Below are positions 1-64,000 of a DNA stretch of 64,000 nucleotides, piece after piece (position 1 is the first letter of the stretch; each line of letters starts with the position of its first letter). A program made the position numbers and the translations under genes. This stretch comes from Dyella halodurans (GTDB lineage: Bacteria > Pseudomonadota > Gammaproteobacteria > Xanthomonadales > Rhodanobacteraceae). The notes under the pieces are model-generated. The model saw only the letters and a program-made list of their open reading frames with translations. It did no database searches and was not told where the DNA came from. The stretch lies in assembly GCF_026283925.1 (NCBI RefSeq), contig NZ_JAPDPF010000002.1, positions 372,001-436,000 on the forward strand. The letters run 5' to 3'.

Positions 1-896
1 ACGACGGTCAAATGGATGGCTGGAAGGCTGTTGCCGACGCGGTGCATGCGAAGGGCGGCCGAGCCTTCATGCAGCTTATCCACGGCGGCCGCCAGTCGCA
101 TGTTGACATGACCGGTGGCGCCACGCCGCTGGCACCGTCGGTGGTGCCGTTCGAAGGCGTAGCACTCACGAAGGATGGCTGGGTGCCGGCGTCGCCGCAT
201 CGAGCGCTCGAAATCGACGAAATCCCTGGAATCATCGAGGACTTCCGCATCGCCGCCCAGCGCGCCAAGGATGCTGGATTCGACGGCGTGGAATTGCACG
301 GCGCCAACGGCTACCTGGTCGACCAGTTCATTCAGGACGGCACGAACACGCGTACGGACGCATACGGTGGTCCGATCGAAAGGCGCGTGCGCTTCCTTCG
401 CGAGGCGACTGAGGCACTCATCTCGGTGTGGGGCGCGGACCGCGTGGGTGTGCGCGTATCACCGTCAGGCGAGTGGGGTGGCATCTCCGATAGCAATCCG
501 GACGCGACGTTCAGTCACGTCGCCAAGGTGCTCGACAGCTACAAGGTTGCCTATCTGCACGTTATCGAGCCCCGCATCAAGGGCGACAGCACTCTGCATG
601 AGGGCCACCCGCCGGTGGCATCCAAGTCCCTGCGACCGTTCTTTTCCGGCTCGATCATCGCCGCTGGTGGCTTTGACGGTGATAGTGCGAACGCCATCGT
701 GGCGGCGGGTGATGCCGACCTGGTCGCCTTTGGTCGCCACTTTTCGTCGAACCCGGATCTCGCGTACCGCCTGCAGCACGGGCTGCCGCTGACTCCGTAC
801 GTACGTGATGCGTTCTGGGGCGGCTCAGAAGAGAACTACTCCGACTTTCCGACCCACCAAGAGTCACAGGCCAAGAAAGACGCCGTGATCGCTTGA
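1..896 (+). CDS. Old yellow enzyme family FMN oxidoreductase (5' partial)
   Basis: The reading frame is open to the window edge, so the start codon lies upstream and about 60-80 N-terminal residues are missing. The protein is an alkene reductase of the old yellow enzyme / NemA family, a cytoplasmic FMN TIM barrel that uses NAD(P)H to reduce activated C=C bonds. Visible family signatures are the HGGRQSH segment, the substrate-binding His/Asn pair in ELHGANGYL, the downstream YGGPIERR stretch and the C-terminal phosphate-binding region AAGGFDGDSA...VAFGRHFSSNPDL. It precedes an MDR oxidoreductase by 52 bases and the pair ends at a strong hairpin, so they are probably one operon for reduction of electrophilic enones or quinones. 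The physiological substrate cannot be read from sequence. Confidence 0.93.
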   Translation, partial: DGQMDGWKAVADAVHAKGGRAFMQLIHGGRQSHVDMTGGATPLAPSVVPFEGVALTKDGWVPASPHRALEIDEIPGIIEDFRIAAQRAKDAGFDGVELHGANGYLVDQFIQDGTNTRTDAYGGPIERRVRFLREATEALISVWGADRVGVRVSPSGEWGGISDSNPDATFSHVAKVLDSYKVAYLHVIEPRIKGDSTLHEGHPPVASKSLRPFFSGSIIAAGGFDGDSANAIVAAGDADLVAFGRHFSSNPDLAYRLQHGLPLTPYVRDAFWGGSEENYSDFPTHQESQAKKDAVIA

Positions 897-948
897 TCGG
901 CGTCGCAATTCGCATCATCAGACAAAGCACCCCTTAGGAGATCCTAAA

Positions 949-1941
949 ATGTCACGCACCTTCCAGTTCGCTCGGGCCGGTGGCCCCGAAGTACTTGAGA
1001 TCAGCGAAGCGCCTGTCGCCACCCCGGGCGCAAACGAAGTCAGAATCAAGGTCAAGGCGATCGGCCTCAACCGCGCCGAATCGATGTGGCGGCGCGACGA
1101 GTACATCGAGCCGGTGAAGTTTCCGGCAGGCCTCGGCTACGAAGCGTCCGGCATCGTGGACGCGGTCGGCCGCGAAGTGAAGGGCATTGCCGTTGGTGAC
1201 ACGGTCAGTGTGATGCCGTCGTTCTCGCAGAACGATTACCACACCTATGGCGATGAGATCCTGGTGCCCGATTACGCGGTGATCAAGCACCCGAAGACCC
1301 TGGGCTTCGCCGAGGCCGCTTCGGTCTGGATGATGTTCGTGACCGCTTACGGCGCGCTCATTGAAGACGCAAAGGTCGGGAAGGGCGACTTCGTGGTGAT
1401 TCCTGCCGCGTCGAGCAGCGTCGGCCTGGCGGCGATCCAGGTTGCCCGGCTCGCCGGAGCGTCTGTGATTGCGTTGACCCGCACCAATGCCAAGAAGAAG
1501 CAGCTGCTTGAAGTGGGCGCCACGCATGTCATTGTCACCGAGGAGCAGGACTTCGCCTCCGAGATTCTGAAGATCACCGAGGGTAACGGCCCGCGCGTCA
1601 TCTTCGATCCGGTGGGCGGCGCGAGCTTCAGCAAACTGGTGTCGTTGCTGCCGTTTCAGGGAATTGCCTTCATCTACGGCTTGTTGGACGAGAAGGAGCC
1701 CACGGCGCTTCCGGTGCTGGACATGATCGCCAAGAATCTTACGGTGAGGGCTCACAACATCTGGATCACCAGCGGCGATGCCGGCCGTCGTAACGCGGCT
1801 ATCGAGTTCGTGTCGAAGGGCCTGGCTAGCGGCGCGCTGACGCCTATCATCGACCGCCAGTTCAAGTTCGAAGACATGGTCGAGGCGCATCGCTACCTCG
1901 AGAAGAATGGCCAGTTCGGCAAGATTGTCGTGACCCTGTAA
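949..1941 (+). CDS. Zinc-independent MDR oxidoreductase (quinone oxidoreductase-like)
   Basis: A 330-residue medium-chain dehydrogenase/reductase. The N-terminal GroES-like half contains GLNRAE and GYEASGIVDAVG. The Rossmann half carries the NADPH-binding AASSSVGLAAIQVA at about residues 152-165. The structural and catalytic zinc cysteines of alcohol dehydrogenases are absent, which fits the quinone oxidoreductase / enoyl reductase branch. The ATG follows an AGGAGAT ribosome site with suitable spacing. It sits 52 bases after the old yellow enzyme gene and is followed by a 13-bp hairpin terminator. Together the two genes look like an inducible reductive detoxification operon. Exact substrate is inferred only at family level. 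Confidence 0.93.
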   Translation: MSRTFQFARAGGPEVLEISEAPVATPGANEVRIKVKAIGLNRAESMWRRDEYIEPVKFPAGLGYEASGIVDAVGREVKGIAVGDTVSVMPSFSQNDYHTYGDEILVPDYAVIKHPKTLGFAEAASVWMMFVTAYGALIEDAKVGKGDFVVIPAASSSVGLAAIQVARLAGASVIALTRTNAKKKQLLEVGATHVIVTEEQDFASEILKITEGNGPRVIFDPVGGASFSKLVSLLPFQGIAFIYGLLDEKEPTALPVLDMIAKNLTVRAHNIWITSGDAGRRNAAIEFVSKGLASGALTPIIDRQFKFEDMVEAHRYLEKNGQFGKIVVTL

Positions 1942-1948
1942 GCACGAA

Positions 1949-1979
1949 GGAACCGCCCGGCGCTTTGCCGGGCGGTTCC
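1949..1979 (+). terminator. Hairpin terminator after the OYE-MDR operon
   Basis: Perfect 13-bp inverted repeat (arms 1949-1961 and 1967-1979, 5-base loop GCTTT) starting 8 bases after the MDR stop codon. It lacks a clear T tract, as often in GC-rich genomes. Confidence 0.75.
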
Positions 1980-2285
1980 GCATGGCTCAACCCTGTCTCG
2001 AAAGACTTCCGGTCGATTTCGCGCCTTTTGAAGCAGTTTGTCGCCGAGAAAACTACGCGAACGGTCGGGCAATCCGACGAAGCCATCGCTGGGCCGGCCC
2101 TGTGGGCGCCAACGTAAATCCGATGACCGTGCCGCACTGCGGCTCATCGTGGCGCATCGAGGCTCCTTGCAAGTGGCGTGGTTCCCTGTGCCGCTTTCTT
2201 AACCCCGGATTTTGTCGCTCCAGGCTCGATGCAAGTCGCGTCGATCGCACTGGAGCCGGAACCTCATTAAACCTGGACTTCCAAA
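1980..2285. other. Intergenic stretch without recognisable gene
   Basis: About 300 bases between the operon terminator and the next start codon. Open frames here do not resemble proteins and have no ribosome site. It presumably carries the promoter of the hydrolase at 2286; no convincing promoter boxes were identified. Confidence 0.5.
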
Positions 2286-3218
2286 ATGACCAACCATACG
2301 CACGTAACCGCCCCCACTCAGTATGTCGAGGCAAACGGCATTCGCTTTGCCTATCGCCGCTTCGGCGCGCGCGGCGGCATCCCTCTCGTGTTCAATCAGC
2401 ACTACACCGGAACCATGGACTATTGGGATCCGGCAGTGACCGATGGCCTTGCCCAGGGGCGCGAGGTGATTCTCTTCAACAACGCGGGTATCTCCAGCAG
2501 CTCTGGGGAAGTGCCGACCACGATTCAGGAAATGGGTGCAAACACCATCGCCTTTATCAAGGCCTTGTCGCTGGACAAGGTCGACGTACTTGGCTTTTCC
2601 ATCGGCGGCATGGTGGCTCAGGAGGTTGCATTGCAGGCCCCTGAGCTGGTTCGCCGCCTGATCCTCGTTGGCACGGGCCCTCGAGGCGGTGAGGGCATCG
2701 CCCCCATGACCAAGGCCGCGGCCGAGATCTTTGGCGCGACGTATGAGCCGGCCGAGCACCTCTGGCTTGCGGTTCACTTTTCTCCCTCCCCGGCGAGTCG
2801 GGCGGCAGGTCTCGAATTTCTCAAGCGCAAGCATCAGCGTCGCGAAGGCCGCGACCCTGAAGTGAATGAAAAAGTGGCGCCGGCGCAAATCGAAGCGCTG
2901 GGCAAGTACGGCGTGCAGTTCGATGGCGTTCTCGATTACTTGAAGGGTATTCATCAGCCGACGCTAATCGTCCAAGGCAGCAACGACGTGATTGCACCGA
3001 CGGTCAATTCGTACACGATGCAGCAGTACATGCCGAACGCTCAGCTCATTCTCTATCCCGACTCCAACCATGGCTCGTTTTACCAATACCCCGAGTTGTT
3101 CGTGGAGCAGGCCGATCAGTTCTTGACCTGGGAGCTTCAGGGCGATGGGCATGTCGGGGCGCAGGCAACCCGCCTTCCGTTCCCGGCGCTGCCGCCCCGC
3201 AGCGGCTCCGACGTCTGA
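2286..3218 (+). CDS. Alpha/beta-fold hydrolase
   Basis: A 310-residue alpha/beta hydrolase. Nucleophile elbow GFSIGG with Ser105, acid residue in GSNDVIAP (Asp234) and catalytic His262 in DSNHGS give a complete triad. The N-terminal HYTGTMDYWDP replaces the usual HG oxyanion motif of many relatives; similar sequences are annotated as general alpha/beta hydrolases or haloperoxidase-like enzymes. No signal peptide, so cytoplasmic. The C-terminal 25 residues after the last helix (from about residue 285) are Pro/Arg-rich and probably not part of the fold. It faces a LysR gene tail to tail. Substrate unknown. Confidence 0.9.
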   Translation: MTNHTHVTAPTQYVEANGIRFAYRRFGARGGIPLVFNQHYTGTMDYWDPAVTDGLAQGREVILFNNAGISSSSGEVPTTIQEMGANTIAFIKALSLDKVDVLGFSIGGMVAQEVALQAPELVRRLILVGTGPRGGEGIAPMTKAAAEIFGATYEPAEHLWLAVHFSPSPASRAAGLEFLKRKHQRREGRDPEVNEKVAPAQIEALGKYGVQFDGVLDYLKGIHQPTLIVQGSNDVIAPTVNSYTMQQYMPNAQLILYPDSNHGSFYQYPELFVEQADQFLTWELQGDGHVGAQATRLPFPALPPRSGSDV

Positions 3219-3475
3219 ATCGATTTCGGGTAATGGCAGCCGCTTAGGCTGTTCCCGGTCGCTAAACCGTGCCTCAGCCGGCTGCCCAAGAATGGCAGCC
3301 GGTTGGGGCCGTTTCATTGTGGCGATCAGGATTACGAGTGCGGCGGACAAATTCCGGATCGATAGATCCAGTGCACCTGAACCAGACTCTGGGTTGCGAC
3401 CCTGAGTCATGGCGTCGACGCTGGTGGCCGGGCCATGCCAGGCTCGCGCGGGGCACCTCGCCAGAGATCTTTCAG

Positions 3476-4375
3476 CTAAAGATTGAAGTCGGGCGCCAGG
3501 CATTCCTCCACGAATGCGGTGAACTGCCTTGCCTTCGCGCTGGCTAAGCGACCGGTGGGATAGAGCGCTGAGAGCGGGATGGCTGGAAGCTCCCAGTCAT
3601 CAAGTACGGCCACCACTTCCCCTGACTTGAGCTCTGGCTGGAATGCCCACTCGGACGCCACGGCGAAGCCGGCGCCGGAAAAGACCGCCGCGCGCAGACC
3701 TTCTGTCGCGGATATGCGCATGCGACCGGAGAGCTTGACTGACATCTCCGCGGTCCCTTTGCGAAAGACCCAGTGTTCTCCACCGTTGAGGTCCCGCGTG
3801 TACACAATCGCGCGGTGCGCAAGCAGGTCAGCGGGAACCTGTGGTGTTCCGTACTTGGCAAAGTATTCCGGCGTAGCGACAACCCGCCGGCGGGCCACTC
3901 CGATTCGTTTCGCCGTCATATTGGAGTCGGCGAGTTCGCCCATTCTCAGTGCCAGGTCGATGCCTTCATTCACCAGGTCGATGTTCCGATCGTCCAGGAC
4001 CAGTTCCAACTCAAGGCTCGGATGGGACTCAAGGAATGCTTCGACGCGAGGAACGATATGGAGTCGGGCGAAGCAAACAGCGGCAGAGACTCGCAGGCGT
4101 CCGGTGAGACCGGCTGCGGTACCCCGGGCCGCCTGCACGGCTTCGTCGGTCTCCTCCATGGCTCTCTTGGCGCGCAGATAGAAGTTCTGCCCAGCTTCGG
4201 TCGGCGTCAGGGTCCGGGTGGATCGGAGCAATAGCTTCACTCCCAGCCATTCCTCCAGTTGAGCAATGGCCTTGGATACCGCGGGCTGGCCCACATCAAA
4301 GTGCCTGGCCGCTGCGGAGAACGAACCGGTATCGACGACCCGTATGTAGATTTCTATCGCCGACAGTCGGTCCAT
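3476..4375 (-). CDS. LysR-family transcriptional regulator
   Basis: A 299-residue LysR regulator. The N-terminal winged helix-turn-helix (residues about 1-60) contains GSFSAAARHFDVGQPAVSKA and the linker helix with LLLRSTRTLTPTEAG. The rest is a periplasmic-binding-protein-like effector domain. It is divergent from the peroxiredoxin-like gene downstream of 4459 and separated from it by about 100 bases, the usual arrangement in which a LysR protein controls its neighbour and itself. The effector is unknown; a redox-active compound is plausible from context only. Confidence 0.93.
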   Translation of the reverse strand: MDRLSAIEIYIRVVDTGSFSAAARHFDVGQPAVSKAIAQLEEWLGVKLLLRSTRTLTPTEAGQNFYLRAKRAMEETDEAVQAARGTAAGLTGRLRVSAAVCFARLHIVPRVEAFLESHPSLELELVLDDRNIDLVNEGIDLALRMGELADSNMTAKRIGVARRRVVATPEYFAKYGTPQVPADLLAHRAIVYTRDLNGGEHWVFRKGTAEMSVKLSGRMRISATEGLRAAVFSGAGFAVASEWAFQPELKSGEVVAVLDDWELPAIPLSALYPTGRLASAKARQFTAFVEECLAPDFNL

Positions 4376-4476
4376 CCTTTCTCTCCGTGGAATGAGCGTT
4401 ATGCAATTTTGCGCCTATTGCTGACTGCAGGGTAGGAATAGAGTGCTATCCACCTTCCTTGCCTGTCCGTCCGGCC

Positions 4477-5136
4477 ATGCCCCCGTCAAACTCAGATTCG
4501 TCGACTCGGCACGCGGTCGATGCTGATGCCGAGCTAGCCATGGCCGCCTCGTCCGAGGCAGCGAGCAAGGCCTTGCGTGCCGGCGCGCGAGCGCCGCTTT
4601 TCGCGCTTCGTGACACCCATGGCCAAGGCGTGTCGCTGGACCGCCTTTTGGATGCGGGTCCCGTCATCCTGCACTTCTTCCGCGGGGCATGGTGTTCGTT
4701 CGGGGAGCGGGGCCTGGCCGATCTTGCGGGCGCCTACGATCAATTCAAGGACCTGGGAGCCAGTGCAATGGCCATTGCACCTCCGAGCAAACCGGCGGCG
4801 CCCGTCCTGCCCCTCCCGATGCCAGAGCTGATCGATGAAAATCTGAAGGTGTCGCGCGCTTTCGGATTGGCCTATGAACTACCGCTGACACTCCGAGCCC
4901 GTTACGAGGAGCTGGGCTACCAACCGCCGGTCACCCGGACCGCCAACAGCTTTCTGGTCCCTATCCCCGCGACTTATCTGATCGACCATGAAGGAGTCGT
5001 TGCATTGGCCTATGTGGATGTCGACTATCGCAACGGCTTTGATGTGGACTCACTCGTGAAAGCTCTCCGCGCCCTGCAGGCCAGGCGCTTGTCAGTTCCT
5101 CGATCGCCGAAACCAGGCACTTCATCTCCTCGGTAG
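4477..5136 (+). CDS. Peroxiredoxin-like (AhpC/TSA fold) protein with altered active site
   Basis: A thioredoxin-fold protein of the peroxiredoxin-like family: PLFALRDTHG at the N-terminus, HFFRGAWC with Cys73 in the peroxidatic position, and PATYLIDHEGVV near the C-terminus. Family members usually read WCPYC after the Arg-Gly; here it is WCSFG, so the second cysteine is missing and the Pro is Ser. It could be a one-Cys enzyme or a degraded one. Start is uncertain: an ATG at 4477 is chosen, but a TTG at 4459 and an ATG at 4540 are in frame and none has a good ribosome site. The first 40 residues are low complexity. Divergent LysR regulator upstream. Confidence 0.8.
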   Translation: MPPSNSDSSTRHAVDADAELAMAASSEAASKALRAGARAPLFALRDTHGQGVSLDRLLDAGPVILHFFRGAWCSFGERGLADLAGAYDQFKDLGASAMAIAPPSKPAAPVLPLPMPELIDENLKVSRAFGLAYELPLTLRARYEELGYQPPVTRTANSFLVPIPATYLIDHEGVVALAYVDVDYRNGFDVDSLVKALRALQARRLSVPRSPKPGTSSPR

Positions 5137-5631
5137 GAGCGGAAAAGCGGAGCAGCTTGATTCCTTGACCTGATCCCAGGCGTGCATTGGCGACCTACGG
5201 GTGGCCCGTCGGTGATGCTTGGAGACTCACTGAGCGCAATGCTCAACCATCTTGGTTGCCGGAACGGCGCCCGCGTCGCCCCGTTCGCGTAACGAGGGGC
5301 CGAGGCTCGCTTGAACGCCGAGGGCGTCGATTCTGCCGAAATCTTCAAATAAGGTGCAATCACTCAATTGCTCCCTCGCAACTTCTGGCACTGTCGAACC
5401 ATCGGGCGAGCAGCGCGTATCCGAATGTTGCGTGCGGCCAAGGCAAGCATGCCCATGGGTTCAGGAGCGCCCACTTCTGGGGAAACGCGACTGTACAAGC
5501 GGCCGCACGCATGGCCTGGCGTGGCCTTGGCTAACCGCAGGGGAAGGAATGCGCGCCTCTAGCGCTCGATACGCTTCGAGTGGCGCCCGCGCTTCCGACA
5601 TACACACCGCTCCATCATTCAGCGCGCACAA
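5137..5631. other. Intergenic stretch without recognisable gene
   Basis: Nearly 500 bases between the peroxiredoxin-like gene and the GST gene. Open frames on both strands are shadow-like with no family resemblance or ribosome site. No clear hairpin or repeat was seen. Confidence 0.5.
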
Positions 5632-6291
5632 ATGACCATGAACTTCGATGACTCTCTGAAGGTACTCGCGAAGAGCGAGCGGCTTGTACTCTACGGCGCT
5701 CGCACGGAAAACAGTCAGCGAGCCGCGATTGCGCTCGTGGAGGCCGGTGTTGTGTTTGAGGCGGCAAAACTCACCGCTGGCTGCAGTGGCCCGATTGCAG
5801 ACCGATTTCTGGGTCAAAATCCGCTTACCGAGGTTCCCGTACTAGCCGCTTACAATGATCAGGAGGTCGTGTGGTCACTCAGTCAGTGGAGCGCCATCAT
5901 GATGGACGCCGCTGCAAGCGCCCCGGGACGGCTTTTGCCTGCGCAACGCAGCGACGAGAGGAGGGCGCTGGAGCGCTTCTTTTACTTCCTTACGGACGTG
6001 ATCGCCCCCAGTCATGCGGGCCGCTATCTCGACCGGGAAGGTGTGCAAGACGGGGCCAAGGCAATGACGGCCCTGACCAGCGAGCGCATCGAACGCTGTG
6101 AATCCTTTCTTGAGTATGGTCCTTACATGGCGGGCGAAGCTTTTGGCCTTGCCGACATCGCGGCATACACGCTGATCCATGCGGTACCGCAAGATCTGCA
6201 CTGGAAGTACTTTCCGTTGCTCACCGACTGGTATGCCAGGGTCGAGGCAAGGCCTGGGGTCAGGTGGGGAATGGCCGCGTTTGGGGAATGA
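5632..6291 (+). CDS. Glutathione S-transferase family protein
   Basis: A 219-residue GST. The N-terminal thioredoxin-like domain has LYGARTENSQRAAIAL and the cis-Pro loop NPLTEVPVL, which binds the gamma-glutamyl part of glutathione. The C-terminal helical domain has the N-capping motif in FGLADIAAYT and ends with WYARVEARPGV. The residue after LYGARTENS in the active-site loop is compatible with a Ser-type enzyme. A second ATG at 5638 is also possible. Cytoplasmic; likely conjugates or isomerises electrophiles. Its closest subfamily (maybe YfcG- or IsoI-like) cannot be decided by eye. Confidence 0.9.
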   Translation: MTMNFDDSLKVLAKSERLVLYGARTENSQRAAIALVEAGVVFEAAKLTAGCSGPIADRFLGQNPLTEVPVLAAYNDQEVVWSLSQWSAIMMDAAASAPGRLLPAQRSDERRALERFFYFLTDVIAPSHAGRYLDREGVQDGAKAMTALTSERIERCESFLEYGPYMAGEAFGLADIAAYTLIHAVPQDLHWKYFPLLTDWYARVEARPGVRWGMAAFGE

Positions 6292-6541
6292 AGGGTTAGC
6301 GCCCGTCTCGCCAATTCGCTCCCCGTCATTTGGATGGGTGGCGCCACCTTCGGCGGCATGGGTCGAGACTCGAAGGGGAGTCCGCAGGCGATGGGCGGCC
6401 AGGAGCCCACAAAGCTTATGTTGCGCTGCAAGGTGGCGTGCTAACCTGAAATTGACGGTGGGGAGCCAACTGGCCTGATGCCGGCCGTCACCCTGACTTC
6501 GTTCCCATTTATTCCGCGAGCGTCACGGCAGAGGCGATTGC

Positions 6542-9500
6542 ATGATGGCTAAGTGTCCGAAGTGGGTCAAAACAATCGCGATAGCCTTGGTGCTTGCGCA
6601 AAGCTGCACGTCGGTGTTGCCTGCTCAAGAGGCATCCGACCTTGTTGCATCACCGACTCCATCGTCAACCATGACGACAGTCGACGCGCGCTCCCGCCGG
6701 CCACTGACCGACTTTTCAATTACGCCATATGCGGCACAGCAAGGGGCTCCTGCCAATGTGAACTGGCTTGCGCAAACCCCGGATGGCTTCCTGTGGCTTT
6801 GCACCTCCGAGGGCGTGGTCCGTTTCGACGGCGTCAGTTTCGAGCGAAATCTAGGGAACGGACTGCCAGGCGATAGCGCCTCTGCGATGTTCGTAGATCG
6901 AAGTGGCGACCTTTGGGTGGGATTCAATGATGGGCGCATCGCGCGTCGCGCCAATGGCGTCTTCAGCGAGATTGACCAAGGCCTTCCAAAAGCTGGACGA
7001 ATTATCTGGTCGATCGTGCAAGATGCGGGCGGGAATATGTGGGCCACCTCTGGATATGGCCTCTACTACTTGGACGGGTCCTTGTGGCGAGAAGTTGGAC
7101 ATGACGTTGGAGCAAACCCTGGCTCCGTGTACGGCCTCGCTGGACTGCTTGATGACGGACGCTTATTTGTCGCAAACAATAAAAAGGTTTGGTTCCAGAT
7201 ACGTGGAACCATGTCGTTCGAACCAGGCGACAGCAAGGAAATCTGGCGATCGAAACTTGGCTTTGACTACACGCAGCTGCCACCCGGCCCTGCGGTCGAC
7301 AAGCTCAAGACGATCATCGAGCGGCCGCTTGGCATCTCGCTCCGCGCTATCTCAAGAGATGCGACCGGCGCCCTTTGGGCACTGGGAGATAATGTCGAGC
7401 GGTTCCACTGGGTGGGATCGCCAGGCGGTAAGCAACAACTAGTGGTCGACGAGCTGAGCTACAGCGCCGACGCCTATGGTCTGTTTTCCGACCGTGAGGG
7501 CAACGTCTGGACGGCCAGTATTGACGGCATCCGGCGCTTAAGACCAAACAAGTTTCAAAGCGTCTTTTCGAAGGACACCGTCCCACTGGCTGGCCTCGTT
7601 CGAGGCGTGCACGAGGATATCTGGATCGTTCCAACGCAAGCCGGCGACGTCTACGACGTCACTATGGAAGGATCCACAAAATGGGACGCGCTTGGGCGTG
7701 GGTTCGCGTCGGCTTCAAGTGATGTGGACGGGAACATTTGGTTTCTGAAGAACGATGCGGATCCGAAGAACGATGACATTCGCATCCTCAAAGACGGAAA
7801 GTTCGAGCATCTTCCTTATCCGAAAGGCTTGAACGGCCGCGCGGTGGAGACGATCCTGAGTGACCCTGCCGGCGGTCATCTGTTGGTCTCTACGCTGGGC
7901 TTGTACCGCTACAAGGATGGCGCGTGGCTGCCAGACCCCGTTTATGTGAATCTCCCACGAGATCCGCCGAGAGGGGCACGCTCGGACCGGTTTGGCCGAG
8001 TCTGGATCATGTACGCCGACAACAGGGTTGCCGTGATAGACAAGTCTGGTCCGACGATGTTTTCGTCGGAGAACGGGCTGTCAGTAGGGGATCCTTGGTC
8101 TGTCTATGTTGGTCCAACGAAGACGTGGGTGGTAGGTCTGAGTGGGATTGCCTATCTCGATGGCAACCGCTTCGTTTCCGTTTCGCCCGTGATCCGGTCA
8201 AATGGTGAGGCACTCAAGCGAATTCTGGACGCCGTGGAGACGAGCGACGGTGATCTATGGTTGAATGCCGGCGCTGGCGTCGCGCACATATCTCGAAGTG
8301 AGATACGCCGCGTGATGGAATCGCCTAGCCAAAGGCCAATCGCGGATGTCTTGGATGAAGAGGACGGACTCCAGGGTGGTCTCGTCCCCGATAACTTCAC
8401 TGTCTCAATGATCGTGGATAAATCTCGGCGGCTATGGGTGGTACGCGCCCAAGGTGTGTCTTGGATAGATCTCGATCATGTCCCGCACAATGCGGTGCCT
8501 CCCCTGGTTTCTTTTACGCGAATGGACGCAGATGACAAGCATCTGGCGACACTTCCCGCCATGAAGCTTCCGGCATTGACACGTTCCGTACGAATTGGCT
8601 TCACCGCGCCATCGCTATCGATACCAGAGCGAGTCAGGTTTCGAGTCAAACTGGATGGATTTGACACCGCTTGGCAAGACGCTGGCGCAGTCCGATCTTC
8701 CACCTACACCAATCTGGGACCAGGGAAGTACAAGTTTCTGGTGCGTGCATCAAACGAAGATGGACTTTGGGGCGAACAAGATGCCTCGCTATCGTTTGCA
8801 ATTGCGCCGGCCTATTACCAAACGTGGTGGTTCCGAGCTATCGCCGTACTTGTCGCGCTCTGCGCTCTCTGGCGACTCCTTTCGCTGCGCATTCGCCAGT
8901 TGCAGTCGAGACTTCATCTGCAACTTACGACGCGGCACGCCGAGCGGGAGCGCATCGCCCGAGAGCTGCACGATACCTTGATGCAAGGCGTGCACGGCCT
9001 CTTACTTCAGGTTCAATCATGGTCCGGCGATACCTCTTTGGCGGAGAGTCGTCGCGATCAAATGAAACGTGCTGAAGACCAAGCGCGCAGTATGTTGATC
9101 GAAGGTCGCGACCGCATCATAGAGTTGCGTAATTCAACGTCTGTAGACGCTAACTTGGAGCATAATCTCCGAGAAATATGCGACGAAAGCGCAGCGATTT
9201 ATGCGTCGACGTTCGTACTGACGAGCGAGGGTGTTGCCCGCACTTTACGTGCGGAAAGCGCAGGCGAAGTTCTCAACATTGGCCGTGAAGCTATTCGAAA
9301 CGCATTCGCGCACAGCCATGCATCCAAGATTTCGGTGCATGTGCGGTATGGTGCCGATGGCCTGCATATGTTGGTGAGTGACGACGGATGCGGTATCCCT
9401 GCAGACATTCTTAAAGCGGGTGGGCGAGACGGGCATTGGGGCATCGTGGGCATGAGGGAGCGTGCCAAACGGATTGGAGCGTACCTGGAAATCCGGCGCG

Positions 9501-9616
9501 GGAGCCAGGCGGGCACCGAGTTCGTACTAAAGGTTCCTGCTAGCGTAATTTATGTCGCGCCCGCCCGAAAAGTAGTTCGCATGATCGACGTAATGCGCTC
9601 AAAGTTCCGCTTTTGA
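6542..9616 (+). CDS. Large hybrid-sensor histidine kinase with beta-propeller input domain (orphan)
   Basis: A 1024-residue membrane sensor. An N-terminal signal/anchor is followed by about 600 residues of two-bladed-propeller-type repeats (recurring patterns like DGFLWLCTSEGVVRFDG, GDLWVGFNDG, GNVWTASIDG; Reg_prop family). A Y_Y_Y-type beta domain follows (about 680-760, ending GLWGEQDASLSFAI), then a transmembrane helix near 765-785. The kinase core is HisKA_3 type with His810 in RELHDTLMQG, the ATPase N box around Asn920, the DDGCGIP box and a GIVGMRERAK segment. Such kinases usually pair with a LuxR/NarL-type response regulator. None lies within the next 10 kb, so the partner is elsewhere. 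Base composition is more AT-rich than the neighbours, hinting at acquisition. Confidence 0.92.
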   Translation: MMAKCPKWVKTIAIALVLAQSCTSVLPAQEASDLVASPTPSSTMTTVDARSRRPLTDFSITPYAAQQGAPANVNWLAQTPDGFLWLCTSEGVVRFDGVSFERNLGNGLPGDSASAMFVDRSGDLWVGFNDGRIARRANGVFSEIDQGLPKAGRIIWSIVQDAGGNMWATSGYGLYYLDGSLWREVGHDVGANPGSVYGLAGLLDDGRLFVANNKKVWFQIRGTMSFEPGDSKEIWRSKLGFDYTQLPPGPAVDKLKTIIERPLGISLRAISRDATGALWALGDNVERFHWVGSPGGKQQLVVDELSYSADAYGLFSDREGNVWTASIDGIRRLRPNKFQSVFSKDTVPLAGLVRGVHEDIWIVPTQAGDVYDVTMEGSTKWDALGRGFASASSDVDGNIWFLKNDADPKNDDIRILKDGKFEHLPYPKGLNGRAVETILSDPAGGHLLVSTLGLYRYKDGAWLPDPVYVNLPRDPPRGARSDRFGRVWIMYADNRVAVIDKSGPTMFSSENGLSVGDPWSVYVGPTKTWVVGLSGIAYLDGNRFVSVSPVIRSNGEALKRILDAVETSDGDLWLNAGAGVAHISRSEIRRVMESPSQRPIADVLDEEDGLQGGLVPDNFTVSMIVDKSRRLWVVRAQGVSWIDLDHVPHNAVPPLVSFTRMDADDKHLATLPAMKLPALTRSVRIGFTAPSLSIPERVRFRVKLDGFDTAWQDAGAVRSSTYTNLGPGKYKFLVRASNEDGLWGEQDASLSFAIAPAYYQTWWFRAIAVLVALCALWRLLSLRIRQLQSRLHLQLTTRHAERERIARELHDTLMQGVHGLLLQVQSWSGDTSLAESRRDQMKRAEDQARSMLIEGRDRIIELRNSTSVDANLEHNLREICDESAAIYASTFVLTSEGVARTLRAESAGEVLNIGREAIRNAFAHSHASKISVHVRYGADGLHMLVSDDGCGIPADILKAGGRDGHWGIVGMRERAKRIGAYLEIRRGSQAGTEFVLKVPASVIYVAPARKVVRMIDVMRSKFRF

Positions 9617-10662
9617 TGCGCTTACATTGGTTTGTGAGAGGGCATTCGGCACCCGTCGTAAGAGATGACCTGTTGGCGGCTACGCGATTAGTGGGGGTTG
9701 TCGAGGCTCTGCGCTGGCCGGTTCTCTAGGCTCCGCTTATAACCCTCTATGGATACATCGCCCCTCGCCTGGCGTTAGTTTCACCATCTGAGACTTGATA
9801 GCCTTAGGCTCGCCGCCATGGACGAAGCCCGCCCAATCCTTCTTGCAGTAGCCGCGAGCCTTGGCCGATTACAGGTCAGGATGCTTCGTCTCTCGAACCG
9901 GCAGCTTGCGGTATCGCAGGGTCGCCTCGCGCGCGTGACCAGAAGCCATTGGACAGTTGCGGACCTGTCACCCCCTTCCGAATGGCTGGAAGCGACACCG
10001 CCGAGGACATCCCTGGGTGGCGCCATTGCAGCCGTCGCACTGGCGCAGGTCCACTTACTCTCAATGATCGAAGCCGAAGGTCCGATCGACCGAAGACAGG
10101 CATGTCGAGTGGTGTGGCACATCAGCTGTGGGGGAGGGTGGAGTCCCATCTTGCTAAGGTTGGCCACCCATCTTGGTGTCTCTTTGGCAAGCTCTCCTTT
10201 GGAGGTAACCCACGGGGCGAGCTTGCATCAGGCGGCAATGCCTCGGCGACCGAGGCAGCCAGTGGTCTAAGCGCCATATCACAGAATCCTGCTTGCGACC
10301 CGCCGGTCACACCTTGACTGAGCGAAGCGTGTGCGGTTTTCGACGTCCTTAGTTTGGGCGACGCCACCAGATTGCCGCTGTAGGTCCTTCTCTCGGCCGC
10401 CACAGCGAGCTTGCTAGCCTCGGCGACGGCATCGATGGTCAGGGGCGTCAAAGCCCCGTGGTACTTCTGCTAACCCATGCCTATCAGGCATGGGGCGAAG
10501 CTTACAAAGACTTATTCAAAGCCGTCACGTCAGCCTACATTTCGCGGTGTCAAGAAGTGGGGCCCCTCAAGGCTATGCCTGGCGGGCCGCGTCGCCGAAG
10601 TTTGAAGTTCCCATGCTGCACCGTGCCCGGTTCAGCCCCCCCAAGAAACCTGAGGAATTCCC
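9617..10662. other. One-kilobase stretch without a supported gene
   Basis: No protein here resembles a known family. A 150-codon plus-strand frame from 9818 and overlapping minus-strand frames have unconvincing composition and no ribosome site. The stretch contains the perfect hairpin at 10474-10494. It may be decayed sequence; nothing else was recognised. Confidence 0.45.
10474..10494. repeat. Perfect 9-bp inverted repeat (hairpin)
   Basis: CCCATGCCT and AGGCATGGG around a 3-base loop ATC. It lies about 170 bases before the SDR start. Could be a small hairpin in a 5' leader or an operator; no T tract follows, so a terminator is less likely. Confidence 0.5.
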
Positions 10663-11403
10663 ATGTCGAAGCTAGCCAAGAAAGTAGCCCTGGTTACCGG
10701 TGGTTCGCGCGGTATCGGCGCCGCCATCGCCAAGCGTCTGGCCGCCGATGGCGCAAGCGTAGCCATCACGTACGCCAAGGACAGCAGCATGGCCTCCGCC
10801 GTCGTCAAGGCCATTGAATCCAAGGGCGGAAAAGCCATCGCTATTCAGGCGGATGCCGCCGATGTCGACGCTGTGAAGAGTGCGGTCGACAAAGCGGTTG
10901 CCGCTTTCGGCCGGCTCGATGTCCTGGTGAATAATGCCGGCACAGCCATTCCCAAGCCGTTCGAAGAGACCACGCTTGAGGAGTTGAATCGTGTCATCGA
11001 TATCAATGTCCGCGGTGTGTTCGTCACGACGCAAGCGGCGTTGAAGCATATGAATGACAACGGCCGCATCATCATGATCGGCTCATGCGTGGGCGAACGT
11101 GTTATGACGCCAGGCCTCGTGCCGTACTCGGCAACGAAGGGCGCGGTGAAGATGTTTACCCAGGGCCTGTCGAGGGAAGTAGGCGGTCGAGGCATTACGG
11201 TTAACAACGTGCAGCCGGGCCCAATCGATACCGATCTGAATCCCGCCGCGGGCGAATGGGCCGTGCCACAGAAGGCGGCCACCGCACTTGACCGCTATGG
11301 CACCGTGGATGAAGTCGCTGCGCTGGTGGCATTTATCGCGAGCCCTGAGGCGGCGTACATCACCGGGGCGAATCTGACCGTCGATGGCGGAACCAACGCC
11401 TAA
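10663..11403 (+). CDS. SDR-family NAD(P)-dependent oxidoreductase (FabG-like)
   Basis: A 246-residue classical short-chain dehydrogenase. Cofactor motif TGGSRGIG at residues 12-19, NNAG in the central sheet, Ser in IGSCVG, and the catalytic Tyr155/Lys159 pair in YSATKGAVK. The C-terminal GANLTVDGG is typical of FabG-like enzymes. The first 20 residues end in an Arg-containing turn followed by ITYAKDSS, suggesting NADP preference (inference). The ATG has a GAGGAATTCCC leader. It stands alone between two long non-coding stretches. Reduces a carbonyl of unknown substrate. Confidence 0.93.
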   Translation: MSKLAKKVALVTGGSRGIGAAIAKRLAADGASVAITYAKDSSMASAVVKAIESKGGKAIAIQADAADVDAVKSAVDKAVAAFGRLDVLVNNAGTAIPKPFEETTLEELNRVIDINVRGVFVTTQAALKHMNDNGRIIMIGSCVGERVMTPGLVPYSATKGAVKMFTQGLSREVGGRGITVNNVQPGPIDTDLNPAAGEWAVPQKAATALDRYGTVDEVAALVAFIASPEAAYITGANLTVDGGTNA

Positions 11404-11926
11404 ACGTGCCCTCATACTTCGCCGGTAGCATCCGCCGAATAGGCCTGGTTGAGAGTCGGCGTGCCACGCACGTCGCCCTCAATCGAGGCAGTAAGCGCTA
11501 TGGCATCTGGGCGAATGCCGCAGTTTAAAATCGATCACAACGATCTGTTTCAAACGGATCAACGCTACGGTGACCTGCTTTTTTAGACGGTCGGCGCTGT
11601 ACGTCCGGGTCCATACGCCGCACGACGAAGTTGCCGTGGCTCATCGGACCCGGCTAGTGATGAGAATTTGACCGGGCGTCGAAGTAGCTGATTAGGGCAA
11701 GTTATCAGGGCTAGGGCGTGCGCCTGCTTCCAACCAAAGCGGCGACCGCTCCAAGACCAATGCTCTCCGCCCGGTTAATGCCATCTCCAAACTTGAGTGT
11801 GGCGATCTTGGCGTTTTGTGGCAGGTAAATCTCTGGTTTCTGCCACCTGGAGCCAGGGATGATCTCATAGGTCTCGACGGGCTAGAGTCTGACCAGCGGG
11901 CCTCTGACGTGCTTTCGTCGTATGCT
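11404..11926. other. Intergenic stretch at the edge of the accessory island
   Basis: Over 500 bases between the SDR gene and the first attC site. Apart from a possible coding remnant on the minus strand (11711-11881), no gene is supported. This is where the chromosomal backbone appears to give way to the mobile-element debris that follows. Confidence 0.5.
11711..11881 (-). pseudogene. Possible 3' coding remnant, unidentified
   Basis: On the minus strand a 56-codon stretch with protein-like composition (starts PVETYEIIPGSRWQ, ends GAVAALVGSRRTP) runs between two stops and has no start codon. It abuts the attC at 11927 and may be the tail of a gene cut at that point. Family not recognised. It could also be chance. 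Confidence 0.25.
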
Positions 11927-11987
11927 GTCTAACAGCTCGCTCAAAGCGGACACGCGTACCGCGCGCCGCTTAACTTCAGCGTTAGGG
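11927..11987 (+). repeat. Integron attC recombination site (first)
   Basis: Left end GTCTAAC matches the RYYYAAC core and right end GTTAGGG nearly matches GTTRRRY. The arms between them form an imperfect palindrome (CTAAC-GCT-G-AAGCGG against its complement, with extrahelical bases), about 61 bp in all. The right core also supplies an AGGGGGA ribosome site for the GTG start at 11994, a common cassette layout. Confidence 0.75.
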
Positions 11988-11993
11988 GGACTC

Positions 11994-12776
11994 GTGTCGC
12001 ATTCGCAACAAGTTGAACAATCGGCTTCCGCAGTTCGCCGCATGTGGGAACGTCACGGGGTGAAGCAACCACTGCGATTCATCGCCTTCTGTTTAAGCAT
12101 GCTTCCGATCCCCGTCATACAGCAGGTCGGTCAGGCCGTCGACCGGCATCTGTCGGACAAGGATTTGGACAACCGGCTCCAGACACTGTGGGATAAGGTC
12201 GTGACGCTCAACGCAACGGCCCAGACCGCGGAGACTGTCGAGGATGCAGTCATTGAAGTTGCCCGAGCTGTTGAGTTGAGCCCAGAGCTACAGCAAGAAA
12301 CGCGGGCACTGTTACAAGAGCTAGGCGTTCGACAAAAGGAATTTATCGCCATTTCGGAAGAGCGCAGTTTCCAAAGCATACTCAACTCGCTCGTCGTAGC
12401 AGAGTCTGCTGTTTTCTCTTCGCGCTCGGGCGCCACGACAAACATTGAGGGAACAACAGTTCACGCAGATCGGACTCTTCTCCATTCGACCGGAGAAAGC
12501 AAAAACTACATTAACCACAGTACGTTTCAAGGCATTGGTGGATCCGTGGGCATGCAGGGCATGTCCACACAAGGGAACATCATGGTGCAAGGCAGCTCCG
12601 TCGGGTTCGGACCGAACTCATCCCTCATTTTCGGCGGAAATCCTTTTCTTGTTTCCGGAACGTGCCCAAACTGCGGCACGCTAAATCAAGCGGATCGGCG
12701 CCAGTTGGTTGGACACTCCCATATCCAGTGTGTCGGTTGCAAGGCAACGCTGCCCTTTCGCCTACCGCCTGCCTAA
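11994..12776 (+). CDS. Integron cassette protein with C-terminal zinc ribbon, unknown function
   Basis: The GTG start at 11994 is preferred because the in-frame ATG at 11922 lies upstream of, and the frame runs through, the attC site. GTG follows the AGGGGGA of that site. The product is about 260 residues. It has an N-terminal helical part with a short hydrophobic stretch (FIAFCLSMLPIPVIQQV), a Ser/Gly-rich middle with beta character (GIGGSVGMQGMSTQGNIMVQ), and a C-terminal zinc ribbon with CPNCG and CVGC. The stop codon TAA lies inside the second attC, as expected for a gene cassette. Function not recognised; zinc-ribbon cassette proteins may bind nucleic acid or protein. Confidence 0.75.
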   Translation: MSHSQQVEQSASAVRRMWERHGVKQPLRFIAFCLSMLPIPVIQQVGQAVDRHLSDKDLDNRLQTLWDKVVTLNATAQTAETVEDAVIEVARAVELSPELQQETRALLQELGVRQKEFIAISEERSFQSILNSLVVAESAVFSSRSGATTNIEGTTVHADRTLLHSTGESKNYINHSTFQGIGGSVGMQGMSTQGNIMVQGSSVGFGPNSSLIFGGNPFLVSGTCPNCGTLNQADRRQLVGHSHIQCVGCKATLPFRLPPA

Positions 12777-12875
12777 CAATTCGTTCAAGCAGGTGCGAAT
12801 CGACGTCGCTCCGATTTCAATAGTGGAGGGCTTTAGCGTCCGGGGCGGAACTGCTCTCGCACCGAGTTGTTGGGC
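12771..12875 (+). repeat. Integron attC recombination site (second, long form)
   Basis: The left end begins GCCTAACAATTCG; the right end, read on the complement, begins GCCCAACAACTCG. Core sites are GCCTAAC (12771-12777) and GTTGGGC (12869-12875), matching RYYYAAC and GTTRRRY. Total 105 bp, within the range of known attC sites. It overlaps the stop of the cassette gene. No integron integrase was seen in the window. Confidence 0.75.
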
Positions 12876-12983
12876 AACCATGCTGGCGAAAAAATCGCCA
12901 CTCCGAGCAATTAAGCCGTCTGCTTGGACATCTGCCAAGCTTTGAGAATGATAAGAAGCAAGCCACGTTTCAGGGGGAGTGTG

Positions 12984-15200
12984 ATGTCCGATGGAAAGAT
13001 GATTGATCAGGAAGGAAATCGTTCTTTGGATCGCCCGCTCATTGCGTACGCTTTTCTTGCGCAAGCGACGCAGCAACCAGGAGATCTGATGAGCGGGCTA
13101 GCGCCCATATTCAAGCCGATTGCTAAACAGAAGAAAGGCGAGAATTTCCAGCCGGAAGAATTCGCGCACATGGTCGAGGATATATACGGAATTAAGCTGC
13201 ACCCGTGGGCGGCAGAGGATTTAGCGCCAAGGCTTGAGGCTTGCGGCATTCTCACGAAGATTAACCTCCTTGAATCTGGGCAGGCTGCAAGCTATGTCTA
13301 CGCAGAAGTAGAACAATCGTTTGACGAGGTTTCCGAGGCAGCCATTAGGGCAGTGCTGCGCGACTTTACTGAGTATGCGACGAAGATGCTAAGTGATCAC
13401 AAGATCACGCTTAGCGAGCAAGAGCTTGAGAAGGTCTTCCTGGATCATCTTGTCCTGACAGACTTCAATTCAATAAGGAGCCGCCCACAACAGTTGGCTG
13501 CCGAGCGAAAAAGCGAAAGGACCCTTTCTCTTCCGAAAAGCAAAGCAGTGGAGGACCAAGAAAATGAAAGCGCGCAGTTGGCCCGTCTGGATGTCATCTG
13601 TGCCTCATATATCTTGGAGGCCTTCACTAAAAATCGCGACGTCTATGAGCTTCTTGTCAAGATCGCGAGCGGCGCGTTGCTGGCGGAAGTTGTTCTGAAT
13701 GTTCAGAGCCCTTCGACAGGCATCAATCTACGAGCGTTGACTGTGATTCTTGATGCTCCACTCGTGATGTCCATCCTTGATCTGCGCGCGCCTGAGGCCA
13801 CCGAGTATGCCAGGGCGTTTGCAAATCAGCTGAAGTCCAATGGGGCGTCACTGAAGATTTTCAATCACTCAATAGACGAGATCGGCTACAACCTAAAAAG
13901 TGTTGTCGAAAACGTTTCAAATGGCGGAGGCCACGGTGCTACGGCAAGACGTTTGCGCTTCGAGAAGAATTTTCGCGTTTATCTAACCAGCATCCAGCAA
14001 GACATCCGATCCGCCCTTGATCGATTTGACATCAAGCCAATCGAAAGCCCGTCTTCTGCGATTTCGTTGCAGGAGCTCTCAAAAGACGAGGAGAATGAGT
14101 TTGGCTCGATGCTTGGTTTTTATCAGAATTGGCAAGCCCAAGCCCGGGACGCATCTTCCGTGGCAGGCACAATACGCCTTAGGCGAAAAGCTCACGCTCG
14201 ACTGAGCTCCTTTCAAAATGCACTCTATATCTTTGTCACGGAAAATACGCGGGTTGCAGACAAATCAGCCAAATTTGCAGTCACGAAGAAACTCATCATT
14301 GAGAACGAGGTTCCGCCGGCCTTGTCGGACCGCTTTCTTGCAGGCCTTCTCTGGGTTGTCTTTGGGGGCAAGACAGATGAGCTTACGCATCATCGATTGC
14401 TGGCCAACTGCGTCGCGGCGCTTGAGCCGCGGACAGATGTAACCGCCAAAGTGCAGCAATTCTTGAGCGAGCTCGATGAGCAGAAGGCAGCACACTTCAG
14501 AGCACTAATGACGGACGAGCGCGCGGGCCAGCACCTGATGCAGTTGACCTTAGGTGACGCTCTACTCGTTCACACCAGGGACGACGCATCTGACTTGCTG
14601 ATCGCCATCGAAAGTCAGATGGAGGCGAAGCATAGAGCTCGCTTCGAAGAAAGCGCCGCGGAGATTAAAGCTGCCGCTGACGCTCGAATCGTTGAAATTG
14701 AAAAGGAAAAGGCGGAAGAGGTGGCCGAGGCAAAATCCAGGCTCGCGCAAATGGAAAGGGCTGGCTTGCAAGCGGATATGGAGCTGCAATCCCTCAGGGA
14801 TCGCCAAACTGAAGAACAAGAACGAAGGAAGCAGGTCGAAGAGTCGGCCATGAACGGAAAGAGGGCGCTTCTTAGTGCGGCTGTGAAGGCGGCCATCCGT
14901 TCCGCGGGACGCACACGAATCCTTATCTATTTGGCGTTCTTTGCGTTAATGATCTTCATCGCGATTGCTCCCATCTTCGCTGACACAAATAAGCTCAAAT
15001 GGATGGCCACTTTAGTTGCCGTTATCACAATCATCGTTACCGCCACCGGCTTCTGGGAGCTACCCAGGATCCTGTTCGAGCGCGTTGTTGCGTCCAGGCA
15101 ATCCGCCGTGTTTAACGAGAAGATTGCGGAGTACGCGTTACAGGGGCACGAGGATTTGTTCGTAATCGACTGGAACTCCGGTGAGGTCGTTCCGAAGTAG
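12984..15200 (+). CDS. Large PIN-like, coiled-coil, double-TM protein of unknown function
   Basis: A 738-residue protein starting at the ATG after a GGGGGAG ribosome site (12973-12979); upstream in-frame starts lack one. A helical N-terminal region is followed by a stretch that looks like a PIN nuclease fold: VILDAPLV with Asp257, IDEIG with Glu299, VTENTR (Glu420) and ALSDRFLAGLLW with Asp449. A charged coiled coil follows (about 545-625), then two transmembrane helices (about 646-666 and 674-691) and a short tail. Composition is more AT-rich than the backbone. It stands just after the second attC but has no attC of its own. It may be a membrane-tethered RNase in phage defence or stress response (inference); the PIN assignment is by pattern only. 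Confidence 0.8.
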   Translation: MSDGKMIDQEGNRSLDRPLIAYAFLAQATQQPGDLMSGLAPIFKPIAKQKKGENFQPEEFAHMVEDIYGIKLHPWAAEDLAPRLEACGILTKINLLESGQAASYVYAEVEQSFDEVSEAAIRAVLRDFTEYATKMLSDHKITLSEQELEKVFLDHLVLTDFNSIRSRPQQLAAERKSERTLSLPKSKAVEDQENESAQLARLDVICASYILEAFTKNRDVYELLVKIASGALLAEVVLNVQSPSTGINLRALTVILDAPLVMSILDLRAPEATEYARAFANQLKSNGASLKIFNHSIDEIGYNLKSVVENVSNGGGHGATARRLRFEKNFRVYLTSIQQDIRSALDRFDIKPIESPSSAISLQELSKDEENEFGSMLGFYQNWQAQARDASSVAGTIRLRRKAHARLSSFQNALYIFVTENTRVADKSAKFAVTKKLIIENEVPPALSDRFLAGLLWVVFGGKTDELTHHRLLANCVAALEPRTDVTAKVQQFLSELDEQKAAHFRALMTDERAGQHLMQLTLGDALLVHTRDDASDLLIAIESQMEAKHRARFEESAAEIKAAADARIVEIEKEKAEEVAEAKSRLAQMERAGLQADMELQSLRDRQTEEQERRKQVEESAMNGKRALLSAAVKAAIRSAGRTRILIYLAFFALMIFIAIAPIFADTNKLKWMATLVAVITIIVTATGFWELPRILFERVVASRQSAVFNEKIAEYALQGHEDLFVIDWNSGEVVPK

Positions 15201-15230
15201 TTGATTGAAGATAGGTGTAGTACGGAGAGA

Positions 15231-15530
15231 TGCCTCAGGCGTTTGAGCTTGTGCGCGGCCGACATCACCGCAATACGCTGGGTCACGGTCGACAGCTTCA
15301 GTGGCCTGAGCTTCGCCTTGAGACCCGCAGCGACCAGCGCCTGGTCGGCGGCGAGCGGCAACTCACTGACTAGGCCAACCTTGTTTCTGCGCTGGATGTG
15401 GTCGACCAGGAACTGGATGACCACGGCCTCGGCTACCGGCAACGTCAGCTCAAGCCCGAAGCGGGCCTGATCCAACCGGCCCAATAGCGCAGAACGGCGG
15501 CACGAGGCTGGAGGCGGACGTGGTGAGGGC
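15231..15530 (-). pseudogene. Tyrosine recombinase (integrase) N-terminal fragment, frameshifted
   Basis: On the minus strand, one frame reads PRAAVLRYWAGW and a neighbouring frame continues ARFGLELTLPVAEAVVIQFL ... VSELPLAADQALVAAG ... LSTVTQRIAVMSAAHKL. This is the SAM-like core-binding domain of a site-specific integrase family common in Xanthomonas and Burkholderia. A frameshift separates the two parts, and resemblance stops near 15231 beside the end of the PIN-like gene. The catalytic domain is missing. It is a scar of an integrated element. Confidence 0.7.
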
Positions 15531-15700
15531 ACATGAGGCGCGGGCGCCCCAAGGGTCTAGCTGTTTGGGTTTCGGTAGTTAAATTCCGGGAACATCACCT
15601 CAACGCGCTAAACCCCTGGGGCCCAGCGCACTCAAACTCTGAGAGTCGCACTTATCCGCCAGTCCTGTAGAAGAAACGCAACACTCCTGGAACTTCCGGC

Positions 15701-15728
15701 TTTTGACATAATATACATTATGCGAAAT
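15701..15728. other. dif-like XerC/XerD recombination site
   Basis: A 28-bp site: arms 15701-15711 and 15718-15728 around the 6-base centre TATACA. Read on the minus strand it is ATTTCGCATAA, TGTATA, TTATGTCAAAA. The left arm and centre equal the Xanthomonas/Pseudomonas-type dif pattern known from the literature; the XerD arm differs from TTATGTTAAAT at its outer part. It is either the chromosomal dif or an attachment site left by a Xer-exploiting phage. An inovirus Zot remnant lies 5 kb downstream. No second copy was seen in the window. Confidence 0.75.
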
Positions 15729-15809
15729 TAAATGGGCAGGTCGTCGCAGGTGGCCTCGGCCGTTCAAGGCCTTAGCTAGGCTGATTCACCATGTGCAAGG
15801 AATGCGCAT

Positions 15810-16280
15810 ATGCGTCCCCGCCAACGCTTGAGCTGGGTCTATGACGACCATCGCCAAGAATTCACAACGCCGGCCGGTCGCGTGATCTCACTCCATGAGA
15901 TCGCGGCCATGATGCAGGATCAACTCATCTGTCACCACGATTTCCAGGGTGCATGGATCGGCTGGCGGATGCGCCAGAACCGACTCATACCCCCATCGGC
16001 AAACTTCCGCAGCAGCCAAATCACGCCGAACACGCTGCGTGCCTTCAATCGCTGGCTGGCGAGCTTTGATGGCTACCAGTACCAACTATCACCGGACACG
16101 TCCCAACTGGAACAAGCCGGTCAGCCTCAAACCGAAACAACTTCCCGTTCTCGCACTCAATCCGAGGCAGACCCACCGCAGGCGGCTCCCTCGGTGGCTC
16201 AATCGCAGCAGCACGAACCACGACGACGCGCTGAGGTGATTGAACTGGCTGCCTATCGGCAGCGCGCCCGCGCTCGATGA
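15810..16280 (+). CDS. Phage-related hypothetical protein
   Basis: A 156-residue protein. The N-terminal half is well ordered: RLSWVYDDHRQEFTTPAGRV, then FQGAWIGWRMRQNRLIPPS and TLRAFNRWLASF. This pattern recalls small proteins of Xanthomonas filamentous phages and prophages (DUF3653-like WxGWR motif; inference). The middle is a Gln/Thr/Ser-rich linker, and the tail AEVIELAAYRQRAR is a charged helix. A weak AAGG ribosome site precedes the ATG. It starts 80 bases after the dif-like site. Its last 236 bases overlap a minus-strand gene, so one of the two may be spurious. Confidence 0.6.
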   Translation: MRPRQRLSWVYDDHRQEFTTPAGRVISLHEIAAMMQDQLICHHDFQGAWIGWRMRQNRLIPPSANFRSSQITPNTLRAFNRWLASFDGYQYQLSPDTSQLEQAGQPQTETTSRSRTQSEADPPQAAPSVAQSQQHEPRRRAEVIELAAYRQRARAR

Positions 16281-16356
16281 TGTAGCGGTATAGCGGCACC
16301 GTTGCCAGCACGAGCATGGCAGCCAATGCGTAGTAGCCCACGTCTTTCCCGGTCAT
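16045..16356 (-). CDS. Small single-TM protein, unknown function
   Basis: A 103-residue protein starting at an ATG with a strong AGGGAGG ribosome site. One transmembrane helix (YYALAAMLVLATVPLYRYI, about residues 8-27), a Pro/Arg-rich linker, then a small Cys-containing tail domain (IECENGKLFRF ... VPVGTCPVI) whose two cysteines could pair outside the cytoplasm. Resembles short prophage-borne membrane proteins. It overlaps the 3' half of the plus-strand gene at 15810-16280 in antisense. The ribosome site lies in a small hairpin whose pattern recurs before the next minus-strand gene. Confidence 0.6.
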   Translation of the reverse strand: MTGKDVGYYALAAMLVLATVPLYRYIIERGRAADRQPVQSPQRVVVVRAAAIEPPREPPAVGLPRIECENGKLFRFEADRLVPVGTCPVIVGTGSHQSSPASD

Positions 16357-16361
16357 AAATC

Positions 16362-16376
16362 CTCCCTGTCCGGGAG
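16362..16376 (-). promoter_or_regulatory. RBS-containing hairpin in 5' leader
   Basis: Stem CTCCC/GGGAG around a 5-base loop covers the ribosome site of the gene starting at 16356. A related, longer hairpin precedes the gene at 16988. It could mask the ribosome site or simply be a shared leader. Confidence 0.35.
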
Positions 16377-16439
16377 AGCCTATCAAAAGCGGGTTTCCCG
16401 GGGATGGGTGAGGAACGTAGGTCTAACCATGACGACATG

Positions 16440-16500
16440 GCCCGCAGGCGCGGGCGATTTGTAGATGACGGCTATCAGGGCGTGTCCGTCATGCGGGAAG
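16440..16500 (+). repeat. Dispersed hairpin repeat, copy 1
   Basis: Begins with an inverted repeat GCCCGC-AGGC-GCGGGC, followed by a conserved stretch ending in GTCCGTCATGCGGGA. A second copy lies at 18563-18632 in the same orientation. Mosaic similarity runs over about 60 bases with one insertion of roughly 7 bases. The two copies bracket four minus-strand genes. Confidence 0.5.
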
Positions 16501-16517
16501 CAGATCAAATGCCTTAA

Positions 16518-16988
16518 TTACTTACTCGCGCACTCACTGACCTTAATTCTTTCCTTTAAGGAATTGTATTTATTAACTAGCTCTTCCGGGCCATGCTGCT
16601 CAGCACTGTAGGCGTCGGCAGTAAAAAACATATACGGCGTCTCATAAAAAGAATTAGACAGAAAATGCGCGACGTCGAATTTGGAGCTGTAGATGTCGTG
16701 ATCAAAGCCCGCATTTAATACACTAAAATCTATCGCCGAGGCGGCGCTTTCTTTTGCCCTGTCATAATGGCAATTCCTTAGATGATTTAAGATCTGCATA
16801 TCTTGTAAGGCTTGCGAGAAATAGACGTTGTATTCGTTCTTTTTGCCGAACACGAAGCCCGACCAAAATGCGGACCAATACATCATCCACCCGAAAGCCA
16901 CGATCAATACCAGATAAAAGACGCGCTTAATTATCACTTCCCCTCCCCCGTGCATCCCGATGCGAATTGAGTCAGCCTTCCCAGGCAT
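16518..16988 (-). CDS. Small membrane-anchored protein, unknown function
   Basis: A 156-residue protein with one N-terminal transmembrane helix (FYLVLIVAFGWMMYWSAFWSG, about 24-45) and a soluble, mostly helical C-terminal domain rich in Tyr, Phe and Asn. The ATG at 16988 follows an AGGGAGG ribosome site inside an 8-bp hairpin. A GTG 17 codons further in also has a strong purine-rich site, so the start is uncertain. Markedly AT-rich compared with the backbone, which suggests transfer. No family recognised. Confidence 0.6.
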   Translation of the reverse strand: MPGKADSIRIGMHGGGEVIIKRVFYLVLIVAFGWMMYWSAFWSGFVFGKKNEYNVYFSQALQDMQILNHLRNCHYDRAKESAASAIDFSVLNAGFDHDIYSSKFDVAHFLSNSFYETPYMFFTADAYSAEQHGPEELVNKYNSLKERIKVSECASK

Positions 16989-16992
16989 AGGA

Positions 16993-17011
16993 CCTCCCTG
17001 TGTCAGGGAGG
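16993..17011 (-). promoter_or_regulatory. RBS-containing hairpin in 5' leader
   Basis: Perfect 8-bp stem CCTCCCTG/CAGGGAGG with a 3-base loop just upstream of the ATG at 16988. It includes the ribosome site and parallels the leader of the gene starting at 16356. Possible translational control or terminator-like element. Confidence 0.4.
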
Positions 17012-17046
17012 CTACCAAATGCAGCCTTGGCGAGCGGCGATCTCTA

Positions 17047-18006
17047 CTAGGCCGCCAGACGGTGCTCGTAGTGTAGCCGGGCCCGATCATCGAGAATCGC
17101 GTAGAGCGTGGCCAGATTATTCGGGTCTGGACTGAGCCAAGCATCGACATGCTCGGGCTTGATCGGGACGATGCGTCGGTCGTGGCCAGCGGCCAAAACT
17201 TCGGACGGCGGCTCGTCGGTGATGGCGGCAAACGAGAATAGGTCGGTTCTGTGGTCTGCACCTTTTGAGATGCTCCAAAGGCAGGCGACCAGCATCTCCT
17301 GGGGCGGCTTCGGATCGAATTCGAGAACGACGTTCTCTTCCTTTTCGCCGGGTTGCAGCTCCCTGCCCTCTAGTTTGTGACGTGACACATTTTCGTAGAA
17401 GCGGGTCACGATGATGATGCCGTGGTGGTGACCGAACAGCTTACCCCATGACTTTTCGAGGTTGTCGCGGCGGGCGTTGTACGTACCTGGGTATTGGCGT
17501 TCGGTCTTTTCATCTCAGCGTGGCAGGCGACACTGATACCGCATGGGCACGACGATGCGCTGCCCTTCCTTCTTGATCATCACTGGCGCCCACTCGCCCG
17601 GATAGATGCGTGAGTCCTTGTCGGCAGGTTCCGCGCGTGTCAGGTCGTGCTGAGCGGCCTTGAGCTTATTCGTGGCAATACGCTGGTCTTCGGCTGCCTT
17701 CTTGGTAGGCTTCGGGCCGGCGAGCACTCCCTCGGCTTTGGCCAGGCGCTCCTGTAGGGTGGCCACCTCTCTATAGAGTTTGTCGGCCAGGTCGAGGTCG
17801 CCCTCGGCTACCAGCTTGGCCAGCTCGAAGCCCTCCTCGCCCTGGGGCTTCCGGAATGCCTCACGCATGGCCTTGGGGATCTTGGTCCAGCCGCCGTCTT
17901 TGCGCTTCCCCCAGAACAGCTCGACGAAGCGCTTGATGCTGATGACTGCGCCCCATTCGCGGACGAACTTGTCGTAATCGGCTTCGATCTGGGCGGAATA
18001 GCACAT
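17047..18006 (-). pseudogene. SOS-response-associated peptidase (SRAP/YedK/HMCES) with in-frame stop
   Basis: Reading from 18006, the protein starts MCYSAQIEADY; the Cys right after Met is the catalytic residue that crosslinks abasic sites in ssDNA. The frame hits TGA at 17515-17517 after MRYQCRLPR, then continues in the same frame: PGTYNARRDNLE, FYENVSRH, FAAITDEPP, and AGHDRRIVPIKPEHVDAWL with the conserved Asn, Glu and His. The stop probably replaces a Trp codon (TGG to TGA). Without it the protein would be about 319 residues, normal for this branch. A GTG at 17407-17409 could restart only the C-terminal part. Likely a recent nonsense mutation; a sequencing error is the alternative. The family is often phage- or island-borne. 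Confidence 0.85.
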
Positions 18007-18058
18007 GGCCAGGTGCTCGGCTGACGGGCGGATGGCCCACGCGTGGATGAGAATAACG

Positions 18059-18361
18059 CTAGTACGCGCGACGGTCTTGTGGATGTTTCCACAGAGGAAT
18101 GGTGCGCCAGTGACATCGAGTCCAACGCTCAAGCTGCGCCTTGGCTTTCCAGAGGCTAGCGTACTTTGCGTAAAACTCCGGGCCGTCGCTCAGGCGGCCT
18201 TTCGGCCAGACGCAGGCGTACCACTGGCCCTGAATCGATTGAGCCACCAGGGCGTACTGAATGGTCTTTACCGGGTCGACCACGTGACCGTACCACCTCG
18301 CTTCCAGGGTCACCCCGGATACCTTGGGCTGGTCCCATTGGATGACGACGTGATCGCTCAT
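18059..18361 (-). CDS. Hypothetical protein upstream of SRAP
   Basis: A 100-residue protein starting MSDHVVIQWDQPK, with a beta-rich middle (WYGHVVDPVKTIQYALVAQS, QWYACVWPKG) and a basic aromatic tail. No transmembrane segment. It lies 52 bases upstream of the SRAP pseudogene on the same strand, so the two may have been one transcription unit. The ribosome site is weak and an upstream start is possible. Family not recognised. Confidence 0.5.
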   Translation of the reverse strand: MSDHVVIQWDQPKVSGVTLEARWYGHVVDPVKTIQYALVAQSIQGQWYACVWPKGRLSDGPEFYAKYASLWKAKAQLERWTRCHWRTIPLWKHPQDRRAY

Positions 18362-18562
18362 TCTTGGCACGGTACGCCGGAGCAGTCTCAACGGGCGCGA
18401 CCTGGGCAAAGGCACTTCGCGTCACCAGCCAAATACTACGTATTTGCCCGGCGACACTCAGGTAGATCACAGGCGGCCACCCGATGGGATGGCCTGATGA
18501 GCAACGCCCAAGAGCGGGTTTTGCAGGGGTAGTTGCGGGAGTTGAGCCAGGAGTGGCGGTGT

Positions 18563-18632
18563 AGCCCGCGGGAGCGGGCTATATGCAGGTGGCGGCTTCT
18601 ACGACAGCAAAAGGGCGTATCCGTCCTGCGGA
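18563..18632 (+). repeat. Dispersed hairpin repeat, copy 2
   Basis: Starts with AGCCCGC-GGGA-GCGGGCT, an inverted repeat, followed by a stretch related to 16440-16500 (shared blocks AGGGCGT, TCCGTC and TGCGG). It lies in the leader of the gene at 18736. Repeats of this GCCCGC-GCGGGC form may act as REP-like elements or phage intergenic hairpins. Confidence 0.5.
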
Positions 18633-18735
18633 CAACAGAAGCCTTGGGACTTCCTACAACCCTCCCTTGGCAGGCGTATCATCACTCAATTGCGTCGCAA
18701 CCCTGCCATCCTCACGACCCAAAAAGGGACAAGTC

Positions 18736-19686
18736 ATGAACCTGCGATGGACGCCGATATTTGGAGAATTTAGCGGCATTGATAGCAACGTCCTTACCTT
18801 CCACGGCAAGCCCACAAACTGGATCGACGCGGCAACAGGCAAGGAGCGCGATGATGGGGGCGCGGCCGGCTTCGCACTCTGCGATGCGCAATTTAGCGGC
18901 GGCACGATCTCGTTGAAGGCTATCTTCGAGGCGCCTACCTCACCTGCCAGCGTGTCCATAGCGCTTGCCGTCGATGTGGGAGCCTCAAAGTCCATAACGA
19001 TAGGCCTTGGGATTGCGGGGGCGCTCGTCGCCGCTGCAAGCAACGACGGGCGCGAATGGCGTCCAATACAGGGAGCCATGGTGGGCGTTGCGGAAACGAT
19101 CAAAGCGAACAAAGAATACGAGCTTTCCGTGACCATTATTGGGACTCGTGTACTCGTCAAAGTCAATGGCGCCCAGATGGTTGATTTTGTCTTGCCTAAT
19201 CCAGTAGCCGGGCTGCCCGTAGGCATGAATGTTCTCTCGAAATCGAAAGTAACCATCAGCGACTATGAGGTAAAGAGCGAAAAGCCGAAGGCTTTTATCG
19301 TCATGCAATTCTCTACTCCCTATAACGAGCTCTATAAGGAGGTGATTAAGAAAGTTTGTCTCGAATTTGATGTTGAGCCGGTGCGCGTAGATGAAATCTA
19401 CTCACAGGGCCTGATCATTCAGGACATCACGAGGCAGCTTACGGAAGCCGCGGTCGTCATTGCTGAGATTACTCCGACAAATGCGAATGTGTATTACGAA
19501 GTAGGTTATGCACACGCGATCAACAAACCGACGATTCTGATCGCCGATAAATCAATCAAGCTCCCCTTTGATGTTTCACCATTTCGCGTACTTATGTACG
19601 AGAACACGATCGACGGCAAAGGACGCGTCGAAGAAGGTCTTCGTCGACATCTGCAAGCAGTCTTTCGGCCAGGCCAACCAATCTAG
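18736..19686 (+). CDS. Lectin-like domain fused to nucleoside 2-deoxyribosyltransferase/TIR-like domain
   Basis: The ATG at 18736 follows AAAGGGAC; a longer frame upstream overlaps the hairpin repeat and is rejected. The product has 316 residues. Residues 1-180 form a beta-sandwich resembling concanavalin-like/DUF1080 domains (GGAAGFALCDAQFSGG, ISDYEV). Residues 185-316 resemble nucleoside 2-deoxyribosyltransferase-like domains: FIVMQFSTPYNELY, VDEIYSQGLIIQDI, AEITPTNANVYYEVGYAHA with the likely catalytic Glu255, and LPFDVSPFRV. Domains of this superfamily (related to TIR) act as NAD or nucleotide hydrolases in antiviral systems. A sensor plus effector design is plausible, sited in an island of phage debris. 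No partner gene is obvious. Confidence 0.8.
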   Translation: MNLRWTPIFGEFSGIDSNVLTFHGKPTNWIDAATGKERDDGGAAGFALCDAQFSGGTISLKAIFEAPTSPASVSIALAVDVGASKSITIGLGIAGALVAAASNDGREWRPIQGAMVGVAETIKANKEYELSVTIIGTRVLVKVNGAQMVDFVLPNPVAGLPVGMNVLSKSKVTISDYEVKSEKPKAFIVMQFSTPYNELYKEVIKKVCLEFDVEPVRVDEIYSQGLIIQDITRQLTEAAVVIAEITPTNANVYYEVGYAHAINKPTILIADKSIKLPFDVSPFRVLMYENTIDGKGRVEEGLRRHLQAVFRPGQPI

Positions 19687-19837
19687 TCAATTTTCCTGCC
19701 ACCGGTCCATGGAGATTTCTGACCTCGACGGCTGGCCGGACAGTGGCCTACGCCCTTCGAGACATGGAGCCAGAACGGATGGCGCAGTAGCCTCCTGCAG
19801 CTGTGTGCTGACATTCGACGAATCGGGAAGACAACTA

Positions 19838-20236
19838 ATGCCAAATGCGAAAGCAACGACATTTGCGGATCCTGCGGATATCGCGGCGTTTCAACGCGCA
19901 AAGGCGAGAGGGCTATCTGACGAAGAAGCTGCAGCTGTGGGAGACAACGGAGTCGGGCTGTGGGGCGCCGATACTACCTCCACTTCAGTTGCCATGTGCG
20001 CGCTCCCCAGGGACGTGTGGATGGCTAAATGGGGTAGCCAGGAGAACGCCGGTGGCAAGAGAGTCACCGTGTCCTACCAGGGCGTCACAGCGACCGGCGA
20101 ACTTCAAGACACGATGCCGCCCACCGGCAAAATTCACAACCGAGCCGGAATTGACCTCAACCCTGGCTTCTGCATTGCTCTGCATATAGCGGAAGGCGGA
20201 GCCTACGACCCAGTGTTCTGGGATTGGACTACATAG
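19838..20236 (+). CDS. RlpA-like double-psi beta-barrel domain protein (small)
   Basis: A 132-residue protein starting at an ATG after GGGAAG. The N-terminus is a soluble helix (ADIAAFQRAKARGLSDEEAA). The C-terminal 85 residues look like a double-psi beta barrel of the rare lipoprotein A/expansin type: ALPRDVWMAKWGS, VTVSYQGV, LQDTMPP and IDLNPGFCIALHI ending in PVFWDW. No signal peptide, unlike RlpA, so its location is unclear. It starts 151 bases after the fusion gene on the same strand. May be a phage- or toxin-associated wall-binding fragment (inference). Confidence 0.6.
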   Translation: MPNAKATTFADPADIAAFQRAKARGLSDEEAAAVGDNGVGLWGADTTSTSVAMCALPRDVWMAKWGSQENAGGKRVTVSYQGVTATGELQDTMPPTGKIHNRAGIDLNPGFCIALHIAEGGAYDPVFWDWTT

Positions 20237-20428
20237 CAACTGAAACCGCGCCGCAGCCGTCGACTCCCAAATACCATTCTCGGATCAGAGGATTTCGCGT
20301 CTCGCGGCGCCGCGTCTCCTCTTCGCCAGAACGGCTTACTCACCAGACGGCCCTAACACCACATTTTGCGCGGGCGCCGCGAATTGTTGAGGGCGGCACT
20401 TCCTAGGAACCTGTGCCGCCCTCGTGCA

Positions 20429-20680
20429 TCACTTCTTTGGACAGAGGATATCCAAGACGGCATCGCCTACGGCTTGGATTATCTGCCCAGTGAGCTTGCC
20501 ACCGAGCCATAGGGGAACAGCCGCCGCGATAAGCGCGAGTGCATCAGCAATTAGCTTCTTATTGCCGCACACATCGAAACCAACTGTATTGGCGTGGATG
20601 CTATTGTTCTTTATGTGCGCTTGTACATCTTGACGCAGCTGGTTGATTGCATCTGCGCTGAGTATCTGGACGTTGGCCAC
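20429..20680 (-). CDS. Small hydrophobic protein, unknown (possibly phage-related)
   Basis: An 83-residue protein. GTG is chosen as start because it follows an AGGGAGG ribosome site by 6 bases; the longer upstream frame has none. The N-terminal half is a charged helix (SADAINQLRQDVQAHI). The C-terminal half is strongly hydrophobic and amphipathic (LIADALALIAAAVPLWLGG, QIIQAVGDAVLDIL), ending CPKK. It has two cysteines. Size and shape would fit a membrane-active peptide, holin-like or bacteriocin-like, but no family was recognised. It lies on the same strand as, and downstream of, the zot remnant. Confidence 0.55.
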   Translation of the reverse strand: MANVQILSADAINQLRQDVQAHIKNNSIHANTVGFDVCGNKKLIADALALIAAAVPLWLGGKLTGQIIQAVGDAVLDILCPKK

Positions 20681-21009
20681 GGTTAACCTCCCTCGGTCGC
20701 GATGGAATGAGCGATCAGGTGAGTTGGCGCGACGACACAACTCGGGACCGGGGCGGTGGCTGGACGCTACAACCTCCACCATAGAGGATTCGTGAAGGGT
20801 CGGAAGAGACGCTCCCAGCGTGTCCGTAAGGCCACTAGACGACAACGCCCTTTTGTCTACCAATGACCGTCAGGCGCGATGAGAAGAAATGGCAGCGCGC
20901 AACAAGCGCCAGGCGTGCAGGAGGCCGTAGCAGCTCGCGTTCGCGCCGATCACCGCGGCCACACCTTCCGAAATCAGGCCGAGGTCGGCCAGTAGCGCAA
21001 CAATCGGCA
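20681..21009. other. Intergenic stretch between small gene and zot remnant
   Basis: About 330 bases; overlapping frames on both strands are shadow-like. No gene, repeat or hairpin recognised. Confidence 0.4.
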
Positions 21010-21516
21010 TCAGCGCATTCCCCTGGCAATTTGGTGTTGTGGCGGGCTGTAGTCCTGCGGAATGCCGGTCTTAGGCCAGTAGCCACTCGAATCGGCCACG
21101 GTAGCCGCGGGGGCCGTCGCGGGTGCTTCCTGCTGCTCCCGGTCCGGTCGGCGCATCTCGCGATCCAGGGGCTTGCGGAAGGGGTAGTAGAGGCCGTCGC
21201 GTGCGATCGAACGGCAAACACCCGGATCTGTCTCGTATTTCGTGCCCTGCTCCGTGTGACAGGTGCAGCGGCCATCATCGACGGCAATGCAGAACAGCTC
21301 GGGCACGCCTTGCACGGGCAACTGATCGTAGGCCGGCGCGGTCCATGGCTGGCCTTTCACGCGCGGCTTGATCCAACTGGCGAAGTCACGGCGGCGCAAA
21401 TCGTCGTCGGCGTCCTTGGATGAGCAAACCATTTCCCGGTCGTGTACCAGCGAGTCTCGCCACGATCCTTCCTTTGGCCCCGACACCGTCGGTGGTTGAC
21501 GACGCGTAGCAATCAC
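21010..21516 (-). pseudogene. zot: Inovirus Zot (phage assembly ATPase) C-terminal remnant
   Basis: Minus-strand coding remnant of about 168 residues. It matches the periplasmic C-terminal part of zonula-occludens-toxin-like assembly proteins of Xanthomonas-type filamentous phages: FASWIKPRVKGQPWTAPAYD, PELFCIAVDDGRCTCH, EQGTKYETDPGVC and ARDGLYYPFRKP. The N-terminal Walker ATPase domain and transmembrane helix are missing, and similarity stops near 21500, where a plus-strand remnant begins. This marks a degraded filamentous prophage, consistent with the dif-like site 5 kb away. Confidence 0.75.
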
Positions 21517-21526
21517 GGATGATCAC

Positions 21527-21865
21527 GTGACATCCTTGTGGACGTACGACGCCAGGACCGTTCTGGAGAATGGCAAAGCCACCGGCCTCCTCATGACTGT
21601 TTCGATGGAAAGCAAGGATGTCCCGGGCCACTCCGGCATTGCCTACAACAAAGAGGTTGCGCGCTTGCAGGTGGACTGTAAGCAGCACACAGCCAGCGTG
21701 CTCGAGAATTCGTACTTGGATTCCACTGGCGTCAACGGCGGCAGCGTCGTCCAGTCGGGTTCCTATACCGAGAAGAGGCCCGTCGTCATCGTGCCCGAGT
21801 CCATGCTAGACAAAGGTATCGATGCCCTCTGTCAGGCTCCGAATGCAGCGCTGAAGCACGGCTAG
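21527..21865 (+). pseudogene. Surface-adhesin-E-like domain, 5' truncated
   Basis: A 112-residue frame from a GTG without ribosome site. The content resembles the surface-adhesin protein E family: SLWTYDARTVLENG, VARLQVDCKQHTASVLENSY, then RPVVIVPESMLDKG and a final Cys. Members carry an N-terminal signal peptide, absent here, and the frame begins where the zot remnant ends. Probably the mature part of a secreted protein cut by a deletion. It may still be translated, but export would fail. Confidence 0.45.
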
Positions 21866-22082
21866 CAAATATCCCCATCATGGTGAGATGGCTCTAGTTC
21901 GTCACGCATACTGAATGCGTTACGGCGACTGTTAAGCGACGCCTTGCCATCCCTCGATTGAGTTCGCCAACACCCAAACTAACTCCGTCGTTGGTAGCCG
22001 ATTCGGGAGCGCCAACTAGCGACCACGATGGCGAATGATCGCAGGATCGGGCGAGTGGCCGTTCGGGCCTCGGCTGCCGTTT

Positions 22083-22346
22083 TCAGCCCTTGGGACGGCG
22101 GCGGCCAGGAGAGGAGGATTTGACCGATCCCTTTTTCGACCTCTTGCGTGCAGCGCGCGCAGTCGGCGGTGGTGTGCCTTGCCACTTGGCGATGGTCGCC
22201 TCCAACGCTTCCACCCGCCCTGCTTATTCTGCGGCCGTCTGCTCGGCGGTTCGCACCGATTCCAGCAAACCCCGTTCATGGCCTTCGAGTTGGGCGATGT
22301 GCTTTTCGCGATCGCGCAGTTCCCGTTCCTTACCGTTAGGCTTACA
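22083..22346 (-). pseudogene. Coiled-coil protein 3' remnant (KfrA-like) with internal stop
   Basis: Minus-strand frame with coding composition: KERELRDREKHIAQLEGHER, SVRTAEQTAAE, stop TAA at 22224-22226, then GRVEALEATIAKWQG and a Lys/Arg-rich end (RKRSKKGSVKSSSPGRRR). This is the profile of the C-terminus of plasmid KfrA-like or similar DNA-binding coiled-coil proteins. The 5' part is missing. Family assignment is tentative. Confidence 0.4.
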
Positions 22347-23151
22347 GCTTCAACAATTGCTAGCTCGCCACCCCGTGGACATCCATCGGCGTACGGCATC
22401 TTCGCAATGTTGTACTCGCACGAGGCAAGCGGCCACAGAACGAAAGTGGTATGAGTTTTGGTGGCGCCGCCAGAAAATAACGTACAACGCCCATCGAAAT
22501 ACTGGTAGGCATTCGGCTTAGGACATCCAAGGACAATGTCTGGCATCTACAGCCTCAGGTCGGGAGCCTTAAGTAAAAATACTTGGCTCAACCACACTTT
22601 TTTACTGATGCCATCGTCGCGTCCTAAGGCGTAAGCTTTGTGAGGCAATGTGCCATAACGTTTCACGTGAGGAGCCGTATGCGGCAATTCACTCTTCCCG
22701 CGTGAACTGAAAATCGAAAGCGCTCGTCCTCTCATTTGGCTGATGCTCGCCGACAAGAGCGCAGGCAAACACAGGCTTGCGGTCAGTTCGTCTGTTCAAT
22801 CAACTAGTGCGTCAAGCAACCAGCGTCCGACCGACCTCTCATTGGTCATTCGAGTGGCACGACTTTCGTACAGAAAGGATTTCCTAGCGACCCGTCATTC
22901 GCCTGGCACCGGATGTTTCCGCTGACTCCCTACCTGTCGATGGCATCCCGTGGGGAGTGTGGATGCATGGAATCTTCGCGGCGACACTCATTTGTATGAC
23001 GAGTAACTACCACCACTCCCGGCCATCGCGAACAAGGGCTACCGCTCATCGGTCGCAGCATGAAGCCAAATGGGAGCAGAGTCTCGCCAAGCCCGTTTGA
23101 GGGAAGTATGGAGTTCTAGCTGCGCGACATATTCCTGCTAAGGAGAATTGC
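22347..23151. other. Non-coding stretch at the right edge of the island
   Basis: About 800 bases with no supported gene. Near 22668 a short run GTGAGGAGCCGTATGCGG recalls group II intron sequence but lacks the rest of that element. The end holds the promoter region and AAGGAG ribosome site of the protease gene at 23152. Confidence 0.4.
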
Positions 23152-24306
23152 ATGGCAACCACCAAGAGCAGTGATCGAAAGCTCAACAAACCGCCGCTCT
23201 CTATCGACGAAGTCGTTCTGCGAGACAATATTGCCGCCACCAAGAAGCCGCCGGCGGATACGATCGCGCTATTGACGACGCGGCGCTTGATGTTGAGCGG
23301 CCCCAAAGATCTTCCTAAGGAGCTCCAAAAGGCACTGAGTGACATGAAGCGGGCCGAGCCCGGACTATCCCTGCCATTGCCGCCGTCGACCATCATCGGC
23401 CTGCCCGGCAACACTGGTGAACGAGTCCCTCACAAGGCGCTTGCGGCAAGCGCGGGCACATCTTCGAGCGGCCAGCCATTCAAGCCCGATTGGGCGCCCT
23501 TGGTGTACCACCCCAAGATTGGAGCCAAGCCCAGACAGAAATATCTTCGAGGCTTGGGTGGGCGGCGAATCGTGCCGACGGATAACCAGAGTTTCATCTA
23601 TGGCTCGGACGATCGGCGCGTGTTCTATCCGTCCGGTTATCCGTGGCGCTGTATCGGCAGGGTTGATGTGTACCCGAATGCCGATGCAGACAATTTCTCG
23701 AGCTGGGGTAGCGGCGTGCTCATCGGAGACCGACTTGTGCTCACCGCCGGTCATGTTCCGCCGGTCAACCCCGCGCCGGGCACGTGGAAGATGCGCTTCA
23801 CGGCCGGTATGTACAACGGCTCTGCCGTCGATGGCCCGGGCGCTGTCTCCTATGTATCCGACTTCAAGGGATACACCGGCGGGCTCTCTGGCGTTGATTA
23901 CGCGGTACTCCGGCTGTACGAACCACTTGGAACTCACATGGGTTACTTTGGTTGGAAAACCTATGACGACAGCTGGACCGGCGGGGACTACTGGTGGTTG
24001 GCAGGATACCCATTCGACATTGCAGCAGAAAACAGCCCATCCTATCAGGCGGGGATCGCGGTCCTTGACCAGGACTCAGACCAAGGCGGCCTGGAGCTTG
24101 AGCATCATGGCGATACTGCCAGCGGCGATTCCGGCGGCCCATTCTGGGGTTTCTGGGACGAAGGTCCGTACGTCGTCGGTACGGTAAGCGGCCACGAACA
24201 CGTCAGCGGCCCTTCCTGGGCTGGTGGCGAGGACAACAACATCGCTGCGGGAGGAAGTCCGCTGTCGAACTTACTCGCTTGGGCACGTAGCAACTGGCCG
24301 GCCTGA
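23152..24306 (+). CDS. V8-like/trypsin-like serine protease
   Basis: A 384-residue protease of the chymotrypsin fold (glutamyl endopeptidase-like). Catalytic triad: His201 in LTAGHVPP, Asp249 in GVDYAVLRL and Ser327 in SGDSGGPFWG. An N-terminal region of about 150 residues probably acts as propeptide. The first 40 residues are charged and lack a Sec signal, which is odd for this family. AAGGAG precedes the ATG. It converges with the terpene genes, ending one base before the stop of the isoprenoid-synthase-like gene. Likely acts on extracellular protein if exported by another route. Confidence 0.88.
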   Translation: MATTKSSDRKLNKPPLSIDEVVLRDNIAATKKPPADTIALLTTRRLMLSGPKDLPKELQKALSDMKRAEPGLSLPLPPSTIIGLPGNTGERVPHKALAASAGTSSSGQPFKPDWAPLVYHPKIGAKPRQKYLRGLGGRRIVPTDNQSFIYGSDDRRVFYPSGYPWRCIGRVDVYPNADADNFSSWGSGVLIGDRLVLTAGHVPPVNPAPGTWKMRFTAGMYNGSAVDGPGAVSYVSDFKGYTGGLSGVDYAVLRLYEPLGTHMGYFGWKTYDDSWTGGDYWWLAGYPFDIAAENSPSYQAGIAVLDQDSDQGGLELEHHGDTASGDSGGPFWGFWDEGPYVVGTVSGHEHVSGPSWAGGEDNNIAAGGSPLSNLLAWARSNWPA

Positions 24307-24307
24307 G

Positions 24308-25324
24308 TCAGTCTGGGAACTCCTCCAGCCATGCGTGGACGATGGCCTGGAAGGACCGCACGAACGCTGAGCCATAATCGTCGGCGATCTCGCGGAGCTG
24401 GAAGAGCCGGAGCGCTAGGCGGCGCGCTTCGGCTTCCGCGAGACCACCGTCCACAACGCGTCGCAAGGCATCTTCAATGTTCCGGGGCACATCATAACTG
24501 GCACGAGCCAGCCACCAAAGTGGTCGGCTCCAATTGCCGGCCACCCAGTCTTCGTGAATGTCAGCCAAGTCGTCTGCTATCCAGATTGCCTCGCCGGCAA
24601 TGCGTGCTGAGGCGACTGTCGCTGCGCGACGCCCGTCACCTCTATTCGGAGCAGCCAATAAGGCCAGACGGGACAACGTGGCTGTGGGCAGCGCACTCTT
24701 GCGCCGAAGAGCGCGCCAAACGGCAAGCGTTGGACTCGAATGGTCGCGCAGGTTAGCGCCAGACTCACACTCGGCAAGGTGCATGGCGTGCAGTTGTGCT
24801 CCGAGTGCTGCATGCCCATGGCGGTCGCCGCCAAGTCGCCGGGACCGAGCAAGGAACTCCACAATCAACGCCATAAGCGCATCGATTGCGACATCTCCAC
24901 TAAGTTTCATCTTCGGTGGCATTTCCGACAGATGTGCCGCGAGAAAGGTTGGAGTGACGTACTGGCTCAGGAGCACTGCGCGGTCAGAGAAGCGATCCAG
25001 AATCCGATCGAACAGTACAATGCCAAGGTTAAAGAGCGCGCCAGCATGGCAGACCTGTGGTCGTAGCGACGCGGGCGTTCCGGCTAGAAAGGCGAGGCCT
25101 TCGGCTTGCTGCCACCCGTAGCCAAGGATTCGGGTGAGCGCGGGCTCGGTTAAATCGAGAGACCGTGCCCCCTCTTTGAGAAGATCTGCGTCACCAAGCG
25201 CTCTTGGTAGCAAACGCTGGCCGGCTGCGTAGGCGCCCTGACGGACTCGTAGCTCGCGATGCGGTGGCAGCAGGACGCCCGCGCCGTCGAGGATCTCACT
25301 GACCACTTGTCGCAGCTCACTCAT
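24308..25324 (-). CDS. Class I isoprenoid-synthase-like protein of a terpene pair
   Basis: Start chosen at the ATG that overlaps the upstream stop (ATGA, 25321-25324), implying translational coupling; 338 residues. All-helical. Two Asp-rich motifs sit where class I terpene or prenyl synthases bind Mg-diphosphate: VLFDRILDRFSD about one third into the chain, and IWIADDLADIHEDW in the C-terminal third. The second resembles the second Asp-rich motif of prenyl or squalene synthase-type enzymes. Length fits a single alpha domain. The upstream partner is a class II cyclase-like gene, so this one probably ionises a cyclised prenyl diphosphate or supplies the precursor. Assignment is by motif only. 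Confidence 0.65.
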   Translation of the reverse strand: MSELRQVVSEILDGAGVLLPPHRELRVRQGAYAAGQRLLPRALGDADLLKEGARSLDLTEPALTRILGYGWQQAEGLAFLAGTPASLRPQVCHAGALFNLGIVLFDRILDRFSDRAVLLSQYVTPTFLAAHLSEMPPKMKLSGDVAIDALMALIVEFLARSRRLGGDRHGHAALGAQLHAMHLAECESGANLRDHSSPTLAVWRALRRKSALPTATLSRLALLAAPNRGDGRRAATVASARIAGEAIWIADDLADIHEDWVAGNWSRPLWWLARASYDVPRNIEDALRRVVDGGLAEAEARRLALRLFQLREIADDYGSAFVRSFQAIVHAWLEEFPD

Positions 25325-26313
25325 AGTGCACGCTCGCTGCGCGCCAACGCCGCCACGCACAAAGCCGAGGTGAAAAGCCTGTTGTGGTCATTGGCAATCA
25401 CTCCTGTGCCCAGGCTATGAACGCGCCATGGGTGGTAGTCGTCGGGTTTGGTGACCCATGGCGGCGGGATGCGCATCTCTGCATGGCTTGGCCAGAAGCC
25501 GTCAACCTCTCGCCGGGCGCTCAGGCTTTGGGACGCTCGTTGCCGGCACGTTCTATGGCCACCCGCGATGGCAAGTATCGATAGGGACGCGGCGGTCGCA
25601 AAAACTGATTTGGGTCGGCACCAAGACCCGTCGCGTCTCTGCCCGCTCTGGACCCAATCGGCTGCGCGCCATACCGCGTTCATGTCGCCCATCGCAGCGG
25701 CTAGCTCAACGGCTTGCAGCGTCGAAAAGTGCCGAGATGCCCACCAGTACGCAGGCCACGATCCATCACTCCGCTGCCGCTCGCTGACATAGCGCCAAGC
25801 CGCCTTCGCTTCGGCCGCATGCTCCTTTCCGAGCGAAGCAAATGCAGCCCCCGCAATGGCCGTCACTTCGAGATGCGCGCGACACCATCCATCAAGTGGA
25901 ATATGCGCCCCCAACCGCATATAGCGAAGTATCGGGCGATGCTTCGCGTAAGTACAAACCCCACCAGATTCGGGGTGCTGATGTCGCACGAGGCACGCCG
26001 CCGCACGCGAGATGACTGCGCTTCGGCAGCCGATCGCAACCAGGAAGAGAAGCACGCATGCTGTCGTGTCGGCGTCTGTGGGGACATCCGCGTGATATCC
26101 CCAGCCCCCATCATCATGCTGGCGATCAATCAAGGCAGTGGCGGTAGGGACCAGAAGATCACGACTACAGCCTGCCCGGAGAAGCTGCAGACCAATAAAT
26201 GACGAAGGCCAGTCAATGCCTTCGCCAGCGAGGGTGCGAAATTCCCGCCACAGGCCGTCGCTGTTACGACGGCTCGCTAAGAGTGGAGCTACTTCACTAA
26301 CTAGAGAGCTCAC
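25321..26313 (-). CDS. Compact class II terpene cyclase-like protein (DxDTT motif)
   Basis: A 330-residue protein from a GTG with a GAGG site 7 bases upstream. It is built of prenyltransferase/squalene-hopene-cyclase-type repeats: DGLWREF, DDGGWGYH, SDGSWPAYWW and RDGSWCRP. The segment PTDADTTACVLL aligns with the PDVDDTA acid motif of squalene-hopene cyclases and reads DxDTT (Asp80, Asp82), a variant reported in drimane-type class II cyclases. Known class II enzymes have two barrels and about 500 residues or more; this is close to one barrel. It overlaps the class I-like gene by 4 bases. Product and substrate unknown. Confidence 0.7.
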   Translation of the reverse strand: MSSLVSEVAPLLASRRNSDGLWREFRTLAGEGIDWPSSFIGLQLLRAGCSRDLLVPTATALIDRQHDDGGWGYHADVPTDADTTACVLLFLVAIGCRSAVISRAAACLVRHQHPESGGVCTYAKHRPILRYMRLGAHIPLDGWCRAHLEVTAIAGAAFASLGKEHAAEAKAAWRYVSERQRSDGSWPAYWWASRHFSTLQAVELAAAMGDMNAVWRAADWVQSGQRRDGSWCRPKSVFATAASLSILAIAGGHRTCRQRASQSLSARREVDGFWPSHAEMRIPPPWVTKPDDYHPWRVHSLGTGVIANDHNRLFTSALCVAALARSERAL

Positions 26314-26698
26314 ACGCGCGCCTCATTATGAAGTTTACTTTCGCGCACCGTTTGGGACGATAGTCGACGCGACGTTGACCTCCCTGTTCCCGAGTCATTG
26401 CAGACGATTACTCGGCGTCTGTGGAATGAGAGTGAATGGAACGCAAGGTGCTGACCCTCTTTCCTCACTGGGACGATCCACGCCTGATTAGGCGTTCGGC
26501 GGCCTGCCGGCTAACTGCCGGGTACCCTCGATAACTTGACCTAATCGCCACCCGTACGTCGAATTCGCCGATAAGCACGTCGTGCGACGACATACCAGCG
26601 GCTTATCCTCTGCCCCGGGAATCGATTCGCAGGCGTCGCATTACTCCGCAAGGCGGTTGGACACACCTCTTTCAAAGTCATCAAGCTCGGGGGCTCGG
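26314..26698. other. Intergenic stretch upstream of the terpene pair
   Basis: About 385 bases with no supported gene. It separates the terpene pair from a membrane-protein gene on the same strand and should contain the terpene promoter. No operator or hairpin was identified. Confidence 0.45.
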
Positions 26699-27544
26699 CT
26701 AGGATGGCTTGCCACCCGTGCCCCGGATGCCATCCAGTTTCTCCAGCAAGCTAAACCAGAACGGTGCGCCAAACAGCGTCGCGGTCGCCGTGATGATCCA
26801 ACCTGGTAACGCCCAAGCCATCGCCTCGTAGAAGATGTCTGGCTTACCTTCCTTCAATGCCCACAGGCGCCCCCAGCCCACCGGCAGCTCGTTGATATTC
26901 CCGAGCGCCTGGGCGACATCCTTGGGTTCAGACCATGCAGGCAAGCCATGGCCGACGAGCGCGGCATGCCATAGCGTCGTCATGACTTGATGGGCGTCGA
27001 TGTTGAACGCTATGGCTATCAACAGCCCGAAGATGAACGTCCAAAGCTGCGCCTTCCTCTTGTAGGCACCCGACACGCGATCCATAGCGCCGTCGAACCA
27101 CTGTGCCACCGCCGACTCGAAACGACTGACGTCCCCGGATGCCCTGTCGAACAGTCCGAGCAGACAGTCCCTAAGCTGTTGGTCACCGATGTCCGCAATG
27201 GTCTGCCGAATGGCAACCGGATCCACGCTACCTGCCCGCAGCTTGTCAACCAGCGCTTGCGCGAAGTCCATTGGCTTGATGTAGGACGGCGTCACGCGCG
27301 ATGACAGCTCGTCGATGCTCCTGGCGGCCCCGTTGTCACGCGGGTTGACCAGGGCATGATTGTAGATCCCCAGCACCAAAGGCAGTTGCCGATTGAGCAA
27401 ATCCTGAATCCCCTGAAGCAGGGTCGACGCGCGCCATCTGAGCATCGAAGCAACTGCCTCCTGCAGGCTGCTGGCAATCAAGGCGATTGAGCCACAGCAC
27501 ACGATCAACCCGACGGCAACTTCGAGTACAGCGCTTCCGAACAT
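26699..27544 (-). CDS. Multi-pass membrane protein, unknown function
   Basis: A 281-residue protein with an N-terminal hydrophobic helix (VLEVAVGLIVCCGSIALIAS), a long cytoplasmic or periplasmic helical middle, and C-terminal transmembrane segments (LWTFIFGLLIAIAFNI near 165-182, and WIITATATLFGAPFWFSLL near 245-265). Composition is regular and the ORF is intact. Family not recognised; similar proteins are annotated as conserved hypothetical membrane proteins. It is downstream of the phosphoesterase on the same strand, with a gap of 219 bases, so co-transcription is uncertain. Confidence 0.7.
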   Translation of the reverse strand: MFGSAVLEVAVGLIVCCGSIALIASSLQEAVASMLRWRASTLLQGIQDLLNRQLPLVLGIYNHALVNPRDNGAARSIDELSSRVTPSYIKPMDFAQALVDKLRAGSVDPVAIRQTIADIGDQQLRDCLLGLFDRASGDVSRFESAVAQWFDGAMDRVSGAYKRKAQLWTFIFGLLIAIAFNIDAHQVMTTLWHAALVGHGLPAWSEPKDVAQALGNINELPVGWGRLWALKEGKPDIFYEAMAWALPGWIITATATLFGAPFWFSLLEKLDGIRGTGGKPS

Positions 27545-27763
27545 AACCCCTCCGTTGTCATGATCATTTCAAGCACGGTGAATCGCTCTGATGACTTGAA
27601 TCACGGGGGGCGAACCGAAGAACGGCCGCCCCGGTCTGGGCGCCGCGCGAAACAGGCGCCTTGCGATTGTCACCCCGCACAATGCACGAACGCATGCTTG
27701 TCTTCCGTGCGCGTGGTCGCTTCCTTGTCGTCGTGAGCACGAAACTCCCAGCCTGCCTCTAGT

Positions 27764-29245
27764 TTACTTCACCAGGATTCTTGACCGATGCTGCTTGAGG
27801 CGCGTCGTCACTTGGTTGATATAGTCAAGGCTCTCCCCGACGGTTTTCACGGAAATATCGGGAAGTACGACCTGTGCGAGCGCATGCGAAGCGGCAGGAG
27901 GCGCACTGGCGTGCCTCAGGCCAATATCGATGCTTGCGGCTATGCGGGTGAAGCCGGCGAGTGCGGGATCAGGCGTGTCGTTGACATCGGGAGGGACTGG
28001 GGCTGCCGTGTCCGTAGCCTCCCCTATCGCGTTGAGCGTCTTTGGCGCGTCGTCGCCACGCGAAACATTGCGCGTGAGCAGGGGCATGAGTGATGTCGCA
28101 TTGGCATCTCGAGCCGTAAGCGATGGAAGGCCGAAAAGAGCACAGACCGTACGCAAGATGGAAGTGTGATCGCATACGGCATTTTCCACCGCCGGGTCCA
28201 CCCACGGCGATACGAGGACTGCCGGAACACGGACGCCGTAGCGTTGAAAATCGAAGCTATACGGATTCTCTGCACGACTGGAGTTCAAATCCTGGTCGCC
28301 CGGCGCCGTGCACTGAACCGGCGCAACATGGTCGAAGAACCCGCCGTGTTCGTCATAGGTGACAACGAGCAAGGAGTCCTCCCAGACGGGTGAATTCCTG
28401 ATCGTCTCGTAGACGTATTTGATCAGTGCCTCGCCACTGGACAAGCGGCTGCGTGGATGCTGGGAATTGCCGAAGAACATATTTGAGGCGAGATTGTAGT
28501 CGGGCTCGATGAAGGCATAACCCACATCGTAGTTGCCTGAGTTGAGTTCGGCGGCGAAAGGATCATTCGAGTCGCCGGGGCGTATCGAGACAAAATTGCT
28601 GCTTCCCGCGATAAACGGCATCACGTGACGACCAACGGCGAGCACTTGTGGCATGTCGTCCCCGTGATACACACGCCATGGCACCTTATGCGTATCGAGA
28701 AGGTCGTATATCGAGCCGTTCTGGAACTCGAAGGCGGCAGACGACATGGTGACGCCGGATAGCGACGTGAGACCGCTCGGGCTGTTGGTCAAGCCACCGG
28801 AGGAGCCGGCATGCACGAAAAAGCGGTTTGGCCAGGTGGGGCCAGGCATCGATGAAAACCATCGATTGAACACAACGAACGAGCTTGCAAGTTGCTGCAG
28901 GATCGGCGCCCCGCCATCCGCAAAACAATCCATGACCATGGCGCCGCCGTCGCCCTGGCTCTGCACGAAGCCCTGCATGTTCGGCGGTGCACTGGATATT
29001 CCACTCGCGCCCACGCCCGGTGCTACCGAGTAGAGCTGCTGCCAAACGTTTTCAAACTCGTGAGCAGGATCCACGGCTGGCCGATCCATCGCCCTATTAC
29101 TCACTGGCACGGGATCCGGAGTGCACCCGGGTCGATTGGGGTTGCTCATGTCAGGTGTCACGCCGTCGACGCCCGGCAGGTAGCCAAGGATGTGATCGAA
29201 CGACCGATTCTCCAGCATGAGCACGAAAACGTGTTTTACGGGCAC
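27764..29245 (-). CDS. Phosphoesterase family protein (phospholipase C / acid phosphatase-like)
   Basis: A 493-residue alkaline-phosphatase-superfamily protein (PF04185 type). The N-terminal FVLMLENRSFDHILGYLPG carries the metal-binding Glu-Asn and Asp-His, and VVTYDEHGGFFDHVAP the second metal site. Bacterial relatives cleave phosphatidylcholine or other phosphoesters, usually after Tat or Sec export, yet this chain starts MPVKHVFVL directly at the catalytic domain and shows no signal. The C-terminal 90 residues are variable. It follows the sedolisin gene by 42 bases on the same strand, so the two are probably co-transcribed. Confidence 0.9.
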   Translation of the reverse strand: MPVKHVFVLMLENRSFDHILGYLPGVDGVTPDMSNPNRPGCTPDPVPVSNRAMDRPAVDPAHEFENVWQQLYSVAPGVGASGISSAPPNMQGFVQSQGDGGAMVMDCFADGGAPILQQLASSFVVFNRWFSSMPGPTWPNRFFVHAGSSGGLTNSPSGLTSLSGVTMSSAAFEFQNGSIYDLLDTHKVPWRVYHGDDMPQVLAVGRHVMPFIAGSSNFVSIRPGDSNDPFAAELNSGNYDVGYAFIEPDYNLASNMFFGNSQHPRSRLSSGEALIKYVYETIRNSPVWEDSLLVVTYDEHGGFFDHVAPVQCTAPGDQDLNSSRAENPYSFDFQRYGVRVPAVLVSPWVDPAVENAVCDHTSILRTVCALFGLPSLTARDANATSLMPLLTRNVSRGDDAPKTLNAIGEATDTAAPVPPDVNDTPDPALAGFTRIAASIDIGLRHASAPPAASHALAQVVLPDISVKTVGESLDYINQVTTRLKQHRSRILVK

Positions 29246-29287
29246 GCGAGGCTCCTAATGCCAGGATCTGGCCGACGAGTTCCAGGA

Positions 29288-30910
29288 CTAAGACAGCGCA
29301 GTCAACAAGCTCGTGCCAATGGGAGTGCCCCACCCCGATACCGCGTCATAGCCCTGGCCGGCGCTATATCCCTGGCCGGGCTGCGGGCTGGACGCGTTCT
29401 GGCCGACGGTGATGTCGTGACATGCCGTAACGCCAAGGGATGGGTTGCCGGCCTGGCTGCCATACAGCAATGGTGTAAGGAATTGTGGCGGCTTATGGCT
29501 TGGCAAGGCACTCTGAATGCGCGCAAGCAAGGCGGCCCATAGCGGTGTCGACGCGCTCGTCCCGCCGCTGGGGCTGGGCTGGCCGAGAAAGATCAGGTCG
29601 TAGTACGGCGGACCCGCGAGTGCCGCCACATCGGGTATGACGCGCCCAGGGAGGCTGCCGTTATTGATCGAGTTGACGCTAACGTTCTGCCAGGACGGTC
29701 GCTCGAAGTAGATGCTGACTCCACCACCGGTCGCACCGCCTCCGTCACTGGTGCGACGACCGGGCGACTCCCACCACACTTCCTCGGTTGCCTGCGTACT
29801 CGAGCCCACGAGCATCGTGCCGCCCACGCTCAGCGTGAACGGGCTTGAGCTCGGAAAATCGACGTGGGCGCGGCCGTCGGCAATTTCATCACCCGAGCCA
29901 TCATCGCCGGCGGCTATGCAAACCGTTATCCCAAGTAGCGCAGCAGCCTGCAGGCGATCATTGATGGCCGCGCGCGCCGCCGCGCTCCAACTTGGATCAT
30001 CCTCCGGCATGCCCCAGCTTACGGATAGCGCCACCGGGAGGCCGGCCCCATTCGCGGTCACTTTGTTCAGCAAGTCGACCCACCCTTTCTGGGTGAACGG
30101 CGCGAAATACACGTCGATACTCGCACCAGGACACAGGCCGGCGACGATTTGCACGTCCATCAACACTTCGCCCGAGGAGTCCAATTCCGCCGTCTGCTTG
30201 GCCTTCGGGAGCGCCTTGATCTGTGCCAGCGTGAGTGCCTCTTTGCCGACTGGAATGACGGTGACTTGCGGTATCGGACGGCCGAACTTGTTGCAATAGG
30301 CGGAGACGTCGTCGGGAAAGTAGCCGCCGTCGAATTCGGCAATGGCGATGCGTTGGCCTGCGGCATCGCCATCTGGGAAGGCGTAGCGTGTTTCGAGATC
30401 GGAAGGTCCCAGGGGCGCAGGTGCACCGACGGCACGCGCACCGATCTTGGGTTTACGCCGTGCCACGCGGCGCTCATCCAGGCCGAAAACGCCGGTGACA
30501 ATATCCTTGAGTTCGGACGGCACGTGGATCACACCCTCGCGTCCGCGATAGCGACCCTGCGTAGCGCTTTCATAGAGACCGAGCTTGAGTCCAAAGGCCG
30601 CCTCCATGGCGGCAACGGTGCCACTGACCCGCATGCTACGACCGGCCAGCGATATATCTTCGACCTGCAGGTTCAACGACGTGAGCACTTGCGCCACTTT
30701 GTCCGCATCCGCCTTGGCAGAGGCGTACTTTCCCTCGAATTCGGCCAGGCTCAAGGGCTTTGCGGGTAAGTCGTTGGCACCCGGCAGGGCGGGCCCGCGC
30801 AGACCAATGGTTACCTCGACCCGCGCCTGTTGATCCGCATCGCCAACGCGCTTGGCCGTGGCGTTCGGCGGGCGCTCGCTACCAGGAAGCTCGACATAGG
30901 ACGTCGCCAT
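29288..30910 (-). CDS. Sedolisin/kumamolisin-type S53 serine-carboxyl peptidase
   Basis: A 540-residue S53 peptidase. Residues about 1-160 are the pro-kumamolisin activation domain. The catalytic domain contains Glu248 and Asp252 in SSGEVLMD, the oxyanion Asp in AAGDDGSG near 336, and the nucleophile Ser452 in SGGTSASTP. The C-terminal calcium site is in HDITVG and YDAVSGWGTP. These enzymes are usually secreted and work at acid pH; no signal peptide is visible at MATSYVELPG. Heads a probable two-gene unit with the phosphoesterase. Confidence 0.92.
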   Translation of the reverse strand: MATSYVELPGSERPPNATAKRVGDADQQARVEVTIGLRGPALPGANDLPAKPLSLAEFEGKYASAKADADKVAQVLTSLNLQVEDISLAGRSMRVSGTVAAMEAAFGLKLGLYESATQGRYRGREGVIHVPSELKDIVTGVFGLDERRVARRKPKIGARAVGAPAPLGPSDLETRYAFPDGDAAGQRIAIAEFDGGYFPDDVSAYCNKFGRPIPQVTVIPVGKEALTLAQIKALPKAKQTAELDSSGEVLMDVQIVAGLCPGASIDVYFAPFTQKGWVDLLNKVTANGAGLPVALSVSWGMPEDDPSWSAAARAAINDRLQAAALLGITVCIAAGDDGSGDEIADGRAHVDFPSSSPFTLSVGGTMLVGSSTQATEEVWWESPGRRTSDGGGATGGGVSIYFERPSWQNVSVNSINNGSLPGRVIPDVAALAGPPYYDLIFLGQPSPSGGTSASTPLWAALLARIQSALPSHKPPQFLTPLLYGSQAGNPSLGVTACHDITVGQNASSPQPGQGYSAGQGYDAVSGWGTPIGTSLLTALS

Positions 30911-31273
30911 GGCCAGATCTCCCTATTGCGTCGCGTTGTCATCTGGTAAGCAGCAAGCCGCACCGCTTCAATTCGCGGGAACAATACGCTTGCGGACGTT
31001 CAGAACAATTGGACAGTGGTTGTAGGCCATTCGGGTGGCCGGTTTGCGGCCGCGCACAAGGCATGCGAAACCTTGTCAATCGATCGGTAGAGGGTCACAA
31101 GCGGCGCGTACCGATCGTCCCGAAGGATCACTGGAAATCCAAGCGTCCGCACGCCGAACTGAGCCAGGTCGAGGCACCCTAAATTGCGACCTCCAGGGGA
31201 CGCGGCGGGCCTATCATTCCGTGCAGGCGATGGTTACTGAACTCAGCGCGACCGATTGAGCTGGAGAATGGCC
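30911..31273. other. Divergent promoter region
   Basis: About 360 bases between the divergent sedolisin and FAD monooxygenase genes. Presumably carries both promoters; no clear motif or hairpin recognised. Confidence 0.45.
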
Positions 31274-32653
31274 ATGAATAGTCTGGGCGAGCATGCGATC
31301 GTGATCGGTGCCAGCGTGGGTGGGCTCCTGGCCGCACGCGCACTGTCGGATTTCTATAGCACGGTCACCGTGCTCGAACGCGATGCGTTCCCCGCGGCAG
31401 ATATTCCACGCAAGGGCGTACCACAGGGTCGCCATATCCATGGTCTGCTTGCGCGCGGAAGCACCGTACTCGAAGCGTTCTTTCCTGGCTATAACACCGA
31501 AGTCGTCGCGCAAAGCGGCGGGTTGACCGGCGATGTCGTCAACGATGTGATCTGGATGGGGCGCAACGTCCGACTTGCCAACGGCAAGAGCGACCTGATC
31601 GGCTTGCTTGCAAGTCGTCCCGTGCTCGAGGGCCACCTGCGCCGACGGCTTCTACAGTTGCCCAACGTTCGCGCCATGGAACATTGCGCTGTGCAGAGCC
31701 TCGCCACCACCCCTGATAATCAGAACGTGACCGGAGTGCGCGCATGTGTCGAGGGCAACCCTGAAGAGACGATCGACGCGGACCTCGTCGTCGATGCGAC
31801 CGGGCGCGGCTCATCCAGTGCGAGGTGGCTTGAAAAGCTCGGGTACCAGGCGCCGGCAGACCAGAAGGTCCATATCGGCATCTCCTACATGACACGTACC
31901 TACCGACGTCGGCCCACTGATCTTGGCGGCAAGCTCGGCGTCGTCGTCGTCGGTAGCGAGCCAAACTGGCGGAACGGCGCCATGCTCGCGCAGGAGGGCG
32001 ATAGCTGGATCGTTAGTGCCGGCGGCTTTCTTGGCGATGACGCGCCCGACGACGAGCAAGGCTTTCTCGCATTTCTGGCAACGCTGCCAACCATGGAGAT
32101 TCACGACGTTGTCGCCCACGCAGAGCCGCTAACCGAATTCACTCGTTACGGCTACCCAGCCAGCCATCGACGGCGTTACGAGAAGCTCGGGAGCTTCCCC
32201 GAAGGTTTCCTGGTTTTTGGTGATGCCTTCTGCAGCTTCAACCCAATCTACGGCCAGGGCATGACCGTCGCGGCGTTGGAGGCGCTGGTCCTGCAAGCAT
32301 GCCTACGCGCTGGTCCCCGTGATCTTGCGCGTCGATTCTTCAAGGAGGCCGCAGTCATCGTGGACATTCCCTGGGACATAGCGGTGGGAAGCGATCTCCG
32401 CAACCTGCAAGTCAAGGGCGCCCGCTCGCCCATGTTGCGTTTCATCAACTGGTACATCGGCAAGCTTCATCTTGCTGCGACGAAGGACAGCGCGCTGGCG
32501 ATCGCGTTTCTTAAGGTCGTCAACCTGATGATGCCGCCATCCTCACTGCTCAGCCCTGCCATCGCCAGGCGGGTCTGGCGTGGCAGTCGAGGGGCTGTGC
32601 CGTCGATAGCCTCGACTGCCATCGAGCCAGCGAAGCGGCATAGAGCACCGTGA
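31274..32653 (+). CDS. FAD-dependent monooxygenase/oxidoreductase
   Basis: Start at the ATG 7 bases after GGAG (31263-31266); 459 residues. The N-terminal Rossmann motif is IVIGASVGGLLAARAL, followed by VLERD with the ribose-binding Glu. The second FAD motif is VFGDAFCSFNPIYGQGM. This is the p-hydroxybenzoate-hydroxylase-like/squalene-epoxidase-like fold, cytoplasmic or loosely membrane-bound. Sequence in the middle (IGISYMTRTYRRRP) is typical of halogenase- or epoxidase-related hypothetical monooxygenases. Substrate unknown. Stands alone. Confidence 0.88.
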   Translation: MNSLGEHAIVIGASVGGLLAARALSDFYSTVTVLERDAFPAADIPRKGVPQGRHIHGLLARGSTVLEAFFPGYNTEVVAQSGGLTGDVVNDVIWMGRNVRLANGKSDLIGLLASRPVLEGHLRRRLLQLPNVRAMEHCAVQSLATTPDNQNVTGVRACVEGNPEETIDADLVVDATGRGSSSARWLEKLGYQAPADQKVHIGISYMTRTYRRRPTDLGGKLGVVVVGSEPNWRNGAMLAQEGDSWIVSAGGFLGDDAPDDEQGFLAFLATLPTMEIHDVVAHAEPLTEFTRYGYPASHRRRYEKLGSFPEGFLVFGDAFCSFNPIYGQGMTVAALEALVLQACLRAGPRDLARRFFKEAAVIVDIPWDIAVGSDLRNLQVKGARSPMLRFINWYIGKLHLAATKDSALAIAFLKVVNLMMPPSSLLSPAIARRVWRGSRGAVPSIASTAIEPAKRHRAP

Positions 32654-33223
32654 TGACCCGTCAACACTGTGATGCCAATGAAGGCCCCCGGATGTGCTCG
32701 CGATGATACGTTCAGGAGCACCTCCGACGTCGAATCCGATCGTCCATGGCAGTGGGTCGACGATGGCGCGTAGTGGCGGACGCAACGTTGACAACCTGCA
32801 TACCCTACGCCACATGCCACGCCGTGAACGCCAAATCTTCGCCCACCGTCCCTACCGACGATAAGGCTGCCTGATCGCCCTGCCCTCGCATGCGTCTGCG
32901 GCTGCGTGCGAATCCCGAGACGGCTTGCCATGAGGTGGAAGCGGAGACTACGGATTCGCCAATACGCGACCCGGGATTGCGGCCGTCTCCCACGGTTGCT
33001 CGAGGAAATGACGCGGCGGCGTGGCAGAGCGACCGGCCTGAATTTCACGGCCAACATCATTCGCAGGCTTTTGCGATCAGTTCGCCTCGACCTGTAACGG
33101 AGTTGCGACACTCGTTGGTCTTTCGTTCGAAACGTCGCGCTTTGTCAAGAATCCTTCACCAGTTGTCACTAGCGTGGCCCTGCTCGCCCATTCCTGGGCA
33201 AGCCACGACCCCTGGAGAGCACC
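32654..33223. other. Intergenic stretch without recognisable gene
   Basis: About 570 bases upstream of the secreted-protein gene. Overlapping frames are shadow-like. TTGTCA near 33148 could be a -35 box, but spacing to a -10 box is not convincing. Confidence 0.4.
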
Positions 33224-34912
33224 ATGACAAATCGTTTGTCTCTTCGTATTGCTCGGCGGCGTATCAGCGCGACTCTCGCGCTCGTTTTGTTAGGCAGTGG
33301 CGTTCTTGCCCATGCCGATGATTCCAGGAATCAGCACGACATCCATTTCTGGCCGGGCAACCTGGTCCTGAGCCGCAGTGTGTACGACAACAAGGCCAGC
33401 AACGTCGAGGTCGGTACCATCCTGCCCGTCAACTGCGCCAATACGACAGGCGGCTGTGGCGCGGCGAGCGGAGCACCCTACGACGGCACCTACCCGTATG
33501 TATGGAACAACGATTTGTACGACGCCAGCTTCGGCATCACGGCGCGCATCTACCTGGATCAGCTGACACCCGATGGCCACCTGATTGACTCCTTGCAGGT
33601 ACCCAATAGCCTGCTGCCGACCGCGCCGGAAGGCGAACTCGTGACCAGCTTCAGCTCCAAGTCGGAGCTTGCGCTGCACCTTTCGCAGGATCACAAACAC
33701 CTGAGCTTCATGGGCTACGTCGCACCGGTGAACACGCTTGATGTGTCCAATTCGAACACGCCAGGCGCCGTCGATCCGACCAACCCGGATGGTCAAAACT
33801 TCTACCGGGCCGTGGCTACGGTCGACCGCAAGGGCCACTTCAGCTTCACCGAGACCAATGCCTACAGCGGCAACAATGGCCGTGCCGCCATCCTGCTCGA
33901 CCGTGATGGCGCCGACTACTTCTTCACCGCCGGCAATGCCGGCAATGGCAGCAATCCGCAACCCACGGGCGTGATCCTCGGCGCCGGCACGCAATTCATT
34001 ACGCCGGCGCACCTGCCGGAAATCGCCCAGCTACCGGGAGCAAGCACACCCCTGGCCAGCTTCTCGGTGACGTCGCTGGGCCTGAAGGCCGACAAGGTTG
34101 GCAAGGACGACAACTTCCGCGGCATGACCGTGCATGACAACGTGGTGTATCTCACCAAGGGCAGCGGCGGAAATGGCGTGAACACGGTGTATTTCGTCGA
34201 CACGACGGGCACGGCCTGCCCCAACGGTGTCGGCGTGCCGGTCGCTGGCGCGCCACTGCCGAAGGCGCCACTGGCTTATGACGCGAGCACGCTGCAGACC
34301 AGCGGGCTGCCGACCAACATGTGCATCCTGGCCGGCTTCCCGACCACGCCGGCGAAAACCGCCAAGCCGCTCGCCTATCCGTTCGCCTTGTGGTTCGCCG
34401 ATGCGAATACCCTCTACGTAGCAGATGAAGGCGACGGCTATGTGGGTGGTGCCGATCTGTACACCCACGCAGCTGCGCAGACCACCGCGGGCCTGCAGAA
34501 GTGGGTGTACAACAGCAGCAGCAAGACCTGGTCGCTGGCCTATACCCTGCAAACGGGGCTGAACCTGGGTCAAGCCTATGCGGTATCCGGCTATCCGACC
34601 GGTACCAATGCCGCCACTGAGCTGCCGTGGTCGCCAGCCACCGACGGTTTGCGCAACCTCGTGGGTCGGGTCGATCACGACGGCCAGGTGACGATCTGGG
34701 CTACGACCTCGACGGTCAGCGGCAACGGCGATATCGGTGCCGATCCGAACCGGCTGGTGGCGATCCGTGACGTGCTGAAAAACAGCAGCGCCACGACGGC
34801 GGCCCAGGAAACGTTTGTCACGTTACGTACGGCGGCCTTTGCCGAAGTACTGCGAGGCGTCTCGTTTACGCCGGAACAGGACTCGGATGATCGCGGCCAC
34901 GATCGCCATTGA
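33224..34912 (+). CDS. Secreted beta-propeller-like protein, unknown function
   Basis: A 562-residue protein with a Sec signal peptide (basic MTNRLSLRIARRR, hydrophobic ISATLALVLLGSGVLA, cleavage near AHADD). The mature part is rich in Asp, Asn, Gly and short beta repeats (RAVATVDRKGHFSF, YFVDTTG, FADANTLYVADEGDG), suggesting a propeller. The C-terminus ends in Asp/His-rich residues. Reminiscent of uncharacterised secreted propellers in soil proteobacteria. A GGAG site precedes the ATG. Converges on a LysR gene and ends before a hairpin. Confidence 0.8.
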   Translation: MTNRLSLRIARRRISATLALVLLGSGVLAHADDSRNQHDIHFWPGNLVLSRSVYDNKASNVEVGTILPVNCANTTGGCGAASGAPYDGTYPYVWNNDLYDASFGITARIYLDQLTPDGHLIDSLQVPNSLLPTAPEGELVTSFSSKSELALHLSQDHKHLSFMGYVAPVNTLDVSNSNTPGAVDPTNPDGQNFYRAVATVDRKGHFSFTETNAYSGNNGRAAILLDRDGADYFFTAGNAGNGSNPQPTGVILGAGTQFITPAHLPEIAQLPGASTPLASFSVTSLGLKADKVGKDDNFRGMTVHDNVVYLTKGSGGNGVNTVYFVDTTGTACPNGVGVPVAGAPLPKAPLAYDASTLQTSGLPTNMCILAGFPTTPAKTAKPLAYPFALWFADANTLYVADEGDGYVGGADLYTHAAAQTTAGLQKWVYNSSSKTWSLAYTLQTGLNLGQAYAVSGYPTGTNAATELPWSPATDGLRNLVGRVDHDGQVTIWATTSTVSGNGDIGADPNRLVAIRDVLKNSSATTAAQETFVTLRTAAFAEVLRGVSFTPEQDSDDRGHDRH

Positions 34913-34940
34913 GTGGATGATCGTCGAGCGTCGTACAGAG

Positions 34941-34964
34941 GTGCCGGCGCCAACGCGCCGGCAC
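34941..34964. terminator. Bidirectional hairpin terminator
   Basis: Perfect 9-bp stem GTGCCGGCG/CGCCGGCAC with a 6-base loop. It lies between the convergent secreted-protein and LysR genes. No T tract on the plus strand. Confidence 0.6.
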
Positions 34965-34996
34965 TTCGCTGATGATGGATAGAGCGCCGTGAGCCT

Positions 34997-35872
34997 TTAT
35001 GCGTTGGCCAGCTGCTCTTTCAAAAATTCAATGAAACGCTGCGTCTTCGCCGGCAGCAAACGCGTTTCGGTCAGTGCATAGACGGGAACCGGCTTGCCAT
35101 GCCATTGCGGCAGCACGCGGACCAGCCGCCCCGCAGCCAGGTCGTCCACGACCAGTGCATCCGTCAACAGGACGATGCCCATTCCCAGCGTCGCCAGCCG
35201 ACATATCAGGCCGACGTTGTTGATCGTGAAGCGACTATGGGGCGCGACTTCGATGACTTCCCTTTCGCGATGCAAGATCCATGGGCGGTCTTTCAGGATG
35301 TTCAGGCATTCGTGGTGTTCGAGGTCGGCTGGCTTCGCAGGCTGCCCCGCGCGCGCAAGATAGTCCGGCGACGCGTAAAGGTGCGGCACAAAGGACGCCA
35401 GAGGGCGCGCGATCAGGTGCGAGCTTTCCGGCTCACCGATACGGATCGCCACATCGAAAGGCTCGCTGACGAGATCGACCTGTCGCGGCGTCAGGTCGAA
35501 GTCGAAGCGGATGCCCGGGTAGCGCGCAGCAAACTCGGCAATCAACGGCGCCACATAGATTGTGGCGAAATCAACGGGCAGCGAGGCGCGAAGCACGCCG
35601 CTCGGTTGGGCGAGCATGTCGCCCAGCTCCTGATGAGCAAGCTTGGCCTCGTCGACGATGCGCTTGCACCGCTCGAAGTAGATCTGGCCCGCCTCGGTCA
35701 ACTCGACCTTGCGCGTGGTGCGGTGAAGCAGGCGCAATCCGATCGCCTTCTCCAGCGCGCTGATGCGTCGCGATAGCGTGGAATTGGGAACCCCGGTCGC
35801 CTCGGACGCACCGCGAAAACCCCTGGCTTTGACGACTTCCACGAACAACGCCATGTCGTTGAGTATTTCCAT
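34997..35872 (-). CDS. LysR-family transcriptional regulator (OYE neighbour)
   Basis: Start at ATG 35872 (MEILNDMALFVEVV); 291 residues. A longer upstream frame runs antisense through the old yellow enzyme gene and is rejected. Winged helix: GFRGASEATGVPNSTLSRRI; linker LLHRTTRKVELTEAG; then the effector-binding domain. Close to the LysR branch that controls oxidoreductases, such as DsdC/AphB-like relatives of the yafC type. It is divergent from the OYE gene by about 108 bases, so it likely regulates it. Confidence 0.93.
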   Translation of the reverse strand: MEILNDMALFVEVVKARGFRGASEATGVPNSTLSRRISALEKAIGLRLLHRTTRKVELTEAGQIYFERCKRIVDEAKLAHQELGDMLAQPSGVLRASLPVDFATIYVAPLIAEFAARYPGIRFDFDLTPRQVDLVSEPFDVAIRIGEPESSHLIARPLASFVPHLYASPDYLARAGQPAKPADLEHHECLNILKDRPWILHREREVIEVAPHSRFTINNVGLICRLATLGMGIVLLTDALVVDDLAAGRLVRVLPQWHGKPVPVYALTETRLLPAKTQRFIEFLKEQLANA

Positions 35873-35980
35873 GAAATTACTCCATTCATGGATCAATGAA
35901 ATCCAACACACCCACTTTATCCCACTAGCGGGTTGGCCGCATGATTTCTTCGCCCCAAATACGTAACCGTTGAGGACCTC

Positions 35981-37057
35981 ATGATGACTCGCCTGTTTCA
36001 ACCCGTTCGCCTCGGCGATTACACCCTGCAAAACCGTCTGGTGATGGCGCCCATGACGCGCAGTCGTGCCGAGTTCGATGGCACGCCGGGCGCATTGGCC
36101 GCGGCGTACTACGCGCAGCGCGCCGATCTCGGCCTGATCGTTACCGAGGGCACGCAGCCGTCGGACGATGGCCAGGGCTATCTCACCACGCCGGGCATCT
36201 ACACCGCCGCGCACGTCGAGGGATGGCGAAGGATCACCTCCGCCGTGCACGCCAAGGGCTCTCATATCTTCATCCAGCTGATGCATGCCGGGCGCATGTC
36301 GCACCCCGACAACACGCCGCATCACCGCCAGGCCGTCGCGCCATCTGCCATCGCCCCAGGCGCACCGATGTTCACGGTGAAAGGCATGCAGGACATCCCC
36401 GTGCCGCGCGCGCTCACCTTGAACGAAGTCCGCGAGACCATCGCGGATTTCCGCCACGCAGCACGTCGTGCGATCGAGGCCGGGGCTGACGGCGTCGAGA
36501 TCCACGGCGCCAACGCTTACCTTGTGCACCAGTTTCTCGCCCCGAGCGCCAACGTGCGGACAGACGAATACGGCGGCTCCATTGAAAACCGTGCTCGCTT
36601 CGCCATCGAGGTGGCAGCTGCCATCGCCGATGAAATTGGCGCCGATCGGACGGCCATCCGCCTATCGCCTGGCACGACCATGTGGGGCATCGATGAAGGC
36701 CCCAACGGCCCGGATCTCTATCGCTACCTGGTAGCCGAACTCGACCGCCTGGGACTCGCTTACCTGCATATCATGCATTTGGGCAACGAGGCCTTGCTTG
36801 CCGATCTGCGCCAGCTCTGGACGCGCGCGTTGATCCTCAGCCGCCCCGGACGCCCACGTGAGCAGATAGGGTCGGACGTCGTCTCGGGCCTGGCCGACCT
36901 GGAAGCCTATGGTCAGTTGGTGCTCGCCAATCCGGACTTCCTCAAGCGACTGCGGACCGGCGCGCCCATGAACGATGTCGACCCCAGGACGTTCTTTGGT
37001 GGCGGCGCGGAAGGCTATGTCGATTACCCCCTGCTGAGCGACGCCACCGCAGCCTGA
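35981..37057 (+). CDS. Old yellow enzyme family alkene reductase (NemA-like)
   Basis: A 358-residue, complete FMN-dependent enone reductase. N-terminal RLFQPVRLGDYTLQNRLVMAPMTRSRA is the classic OYE start. The substrate His/Asn pair is in EIHGANAYLVHQF, followed by DEYGGSIENRARF, then RLSPGTTMWG. The C-terminal LVLANPDFLKRLRTGAP binds the FMN phosphate. Reduces alpha,beta-unsaturated carbonyls, N-ethylmaleimide or nitro compounds using NAD(P)H. Divergent LysR upstream; a nested hairpin terminator follows. A second, more distant OYE lies at the window start. Confidence 0.95.
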   Translation: MMTRLFQPVRLGDYTLQNRLVMAPMTRSRAEFDGTPGALAAAYYAQRADLGLIVTEGTQPSDDGQGYLTTPGIYTAAHVEGWRRITSAVHAKGSHIFIQLMHAGRMSHPDNTPHHRQAVAPSAIAPGAPMFTVKGMQDIPVPRALTLNEVRETIADFRHAARRAIEAGADGVEIHGANAYLVHQFLAPSANVRTDEYGGSIENRARFAIEVAAAIADEIGADRTAIRLSPGTTMWGIDEGPNGPDLYRYLVAELDRLGLAYLHIMHLGNEALLADLRQLWTRALILSRPGRPREQIGSDVVSGLADLEAYGQLVLANPDFLKRLRTGAPMNDVDPRTFFGGGAEGYVDYPLLSDATAA

Positions 37058-37070
37058 GCGCGCTGGATGT

Positions 37071-37107
37071 GCCCGGGATAGCCGCGAGAACGCGGTGAAT
37101 CCCGGGC
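37071..37107 (+). terminator. Nested hairpin terminator after OYE
   Basis: Outer 9-bp stem GCCCGGGAT/ATCCCGGGC enclosing an inner 5-bp CCGCG/CGCGG hairpin. Placed 13 bases after the OYE stop. Confidence 0.7.
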
Positions 37108-37879
37108 CTTCGCTTCCATCGGTATCGAGGGCTGCAAGCTGGCGGGCTTCGGGGTGAGCGCCATAGTCGCGTGCTCGAATCTCTCCACCACTACGCGCAC
37201 GAGCCTGCGGTTCAGCGGAACCCGCCCGGGGCCCAGTGCAGGTTTCAATTCGGGATGACGCTTACGCTCCCGGCACGCCAGCATGCTTCGCGCCTGCTCC
37301 TGGCACAGGGCAAAAGCCTCGTTAGCAGAGTCCATGCTTGAGAGCATGTTGCTCGGAACTCGGTCGGCCCTACAGCCCTGCACGGAGTGCAGCCAAGACG
37401 ACCAGCATCTTCCTTTCGCCTCCCTCTGCCGGCTCCAAGGGTCATGTCCAAGGCGCGGATGACTTTGTGGAGACTTGGCACGCCATCATCCTCGGACGTC
37501 TATCAAGCGCTTAGCCCGACAACGTGTTGCGCTGCGACAGCTGTGTGTCAAGCAGCCGTCGACAATCCGTCGATGGGTCGTGGTCATCGCGTGACAATTG
37601 TCTTTCTCTTGAACTGAAATCTAACTGATCCCAACGTTTGCGCGGATCAAGACAGATGGCGTTCATCCGCATTCAACTATTCCTTTACGGGTCTGGTGCT
37701 GACGCAGTGCATCAATCAGGACGCGCAATACCTGCGATTCGCCGCACGTAAGTCCTCTGCGCGCCAGATACAGCCAACTCGTTGTGCCATCTCGCACTGA
37801 GATGTGCTCTTTCTCTTCGCCCCGCTTCGGCGTTCGGGTGTGGGCGTTTGCGCGACATCAATGACAGAGGCGATCCATT
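37108..37879. other. Intergenic stretch upstream of the polysaccharide operon
   Basis: About 770 bases. No gene is supported on either strand. It must hold the promoter of the operon starting at 37880. A 14-codon mini-frame from ATG 37861 overlaps the operon start in another frame; significance unknown. Confidence 0.45.
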
Positions 37880-39151
37880 TTGAACACGCAGTTGCTTCCT
37901 ACTGAACCTTTACTTCGACCTAGCGCTCCACCTCCCAGCAAGATCAAGCCCGACAGGAAGTCACCGCTAGCCTCTGTGCCACGCCTTGCCGGCTACGCAT
38001 TGATGGCCTTCATCGGCTGGTTGCTGGTATCGACGCTGTTCGAGCCCTGGGTCTCCACCAAGGCCACGCGCGCCGTCATCAACGCGCCGGCCATCCTGAT
38101 CACCACACCTATCAGCGGTACGGTCAGCGCCCAGTACGCGCAAAATGGGCAACCCATTGCGCCAGGGCAAACCATCGCCGTGGTGAAGAACGCCACCGTG
38201 CCACGCGATGCACTAACCACCCTTCTCACGCAACGCCTTGAGCTGCAAAGCCATCTGGACGACGTCAGCAGCCGCCTGCAGGCGGATCAGCACATGCTCG
38301 ACTACACCAATGGGCAATATGAAAAATACCAACAGGCAAGCTTGACCCAGCTCAAAAGCTCCTACGAATCGGTGCAGGCGCAGCAGGAAGCGACCAACGC
38401 CAAACTGGAAGCCCTCGACGCCAAATATGCACGCGCCATGGCCCTGGAACGTGACGGCGCCATCAGCGCGGCTACGGTAGCTGCCGCGCGGTCAGATGCC
38501 GATACCGCCCGCAAGGAAGCCGATGCATTGGACAAGAACGCTCAAAGCGTCAGCGCAGGTATCGCCGCTGCGCAACGCGGCGTGTATGTCTCCGCCGGCC
38601 AGGACAGCAACGGCCAGTTGCCGCAACTGGCGCAGCATCGCGCCGATATTCAGAACAGCATCAAGGAAGAGCAGGCGCAGATCGATGCAATGAGCCATCA
38701 GATGGGCGATCTCAACCAGTTGATCACGCACGAGCAGGATCGTGTGCAAGCGCTCTCTGACTATGCCGTCAAGGCCTATGCACCCGGCAAGGCACAGGAG
38801 GTGGTCGCCCCGATTGGCACGCAAGTGGCCGCAGGAGCGACCTTGGTTCGCGCCACCGACTGCAGCAAAACCGATGTCGTGGCGGTGTTCCCAGCTCGCA
38901 TGACATCACGGCTGAATATCGGCACTGAGCTGCACGTGCGCGTCAGCGAGGCCAGCCGGCCACGCAGTGCGCACATCACGCAGCTGATGCCAAAGGCCAC
39001 CGAATCCATGCAGAACGCCTACAGCGCGCCCTTTCCCTATGCCGAAGACGGCTCTGTCTACGCGCTTGCCCAATGGGACAGCCCGAGCCCCGCCGACACC
39101 GCACCGCAATCCTGCACACCTGGCCGCAGCGTGATGGCGAGCTTGCGCTGA
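37880..39151 (+). CDS. HlyD-type membrane fusion protein (polysaccharide export)
   Basis: A 423-residue membrane fusion protein. TTG is used as start, with GAGG 9 bases upstream; no in-frame ATG comes before residue 43. A Pro-rich cytoplasmic tail is followed by one transmembrane helix (LAGYALMAFIGWLLVSTLF, about 36-55), a barrel-sandwich half (TPISGTVSAQYAQNGQPIAPG), a long coiled-coil hairpin (about 110-300, e.g. LEALDAKYARAMALERDGAIS), then the second half (VVAPIGTQVAAGATLVRATD). It likely bridges inner and outer membranes with the OMF of the same operon. First gene of four. Confidence 0.88.
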   Translation: MNTQLLPTEPLLRPSAPPPSKIKPDRKSPLASVPRLAGYALMAFIGWLLVSTLFEPWVSTKATRAVINAPAILITTPISGTVSAQYAQNGQPIAPGQTIAVVKNATVPRDALTTLLTQRLELQSHLDDVSSRLQADQHMLDYTNGQYEKYQQASLTQLKSSYESVQAQQEATNAKLEALDAKYARAMALERDGAISAATVAAARSDADTARKEADALDKNAQSVSAGIAAAQRGVYVSAGQDSNGQLPQLAQHRADIQNSIKEEQAQIDAMSHQMGDLNQLITHEQDRVQALSDYAVKAYAPGKAQEVVAPIGTQVAAGATLVRATDCSKTDVVAVFPARMTSRLNIGTELHVRVSEASRPRSAHITQLMPKATESMQNAYSAPFPYAEDGSVYALAQWDSPSPADTAPQSCTPGRSVMASLR

Positions 39152-39173
39152 GTTGGCATCGAAGGAGAACGGT

Positions 39174-40445
39174 ATGTCTATGCGATGGCGTCACGTTGCT
39201 AGCGTCGGCCTGATGGTCACGATGGTTGCATCCGCGCATGCAAACGCGGCCGGGGCTTTACAGCAACAGCTCGCCGCCAGCAGTTGCGCCACCTTGCGCT
39301 CGGCGGCGACGGCAGAACCCGGCAGCGGTCCCATGCTGTTGCCAAGCTACCCTACCCTGCAACAAGGCGATGACTCGACCAAGGCGCTGGAAAACGTGGC
39401 GTTCGTCTACGACAACGCTCTGGCCGGCATTGCCCTCAGCGCCTGCGGAAGCCCTGATCAGGCACGCCGCATTGCCGATGCCCTGCTGCTTGCTGCTGCG
39501 CACGATCCCGGCTTCAAGGATGGGCGACTGCGTAATGCCTACCGCTCAGGTCCAACCAGTGGCGACAAGGTCGAACTGCCGGGCTACTGGCAGAGTCATG
39601 GCAACTACTGGAGCCAGGACCCGTATCAGGTCGGCACCGCCGTCGGTAATGTCGCGTGGGCCGCCTTGCTGCTCCTGACCGTCTACGATCACAGTCACGA
39701 TCGTCGTTATCTGGATGGCGCCCTGGCGCAGCTGCGCTGGATCCAGGATCACGCTTCTGGCGGCACGCCGCCAGGGGGCTATGAAGGCGGGCTCTTCGGT
39801 TATGACAATGCCCAACGTGTCCAGCACTGGAAAGCTACCGAACACAATATCGACGTCTACGCCGCCGCCACCTGGGCTGGTCGCGACAGCGGCGATCCAG
39901 CGCTAGCGCAGCAGGCGAAACTCGCGGGCGGCTTCGTTCATGCGATGTGGGACGACACGCAGCATCGTTTCCTTGTCGGCACCCTGGACGATGGCAAGAC
40001 GCTTTCGCGCGACAAATCCGGGCTGGACGCCCAGGTCTGGCCGCTGCTGGCGTTCACTCCGCCGCCGGCCGCGTGGAACCAGGTCTGGTCATGGGTCGAT
40101 GCGCAACATCGCTACGGCGAAGGCTACGGCTATCGCCGTCAGCCCGACGGGATCTGGACCGAAGGCACGGCGCAGGTAGCCACCGCGCTGCAAGCCAGTG
40201 GCAAACCGGTACCCGACGCCGTCTGGCAGTTGCTCCTGGCGCAACGCAGCGACGGCGGCATGCTGTACGCCACGCCGCAACCGCGGATCGGCACCGACTT
40301 CGCCATTGGGCCCACGTCGACCTATGCCGACTTCTTCTACTACCACCTGCCGCATCTGGGCGCGACCGCCTGGGCGGCCTTGGCAGCCAAGGGCTGGAAT
40401 CCACTCACCGGTCGTCCGATCGAGCGCTCGGAAGGCACGCCATGA
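39174..40445 (+). CDS. Periplasmic (alpha/alpha)6-barrel-like protein, polysaccharide operon
   Basis: Start at ATG 39174, just after GAAGGAGAA; 423 residues. Sec signal: MSMRWRHVASVGLMVTMVASAHANA. The mature protein has repeated helical segments with Trp/Gly motifs (SHGNYWSQDPYQVGTAVGNVA, GGYEGGLFGYDNA, DGIWTEGTAQVATAL), as in (alpha/alpha)6 glycosidases and lyases. It may trim or edit the polymer in the periplasm, like BcsZ in cellulose operons, though it is not clearly a GH8. Its stop overlaps the next start (ATGA), so translation is coupled to the synthase. Confidence 0.8.
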   Translation: MSMRWRHVASVGLMVTMVASAHANAAGALQQQLAASSCATLRSAATAEPGSGPMLLPSYPTLQQGDDSTKALENVAFVYDNALAGIALSACGSPDQARRIADALLLAAAHDPGFKDGRLRNAYRSGPTSGDKVELPGYWQSHGNYWSQDPYQVGTAVGNVAWAALLLLTVYDHSHDRRYLDGALAQLRWIQDHASGGTPPGGYEGGLFGYDNAQRVQHWKATEHNIDVYAAATWAGRDSGDPALAQQAKLAGGFVHAMWDDTQHRFLVGTLDDGKTLSRDKSGLDAQVWPLLAFTPPPAAWNQVWSWVDAQHRYGEGYGYRRQPDGIWTEGTAQVATALQASGKPVPDAVWQLLLAQRSDGGMLYATPQPRIGTDFAIGPTSTYADFFYYHLPHLGATAWAALAAKGWNPLTGRPIERSEGTP

Positions 40446-42415
40446 GCCTGCCCGTCGATCAGCTGAAGCTGCTGCAGCTCCTGGCGCTGACCGTGTTGTT
40501 CGGCATAGGCATGGCGTGCATGGCCAATCCGAAACGGTCGCTCCATCGACTGGTCTTCGGTACGTTCGCGGGCGTCCTGCTACTGCGCTATGCCATCTGG
40601 CGCAGCACGGAAACCCTGCCTGATGCCAGCCACGGCTTCGCCAGCGTGTGGTCTTACGTATTCTTCTTCTTCGAGATGGTTTCCATCGTCTACACGCTGG
40701 CCACCATCGTGGTGATGGTGCGCCGGCGCGATTCACGCCCATCCGCCGATGCCGGTGAAGCGAGGCTGCGCGCCGCCGGAGCCGCCGTCCCCGCGGTGGA
40801 TGTGTTCATTGCCACCTACAACGAGGACCTGCAGATCCTCGAGAAGACCATCGTCTCGGCGAAGGCCATCGACTATCCGCATGTCAACGTATGGGTGCTG
40901 GACGACACCCGTCGCGACTGGCTCCGCGATTACTGCGCGCGCATGGGCGTGCATTACGTGCGCCGCTCCGATAACCGCCACGCCAAGGCCGGCAATCTCA
41001 ACAACGGGCTCACGCTGTCCGCGCAGCTCACCAACGCGCCCTACATCCTGGTGCTGGACGCCGATTTCGCGCCGCAGAAGAACATTCTCTACCGCATCCT
41101 TGGCCTGTTCGACGAGCGCAACGTAGCCTTGGTACAGACGCCACAGTTCTACTACAACGCCGATCCGATCCAGCACAACCTGGGTGCGACCGACAGCTGG
41201 GTGGACGAACAACGCGTGTTCTTCGACGTGTTCCAGCCATCGCGCGATGCCTGGAACTCGGCCTTTTGTGTCGGCACGTCGTTCGTGGTGTCGCGCAACG
41301 CCATCACCCAGGCCGGAGGCTTCCCTACCGACAGTGTTTGCGAAGACATCCATACCACCTACGTGCTGCGCAGGAACGGCCAGATCACCCGCTGGCTCAA
41401 CGAGCGTCTTTCCGTGGGCTTGTCCGCCGAGGGCCTGATCGAGTACATCAACCAACGCGGCCGCTGGTGCCTGGGCACCATGCAGGTGGCCTTGTTGAAG
41501 GATGGCCCGCTACGCGGTGCCGGCTACCCCCTGGTTGACCGGCTGCACTATATCCACGGGATGCTGCACTGGATCGGCAAGCCCTTCCTGCTGCTGATGC
41601 TGATCGCGCCGGTGCTGTACTGGTACTTCGGCATCGCGGCGTTCTACACCACGCCGCAGCAGTTCGTTTATTACGGCGTGCCGGCACTGGTCGGATTCTG
41701 GCTCTACGGCCCGTGGATCACCGACCGAAAAACGCTGCCGATCTTTACCGAGGTCACCCAATTGGTGGCGGCCTATGCCGTGACGATGACCATGATTTCC
41801 GCTTGCTTCAAGCCATTCGGGCGCCCCTTCAAGGTCACCGCCAAGGGGCTTGATCGCAGCAAAGTGGTTGTCCACTGGAAACTGGCCAGCTTCTTCATCG
41901 TACTCATGCTGTGCCTGATGGCGGGCGCTGTTAATAGCGTGATGACTGCAGAGATGAATGGCGGCGTCGTGTTCAACCTGGCATGGACGCTGATCGCCCT
42001 GGTACTGGACCTGGCCGCGATCGTGGCCTGCGTGGATCTGCCGCGACTGCGGCAAGAAGAGCGCTTCCCCTTCGCGCGCGCCGCGCGCTGGCGTCAAGGT
42101 AACCATGTGCAAGCCAGCGAGTTCATCGACATCTCGCTCGATGGTGCCGCCATGAGTCACAGCCCGGTGATGCCCGTGCCGGGCCAAGCACTTGAAGTGT
42201 CGGTGCCGGAAGTCGGCTGGGTTCCGGCCAAGGTGGTGCGGCTCAGCAAGCGCCGCTTGTGCGTGCGCTTCCAGCCGGATGAGGCAACCCGGCACCGCCT
42301 GATCAAACTGATCTTTTGTCATGCCCCACACAACATCGCCGTCAAGGCACGGCCGCTACGCGCCTTCGCGCAACTGATGCGCATGGCGGGCTTTGCCCTC
42401 TTTCCTCCGCGATGA
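40442..42415 (+). CDS. Processive GT2 polysaccharide synthase with C-terminal PilZ-like domain
   Basis: 657 residues. N-terminal transmembrane helices, then a GT-A domain: DVFIATYNED, D154-D155 in LDDTRRDW, DxD at Asp206/Asp208 in LDADFAP, catalytic base in CED-IHTTYV (Asp302), and QRGRW (338-342), as in BcsA-type processive synthases. Four or more transmembrane helices follow. The C-terminal soluble part resembles a PilZ domain (HVQASEFIDISLDGAAM, VRLSKRRLCVRF), implying control by cyclic di-GMP. Similar in logic to BgsA, the mixed-linkage beta-glucan synthase, and to curdlan synthases. Polymer cannot be inferred. Translationally coupled to the preceding gene. Confidence 0.9.
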   Translation: MSLPVDQLKLLQLLALTVLFGIGMACMANPKRSLHRLVFGTFAGVLLLRYAIWRSTETLPDASHGFASVWSYVFFFFEMVSIVYTLATIVVMVRRRDSRPSADAGEARLRAAGAAVPAVDVFIATYNEDLQILEKTIVSAKAIDYPHVNVWVLDDTRRDWLRDYCARMGVHYVRRSDNRHAKAGNLNNGLTLSAQLTNAPYILVLDADFAPQKNILYRILGLFDERNVALVQTPQFYYNADPIQHNLGATDSWVDEQRVFFDVFQPSRDAWNSAFCVGTSFVVSRNAITQAGGFPTDSVCEDIHTTYVLRRNGQITRWLNERLSVGLSAEGLIEYINQRGRWCLGTMQVALLKDGPLRGAGYPLVDRLHYIHGMLHWIGKPFLLLMLIAPVLYWYFGIAAFYTTPQQFVYYGVPALVGFWLYGPWITDRKTLPIFTEVTQLVAAYAVTMTMISACFKPFGRPFKVTAKGLDRSKVVVHWKLASFFIVLMLCLMAGAVNSVMTAEMNGGVVFNLAWTLIALVLDLAAIVACVDLPRLRQEERFPFARAARWRQGNHVQASEFIDISLDGAAMSHSPVMPVPGQALEVSVPEVGWVPAKVVRLSKRRLCVRFQPDEATRHRLIKLIFCHAPHNIAVKARPLRAFAQLMRMAGFALFPPR

Positions 42416-42429
42416 TCCTGGAGATCGCC

Positions 42430-43959
42430 ATGAAACCACTCCTCTGCTCTGCCGCCCTTGCCAGCTGCCTGCTGGCCGGCTGCTCGATGGAGCCGACCTA
42501 TCAACGGCCCGGGATGCCTGTCCCCAACAGCTTCCCGTCGGCCGCGCCCACCACGCAAGCCGCGCCGTCAGCGGCAGAGACACGGGCCGACACCGCGGTG
42601 GCGAACCTGGACTGGCATCAATTTTTCAGGGATCCGGCGTTGCAACGCCTGATTGAAATCGCCCTTGGCAACAACCGTGACTTGCGCGTCGCCGCCGCCA
42701 ACATGACCCAGGCACGCGCCAACTATGGTGTGGCACGTGCCAGCCTGTTTCCGGAGCTTGATCTGCAAGCCTATGGCGGGCGGCAGCGCCTTCCTGCCCA
42801 GACACAGCAGCCAGCTAACGGCTTGCTTGGCCCGGTCCAGAACAACAACGACAAGGCGGCCACGTTCAATACGTATCAGGTACAAGCGGGCATGACCAGC
42901 TATGAGCTGGACTTCTTCGGCCATCAACGAGCGATCGCCCACGAGTCGGGCAAGCTGGCCGATGCCAGTGCGGCCGAATACGAAGCTGCACGCATTGCCT
43001 TGATCGGCGAAGTGGCCAATGCCTATCTTTCGCTCAATGCCGATCGCGCCTTGCTGCAGCTGGCTCAACAGACCTTGGCCGCACAGCAACAGCACGCCCA
43101 GGTCATGAATAAGGCGTACGGCGACGGTGGCGTGTCGGAATTCGACATGCGCCGATCGCAAACCCAGGCAGACGCCGCCCAGGTAGACGTGGAAAACGTG
43201 CAAATCCGGATCGCCAAGGACATCAATGCCATGGCCGTGCTCATTGGCCAACCGCTGCCTGCCAGCTACGGCACGCCAAGCCAATGGCAGGATCCGCTGT
43301 TGACCGACGTGCCGGCGGGGCTACCGTCCTCGCTGCTCGACCGCCGTCCCGACATCGTCGCTGCGGAAGACCGGCTGCGTGCCGCCAACGCCGATATCGG
43401 TCGCGCCCGCGCCGCCTTCTTTCCCAATATCGCGCTGACCGCTGTGCTGGGCACGTTGAGCGGCGGCCTTTCCAACTTGTTCCACGCCGGCTCGGCGGCA
43501 TGGACCGCTGCGGCTTCCGGCTCGATGCCGTTGCTGGACTGGGGCAAGAACAAGAACGGCCTTGCTGCCAGCAAGGCCGGTTACACCGGCGCCGTGGCGG
43601 CCTATGAAGGTACGGTGCAAGAGGCGTTCCGCGAGGTGGCCGACGCGCTGGCCGTCCGCGACCATATCGTGCCCGAGCTCAAGGCCCAGCAGGCACTGGT
43701 GGACCAGTCACAACGCGTCTATGCGATCTCGCAGGTACGCTTCAAGGAAGGCCTCGACGACTACATATCCAGCCAGGATGCGCAGCGTTCGCTATACAAC
43801 GACCAGCAAAAACTGGTCAGCTTGAAGCTTGACCAAGCCGTCAACCAGGTCAATCTCTACAAAGCCCTTGGTGGCGGCTGGAACCAGGCCAACAGCGGCA
43901 AAACCACAGCCAGCGTGACCGCGCCTGCGCAACTGTCGTCCATGCGGGCATCTCCCTGA
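42430..43959 (+). CDS. Outer-membrane factor lipoprotein (NodT/OprM-type)
   Basis: Start at ATG 42430 after GGAG; 509 residues. Lipobox LLAGC puts the lipidated Cys at 18. Two TolC-type repeats follow: IEIALGNNRDLRVAAANMTQARANYGVARASLFPELD and the later LLDRRPDIVAAEDRLRAANADIG; the second is the family signature. It should form a trimeric outer-membrane/periplasmic channel that docks with the membrane fusion protein of the same operon. The presence of an OMF and MFP next to a GT2 synthase, without a pump protein, is the striking point. Confidence 0.92.
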   Translation: MKPLLCSAALASCLLAGCSMEPTYQRPGMPVPNSFPSAAPTTQAAPSAAETRADTAVANLDWHQFFRDPALQRLIEIALGNNRDLRVAAANMTQARANYGVARASLFPELDLQAYGGRQRLPAQTQQPANGLLGPVQNNNDKAATFNTYQVQAGMTSYELDFFGHQRAIAHESGKLADASAAEYEAARIALIGEVANAYLSLNADRALLQLAQQTLAAQQQHAQVMNKAYGDGGVSEFDMRRSQTQADAAQVDVENVQIRIAKDINAMAVLIGQPLPASYGTPSQWQDPLLTDVPAGLPSSLLDRRPDIVAAEDRLRAANADIGRARAAFFPNIALTAVLGTLSGGLSNLFHAGSAAWTAAASGSMPLLDWGKNKNGLAASKAGYTGAVAAYEGTVQEAFREVADALAVRDHIVPELKAQQALVDQSQRVYAISQVRFKEGLDDYISSQDAQRSLYNDQQKLVSLKLDQAVNQVNLYKALGGGWNQANSGKTTASVTAPAQLSSMRASP

Positions 43960-43982
43960 AAGACAAACGCCGGCGCCCGGCA

Positions 43983-44153
43983 TGTCCGCTAGAGGAGGTC
44001 CCGCCGAAAGCTGGCGTCGATGCCACTTTCGATTGGATGAAGAGCATGATGGGGCTGCCGCGCGAGGTGTTTATCCCCATGCACGTGGTCTATCGCAAGG
44101 ATGCGCTTCCCGGACCGGCCGGTCGCGCCTTCATCTCGCAATTGGGCTTTTGA
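43983..44153 (+). pseudogene. 3' coding remnant, possibly LysR-type C-terminus
   Basis: A plus-strand stretch with coding composition ends LPREVFIPMHVVYRKDALPG, PAGRAFISQLGF, stop at 44151. This resembles the last strand and helix of a LysR effector domain. No start codon or DNA-binding part is present. It begins right after the OMF gene, so a gene was probably lost by deletion here. Confidence 0.4.
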
Positions 44154-44281
44154 CGATGCATCGAATGCGTGCCTGCATCAGCACTCCAGGTCCAAATAGC
44201 TGCGCGCAACCGCCATCAGACTCAGAATGTAGCTGCGATGGTCGCGCCATCAGCGAGGCCTTACTTCTCCGCCAACACGTC

Positions 44282-45283
44282 TCAGGACGCCGCGGCAGTG
44301 ACAAGGGGCGCATACGATTCACGCGCTTCGGCGCCGAAGCGCTGTCGATAGCCGGATGGCGTCAAGCCAGTGAACCTCCGGAATTGTCGACGGAAGTTGT
44401 CGACATCCTCGTAACCGATAGTCGCGGCGATCTCGTTGACGCTTGCCCGCGTAAATTCCAGCAATTCGCGCGCACGCGATATGCGTAGCCTTTGCTGATA
44501 CTCCAGCGGCTTCATGCCGGTCGCCTTGGTGAATCGCCGAAGGAAGGTTCTCGGCTCCATGCATGCGTGTGTCGCCAGCTCCGTCACCGATATTACGCGT
44601 TCCCTCTGACCGGCCAGCCACTCCTGGGCTCTTGCTATCGCGCTGTCGCCATGCTTCAGCTTCGGATCAAAGTCGCTATAGAAACGCTGCTCTCGGCCCG
44701 GCGGGTCGATGTTCATGTAGCGGGCCGTATCCAACATGACGCCGGGCCCAAACAGTCGTTCAACGAGACGCAGGCCAAGGTCTGCCCAGGCAAGAACGCC
44801 GCCCGCGGTAAGCACGTCACCGTAGTCGATAACCATGTGGTCCGTTTCGACCAAGACATCGGGAAACTCACGGGAGAACTGGTCATGCAGCGCCCAGTGC
44901 GTCGTCGCCTGCCGTCCCGCGAGCAAGCCCGTCCTTGCAAGGATAAAGACTCCACCGCAAACGGCGGCTATCACCACGCCCCTTGCATGCATCCCGCGCA
45001 GCCACGCTATAAGCACCTCATCTCTTGAACGGCTCTGGGTGGCCCGAAGGTTTCCAGGGAGCACCAGGACGACCAGGTCGTGATGGGCCTCTGCGCTGCT
45101 GTCGTATGTACAGGTCACGCAGGATCCACCGGGCTCGCTCTTCCAATGGGTGATGCGCAGGGAAGGCAAGGCGACCTGCCCTTGGCGCCTGGCTGCCATC
45201 TGGCCGGCGTAGGTGAAGAGCTCGGTAAGACCATGCAGTCCGGTGGCTGAAGTCCCGGCGTCCAGCACGATGCCGACCTCCAA
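44282..45283 (-). CDS. GlxA-type AraC-family transcriptional regulator
   Basis: A 333-residue regulator with an N-terminal DJ-1/PfpI-like amidotransferase fold (VLVLPGNL, VIAAVCGGVFILARTGLL, with a Cys in the nucleophile position, and VLTAGGVLAWADLGLRLV). The C-terminal AraC domain has two HTH motifs (SVTELATHACMEPRTFLRRF; SVNEIAATIGYEDVDNFRRQF). Family members sense small metabolites. It lies divergent, by 220 bases, from the hydrolase at 45504, which it may control. Confidence 0.93.
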   Translation of the reverse strand: MEVGIVLDAGTSATGLHGLTELFTYAGQMAARRQGQVALPSLRITHWKSEPGGSCVTCTYDSSAEAHHDLVVLVLPGNLRATQSRSRDEVLIAWLRGMHARGVVIAAVCGGVFILARTGLLAGRQATTHWALHDQFSREFPDVLVETDHMVIDYGDVLTAGGVLAWADLGLRLVERLFGPGVMLDTARYMNIDPPGREQRFYSDFDPKLKHGDSAIARAQEWLAGQRERVISVTELATHACMEPRTFLRRFTKATGMKPLEYQQRLRISRARELLEFTRASVNEIAATIGYEDVDNFRRQFRRFTGLTPSGYRQRFGAEARESYAPLVTAAAS

Positions 45284-45330
45284 CTGAGGCCTTGCAGGTT
45301 TGACCGTTTTAACCGGTCTTTTTGTCTGAA

Positions 45331-45360
45331 TCTGCCGTTGCTGGCCGTTGCTGGCCGTTG
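45331..45360. repeat. Short tandem repeat (10-bp unit, three copies)
   Basis: Three copies of CTGGCCGTTG (first one imperfect) in the GlxA/hydrolase intergenic region. Just before, at 45302-45318, lies an imperfect palindrome around GTTTTAAC followed by a T run. Either could be a regulatory site. Confidence 0.5.
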
Positions 45361-45503
45361 TTGCCGAGCATACGCTTCATCTCCCCAAAGACGATCTGGC
45401 TCCAAGGAAGGGCATCCGTCCAGCCATGACATGTAGCCGTCCAGGGTCTTGCCGGACAAGCGGCGCCAAAGGGCTAGCCCTTACAACTTAGCGGAGCAAG
45501 CGT

Positions 45504-46361
45504 ATGACTCTGCAAGGCACCAAGTTAGTAAACGCCGGTAGCGCGTACATTACAACCAGTGACGGCGCGAAGATCTTCTACAAGGACTGGGGTGGTGGGC
45601 AGCCCCTGGTTTTCCACCATGGCTGGCCACTATCGGCGGACGACTGGGATGCCCAGATGATGTTCTTCCTTGCCCAGGGCTTTCGCGTCATTGCCCATGA
45701 TCGACGAGGCCATGGACGCTCGACGCAGACGTTAAACGGCAACGACATGGACACCTATGCCGCCGACGTGGCCGAACTCGCGGATGCACTGGATCTCAGG
45801 AACGCCATTCACATCGGGCATTCGACGGGCGGTGGCGAGGTCATCCGGTACGTGGCGCGCCATGCGAACGGACGCGCCGTCAAGGCGGTGATCATCAGCG
45901 CCATTCCGCCCGGGCTGATGCAATCAGTCAAGAATCCCCAGGGCGTTCCCAAGGAAGTGATCGATGGCATCCGCGACGGTACCGCGGCTCACCGCTCGCA
46001 ATTCTATCTGGACATCACCCTTCCCTTTTATGGATACAACCGACCCGGTGCGGTCGTTTCCGAGGGTATTCGCCAAAACTGGTGGCGACAGGGAATGATG
46101 GGAGGAATCAAGGCCCAGTACGACTGCATCAAGGCCTTCTCTGAATCCGAGTTCTATGACGATCTGGCAGCCATCGACATCCCCGTGCTCGTGATGCACG
46201 GCGAGGACGACCAGATTGCTCCGTTCGCCGCCACCGGAAAGCAGTCCGTGGCACTACTCAGGAAAGGCACCTTGAAATCGTATCCAGGGTTTCCTCACGG
46301 AATGCCTACCACCCATGCGGACACAATCAATGCAGACCTCCTGGCGTTTGTCCGGAGTTGA
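45504..46361 (+). CDS. Alpha/beta hydrolase, non-heme chloroperoxidase/esterase type
   Basis: A 285-residue enzyme close to bacterial cofactor-free haloperoxidases/esterases: FHHGWPLSADDWD, AHDRRGHGRS, nucleophile Ser107 in GHSTGGGE, Asp in GEDDQIAP and His in GFPHGMP. Such proteins hydrolyse esters and, with acetate and peroxide, halogenate as a side reaction. No signal peptide. GGAG precedes the ATG. Starts a run of hydrolases on the plus strand (45.5-48.8 kb). Confidence 0.93.
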   Translation: MTLQGTKLVNAGSAYITTSDGAKIFYKDWGGGQPLVFHHGWPLSADDWDAQMMFFLAQGFRVIAHDRRGHGRSTQTLNGNDMDTYAADVAELADALDLRNAIHIGHSTGGGEVIRYVARHANGRAVKAVIISAIPPGLMQSVKNPQGVPKEVIDGIRDGTAAHRSQFYLDITLPFYGYNRPGAVVSEGIRQNWWRQGMMGGIKAQYDCIKAFSESEFYDDLAAIDIPVLVMHGEDDQIAPFAATGKQSVALLRKGTLKSYPGFPHGMPTTHADTINADLLAFVRS

Positions 46362-46482
46362 GCCAGAGGGAAAGCAAAGGATCGCCTTGCGATGCCGACA
46401 TCAATCACACGACTTGCTTGTCAGTTGGGGCCATTGAGCCGCCAAGCCCGTTCGTTATGCCAACCCAGCCAGGAGAGCCGAC

Positions 46483-47298
46483 ATGGCCACACGATCTGAA
46501 AGGTCCATTTGGAAACTCGCCGCAAAGCCACTGCTACTCGCGACACTTGGTGGAATGGCCATGACGGCTGCGGCCGCCCCACCTGCCGGCATCAAGCATG
46601 TGGTTCTGGTGCACGGCGCCTTTGCCGACGGCTCCGGCTGGGAACCCGTGGCCAACATCCTCAGGAAGGACGGCTACTCGGTGGCAGTAGTCCAGCATCC
46701 CGAGACGTCGTTTGCCGAAGACGTCAAGTTCACCAAGGCCGTGATCGACCGCCAGCCCGGTCCGGTGGTTCTCGTGGGTCACAGCTACGGTGGCGCCGTC
46801 ATCACCGAGGCCGGCAATGATCCCAAGGTTGCCGCGCTGGTCTACATCGCAGCGTTCGGGCCGGATGCAGGCGAAAGCGCCGCCGCGATCGAGCAGGCGC
46901 TACCACCCGCCACCAAGGGGATCAAAGCCACTGATGATGGCTACTTCTACATTGACCCAGCCGCGTTCGCCGCCGATTTCGCCGCGGACGTTCCCTCGCC
47001 CCAGGTTGATTTCATGGCGGAGTCGCAGGTGCTGATTTCGAAGGACTCGTTCACCTCGCCGATCACATCACCCGCATGGAAGACCAAGCCGAGCTGGTAC
47101 ATGGTGGCCACGCAGGATCGCTCGATCAACCCTGACCAGGAGCGCATGATGGCCAAGCGCATGAAGGCCAAGACGATCGAAGTGAATTCGAGCCATGTCG
47201 CCTATATTTCACATCCGAAGGAAACGGCGAAGCTCATCGAGGAAGCAGCAGCCTCGGCATCGAGCAATCCGCGCCCCGTGGCGAAGATCAGCGAATGA
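46483..47298 (+). CDS. Secreted alpha/beta hydrolase
   Basis: A 271-residue protein with a Sec signal peptide (basic start, LLLATLGGMAMTAAAA, cleavage near AAAAPP). The mature enzyme has VLVHGAFADGSGWEPV as oxyanion segment, Ser in VGHSYGGAV and a late His in NSSHVAY. The acid is probably Asp in ATQDRSI. Related to salicylate-esterase/EstC-like plant-type hydrolases found in many proteobacteria. Periplasmic by prediction. Followed by a strong hairpin terminator. Confidence 0.92.
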   Translation: MATRSERSIWKLAAKPLLLATLGGMAMTAAAAPPAGIKHVVLVHGAFADGSGWEPVANILRKDGYSVAVVQHPETSFAEDVKFTKAVIDRQPGPVVLVGHSYGGAVITEAGNDPKVAALVYIAAFGPDAGESAAAIEQALPPATKGIKATDDGYFYIDPAAFAADFAADVPSPQVDFMAESQVLISKDSFTSPITSPAWKTKPSWYMVATQDRSINPDQERMMAKRMKAKTIEVNSSHVAYISHPKETAKLIEEAAASASSNPRPVAKISE

Positions 47299-47307
47299 AG
47301 GTCGCGA

Positions 47308-47335
47308 AGGCCACGCATTGGGACATGCGTGGCCT
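47308..47335 (+). terminator. Hairpin terminator after secreted hydrolase
   Basis: Perfect 11-bp stem (47308-47318 with 47325-47335) and 6-base loop TGGGAC, 10 bases past the stop codon. Confidence 0.75.
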
Positions 47336-47419
47336 CGGCACTATCCAGCCACGCTCCTCCGCTCAACATGAGGGCCTCTGCCGGGGTCCAGGCAAAGACT
47401 GCTCAGTCAGGAGAATACG

Positions 47420-48115
47420 ATGAATGATCACTTCATCATAAAGGGCCGTGATGGTGAATTCACGGCTTACGTTGCGCGGCCCAAGGCGTCGCCGGCCCCG
47501 GCCATCGTCGTTCTGCAGGAGTTGTTCGGCGTCAACGCCGACATTCGCGCGGCCTGCGATGAACTGGCCGAACAGGGCTTTCTTGCCGTGGCACCCGACT
47601 TGTTCTGGCGCCAGGAACCCGGCTTGAGCCTGAGCGTGACCTCCGAGGATGACTGGCAACACGGGCTTCGTCTCTATCAGGCCTACGATCGGGATGCCGG
47701 CGTCAGAGACATCGAGGACACGATAAAGGCCGTCGCCAAGCTCCCCGAAAGCAACGGCAAGGTAGGCATTCTCGGTTATTGCCTCGGCGCGCTCATGGTG
47801 TTTCTGACTGCCGCACGTTCCGATATTGATGCCGCGGTCGCCTATCATGGCGCCGACACCGACAAATACCTCGGGGAGTCCGGTGGACTTCGTGCACCCC
47901 TTTTGATGCATTTGGGCGAGGAAGACGAGTTCATTTCAAAGTCCGCCCAAGCAGCGATCAAGCAGGCACTAGCCGGCAAACCGAATGCGACGGTCCATAG
48001 CTATCCGGGACAACGTCACGCCTTCTCCCGGCACGGTGGGGCACACTATGACCCGGCCGCGGCATCACTGGCCCACACCAGGACTTACCAGTTCCTCCAT
48101 CAAAGCCTGGGCTGA
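47420..48115 (+). CDS. Dienelactone hydrolase family protein
   Basis: A 231-residue dienelactone-hydrolase-like enzyme. Family marks: VVLQELFGVNADIRA, the cysteine nucleophile in GYCLGAL, and the catalytic His in GQRHAFSR. Acts on lactones or esters, in the classic case opening dienelactone in chloroaromatic degradation. GGAG sits 6 bases before the ATG. It lies 66 bases before an isochorismatase-like gene, probably co-transcribed. Confidence 0.93.
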   Translation: MNDHFIIKGRDGEFTAYVARPKASPAPAIVVLQELFGVNADIRAACDELAEQGFLAVAPDLFWRQEPGLSLSVTSEDDWQHGLRLYQAYDRDAGVRDIEDTIKAVAKLPESNGKVGILGYCLGALMVFLTAARSDIDAAVAYHGADTDKYLGESGGLRAPLLMHLGEEDEFISKSAQAAIKQALAGKPNATVHSYPGQRHAFSRHGGAHYDPAAASLAHTRTYQFLHQSLG

Positions 48116-48181
48116 TGATGGATTACACCGGCGCATCCCTACGCAGCGGCCCGGGTCGGAGCCATCGAACGGGAGTGGACC

Positions 48182-48808
48182 ATGGCTGAGACAACCTACG
48201 AGCCCGACTTGACGGGCTTACTCATCGTCGACCCCTATAACGACTTCCTGTCCGAAGGCGGCAAGCTCTACCAGCTCAGTCGTGAGACGCTGGCGTCCTT
48301 CCATGTCGTTGAGCATATGCGCCAGGTTCTCGCTGCTGCGCGGTCGCGGGGAATCAAGGTCTTCATTGCGCCCCATCACCGCTGGCGTGACAGCGATAGG
48401 CATCTTCACTGGAAGACGATGCCACCGGTGCAGGCCAGCGCATACGGGAATCGCGTGTTCGCGGACGGTACCTGGGGCGGCAGTTTTCACCCGGACTTCG
48501 TACCGTTGCCTGGCGACGTGGTCGCGCTGGAACATTGGATGTCCAGTGGATTTGCCAACACCGATCTCGACCTTCAGCTCAAGAAGCACGGGTTACGCAA
48601 GCTCATCCTCATCGGCATGCGCGCCAACACCTGCATCGAATCGACATTGCGTTTCGCCGCTGAATTGGGTTACGAGGTAACGGTCGTCAAGGATGCCATT
48701 GGCAGCTTTGGCCACGCGGAGATGGACGCGTCTCTCGAATTCAATATGCCTGCTTACGCGAACGCCATTCTCTCGACGAAAGAAGTCGTCGACAAGCTAT
48801 CGAAATGA
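48182..48808 (+). CDS. Isochorismatase-like cysteine hydrolase
   Basis: A 208-residue member of the isochorismatase fold. Catalytic Asp in LIVDPYNDF, Cys in GMRANTCIESTLRFAAELGY, and the conserved cis-peptide region before it. Relatives hydrolyse amides such as nicotinamide, carbamoylsarcosine, or isochorismate; the substrate here is unknown. GGGAG precedes the ATG. Last gene of the plus-strand hydrolase run. Confidence 0.92.
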   Translation: MAETTYEPDLTGLLIVDPYNDFLSEGGKLYQLSRETLASFHVVEHMRQVLAAARSRGIKVFIAPHHRWRDSDRHLHWKTMPPVQASAYGNRVFADGTWGGSFHPDFVPLPGDVVALEHWMSSGFANTDLDLQLKKHGLRKLILIGMRANTCIESTLRFAAELGYEVTVVKDAIGSFGHAEMDASLEFNMPAYANAILSTKEVVDKLSK

Positions 48809-48994
48809 GAGCCGGTGTGCACCTGTCGCTTGAGCTCACTTGGATGCCGCTGCCGCGGCACTCCACCACCATCGCAAGCATTCCAAGTTCAGCCCGACGT
48901 CGGTTGCCTCGATTTGCAGACCTGCGGTGAAAAAACGCGATCAAGGTCGCACCCGCGGCGATTTCGGCGGTGCCGTGGATGCCATGGCTCTCCG

Positions 48995-50734
48995 TCATAC
49001 CCTTGTCTCCGCGGTAGTGGGCCGAAGCTGCAGGCCTGCGCGGTGTTGCGGGCCGGTCGGCCCGTAGTCGAGCTCGGCACCCAGGTTACTGCTCCTCAAG
49101 ATCGGTGCGGGAGCGTCACAGGAGTCCATCATCGATTCGATGAAGATCAGCCGGTCGTTTGCTGTGCCAAGGGCCTTTTTCAGGTCTCCGCCAGTCTTCA
49201 CCACAAACGATCGTGCCCTGGTGCCAGGGCGAAGCACTTTCGGCAGATCGGCATAGGACCAGTTGGCAATGTCGTTGTACGTCTCGGTCTTGCCTATATA
49301 GCCGCGTTCGATCGTGTATCCGCCGTTGTTGATCAGCGAGATCACCGGCTTGTGGTCGTGCCGCAGTATGGTGGATAGCTCCTGCGCCGTGACCTGGAAC
49401 GAGCCGTCGCCAATGAGCAGCAGGTGACGACGATCGGGCGCCGCGGTCAATGCGCCAAGCAAGGCTCCGACCGAATAGCCGATCGACCCCCAGTTGATCG
49501 ACCCAATGAAGGTGCACTTAGGCGGGAGCTTGAGGCCAAGCAGGGAAAAGGACGTGCCATTGTCGACGTACAGGACATCACCGGGGCGCAGGTAGCCCTG
49601 AATGGCCTGCCAATAGGTGGCCTGAGTCAGCTTGGCGGTATCGTCGGCGCGCGTGCTCGGCGCGGCTGCCGCAACTGCGCGCGGAGTGCGCTTGTTGACT
49701 TGACGGACCGCGTCGATGACGCCGTGGAGGACTTCCTTGAGCGTCACCGCCTGATAGTTGTCGTTGCCGACGTCGATCGAGTGCCCGCGAGCGTGGATCG
49801 TGTTGACGGGTAGCGAGGCCGTGAAATCCCCGGTCGTCACCTCGATCGGGCGGTAGCCGACAGCAAGCAGGCAGTCGCTGTTCTCAATCGTCTCGCGCAC
49901 TCCTGGCTCGCTCGACTTGCCACCGTAGATGCCGACGTAATGGGCAAAGGACTCGTCGATGACGCCCTTGGCTGCGTTGATCACGGCCACGGGCGCCCGC
50001 ATTTTTTCAGCCAACTCCATGAGCATGGGAGCGACACCGAAACGGTCGGCATCCGCATCCACCAGGACCGCGGGCGACTTCGCGGCGGACAGCCGTTCAG
50101 CCACGGCCGCGATACACGAACGCAGTCGTTCGGGATCACTGGGCGGATCCGCCAGAACGAGCGGCGTCGTGGGAACTTCGATGTCGAGATAAGCAATGTC
50201 TGATGGAAACTCCATGTACACCGGAAGCTTCTCGCGCCATGCGGTGAGGATCAGGCGATCAATCTCGACCACCGCGTTGCGCGGGGTGATCCTGGCCTGC
50301 GCCGCCGTCACATGCGAGTACGCATGAAGGAAATGGTCAAAACCTCCATCAGCCATGGTGTGGTGCATGCCAAGCCCGCGGTCGATGGACCTGAGCGGTA
50401 TCGAGCCGCTGATGCAGATGACCGGGACGTGTTCTGCACATGAGCCGGCGACTCCGTTGAGCGCGCTCAGCGCGCCAACTCCGTTGGTGACGAGCAAGGC
50501 GCCGAGCCCGTTCAGGCGAGCATAGCCATCCGCTGCATAGGAGGCGGTCAGCTCACCGGTGGTGCCGATCCATGTCAGCTTGCCGGCGTCGTAGAGCTGT
50601 TGCAGCAACGTGAGGTTGTAGTCGCCGGGCAGGCCGAACAAGTGACGGATGCCGGCTTCTTCGAGACGTCGGAGAAGGAAGTCGCCGATCTTCATGCGCT
50701 GCGTATGGTTGACGGTGCTTTGCTTGCTTGCCAT
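48995..50734 (-). CDS. TPP-dependent 2-oxoacid decarboxylase (indolepyruvate/pyruvate decarboxylase-like)
   Basis: Start at ATG 50734 with GGGAGT upstream; 579 residues. N-terminal pyrimidine-binding domain with FGLPGDYNLTLLQQL and the catalytic Glu in TTGELTASYAADGYAR; His-His pair region MHHTMADGG; C-terminal TPP motif GDGSFQVTAQELST ... INNGGYTIE. This set marks the pyruvate/indolepyruvate/phenylpyruvate decarboxylase family. It would turn a 2-oxoacid into an aldehyde plus CO2; an aldehyde dehydrogenase lies 1.4 kb away. Substrate range not decidable. Confidence 0.93.
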   Translation of the reverse strand: MASKQSTVNHTQRMKIGDFLLRRLEEAGIRHLFGLPGDYNLTLLQQLYDAGKLTWIGTTGELTASYAADGYARLNGLGALLVTNGVGALSALNGVAGSCAEHVPVICISGSIPLRSIDRGLGMHHTMADGGFDHFLHAYSHVTAAQARITPRNAVVEIDRLILTAWREKLPVYMEFPSDIAYLDIEVPTTPLVLADPPSDPERLRSCIAAVAERLSAAKSPAVLVDADADRFGVAPMLMELAEKMRAPVAVINAAKGVIDESFAHYVGIYGGKSSEPGVRETIENSDCLLAVGYRPIEVTTGDFTASLPVNTIHARGHSIDVGNDNYQAVTLKEVLHGVIDAVRQVNKRTPRAVAAAAPSTRADDTAKLTQATYWQAIQGYLRPGDVLYVDNGTSFSLLGLKLPPKCTFIGSINWGSIGYSVGALLGALTAAPDRRHLLLIGDGSFQVTAQELSTILRHDHKPVISLINNGGYTIERGYIGKTETYNDIANWSYADLPKVLRPGTRARSFVVKTGGDLKKALGTANDRLIFIESMMDSCDAPAPILRSSNLGAELDYGPTGPQHRAGLQLRPTTAETRV

Positions 50735-51090
50735 GGCGGACTCCCGATCTAAGCCATTGAAGACATGCGGCAAAGAAATCTGTCTGCGAGCTCAGGGCAA
50801 CTATGGTGACTTGGGCTCGATGGCGCGGGCCTCCGCGCATGCTCGATGGCGTGGAACATCGATTTTGCATAGGACTGACTGTCGTGTTCGCACGCGATAT
50901 CTCGAATCCGAACATCAACGGGCGACCATTCTCCTGCATCGGCAGTCAAGGTTTCATGCATTGATGCCAACGACCGTTCGCGCGGGATCTTGCTCTCCCA
51001 CTGGGCAGATCAGCCCCACGCCAAACCAAACGAAGCCAAGGGGGCTTCCCCGATCTCGCCAAGTTCGATCGTGATGCGTCCAACAGAAGT
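50735..51090. other. Intergenic stretch without recognisable gene
   Basis: About 355 bases between the decarboxylase start and the terminator of the LysR gene. It should contain the decarboxylase promoter. No other element recognised. Confidence 0.45.
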
Positions 51091-51110
51091 GCCGGCGCCC
51101 GCGCGCCGGC
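51091..51110 (-). terminator. Hairpin terminator downstream of LysR gene
   Basis: 8-bp stem GCCGGCGC/GCGCCGGC with a 4-base loop, just past the LysR stop on the minus strand. Shares the GTGCCGGCG start with the hairpin at 34941. Confidence 0.55.
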
Positions 51111-51122
51111 GCGTCGCTTGCG

Positions 51123-52010
51123 CTAGCCGATTTCCTTGATCAGCTCCACGAGCGCACGCAGTGGCGCTGGCACGTGACGGCGACCCGGGTAATACAGGGC
51201 AAGCCGCTCGAATGGCGGGGTCCAGTCTTCCAATACGCGTTCCAGGCGCCCGGCGGCGAGATCGGCCTCGGCGTCAAACTCGCTCAAATAGATAACACCC
51301 AGCCCAGCCAAGGCGGCCTCGCGCAGCAGGTGGGGTTCGTCCAGCGTAACAACACCGGGCACGGCGACCGTCAGGGTCTCGCCGTGACGTTCAAATTCCC
51401 AATGATAGATATGGCCCGCGGGCATGCGCGCACGGATCGAGACATGGCTGGTCAAGTCACCCGGATGACGCGGCCGACCGTGCCTGGCGAAATAATCGGG
51501 TGACCCAACGACGGCATGCCGAATCTGCGGCCCCGTTGGCACCGCCACCATGTCGCCGGGAATCACGTCCTGGGTGCGGAAGCCGGCGTCGTACCCTTCG
51601 CGGACGATATCGATCATGCGCGCTTCGGTGACAAGCTCCAGCTCGACGCGCGGATAGCGCTGCATGTACGGAATCAGCAGCGGCTTCATCAGGCGCCTAG
51701 CCGCACCCACCGACGTATTCAGGCGCAGGCTGCCGATGGGTTCGTCGGCCGATTCGCCCGCCCGCTCCATGGCCCCGCGTATACCGGCCACGGCCGGCGC
51801 CACGTCCGACACAAAACGTTCGCCTGCCTCGGTAAGGCGCACGCTGCGCGTCGTGCGATGGAACAGCCGCGTGCCGATGCGCGCCTCCAGCGCGGCCACA
51901 GATTGGCTCAAAGCCGACGTCGACATTTCCAGTTCCGCCGCGGCTGCGCGGAAGCTGCCCAGCCTGGTCACCGCCAGCACCGCCTCGAGTTCGGTGAGAC
52001 CACTGCGCAT
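51123..52010 (-). CDS. LysR-family regulator (aldehyde dehydrogenase neighbour)
   Basis: Start at ATG 52010 (MRSGLTELEAVLAV), preceded by GGAGA; 295 residues. Helix-turn-helix GSFRAAAAELEMSTSALSQSV and linker LFHRTTRSVRLTEAG. The effector domain follows. Divergent, by about 97 bases, from the aldehyde dehydrogenase, which is its likely target. A longer upstream reading frame has no ribosome site. Confidence 0.93.
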   Translation of the reverse strand: MRSGLTELEAVLAVTRLGSFRAAAAELEMSTSALSQSVAALEARIGTRLFHRTTRSVRLTEAGERFVSDVAPAVAGIRGAMERAGESADEPIGSLRLNTSVGAARRLMKPLLIPYMQRYPRVELELVTEARMIDIVREGYDAGFRTQDVIPGDMVAVPTGPQIRHAVVGSPDYFARHGRPRHPGDLTSHVSIRARMPAGHIYHWEFERHGETLTVAVPGVVTLDEPHLLREAALAGLGVIYLSEFDAEADLAAGRLERVLEDWTPPFERLALYYPGRRHVPAPLRALVELIKEIG

Positions 52011-52107
52011 TATCCGTCTCCACTTAACAACGCATTCGGTTTTGTACAGCTTATCAGGGCAATGAGCAGCCCACATCCTTGCGGATACCTTCTCAAGGAG
52101 AACCGCC

Positions 52108-53526
52108 ATGCATCGCATCGACCAGATCTATATCGACGGCGCCTTCGTCACCCCACACGGCGAGGAAGACTTCGAACTGTTCAACCCGGCGACCGAGGGC
52201 GTGATCGGCACCGTCCGCCTCGCCGACGCCGACGACGCCCGCCGAGCCATCGCCGCCGCCAAACGCGCCCTCCCCGCGTGGTCACGCACAACGTTGTCGG
52301 AACGCGCCGCCCTGTTGCGGCGCATGCATGCGGCCGTCGTCGCGCGTGAGGACGAACTGTTCGCCGCCATCGTGCAGGAGTACGGGGCTCCGGCATCGCG
52401 CTCGCGCTGGATGGTGCAGCACGCCGCCCAGGTCTTCCTCGACGCCATCGAGGCCATGGAGGCCTACGACTTCGAGCGCAGCCTCGGGACGGCACGCGTC
52501 GTCATGCAGCCCGTGGGTGTCGTGGGCCTGATCACGCCGTGGAACAGCAACGCCGGTTTCATCGGCAGCAAACTTGCCGCCGCATTGGCTGCTGGGTGCA
52601 CAGCGGTGCTCAAGCCCAGCGAGATGAGCGCGCTGCAAACGCGTGTGATGACGGAGGCCCTGCACGAGGCCGGCGCGCCGGCGGGCGTGTTCAACATCGT
52701 GACCGGCCGCGGCGACGTCGTGGGTGCGGCTATCGTGGAAAGTCCCGACGTGCGCAAAATCTCCTTCACCGGCTCCACCGCCGTGGGCAAGAGCATCCTG
52801 CGCGCCGCTGCCGATGACATCAAGCGTGTGACATTGGAGCTGGGTGGCAAATCGCCCACGATCATTCTCGATGACGCCGACTTCACCACCGCCGTGCCGC
52901 TGGCGATCCAGGCAGGCTTCATGAACAGTGGACAGGCTTGCATCGCCGGCACGCGTATCCTGGTGCCGCGTGCCCGGCTGGCCGAGTTCGAGGCACTCGC
53001 CATGGCTGCTGTGGAAGCCACCATCGCCGGTGATCCGACGCATCCCGATACCGCCGTTGGACCCATGGTCAGCCGCAAGCAGTGGGAACGCGTGCAAGGC
53101 TACATCCGCAAGGGCATCGAAGAGGGTGCGCGGCTGCTGGCCGGTGGCGAGGGTCGTCCAGGTGGCCGTGAGCGCGGCTGGCTCGTGCGCCCTACCCTGT
53201 TCACGGACGTGCGCAACGACATGGCCATCGCCCGTGAGGAGATCTTCGGGCCGGTGCTGTCGATCATCCCGTACAGCGATGAAGATGAAGCCGTGGCCAT
53301 CGCGAATGACACGACCTATGGCTTGTCGGCGTACGTGGTGACCACAAGTGCTGAACGCGGCGCGCGCGTCGCAGCGCGCATCGATGCGGGCCGCGTCATG
53401 GTCAACACGCTCGCCCACGAACCCAGGGCGCCGTTCGGTGGTTTCAAGCAATCCGGTCTCGGCCGCGAATACGGCGTCTTCGGCTTGGAGGCTTACCTGG
53501 AGCCAAAGACCATCATCGGTCGATAG
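52108..53526 (+). CDS. NAD(P)-dependent aldehyde dehydrogenase
   Basis: A 472-residue aldehyde dehydrogenase. Rossmann region TPWNSNAGF and FTGSTAVGKSI; general base Glu in LELGGKSP; catalytic Cys278 in SGQACIAG; C-terminal EPRAPFGGFKQSGLGREYG. Oxidises aldehydes to carboxylic acids in the cytoplasm. AAGGAGAA precedes the ATG. With its divergent LysR regulator it may clear the aldehydes made by the neighbouring decarboxylase, or respond to external aldehydes (inference). Confidence 0.95.
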   Translation: MHRIDQIYIDGAFVTPHGEEDFELFNPATEGVIGTVRLADADDARRAIAAAKRALPAWSRTTLSERAALLRRMHAAVVAREDELFAAIVQEYGAPASRSRWMVQHAAQVFLDAIEAMEAYDFERSLGTARVVMQPVGVVGLITPWNSNAGFIGSKLAAALAAGCTAVLKPSEMSALQTRVMTEALHEAGAPAGVFNIVTGRGDVVGAAIVESPDVRKISFTGSTAVGKSILRAAADDIKRVTLELGGKSPTIILDDADFTTAVPLAIQAGFMNSGQACIAGTRILVPRARLAEFEALAMAAVEATIAGDPTHPDTAVGPMVSRKQWERVQGYIRKGIEEGARLLAGGEGRPGGRERGWLVRPTLFTDVRNDMAIAREEIFGPVLSIIPYSDEDEAVAIANDTTYGLSAYVVTTSAERGARVAARIDAGRVMVNTLAHEPRAPFGGFKQSGLGREYGVFGLEAYLEPKTIIGR

Positions 53527-53827
53527 GCAATTTAGGCTTCGTCGATCCCTGGCATACCACCCATGTTTGTGCCCGCTGCACAAGCATGGATGTCGAGGCC
53601 ACCCAAACATCACGCGCCATCAGGGGCTCGACTTCCCGCAAAGCGCTCCGCACGGCGATGCTGCTGAAACATCTCGACCAGATGATCGATGAGGCGCGCG
53701 TCCTGGCCGGCAGTGAAAATCTCGTTGGGTGCTGGCCTCGACCGTACGCCACGCCTTCCTGATGTCGCTCGTCGGTTAGACATCATTCCGACTGCTACAA
53801 AAGGGCCCTGGGCCGCGCGAGGCTTGA
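53527..53827. other. Convergent intergenic stretch
   Basis: About 300 bases between the convergent aldehyde dehydrogenase and acetoacetate-decarboxylase-like genes. No gene is supported and no strong hairpin was found. Confidence 0.4.
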
Positions 53828-54637
53828 TTACTTTGCGGCCGCCGAATGATCGACAAGCGTCTTCAGATCGGTCACGTCATAGGACACCGACATGCGATAA
53901 CCGCTGCCGCACCGCACCGGCGCAAGCTCAGACAGCTCTTCGTTTTCGCACTCAGGCAGGGTCAGCTCACCTTTGCCCATCCACGCATCGGCAATCTTGA
54001 AGTTATCCATGATGGATTCGACGAGTTCGTGGACGGCCGGGCGCTCCCACTGGCCCGCTGCCAGCCGCGGAAAATGGCGCATATTGAGCGTGGGGCGCGA
54101 ACCTAAGACGGCGAGATCGCTAACGGCCTTTTCGAGGGTAACGGTACCTCGTGCAATGCGCTGCCCACAGGTCGACGCCGTTGCACCAAATCGCCCTCCA
54201 GCTGCGATCTTGGGGCATGCGGCACCAGGCGCCGCAAAAGTGCGGGTCTGGGAAACCTGGCCCAGTCGCTTCGGAAAGCCCTGCACCCATCCACGTGCCA
54301 CCGCCGCGTCATTGTCGACGAAGATATATGGGCAAAATGCCACCGGCTTGGCATCAAACAGGGCATCAACAAGGATAAAGAACTCCCTGTACTGGTAGCG
54401 CGCCGGATCCAGGAACTCGTCGTGCTCGCCGGTGAATTGCCAGTCGATGAAATAAGCCTGTGCGTGACCATCGGCCTTGTCGTCGGCCTGTAGCTCCGCG
54501 GGCAACACAGACTTTACGGCTTCCGGCTTCGCCCAGAAGTCGATGACCAGGAAATCTCCGGCGTAGTGCCAGGGTGGTGGCGGTGAAATATTGGAGAGTC
54601 CGCGTGGGGTCAGGGGTGAAAAATAGTTTTTCTTCAT
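53828..54637 (-). CDS. Acetoacetate decarboxylase family protein
   Basis: Start at ATG 54637 after GGGAG (MKKNYFSPLTPRGL); 269 residues, the family's usual size. Motifs: PPPWHYAGDFLVIDFWAKPEAV, AYFIDWQ, REFFILVDALF and GFPKRLGQVSQTR, where the Lys fits the Schiff-base Lys of acetoacetate decarboxylase. Members outside clostridia act on diverse keto acids or as aldolase-dehydratases. It stands just downstream of the molybdenum hydroxylase genes on the same strand, with a 146-base gap, so may belong to the same pathway. Confidence 0.88.
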   Translation of the reverse strand: MKKNYFSPLTPRGLSNISPPPPWHYAGDFLVIDFWAKPEAVKSVLPAELQADDKADGHAQAYFIDWQFTGEHDEFLDPARYQYREFFILVDALFDAKPVAFCPYIFVDNDAAVARGWVQGFPKRLGQVSQTRTFAAPGAACPKIAAGGRFGATASTCGQRIARGTVTLEKAVSDLAVLGSRPTLNMRHFPRLAAGQWERPAVHELVESIMDNFKIADAWMGKGELTLPECENEELSELAPVRCGSGYRMSVSYDVTDLKTLVDHSAAAK

Positions 54638-54783
54638 TTGACCGCTCCCAGACGAAGCCACAACAGGTGATTTCGATCCCATGCTTGTCAGACAAGGGTC
54701 CGCAACTTGACCATGATCAAGATGACCATGACCGCGCAAGCCAACGGCCAACGCCCCCAACACGCGCTACGCATGGACGCGCA

Positions 54784-56079
54784 TCATCTGCGCTTCGCCA
54801 CGTCGTCCACGCTAAGCGCGCCTTGCTGGCCACCGAAGTGATTGACGACGTAGTTCGACAAGGCGGCAATCTCGGCATCGGAATACGCACGACCAAACGA
54901 TGGCATGAAGACATGCTGGGCGCCGACACGAAGCTGCGACCCATGCAGGATCACCTGGGTAAGGTTGGTCGCATGAGGATCCCGGACGGAGCGCAGACCA
55001 GCGAGTGAGGCATAGTCGGTTTGCCGGCCTTGCCCATTGTCGAGATGGCAACCCGCGCACGCGCCTACGAACAACTGTTCGCCGAGGCCGGGCGTGCCAT
55101 TCGCCGATCCGCTGGGCGCGGCCGCGGCAGCCATCGCCGGAACGGCGGCGCCGCCCTGCTGCGGCTTCACTTCGCGCAGGTAGGCGACGAGGGCGGATAT
55201 GTCCTCCGACGTCAGGTATTGCAGGCTGTTCTCGATCACTTCGCCCATGGGCCCGGAAGCGGTGCCGCGTCCTGCTGCATGACCTTTGGTCAGATAGTCG
55301 GTCAGCTCCTGGTCGCTCCATGCACCGATACCGTGATCCTTGTCCGAGGTGATGTTGTAGGCCATCCAGCCCTGCAATTCGGCGCCCCCCAGGTTCTCGT
55401 CGGTCTTTAGCGCAAAGGCACGGTTTCTTGGCGTGTGGCATTCGCTGCAATGACCAAGCGCCGTGGCCAGGTAGGCGCCGCGATTCCAGGCGGCGGATTT
55501 GCCCTGATCCTGCACAAAACGCTGCTTCTTAAGGAACAACGCATTCCAGAAGCTGATCGCCCAGCGGTGGTTGTAAGGGAATGAAAGGTCGTTGCTGCGC
55601 GCCGGCGCGTGAACCGTGGGAAGGCTGAACAAATAGGCCTTGATGGCCAGAATGTCCTCGCGACTCAGCGCCGTGTACGACGTGTAGGGAAAAGCGGGAT
55701 ACAGCGGCCGGCCTTGCTTGTTCACGCCTGCATGCAAGGCGCGCACGAAATCGTCGTCGCTCCAGCTGCCAATACCGGTTTCTTTATCGGCGGTGATGTT
55801 GCTGGAATAGAGGGTTCCCATGGGCAGCTTGAAGGCCACGCCACCGGCATAGGGCTGGCCGCCGGGCACTGTATGGCAAGCCGCGCAATCGGCTGCGCGC
55901 GCCAGGTATTCACCCCGCGCCAGCGTGTCGGTGATGCTGGCCGGGGCACCGGCGCTGGCGGGTTGAAGCGCCTGATCCTCCCCGCCGTTACGCACGGTGA
56001 TCAAGGCGTAGGCGCCGAAGCCGAGCACACCCAGCAGGACCAGGATGACGAGCACGCCGATGAGACGACCGATCTTCAT
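54784..56079 (-). CDS. Membrane-anchored triheme cytochrome c
   Basis: A 431-residue protein with one N-terminal transmembrane anchor (LIGVLVILVLLGVLGFGAYALI) and three c-type heme sites: CAACH (65-69), CSECH (about 212) and CAGCH (about 349). This matches the cytochrome subunit of membrane-bound alcohol/aldehyde dehydrogenases. It should take electrons from the molybdenum hydroxylase in the periplasm and pass them to the quinone pool or an oxidase. Its start overlaps the stop of the large subunit by 4 bases, so translation is coupled. Confidence 0.94.
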   Translation of the reverse strand: MKIGRLIGVLVILVLLGVLGFGAYALITVRNGGEDQALQPASAGAPASITDTLARGEYLARAADCAACHTVPGGQPYAGGVAFKLPMGTLYSSNITADKETGIGSWSDDDFVRALHAGVNKQGRPLYPAFPYTSYTALSREDILAIKAYLFSLPTVHAPARSNDLSFPYNHRWAISFWNALFLKKQRFVQDQGKSAAWNRGAYLATALGHCSECHTPRNRAFALKTDENLGGAELQGWMAYNITSDKDHGIGAWSDQELTDYLTKGHAAGRGTASGPMGEVIENSLQYLTSEDISALVAYLREVKPQQGGAAVPAMAAAAAPSGSANGTPGLGEQLFVGACAGCHLDNGQGRQTDYASLAGLRSVRDPHATNLTQVILHGSQLRVGAQHVFMPSFGRAYSDAEIAALSNYVVNHFGGQQGALSVDDVAKRR

Positions 56080-58358
56080 ACGAGCATCCTCGCCACCGAG
56101 GCAACATCGCTGGGAATATCGAGCGGCGTTGCTGCGGACAAGGCGGCCTTAAGCGCGTTGTTGTCCGACACCAGCGCCGACCTGTCGATAGGCAGGGTCC
56201 TTAGGCGCACGCCAGTCGCCGCAAAGACGGCGTTCAACAGGCTAGGCATGGCCATGACCGTGGCGGTTTCGCCGATGCCCCCCGGCTGCTCCTTGCTGTG
56301 GACAATGTGCACCTCCATCGGCGGCGTCTGGTTGAGTCGCATCACGCGGTAGTCGTTGAAGTTGCGCTGTTCCACCGCGCCGTCCTTCAAAGTAATGCCG
56401 CTGTAGAGCGCCGCACTCCAGCCAAACACGAGTCCGCCCTGAATCTGCGCTTCCACCGTGTTCGGGTTCACCACCATGCCGCAATCGACGGCTGTCACCG
56501 CGCGCCGCAAGCTGATCTCGCCTTGCGGCGATACCTCCACGTCCACGACGACGCAAAGGTAGCTGCCAAACGGTGCGGCCAGTGCCACGCCGCGCCCGTG
56601 TCGCGGTGGCAGCGCGCCCTGCCCCCAACCCGCTTTCTGCGTCGCCAGCTCCAGCACGGCGAGGGCGCGCGGGTTGTCGCCGAGCATGGATTTTCTAAAG
56701 GCAACCGGGTCCTTGCCCGCAGCATGCGCCAGCTCGTCGACAAAGCTCTCGACGACGAACACGTTATGCGTCGACCCCACACCACGCCACCAGCCGACCG
56801 CCAAGCCGGAGGGCATGTCATGCCGCACCCATTCCACGCGCATGTTCGGCATTTCGTAGGGAAGGTCCGCCGCGCACTCCACCAGGTCCGGATCGAGTCC
56901 GTTCTTGCCCATGGCCGAAGGAGCGAATGTCGCCAACACCGACGCCCCGGTGGTGCGATGGGTCCATGCCACGGGTTTACCCTGGCCATCGAGCGTGGAG
57001 GAAATTCGGTCGTAATAGGCGGGACGGTAGCGGTCCTGCGCGATGTCCTCTTCGCGGGTCCAGATCACCTTGACGGGGTAATCCACCTGCTTGGCGATGG
57101 CCACGGCCTGCTCGACGGAGTCCTCGAACAGGCGTCGTCCGAATCCGCCGCCCATGTACTGGTTGTGCACCACGATGCGCTCGGCCGGCAGGCCGGTGAT
57201 CTTGGTGGCGACATCGACACAGCGCGCAGGCACCTGCGAGCCCACCCAGATCTCGCAGGCATCGGGCCGCACGTGGACCACGGTGTTGATCGGCTCCATG
57301 GTCGCGTGCGCTAGCATCGGCAACTGGTAGGTGGCGGAAACCAGTTTGCCGCTGACGCCGTCGACGTGTCCGACATCGCGCCCCACGATGGGCGTGCCGT
57401 GCTCGGAAGCCTCGGCCAGGTCCTTGAACAACTGCTCGGTGGTCAGCTTGCCGTTGGCACCGCGATCCCAGTGAATGTCCAGCGCGTCCAGGCCCTGCCT
57501 GGCGGCCCAGAAGTGTTCGCCGATCACCGCCACGGCATTGTCCAGCTTCACCACCGCGAGCACGCCAGGCACGGCGCGGGCGCGCGTATCGTCCACCGAG
57601 ACCAGCCGCCCGCCAAACGTCGGGCAGGCCTGCACCGTGGCCACCTTCATGCCCGGTACGCGGATGTCGATGCCGAACGGCAGGCTGCCATCCACCTTGC
57701 CTGGCGTATCCACGCGACGCAGTGGCTTGCCGATGAGCTGGAAATCGCTCGGGCTTTTCAAAGGTGCCTTGTCGGGAGGAGTCACCTGCGCCGCTGCATC
57801 CGCCAGTTCGGCGTAGCGCAGCGTGCGACCACTAGGCGCATGGGTGACGACACCGCGCGCCACCGTGCATTGCGAAGGGTCCACCTTCCAGTGCTGGGCT
57901 GCAGCGCTTACCAGCAAATAGCGCGCCGCGGCGCCCGCGTTTCGCAGGGTCGACCAGCAATAGCGAATGGTGGTTGAACCACCCGTCGCCTGCTCGCCCA
58001 GCATGGGATTGGAATAGAGTTTGCGATTGGGTGGCGCATGTTCGACGGTGATCTGGTCGAGCCCCACGTCCAGCTCCTCGGCCAGCAAGGTGGCCTGGCC
58101 CGTATACGCGCCCTGCCCCATCTCGATGCTTGGCATCACCAGTTGCACGCTGCCATCGTTGCCGACGCGCACGAAGGCGTTGGGCGCAAACTGCGGCTGA
58201 CCCTGGTCGATTCGCGCCGTCTCCGCCATTCCCCAGGCGCGCATGGGGCCACTCAGCCAGATGAAAGCCACCACCAGTCCGCCACGCTTGATCAGCTCTC
58301 GGCGGGACGGGTTCAGCGGACCATCGCCGTCCTCAACAGGGGTAACGCGGATAGCCAT
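56076..58358 (-). CDS. Molybdopterin-binding subunit, isoquinoline 1-oxidoreductase/aldehyde oxidase type
   Basis: A 760-residue molybdenum hydroxylase large subunit of the IorB branch. The N-terminus has a twin-arginine signal (SRRELIKRGG followed by a hydrophobic segment), so the folded holoenzyme is exported to the periplasm. Motifs include EMGQGAYTGQATLLAEELD (molybdopterin contact), GGGFGRRL and GVGSTHN. The active-site Glu is expected near the C-terminus in GGIGETAT. Hydroxylates N-heterocycles or aldehydes with water as oxygen source. Followed without gap by the cytochrome, and preceded by the 2Fe-2S subunit. Confidence 0.95.
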   Translation of the reverse strand: MAIRVTPVEDGDGPLNPSRRELIKRGGLVVAFIWLSGPMRAWGMAETARIDQGQPQFAPNAFVRVGNDGSVQLVMPSIEMGQGAYTGQATLLAEELDVGLDQITVEHAPPNRKLYSNPMLGEQATGGSTTIRYCWSTLRNAGAAARYLLVSAAAQHWKVDPSQCTVARGVVTHAPSGRTLRYAELADAAAQVTPPDKAPLKSPSDFQLIGKPLRRVDTPGKVDGSLPFGIDIRVPGMKVATVQACPTFGGRLVSVDDTRARAVPGVLAVVKLDNAVAVIGEHFWAARQGLDALDIHWDRGANGKLTTEQLFKDLAEASEHGTPIVGRDVGHVDGVSGKLVSATYQLPMLAHATMEPINTVVHVRPDACEIWVGSQVPARCVDVATKITGLPAERIVVHNQYMGGGFGRRLFEDSVEQAVAIAKQVDYPVKVIWTREEDIAQDRYRPAYYDRISSTLDGQGKPVAWTHRTTGASVLATFAPSAMGKNGLDPDLVECAADLPYEMPNMRVEWVRHDMPSGLAVGWWRGVGSTHNVFVVESFVDELAHAAGKDPVAFRKSMLGDNPRALAVLELATQKAGWGQGALPPRHGRGVALAAPFGSYLCVVVDVEVSPQGEISLRRAVTAVDCGMVVNPNTVEAQIQGGLVFGWSAALYSGITLKDGAVEQRNFNDYRVMRLNQTPPMEVHIVHSKEQPGGIGETATVMAMPSLLNAVFAATGVRLRTLPIDRSALVSDNNALKAALSAATPLDIPSDVASVARMLV

Positions 58359-58421
58359 GGCTTAGCTCTCGGTCGGTATCTCGTGTCCGTAACGGCGTCG
58401 CCGCAGCAAGGTCGCCCGATC

Positions 58422-58901
58422 TCAGGCGATGGTCTGTGGCAGGGTGATTTGTCCCGTTGCGGCCTGCTTGATGGCTGCGCGTATGCGGACATAGGTGCCG
58501 CAGCGACACAGGTTGCCGGACATGGCCCTGTCAATGTCCGTATCCGTCGGTTGCGGCGTCTGCGCGAGCAAGGCCGTTGCCGACATGATCTGGCCCGACT
58601 GGCAGTAGCCACATTGCGCCACTTCGATGCCAAGCCATGCCTGCTGCATGCGCTTGCCGATATCCGTGGCGCCGATGCCTTCGATGGTCGTGATCTTCTT
58701 GTTTATCGCACCGCTCACCGGCAACACACAGGAGCGAACCGGCTGGCCGTCCAGATGCACGGTGCACGCGCCGCACTGCGCAATACCGCATCCGAACTTG
58801 GTGCCGGTCAGGCCAATGACATCGCGCAACACCCACAACAGGGGCATGTCTTCGGGCACCTCGACCTGCGAATCCTGACCATTGATAGAAAGGACGATCA
58901 T
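58422..58901 (-). CDS. 2Fe-2S subunit of molybdenum hydroxylase (IorA-like)
   Basis: A 159-residue protein with two iron-sulfur domains: an N-terminal plant-ferredoxin fold ([15 protein letters not shown] plus a later Cys in VRSC) and a C-terminal four-helix fold ([10 protein letters not shown] and [10 protein letters not shown]). Passes electrons from the molybdenum site to the cytochrome. No signal of its own: it rides out with the Tat-tagged large subunit. First gene of the minus-strand operon; 63 bases precede the large subunit. Confidence 0.96.
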
Positions 58902-59199
58902 GCGGGTCTCCCTGCGAGGTCGTGTCGCCGCGACCCGCCCGGAGTTGGCATCCGGGAACCGAGGCCATGCCTTATTGGAATACCGTCATCACCACGCGGC
59001 ATGCCCCGCGCGGGGTTGAGAACAGGTTTGAATCTTCCTCCAGCGGAAAGAAAAGACAAGTGAAGGCCAGAGGTCGTCGCGCCGCCGGCGCCCCCCCGCC
59101 GGCACCGTCCCTGGGCCCGATCGGGGCCACGTGCTGCCGCTGGCATTGGCCGGGCCTTTTGACCGAACATGGCAACCGCCCCCTTCTTGGCCTCGCATC
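58902..59199. other. Divergent promoter region of the molybdenum hydroxylase locus
   Basis: About 300 bases between the divergent 2Fe-2S subunit and XdhC-like genes. Likely carries both promoters. Overlapping frames here are shadow-like; no operator recognised. Confidence 0.45.
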
Positions 59200-60300
59200 A
59201 TGAACGTCGCCCAAGAGTTTGAGCCGCTTTACCGCGCGGTCCAGGCACTTAACCTGGGACCCGATCGGGAGGGTGCGGCACTGGTCACCATCACGCGGAC
59301 GCGCGGATCCACCTTCCGACGTGCCGGCGCGAGCATGCTGGTGCTTCCCGACGGTCACATGGTGTGCGAGTTGTCCGGTGGATGTCCGCAGCGGGACATC
59401 GCACTTCGCGCGCGGCGGGTGATCGCCCATGGCCAGCCGGCGCTGGTGGAGTATGGGCGCCACGCAAACCTGGACGTGATGCTTGAAACCGGCTGCGGCG
59501 GCGAACTGGAAGTACTCATCGAGCCGCTACGAGAGCCGGCTGACCTGGACTTCCTCGAGTCCGTCGCGCACATGCATGCGCGCCGCGTCGCCGGTGCCAT
59601 GGCCACCGTTTATGCGGTGGATGGGCAGATCCTCGCCCCTCGCCCGCTTCGACTGCTGCATGGCGATGGGATCCACTGGAGCAATATCGAGGACGCGTCC
59701 TTTCGCGATCGAATCGCCTCCGAGTTGTCCCAAACCCTTGCGCCCCCGACAAGCGCGGCAGTCACCAGGCATGTGGCGATGAACGGGAAACGCTACGACA
59801 TCCTCGTCGAATCGCAGCCACCGCTGCACGCACTGGTCATCGTTGGCGATGGTGCCAGCGCGCGATCGCTCGCCGAATTGTCGGTGCGACTGGGCTGGCA
59901 AACCACGCGGGTTGACTACACGCATGAGACTACCGACGTGGCCGATGGCATTCGCCTCATCAACGCTTCGCCCCGGGCACTCGCGGCGCAAGTGCCGCTG
60001 GATAGCGCGACGTCGGCCGTGGTGATGACGCATCGTCTGGAACGTGATCTGGCCTACCTCGAAGCCCTGCTGGCGACGCCGGTCGGCTATCTGGGGGTGA
60101 TTGGATCGCGCCAGCGAACTGCGCGCGTGCGAGAGGCATTCCCGGATACACAGATGCGATTGCATGCGCCCGCGGGGCTGGACGTGGGCTCGGAAACGCC
60201 GCATGAAATTGCCCTGGCGGTAGCCGCGGAAATCCTGGCCGTACGCAACGGCAGAGACGGCGGGCCACTATCCCACTCGCAAACCCCGATACATCCATGA
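59200..60300 (+). CDS. XdhC/CoxI-family molybdenum hydroxylase maturation protein
   Basis: Start at ATG 59200 (MNVAQEFEPLYRAVQ); 366 residues. N-terminal XdhC/CoxI domain with VTITRTRGSTFRRAGASMLV, SGGCPQRDI and GCGGELEVLIEPL; C-terminal Rossmann-like domain (VIVGDGASARSLAELSVRLG, GYLGVIGSRQRTARV). These chaperones insert the sulfurated molybdenum cofactor into xanthine-dehydrogenase-type enzymes. Overlaps the next gene by 4 bases. Placement beside the large-subunit genes supports the role. Confidence 0.92.
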   Translation: MNVAQEFEPLYRAVQALNLGPDREGAALVTITRTRGSTFRRAGASMLVLPDGHMVCELSGGCPQRDIALRARRVIAHGQPALVEYGRHANLDVMLETGCGGELEVLIEPLREPADLDFLESVAHMHARRVAGAMATVYAVDGQILAPRPLRLLHGDGIHWSNIEDASFRDRIASELSQTLAPPTSAAVTRHVAMNGKRYDILVESQPPLHALVIVGDGASARSLAELSVRLGWQTTRVDYTHETTDVADGIRLINASPRALAAQVPLDSATSAVVMTHRLERDLAYLEALLATPVGYLGVIGSRQRTARVREAFPDTQMRLHAPAGLDVGSETPHEIALAVAAEILAVRNGRDGGPLSHSQTPIHP

Positions 60301-60911
60301 ACAGCCAGGGACAGCGCATAGCCGCCGTCTTGCTCGCGGCGGGAAACGCCAGCCGCTTCGGTGCGGCCAAGCAAACCCTGGCCATCGAAGGCATTCCCAT
60401 GGTGCGCCGTGCCGCCATGACTGCGCTCCACGCTGGTCTCTCTCCAGTGGTCGTAGTGATCGGTGCCTATGCTGACGCGGTCAGGCCATGCTTGGCCGGC
60501 TTGCCCGTACAAGTCGTCGAGAACCCCGACTGGACAACAGGCATGGGTGGATCGCTGGGGCTAGGTGTCAGAACCGCCGTCGCGAGGGAGGCCGCGCCAG
60601 ATGCACTTGTCGTGCTGCTGGCCGACCAGCCCGGCATCCGGGCAGCGCACCTGAAAGGCATGATCGAAGCACACGCCACTGCACCCGGACACATCCACGC
60701 GGCACAGTTCAACGGCCACCTTGGACCGCCTTGCCTGTTCCCTCGGGATTACTTTGAAGAGCTGGCCTCGCTGCAAGGCCAAAAAGGCGCCCAGCGATTG
60801 ATCGAACGTTATTTCGACTGCGTGGATGTTCACGACCTTCCTGCCGCCGCCTTCGACATCGATACACCTGGCGATCACGCAGTGTGGCTCGCCCATCAAG
60901 GAATCGACTGA
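60297..60911 (+). CDS. MobA-like nucleotidyltransferase (molybdenum cofactor cytidylyl/guanylyltransferase type)
   Basis: A 204-residue NTP-transferase. The nucleotide-binding LLAAGNASRFGAAKQTL and the metal-binding LLADQPGIRA are both intact, and ENPDWTTGMGGSL fits the MocA/MobA branch. It would join CMP or GMP to the molybdenum cofactor for the neighbouring hydroxylase; for this enzyme class CMP is likely (inference). ATG overlaps the XdhC stop. Confidence 0.92.
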   Translation: MNSQGQRIAAVLLAAGNASRFGAAKQTLAIEGIPMVRRAAMTALHAGLSPVVVVIGAYADAVRPCLAGLPVQVVENPDWTTGMGGSLGLGVRTAVAREAAPDALVVLLADQPGIRAAHLKGMIEAHATAPGHIHAAQFNGHLGPPCLFPRDYFEELASLQGQKGAQRLIERYFDCVDVHDLPAAAFDIDTPGDHAVWLAHQGID

Positions 60912-61550
60912 AAGGACGTGCCGGCGTTTACCCCCCGCATGTTTACTGCAACGCCGGGAGCTTCCGGCAACGTAACAACATCTTGCTTGTTTGGCGTCCT
61001 CGCGTTCGTGCCCCCAAGATGGGGCGACCATTGCTCACGACGCAGCAGGCCGCTGCGCAATCATTGGACTTGCCAAGCCAACCATTACTTATGGGGGGAG
61101 ATCTTGGCGTATTGACCGCCGAACAACGTCGCGGAAAGGATGGGCGGCGCGTTTGCGGACACTTGCTTCGCTACCCACGTAACTTGACCTGATCGCCTTG
61201 CGGCGATAGCTGCGAGCGTTTCTGGTCCGCCATATCCACGATCTTCTAGGCAACGCTGGCGCACTGAGGCCATCGCCTGCGTGATAACGCTTGGAATGCG
61301 CCGTGATTCAAACCCTGCAACGACAGGCGGGCAACGTCTCGCATTACTCATAGGACAAAATGCCCTCGAGCCAGGACAAATTCGCCCACGTAGCCATAGG
61401 GCGCACGATGGCTCGTGTTGGCATAGATCGACGCCTCTGCCAAGTGGACAAAACTGTCCACCCTAGGCTCTGAGGCCATGATGCGATGCGCCTAGAAACG
61501 GGCCCATGCGTGAAACACCTGCTTGGCATTGTCCTTGCCCGCAGTTAGCC
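60912..61550. other. Intergenic stretch before the tail-like locus
   Basis: About 640 bases without a supported gene. It includes the perfect inverted repeat at 61444-61461 and marks the border between the molybdenum hydroxylase genes and the contractile-system genes. Minus-strand frames around 61085-61351 are not convincing. Confidence 0.45.
61444..61461. promoter_or_regulatory. Perfect inverted repeat, possible operator
   Basis: GTGGACA-AAAC-TGTCCAC, 7-bp arms and a 4-base spacer, 89 bases before the ATG of the small winged-helix-like gene. The form suits a dimeric repressor, but no known consensus was matched. Confidence 0.35.
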
Positions 61551-61865
61551 ATGAATGGTGAGGAACAGCCCAGTGACCCCGGTGCGGTGTCGCATGCGGC
61601 GTGTCGCCTTGCCCGTTATCTGCGCGCCAATCCGCTCGCAGGGGATACCAAGGAGGGCATTGCGCAATGGTGGCTAGGGTTTGCGTCCGTATCGGTCGAT
61701 GTGGTGGGGCGCGCGATAGCGCTGCTGCAGGAGGCGGGCGTCCTCGAAACGGTGCGCGCTGCGGATGGGCATGTGCGCTATCGGCGCGTGTCCATCGATG
61801 CCGAGGGCGACGCGCGCCTGGACCGTTTCATTGCCGTCCATGCCGACCCCACGGCAAGGCACTGA
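61551..61865 (+). CDS. Small winged-helix-like protein before tail sheath gene
   Basis: ATG 61551 is preferred over an upstream in-frame start; 104 residues. Predicted helices RLARYLRANPLAG, GIAQWWLGFASVSVDVVGRAIALLQEAG followed by a beta hairpin VLETVRAADGHVRYRRV: the layout of a winged helix. It lies 90 bases before the sheath gene. Small wHTH proteins occur in contractile injection loci, where they could regulate the cluster (inference). Family not identified. Confidence 0.65.
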   Translation: MNGEEQPSDPGAVSHAACRLARYLRANPLAGDTKEGIAQWWLGFASVSVDVVGRAIALLQEAGVLETVRAADGHVRYRRVSIDAEGDARLDRFIAVHADPTARH

Positions 61866-61955
61866 ACGCATGCTCACCTTCCCTGCCACATACGCTTCCC
61901 AGGTCTGTTCACGGCCTGGGCCTCACCATGTTCCAACGTCAGCAAGGTAACCACT

Positions 61956-64000
61956 ATGGCGACGTCCTATAGCTATCCCGGCGTGTACGTGCAGGAACTG
62001 CAAAGCGCCTCCCACCCCATCACCGGCGTGCCGACTTCGATTACCGCCTTCGTGGGTTACACCAACAGCGGCATCGACAACAGGGCGCAGGAAATCTTCA
62101 GTTTCGGCGATTACGAGCGCTTGTATGGCGGCCTCGCCTCCGACAGCGAGGTGAGCTACGCGGTGCAGCAGTTCTTTCAGAACGGCGGCGCGCAAGCCTA
62201 TGTCGTGCGAACACCGGCTGCATCGCTCGGCGCCACGGCTGCGAACGTGGTGTTTCAATCCTTCACTTTCGAAGCACTGAGCAGCGGTACCGCCGCGAAC
62301 GCCAATCTGATGATCGACATCGACTACATCGGACTGAATCCGGACACGGGCAGCAAGAATGACAAGATCTTCAATCTGACGATCACCGACCTGGCCGGCG
62401 GTACAGTCGAATACTTCCCTTCCGTTGCCTACGACAACACCCTGAGCAACTGGGTGCAAACCGTCATCAACGATCCGGACAACGGCTCACAACTGATCAA
62501 GATGGATACGCCGAACGCGCTGCAGCTCGGCGCAATCAAGGCCCTTATCGGCGTGGGCATCGAACAAACCGGACTCGTAGGCACAGGCATCACGCCTTAC
62601 AGTGTCGCCAGCGCGATCTGCGGTACGACGGCCATGGCTTCCGGCAATGTGGCTGTCACGGCAGGCAGCAACGAAGTGATCGGCACCGGCACGCACTTCA
62701 GCACCGAGTTGAAGTTCGGCCAGTGGATCACCATCGGCGCCGACACCACGCCATACCGCATTCTTGCAATCGCCAATGACACCAGCCTCACGCTGGCACA
62801 AAACGCCGGCACTACCCAGGCCGGTGTAGGCATCACCGTGGCCAACACCACCATACCGAACAAGGACTACGGGCTCACGCTGAGCACGAGCAATCCCGCC
62901 ACGCCGCCGGCAGGGCTGCCGATGACGGTAAAGGTGATTCCCAAGAACAGCCAGTTGCCGATGACACTGAGCGGCCTCGCCACGCAGCTCCAACAAGCTT
63001 TCAACGCAGCGCTGGCGGTGCAGATGCCGGGTGCGACGGTGCAGATCACCGTAACGCAGTTGCCCGGTTCGCCAACTGCGCAGGCGCTCCGCATCAATGC
63101 CCTGCTCCCCGGCAACCCGGACGCGGTGATCAGCATCGCGGATCCGTCTGGCGCATCCACACTGCAAGCCTGCACCACGTACATCGGCCTTAAGGCCGGC
63201 ACGACCACCAATAATGTCGCCCATTACGCGCTGGGTACGGGTCATGGCGGCTGGGGCGACCAAACCACTTCGGCCCTGGGCGCGGATGGCACGGGCCTGC
63301 CAGCCACCGCCGACATCATCGGCGACCAGGCATCGTTCACCGGCATCTACGCGTTGCAGAAAGTCGATCTGTTCAACCTCCTCTGCATTCCCGATGCGAC
63401 GCGCGCCACCAAGGGCGACCCCTCCGCGCTGGATCCGAACATCAATACCAGCGCGATCTATAGTACGGCCGTCGCACTGTGCGACCAGCGGCGCGCGTTT
63501 CTGTTAATCGATTCGCCACCGAACGTCACTAGCGTGGCATCCGCAGTAGATTGGAAGAGCACGGGCCTGGGTGTGGTCGATGCAAACGGCGCCGCGTTCT
63601 TCCCGCGCCTGCGTCTCCCCGATCCGCTCAACAAGTATCAGTTGCGCACCTTCGCGCCGTGCGGTGTTGTCGCGGGCGTCTATGCCACCACCGACGGCAG
63701 TCGCGGCGTGTGGAAAGCGCCCGCGGGCACAGCCGCCGTGCTCAATGGCGTACAGAGCATGGCCTACAAGCTCAGCGACGCCGAAAACGGTGTACTCAAT
63801 CCGCTGGGGCTTAACTGCATGCGCAACTTCCCCGTGTACGGTTCGGTGCTATGGGGTGCGCGCACGCTGATGGGTGCGGACGCGATGACGAACCAATGGA
63901 AATACGTACCGGTGCGGCGCACCGCGTTGTTCATCGAGGAAAGCCTTTATCGCGGCACGCAGTGGGTCGTGTTCGAACCGAACGATGAGCCGTTGTGGGC
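61956..64000 (+). CDS. Contractile injection system / phage tail sheath protein (3' partial)
   Basis: Starts at ATG 61956 after AAGG, MATSYSYPGVYVQEL, and is open to the window end (over 680 residues). The N-terminal region PGVYVQELQSASHPITGVPTSITAFVGYT and FFQNGGAQAYVVRTP is diagnostic of sheath proteins of extracellular contractile injection systems and R-type tails. The later block SVASAVDWKS ... RLRLPDPLNKYQLRTFAPCGVVAGVYATTDG is the sheath core with its wedge. A beta-rich insertion around residues 225-298 (GTGTHFSTELKFGQWITIG) is unusual. The C-terminal extended strand lies beyond the window. Expect tube, baseplate and AAA+ ATPase genes downstream. Confidence 0.93.
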   Translation, partial: MATSYSYPGVYVQELQSASHPITGVPTSITAFVGYTNSGIDNRAQEIFSFGDYERLYGGLASDSEVSYAVQQFFQNGGAQAYVVRTPAASLGATAANVVFQSFTFEALSSGTAANANLMIDIDYIGLNPDTGSKNDKIFNLTITDLAGGTVEYFPSVAYDNTLSNWVQTVINDPDNGSQLIKMDTPNALQLGAIKALIGVGIEQTGLVGTGITPYSVASAICGTTAMASGNVAVTAGSNEVIGTGTHFSTELKFGQWITIGADTTPYRILAIANDTSLTLAQNAGTTQAGVGITVANTTIPNKDYGLTLSTSNPATPPAGLPMTVKVIPKNSQLPMTLSGLATQLQQAFNAALAVQMPGATVQITVTQLPGSPTAQALRINALLPGNPDAVISIADPSGASTLQACTTYIGLKAGTTTNNVAHYALGTGHGGWGDQTTSALGADGTGLPATADIIGDQASFTGIYALQKVDLFNLLCIPDATRATKGDPSALDPNINTSAIYSTAVALCDQRRAFLLIDSPPNVTSVASAVDWKSTGLGVVDANGAAFFPRLRLPDPLNKYQLRTFAPCGVVAGVYATTDGSRGVWKAPAGTAAVLNGVQSMAYKLSDAENGVLNPLGLNCMRNFPVYGSVLWGARTLMGADAMTNQWKYVPVRRTALFIEESLYRGTQWVVFEPNDEPLW

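Follow-up and report, generated by a model that had tools for sequence, protein, structure and literature searches.

An orphan gene overlapping a monodomain class II terpene cyclase-like gene: a candidate two-gene isoprenoid pathway

A gene for a class II terpene cyclase-like protein of single-barrel size shares an ATGA overlap with a gene for an orphan protein in the window, our term for the whole stretch of 64,000 nucleotides that was analyzed. The two genes form a real, intact, and unusual pair. We estimate that there is about an even chance that they constitute a two-gene isoprenoid (terpene or meroterpenoid) pathway, probably laterally acquired, in which a class I-like partner acts together with the class II cyclase. 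The cyclase alone belongs to a known group; the partner and the overlap are what set the pair apart. A search of titles and abstracts in the open-access literature returned no published description of such a cyclase-partner pair.

Layout of the overlapping gene pair

Both genes lie on the minus strand. The cyclase gene (26313-25321; 330 amino acids) begins with a GTG codon, with GAGG 7 bases upstream, and ends with TGA at 25323-25321. The partner gene (25324-24308; 338 amino acids) begins with ATG at 25324-25322 and encodes the acidic residues D106/D110/D114 and D251/D255/E258/D259. The stop codon of the cyclase gene and the start codon of the partner gene overlap as ATGA at 25321 to 25324 of the minus strand, as can be read directly in the sequence. 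The lengths and strand of both open reading frames (ORFs), like the overlap itself, are just as the original prediction had described them. An alternative partner start, an upstream GTG at 25360, would give a protein of 350 amino acids. A trypsin-like gene on the plus strand (23152-24306) is convergent with the pair.

Judged by homology, the cyclase gene is coding. As for the partner, a stop-free run of at least 330 codons in any frame occurred in 5 of 400 Markov-shuffled stretches of 2.7 kb (1.25%), and the partner's own frame ranked top of the six by a codon score trained on ten chosen reference genes of the window, the same genes that served for the comparison of third-position GC content (GC3). 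The GC contents at codon positions 1, 2, and 3 are 0.73, 0.50, and 0.62 in the partner and 0.66, 0.57, and 0.62 in the cyclase. The GC3 of 0.62 in both genes compares with 0.71 to 0.81 in the ten chosen reference genes and with 0.58 to 0.74 in six further genes of the window. This low GC3 is a hint, though no proof, of recent acquisition of the two genes. A further argument that the partner is coding is the rarity of its motif pair.

The class II cyclase and its relatives

The cyclase carries the acid motif PTDADTTACVLL, in which DADTT occupies residues 80 to 84 and so provides Asp80 and Asp82. The profile search that had been proposed as a check matched the protein to PF13243 (SQHop_cyclase_C, E = 3.3e-10) and PF13249 (SQHop_cyclase_N, E = 5.6e-8) in Pfam. 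Among PDB sequences, the best eight were chains of 346 to 367 residues that aligned over almost the entire protein, with E values of 1.4e-33 for 8paj, 1.6e-32 for 8pak, 2.2e-30 for 6ij1 (a prenylcyclase), and 2e-27 to 3.4e-26 for MstE (merosterolic acid synthase). The phmmer alignments to these proteins ran from residues 7 to 12 to residues 324 to 326, and the DADTT of the cyclase fell opposite DADTT in MstE and DADST in 8paj, 8pak, and 6ij1. The Pfam and PDB matches thus bear out the prediction of a class II cyclase, one barrel in size, with an acid motif containing Asp80 and Asp82. With its 330 residues, the protein is shorter than the at least 500 residues taken to mark a two-domain (β-γ) enzyme with a second barrel, and PDB chains of 514 to 539 residues (7xq4, 8zg0, and others) matched it only partially (E = 4e-10 to 4e-9). 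A two-row AlphaFold model of the cyclase was of low confidence (pLDDT 48, pTM 0.56). A Foldseek comparison of this low-confidence model listed five chains with E values of at most 0.001, all of them from 8pak, 8paj, and MstE (TM scores of 0.52 to 0.57; 26 to 31% identity), 8paj coming from Archangium gephyra and 8pak from Cystobacter fuscus.

The available excerpt of PMC9401909 calls MstE the first class II terpene cyclase of the monodomain kind, and the compact size of the present cyclase is therefore a known design. The original prediction had set a single-barrel-sized class II enzyme with a separate class I-like partner apart from the usual bacterial layouts; MstE, 8paj, 8pak, and 6ij1 are already near-full-length relatives, and their matches rule out a new architecture. 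The same prediction had likened the DxDTT motif to that of drimane-type cyclases, a comparison that turned out not to be specific: because the acid motif of MstE is also DADTT, DxDTT gives no pointer to drimane chemistry. HAD-fused drimenol synthases (AsDMS) have a DxDTT β domain in common with the cyclase, as far as the accessible part of PMC9128629 describes them, but the cyclase has only 330 residues, and where these synthases carry an N-terminal HAD domain with DDxxE, the Pfam scan detected no HAD family in it. These comparisons give good support to its placement among the MstE-type monodomain class II terpene cyclases, a known, if recent, group to which it adds another member, and it is predicted to act by proton-initiated polyene cyclization. 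With MstE, 8paj, 8pak, and 6ij1 it shares a near-full-length match, a single barrel, and a DADTT/DADST acid motif; it differs in its host, which is probably a relative of Dyella.

Searches with the cyclase retrieved 29 loci from a genome contig collection (best E = 2e-8) and 11 plasmid records, of which a Deinococcus record was best. When up to the 11 best candidates per genome were considered, 3 of 197 genomes of the family had a match, the host's own included, and the other two matches were weak and lay inside frames of 651 and 1,048 residues. At the same depth, no comparable gene was found in 17 other genomes of the genus, one weak hit lying inside a 1,048-residue frame. Among up to the five best candidates per genome, 398 genomes of the order yielded only the host's own gene at E ≤ 1e-5, and 396 genomes of the phylum of a Streptomyces genome yielded one match, in a 756-residue frame. 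In 299 genomes of the host's phylum (up to the seven best candidates per genome), there were three matches, again including the host's own, and one of them was a 320-residue frame that became locus L051. Five genomes behind matched loci gave two weak partial matches, and IMG/VR held no relatives of the cyclase.

Other monodomain-like genes have neighbors of their own. In L051 (404-2450), from a genome of the same phylum, the class II gene encodes 305 amino acids, matches MstE at E = 5.6e-11, and has no Pfam family at E ≤ 0.01. A 368-amino-acid ORF precedes it, a second arrangement of an orphan and a monodomain-like gene; this neighbor had no match in Pfam (E ≤ 0.01), PDB, or plasmids. L035 (11683-13926) lies on a Deinococcus plasmid; here a C-terminal extension is present on the monodomain-like cyclase, the next gene encodes a 235-amino-acid protein without a Pfam family, and by eye the extension and this next gene might be the halves of one ABBA-type prenyltransferase. 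The neighbors in L051 and L035 might both, again by eye, be ABBA-type prenyltransferases, a reading that no test bears out; neither has a Pfam family at E ≤ 0.01, and they do not match each other beyond chance. A partner shared with the present locus was rejected, since both neighbors gave only short chance matches to the 338-residue protein; the overlapping partner described here differs from the neighbors of these two monodomain-like genes. A further neighborhood of class I and class II genes is found on a Streptomyces plasmid (L037, 6227-8867), where a PF19086 class I terpene synthase (E = 1.2e-33) directly precedes a class II-like ORF of 584 amino acids (PF13243, E = 1.6e-10).

The orphan partner and its aspartate-rich motifs

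The partner contains DRILDRFSD at residues 106 to 114 and DDLADIHED at residues 251 to 259, and the two Asp-rich class I-like motifs previously claimed for it can both be read in its sequence. The starts of the two patterns are 141 residues apart, compared with 128, 139, and 138 in the host's own polyprenyl synthases and 154 in its squalene synthase. As a control set we used 910 distinct ORFs of at least 200 amino acids from the window and the collected loci, taken from all frames, coding or not, and rich in hopanoid loci; the pattern, [DN]xxxDxxED with DxxxD 100 to 180 residues upstream, was written after the partner had been seen. [DN]xxxDxxED occurred in 9 of the 910 ORFs, and 6 of these 9 also had DxxxD at the required distance. 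The six were the partner and five squalene/phytoene synthases identified by Pfam (PF00494, E = 2e-52 to 7e-70). As a measure of sensitivity, the motif pair caught 5 of the 9 ORFs found at E ≤ 2e-12 by a squalene-synthase profile that was itself built from those five. The second motif alone, in a narrower class IB-like form, matched the partner and one ORF without a Pfam family in locus L011. An earlier pattern (DxxxD or DDxxD plus DDxxD, 110 to 170 residues apart) matched 5 of 145 ORFs, namely, four copies of the partner gene and one ORF in locus L055.

According to the accessible parts of PMC11234867 and PMC7839719, six catalytic Asp residues and the motifs DYLDNLXD and DY(F,L,W)IDXXED characterize class IB terpene synthases. 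The partner fits the second motif at D, L, D, E, and D, with D replacing Y and A replacing I, and it fits the first at L-D-x-x-x-D, with the first Asp off by one residue. The comparison with FPP synthase that had been suggested for it is weak: the first motif is FDRILD, not HDDxxD, and E was 15 with a profile built from four polyprenyl synthases. Together with the lack of a PF00348 match, the same two observations led us to reject a plain FPP or GGPP synthase. As read from its sequence, the signature of the partner is closer to those of squalene/phytoene synthases and class IB synthases than to that of FPP synthase.

Searches of Pfam and NCBIfam with the partner returned nothing at E ≤ 10, PF00348, PF00494, and PF10776 included. 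The PDB gave only chance matches, the best being dodecin (E = 0.42); 72,556 plasmids gave nothing at E ≤ 0.01, and IMG/VR gave nothing. Among up to the 10 best candidates per genome in 197 genomes of the family, two genomes were matched, the host's own and G047, where the hit (E = 3e-4) lies in a frame that by eye encodes an aldehyde dehydrogenase and was taken as chance. Among up to the five best candidates per genome in 398 genomes of the phylum, two were again matched, the host's own and G386, where a weak hit of 42 residues (E = 4e-4) was left uncounted. In the searches made, the partner is an orphan, a status that refers to samples of genomes.

DUF2600 (PF10776) had no match in the host genome at E ≤ 10, although the same search gave hits in 3 of 14 control genomes, one of which was Bacillus subtilis. 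A home-made profile of five squalene synthases missed the partner (E = 79), as did that of the four polyprenyl synthases. Pairwise comparison with four class I proteins gave z values of 0.7, 2.0, 0.5, and 1.1, within or near the range of shuffled sequences, and the partner's scores were reached by 45, 12, 55, and 31 shuffles out of 200 each. Because the profile, pairwise, and DUF2600 results were all negative, we file the partner in no family. An AF2 single-sequence model was all-helical and unusable (pLDDT 41, pTM 0.26). On motif grounds, the partner may work like a class I enzyme.

Proposed pathway, competing explanations, and surroundings

In the pathway that we propose, the partner would be a Mg-dependent enzyme of class I fold whose two Asp-rich motifs hold a prenyl diphosphate between them; it would cleave off the diphosphate, and the chain would be either cyclized, as by class IB synthases, or joined to an acceptor, as by squalene/phytoene synthase-like prenyltransferases. 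The class II cyclase would then act from the other end of the chain, protonating its far end via Asp82 as reported for a relative. We infer the partner's step from its motifs, their spacing, and the gene overlap; sequence homology lends strong support to the class II step. The partner is placed first because of the analogy with YtpB followed by SqhC and because the substrate of MstE lacks a diphosphate. The substrate diphosphates would be supplied by the host's polyprenyl synthases. The order of steps, the chain length, and the product are likewise proposals, and the product may be a compound still undescribed, either a small cyclic terpene or a prenylated molecule.

The sesquarterpene pair YtpB/BalTS and SqhC resembles the present one in having a class I-like enzyme with motifs of the LDxxxD and Dx(F,L,W)xDxxED type beside a class II cyclase. 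SqhC is a two-barrel enzyme, whereas the cyclase here has one barrel, and the partner has no DUF2600/PF10776 match and a first motif only partly in register. That the class IB enzyme YtpB works with SqhC is stated in the accessible part of PMC7839719. A more speculative idea, to which we give well below even odds, is that the partner founds a new, noncanonical family of class I terpene synthases beyond classes IB to IF, coupled translationally to a monodomain class II cyclase; the two minimal enzymes would cyclize one polyprenyl chain from both ends, as a stripped-down counterpart of YtpB-SqhC, and give an undescribed skeleton. Should the partner prove to be a class I-fold enzyme missed by Pfam, NCBIfam, and PDB sequence searches, it would be another hidden terpene synthase, found in this case via an overlapping class II gene and not by structure mining. 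Being compact (two genes, ~2 kb) and apparently easy to express, the pair offers a direct test of whether a one-barrel class II cyclase and a class I enzyme share one chain.

A sub-case of the proposed pathway, and one that decides its chemistry, would have the partner, as a prenyltransferase of the squalene/phytoene synthase-like type, transfer the chain onto a small acceptor, after which the monodomain cyclase would cyclize the chain, like MstE. We regard this as possible, at roughly the level of the speculation above. MstE, the monodomain relative of known chemistry, is a meroterpenoid cyclase that uses a prenylated aromatic, geranylgeranyl dihydroxybenzoate (excerpt of PMC9401909), and the motif pair of the partner, DxxxD and [DN]xxxDxxED at class I spacing, is that of the squalene/phytoene synthases (PF00494), including phytoene-synthase-like prenyltransferases. 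Drimentine biosynthesis pairs a phytoene-synthase-like prenyltransferase with a terpene cyclase, although the cyclase there is a membrane protein of another family (accessible part of PMC6173783). However, neither PF00494 nor the home-made squalene-synthase profile matched the partner, and no acceptor-making gene was recognized among the 16 other proteins of the window scanned with Pfam.

It is rather doubtful that the partner is no isoprenoid enzyme at all but a helical protein of some unrelated kind, or a gene in decay, its Asp motifs being coincidental and the substrate of the cyclase being made elsewhere in the cell. The partner's want of a homologue and of profile support in the searches made and its unusable structure model (pLDDT 41) are consistent with this explanation, but the partner's reading frame is unbroken and overlaps that of the terpene cyclase, and the two-motif signature was confined, among 910 ORFs, to five squalene/phytoene synthases and the partner. 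Bacterial diterpene pathways usually employ a class II and a class I enzyme as separate proteins, which would suit a labdane-type order in which the class II enzyme first cyclizes a C15 or C20 prenyl diphosphate and the partner then ionizes the bicyclic diphosphate. DxDTT is also found in drimenol synthases that form a drimenyl diphosphate intermediate (accessible part of PMC9128629), but the near-full-length relatives of the cyclase are chains of 346 to 367 residues, MstE included, and class II chains of at least 514 residues match it only in part, which makes this order unlikely.

The 4.69-Mb host genome encodes a squalene synthase with 81% identity (306/379) to the Dyella sp. C11 enzyme, and the host is thus probably related to Dyella. 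The genome's polyprenyl synthase hits (PF00348), three above the cut-off plus a single site below, are all located outside the window, and no prenyl-diphosphate synthase was found within the window. The contig that contains the window also has a squalene synthase gene that adjoins a squalene-hopene cyclase gene, an arrangement that we read as a hopanoid locus. In locus L045 of the host (7840-10939), a polyprenyl synthase (PF00348) lies a few kilobases from the squalene-hopene cyclase gene, as do an apparent DXP reductoisomerase and an apparent ferredoxin-NADP reductase, both judged by eye.

The cyclase-partner locus itself is probably accessory and acquired. Of 20 genomes of the genus, only two, one of them the host's own, were found to have its upstream neighbor (26699-27544). 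The minus strand upstream of the pair (26699-30910) encodes a 281-amino-acid protein that has no Pfam family and looks, by eye, like a membrane protein; a phosphoesterase of 493 amino acids (PF04185, E = 4e-62); and a pro-kumamolisin/subtilase-type peptidase of 540 amino acids. About 5 kb from the pair, on the plus strand, lies a gene for an FAD-dependent oxidoreductase (31256-32653) with weak matches to DAO, FAD_binding_3, and squalene epoxidase, none of which reaches the curated cut-off; it is a possible, though unproven, tailoring enzyme. Another part of the window (11922-19686) has a lower G+C content (0.54 at 12001-16000) and encodes proteins of 758 and 284 amino acids without a Pfam family, together with weak matches to a DUF3653 phage protein and a nucleoside deoxyribosyltransferase, and may be an acquired or phage-like region.
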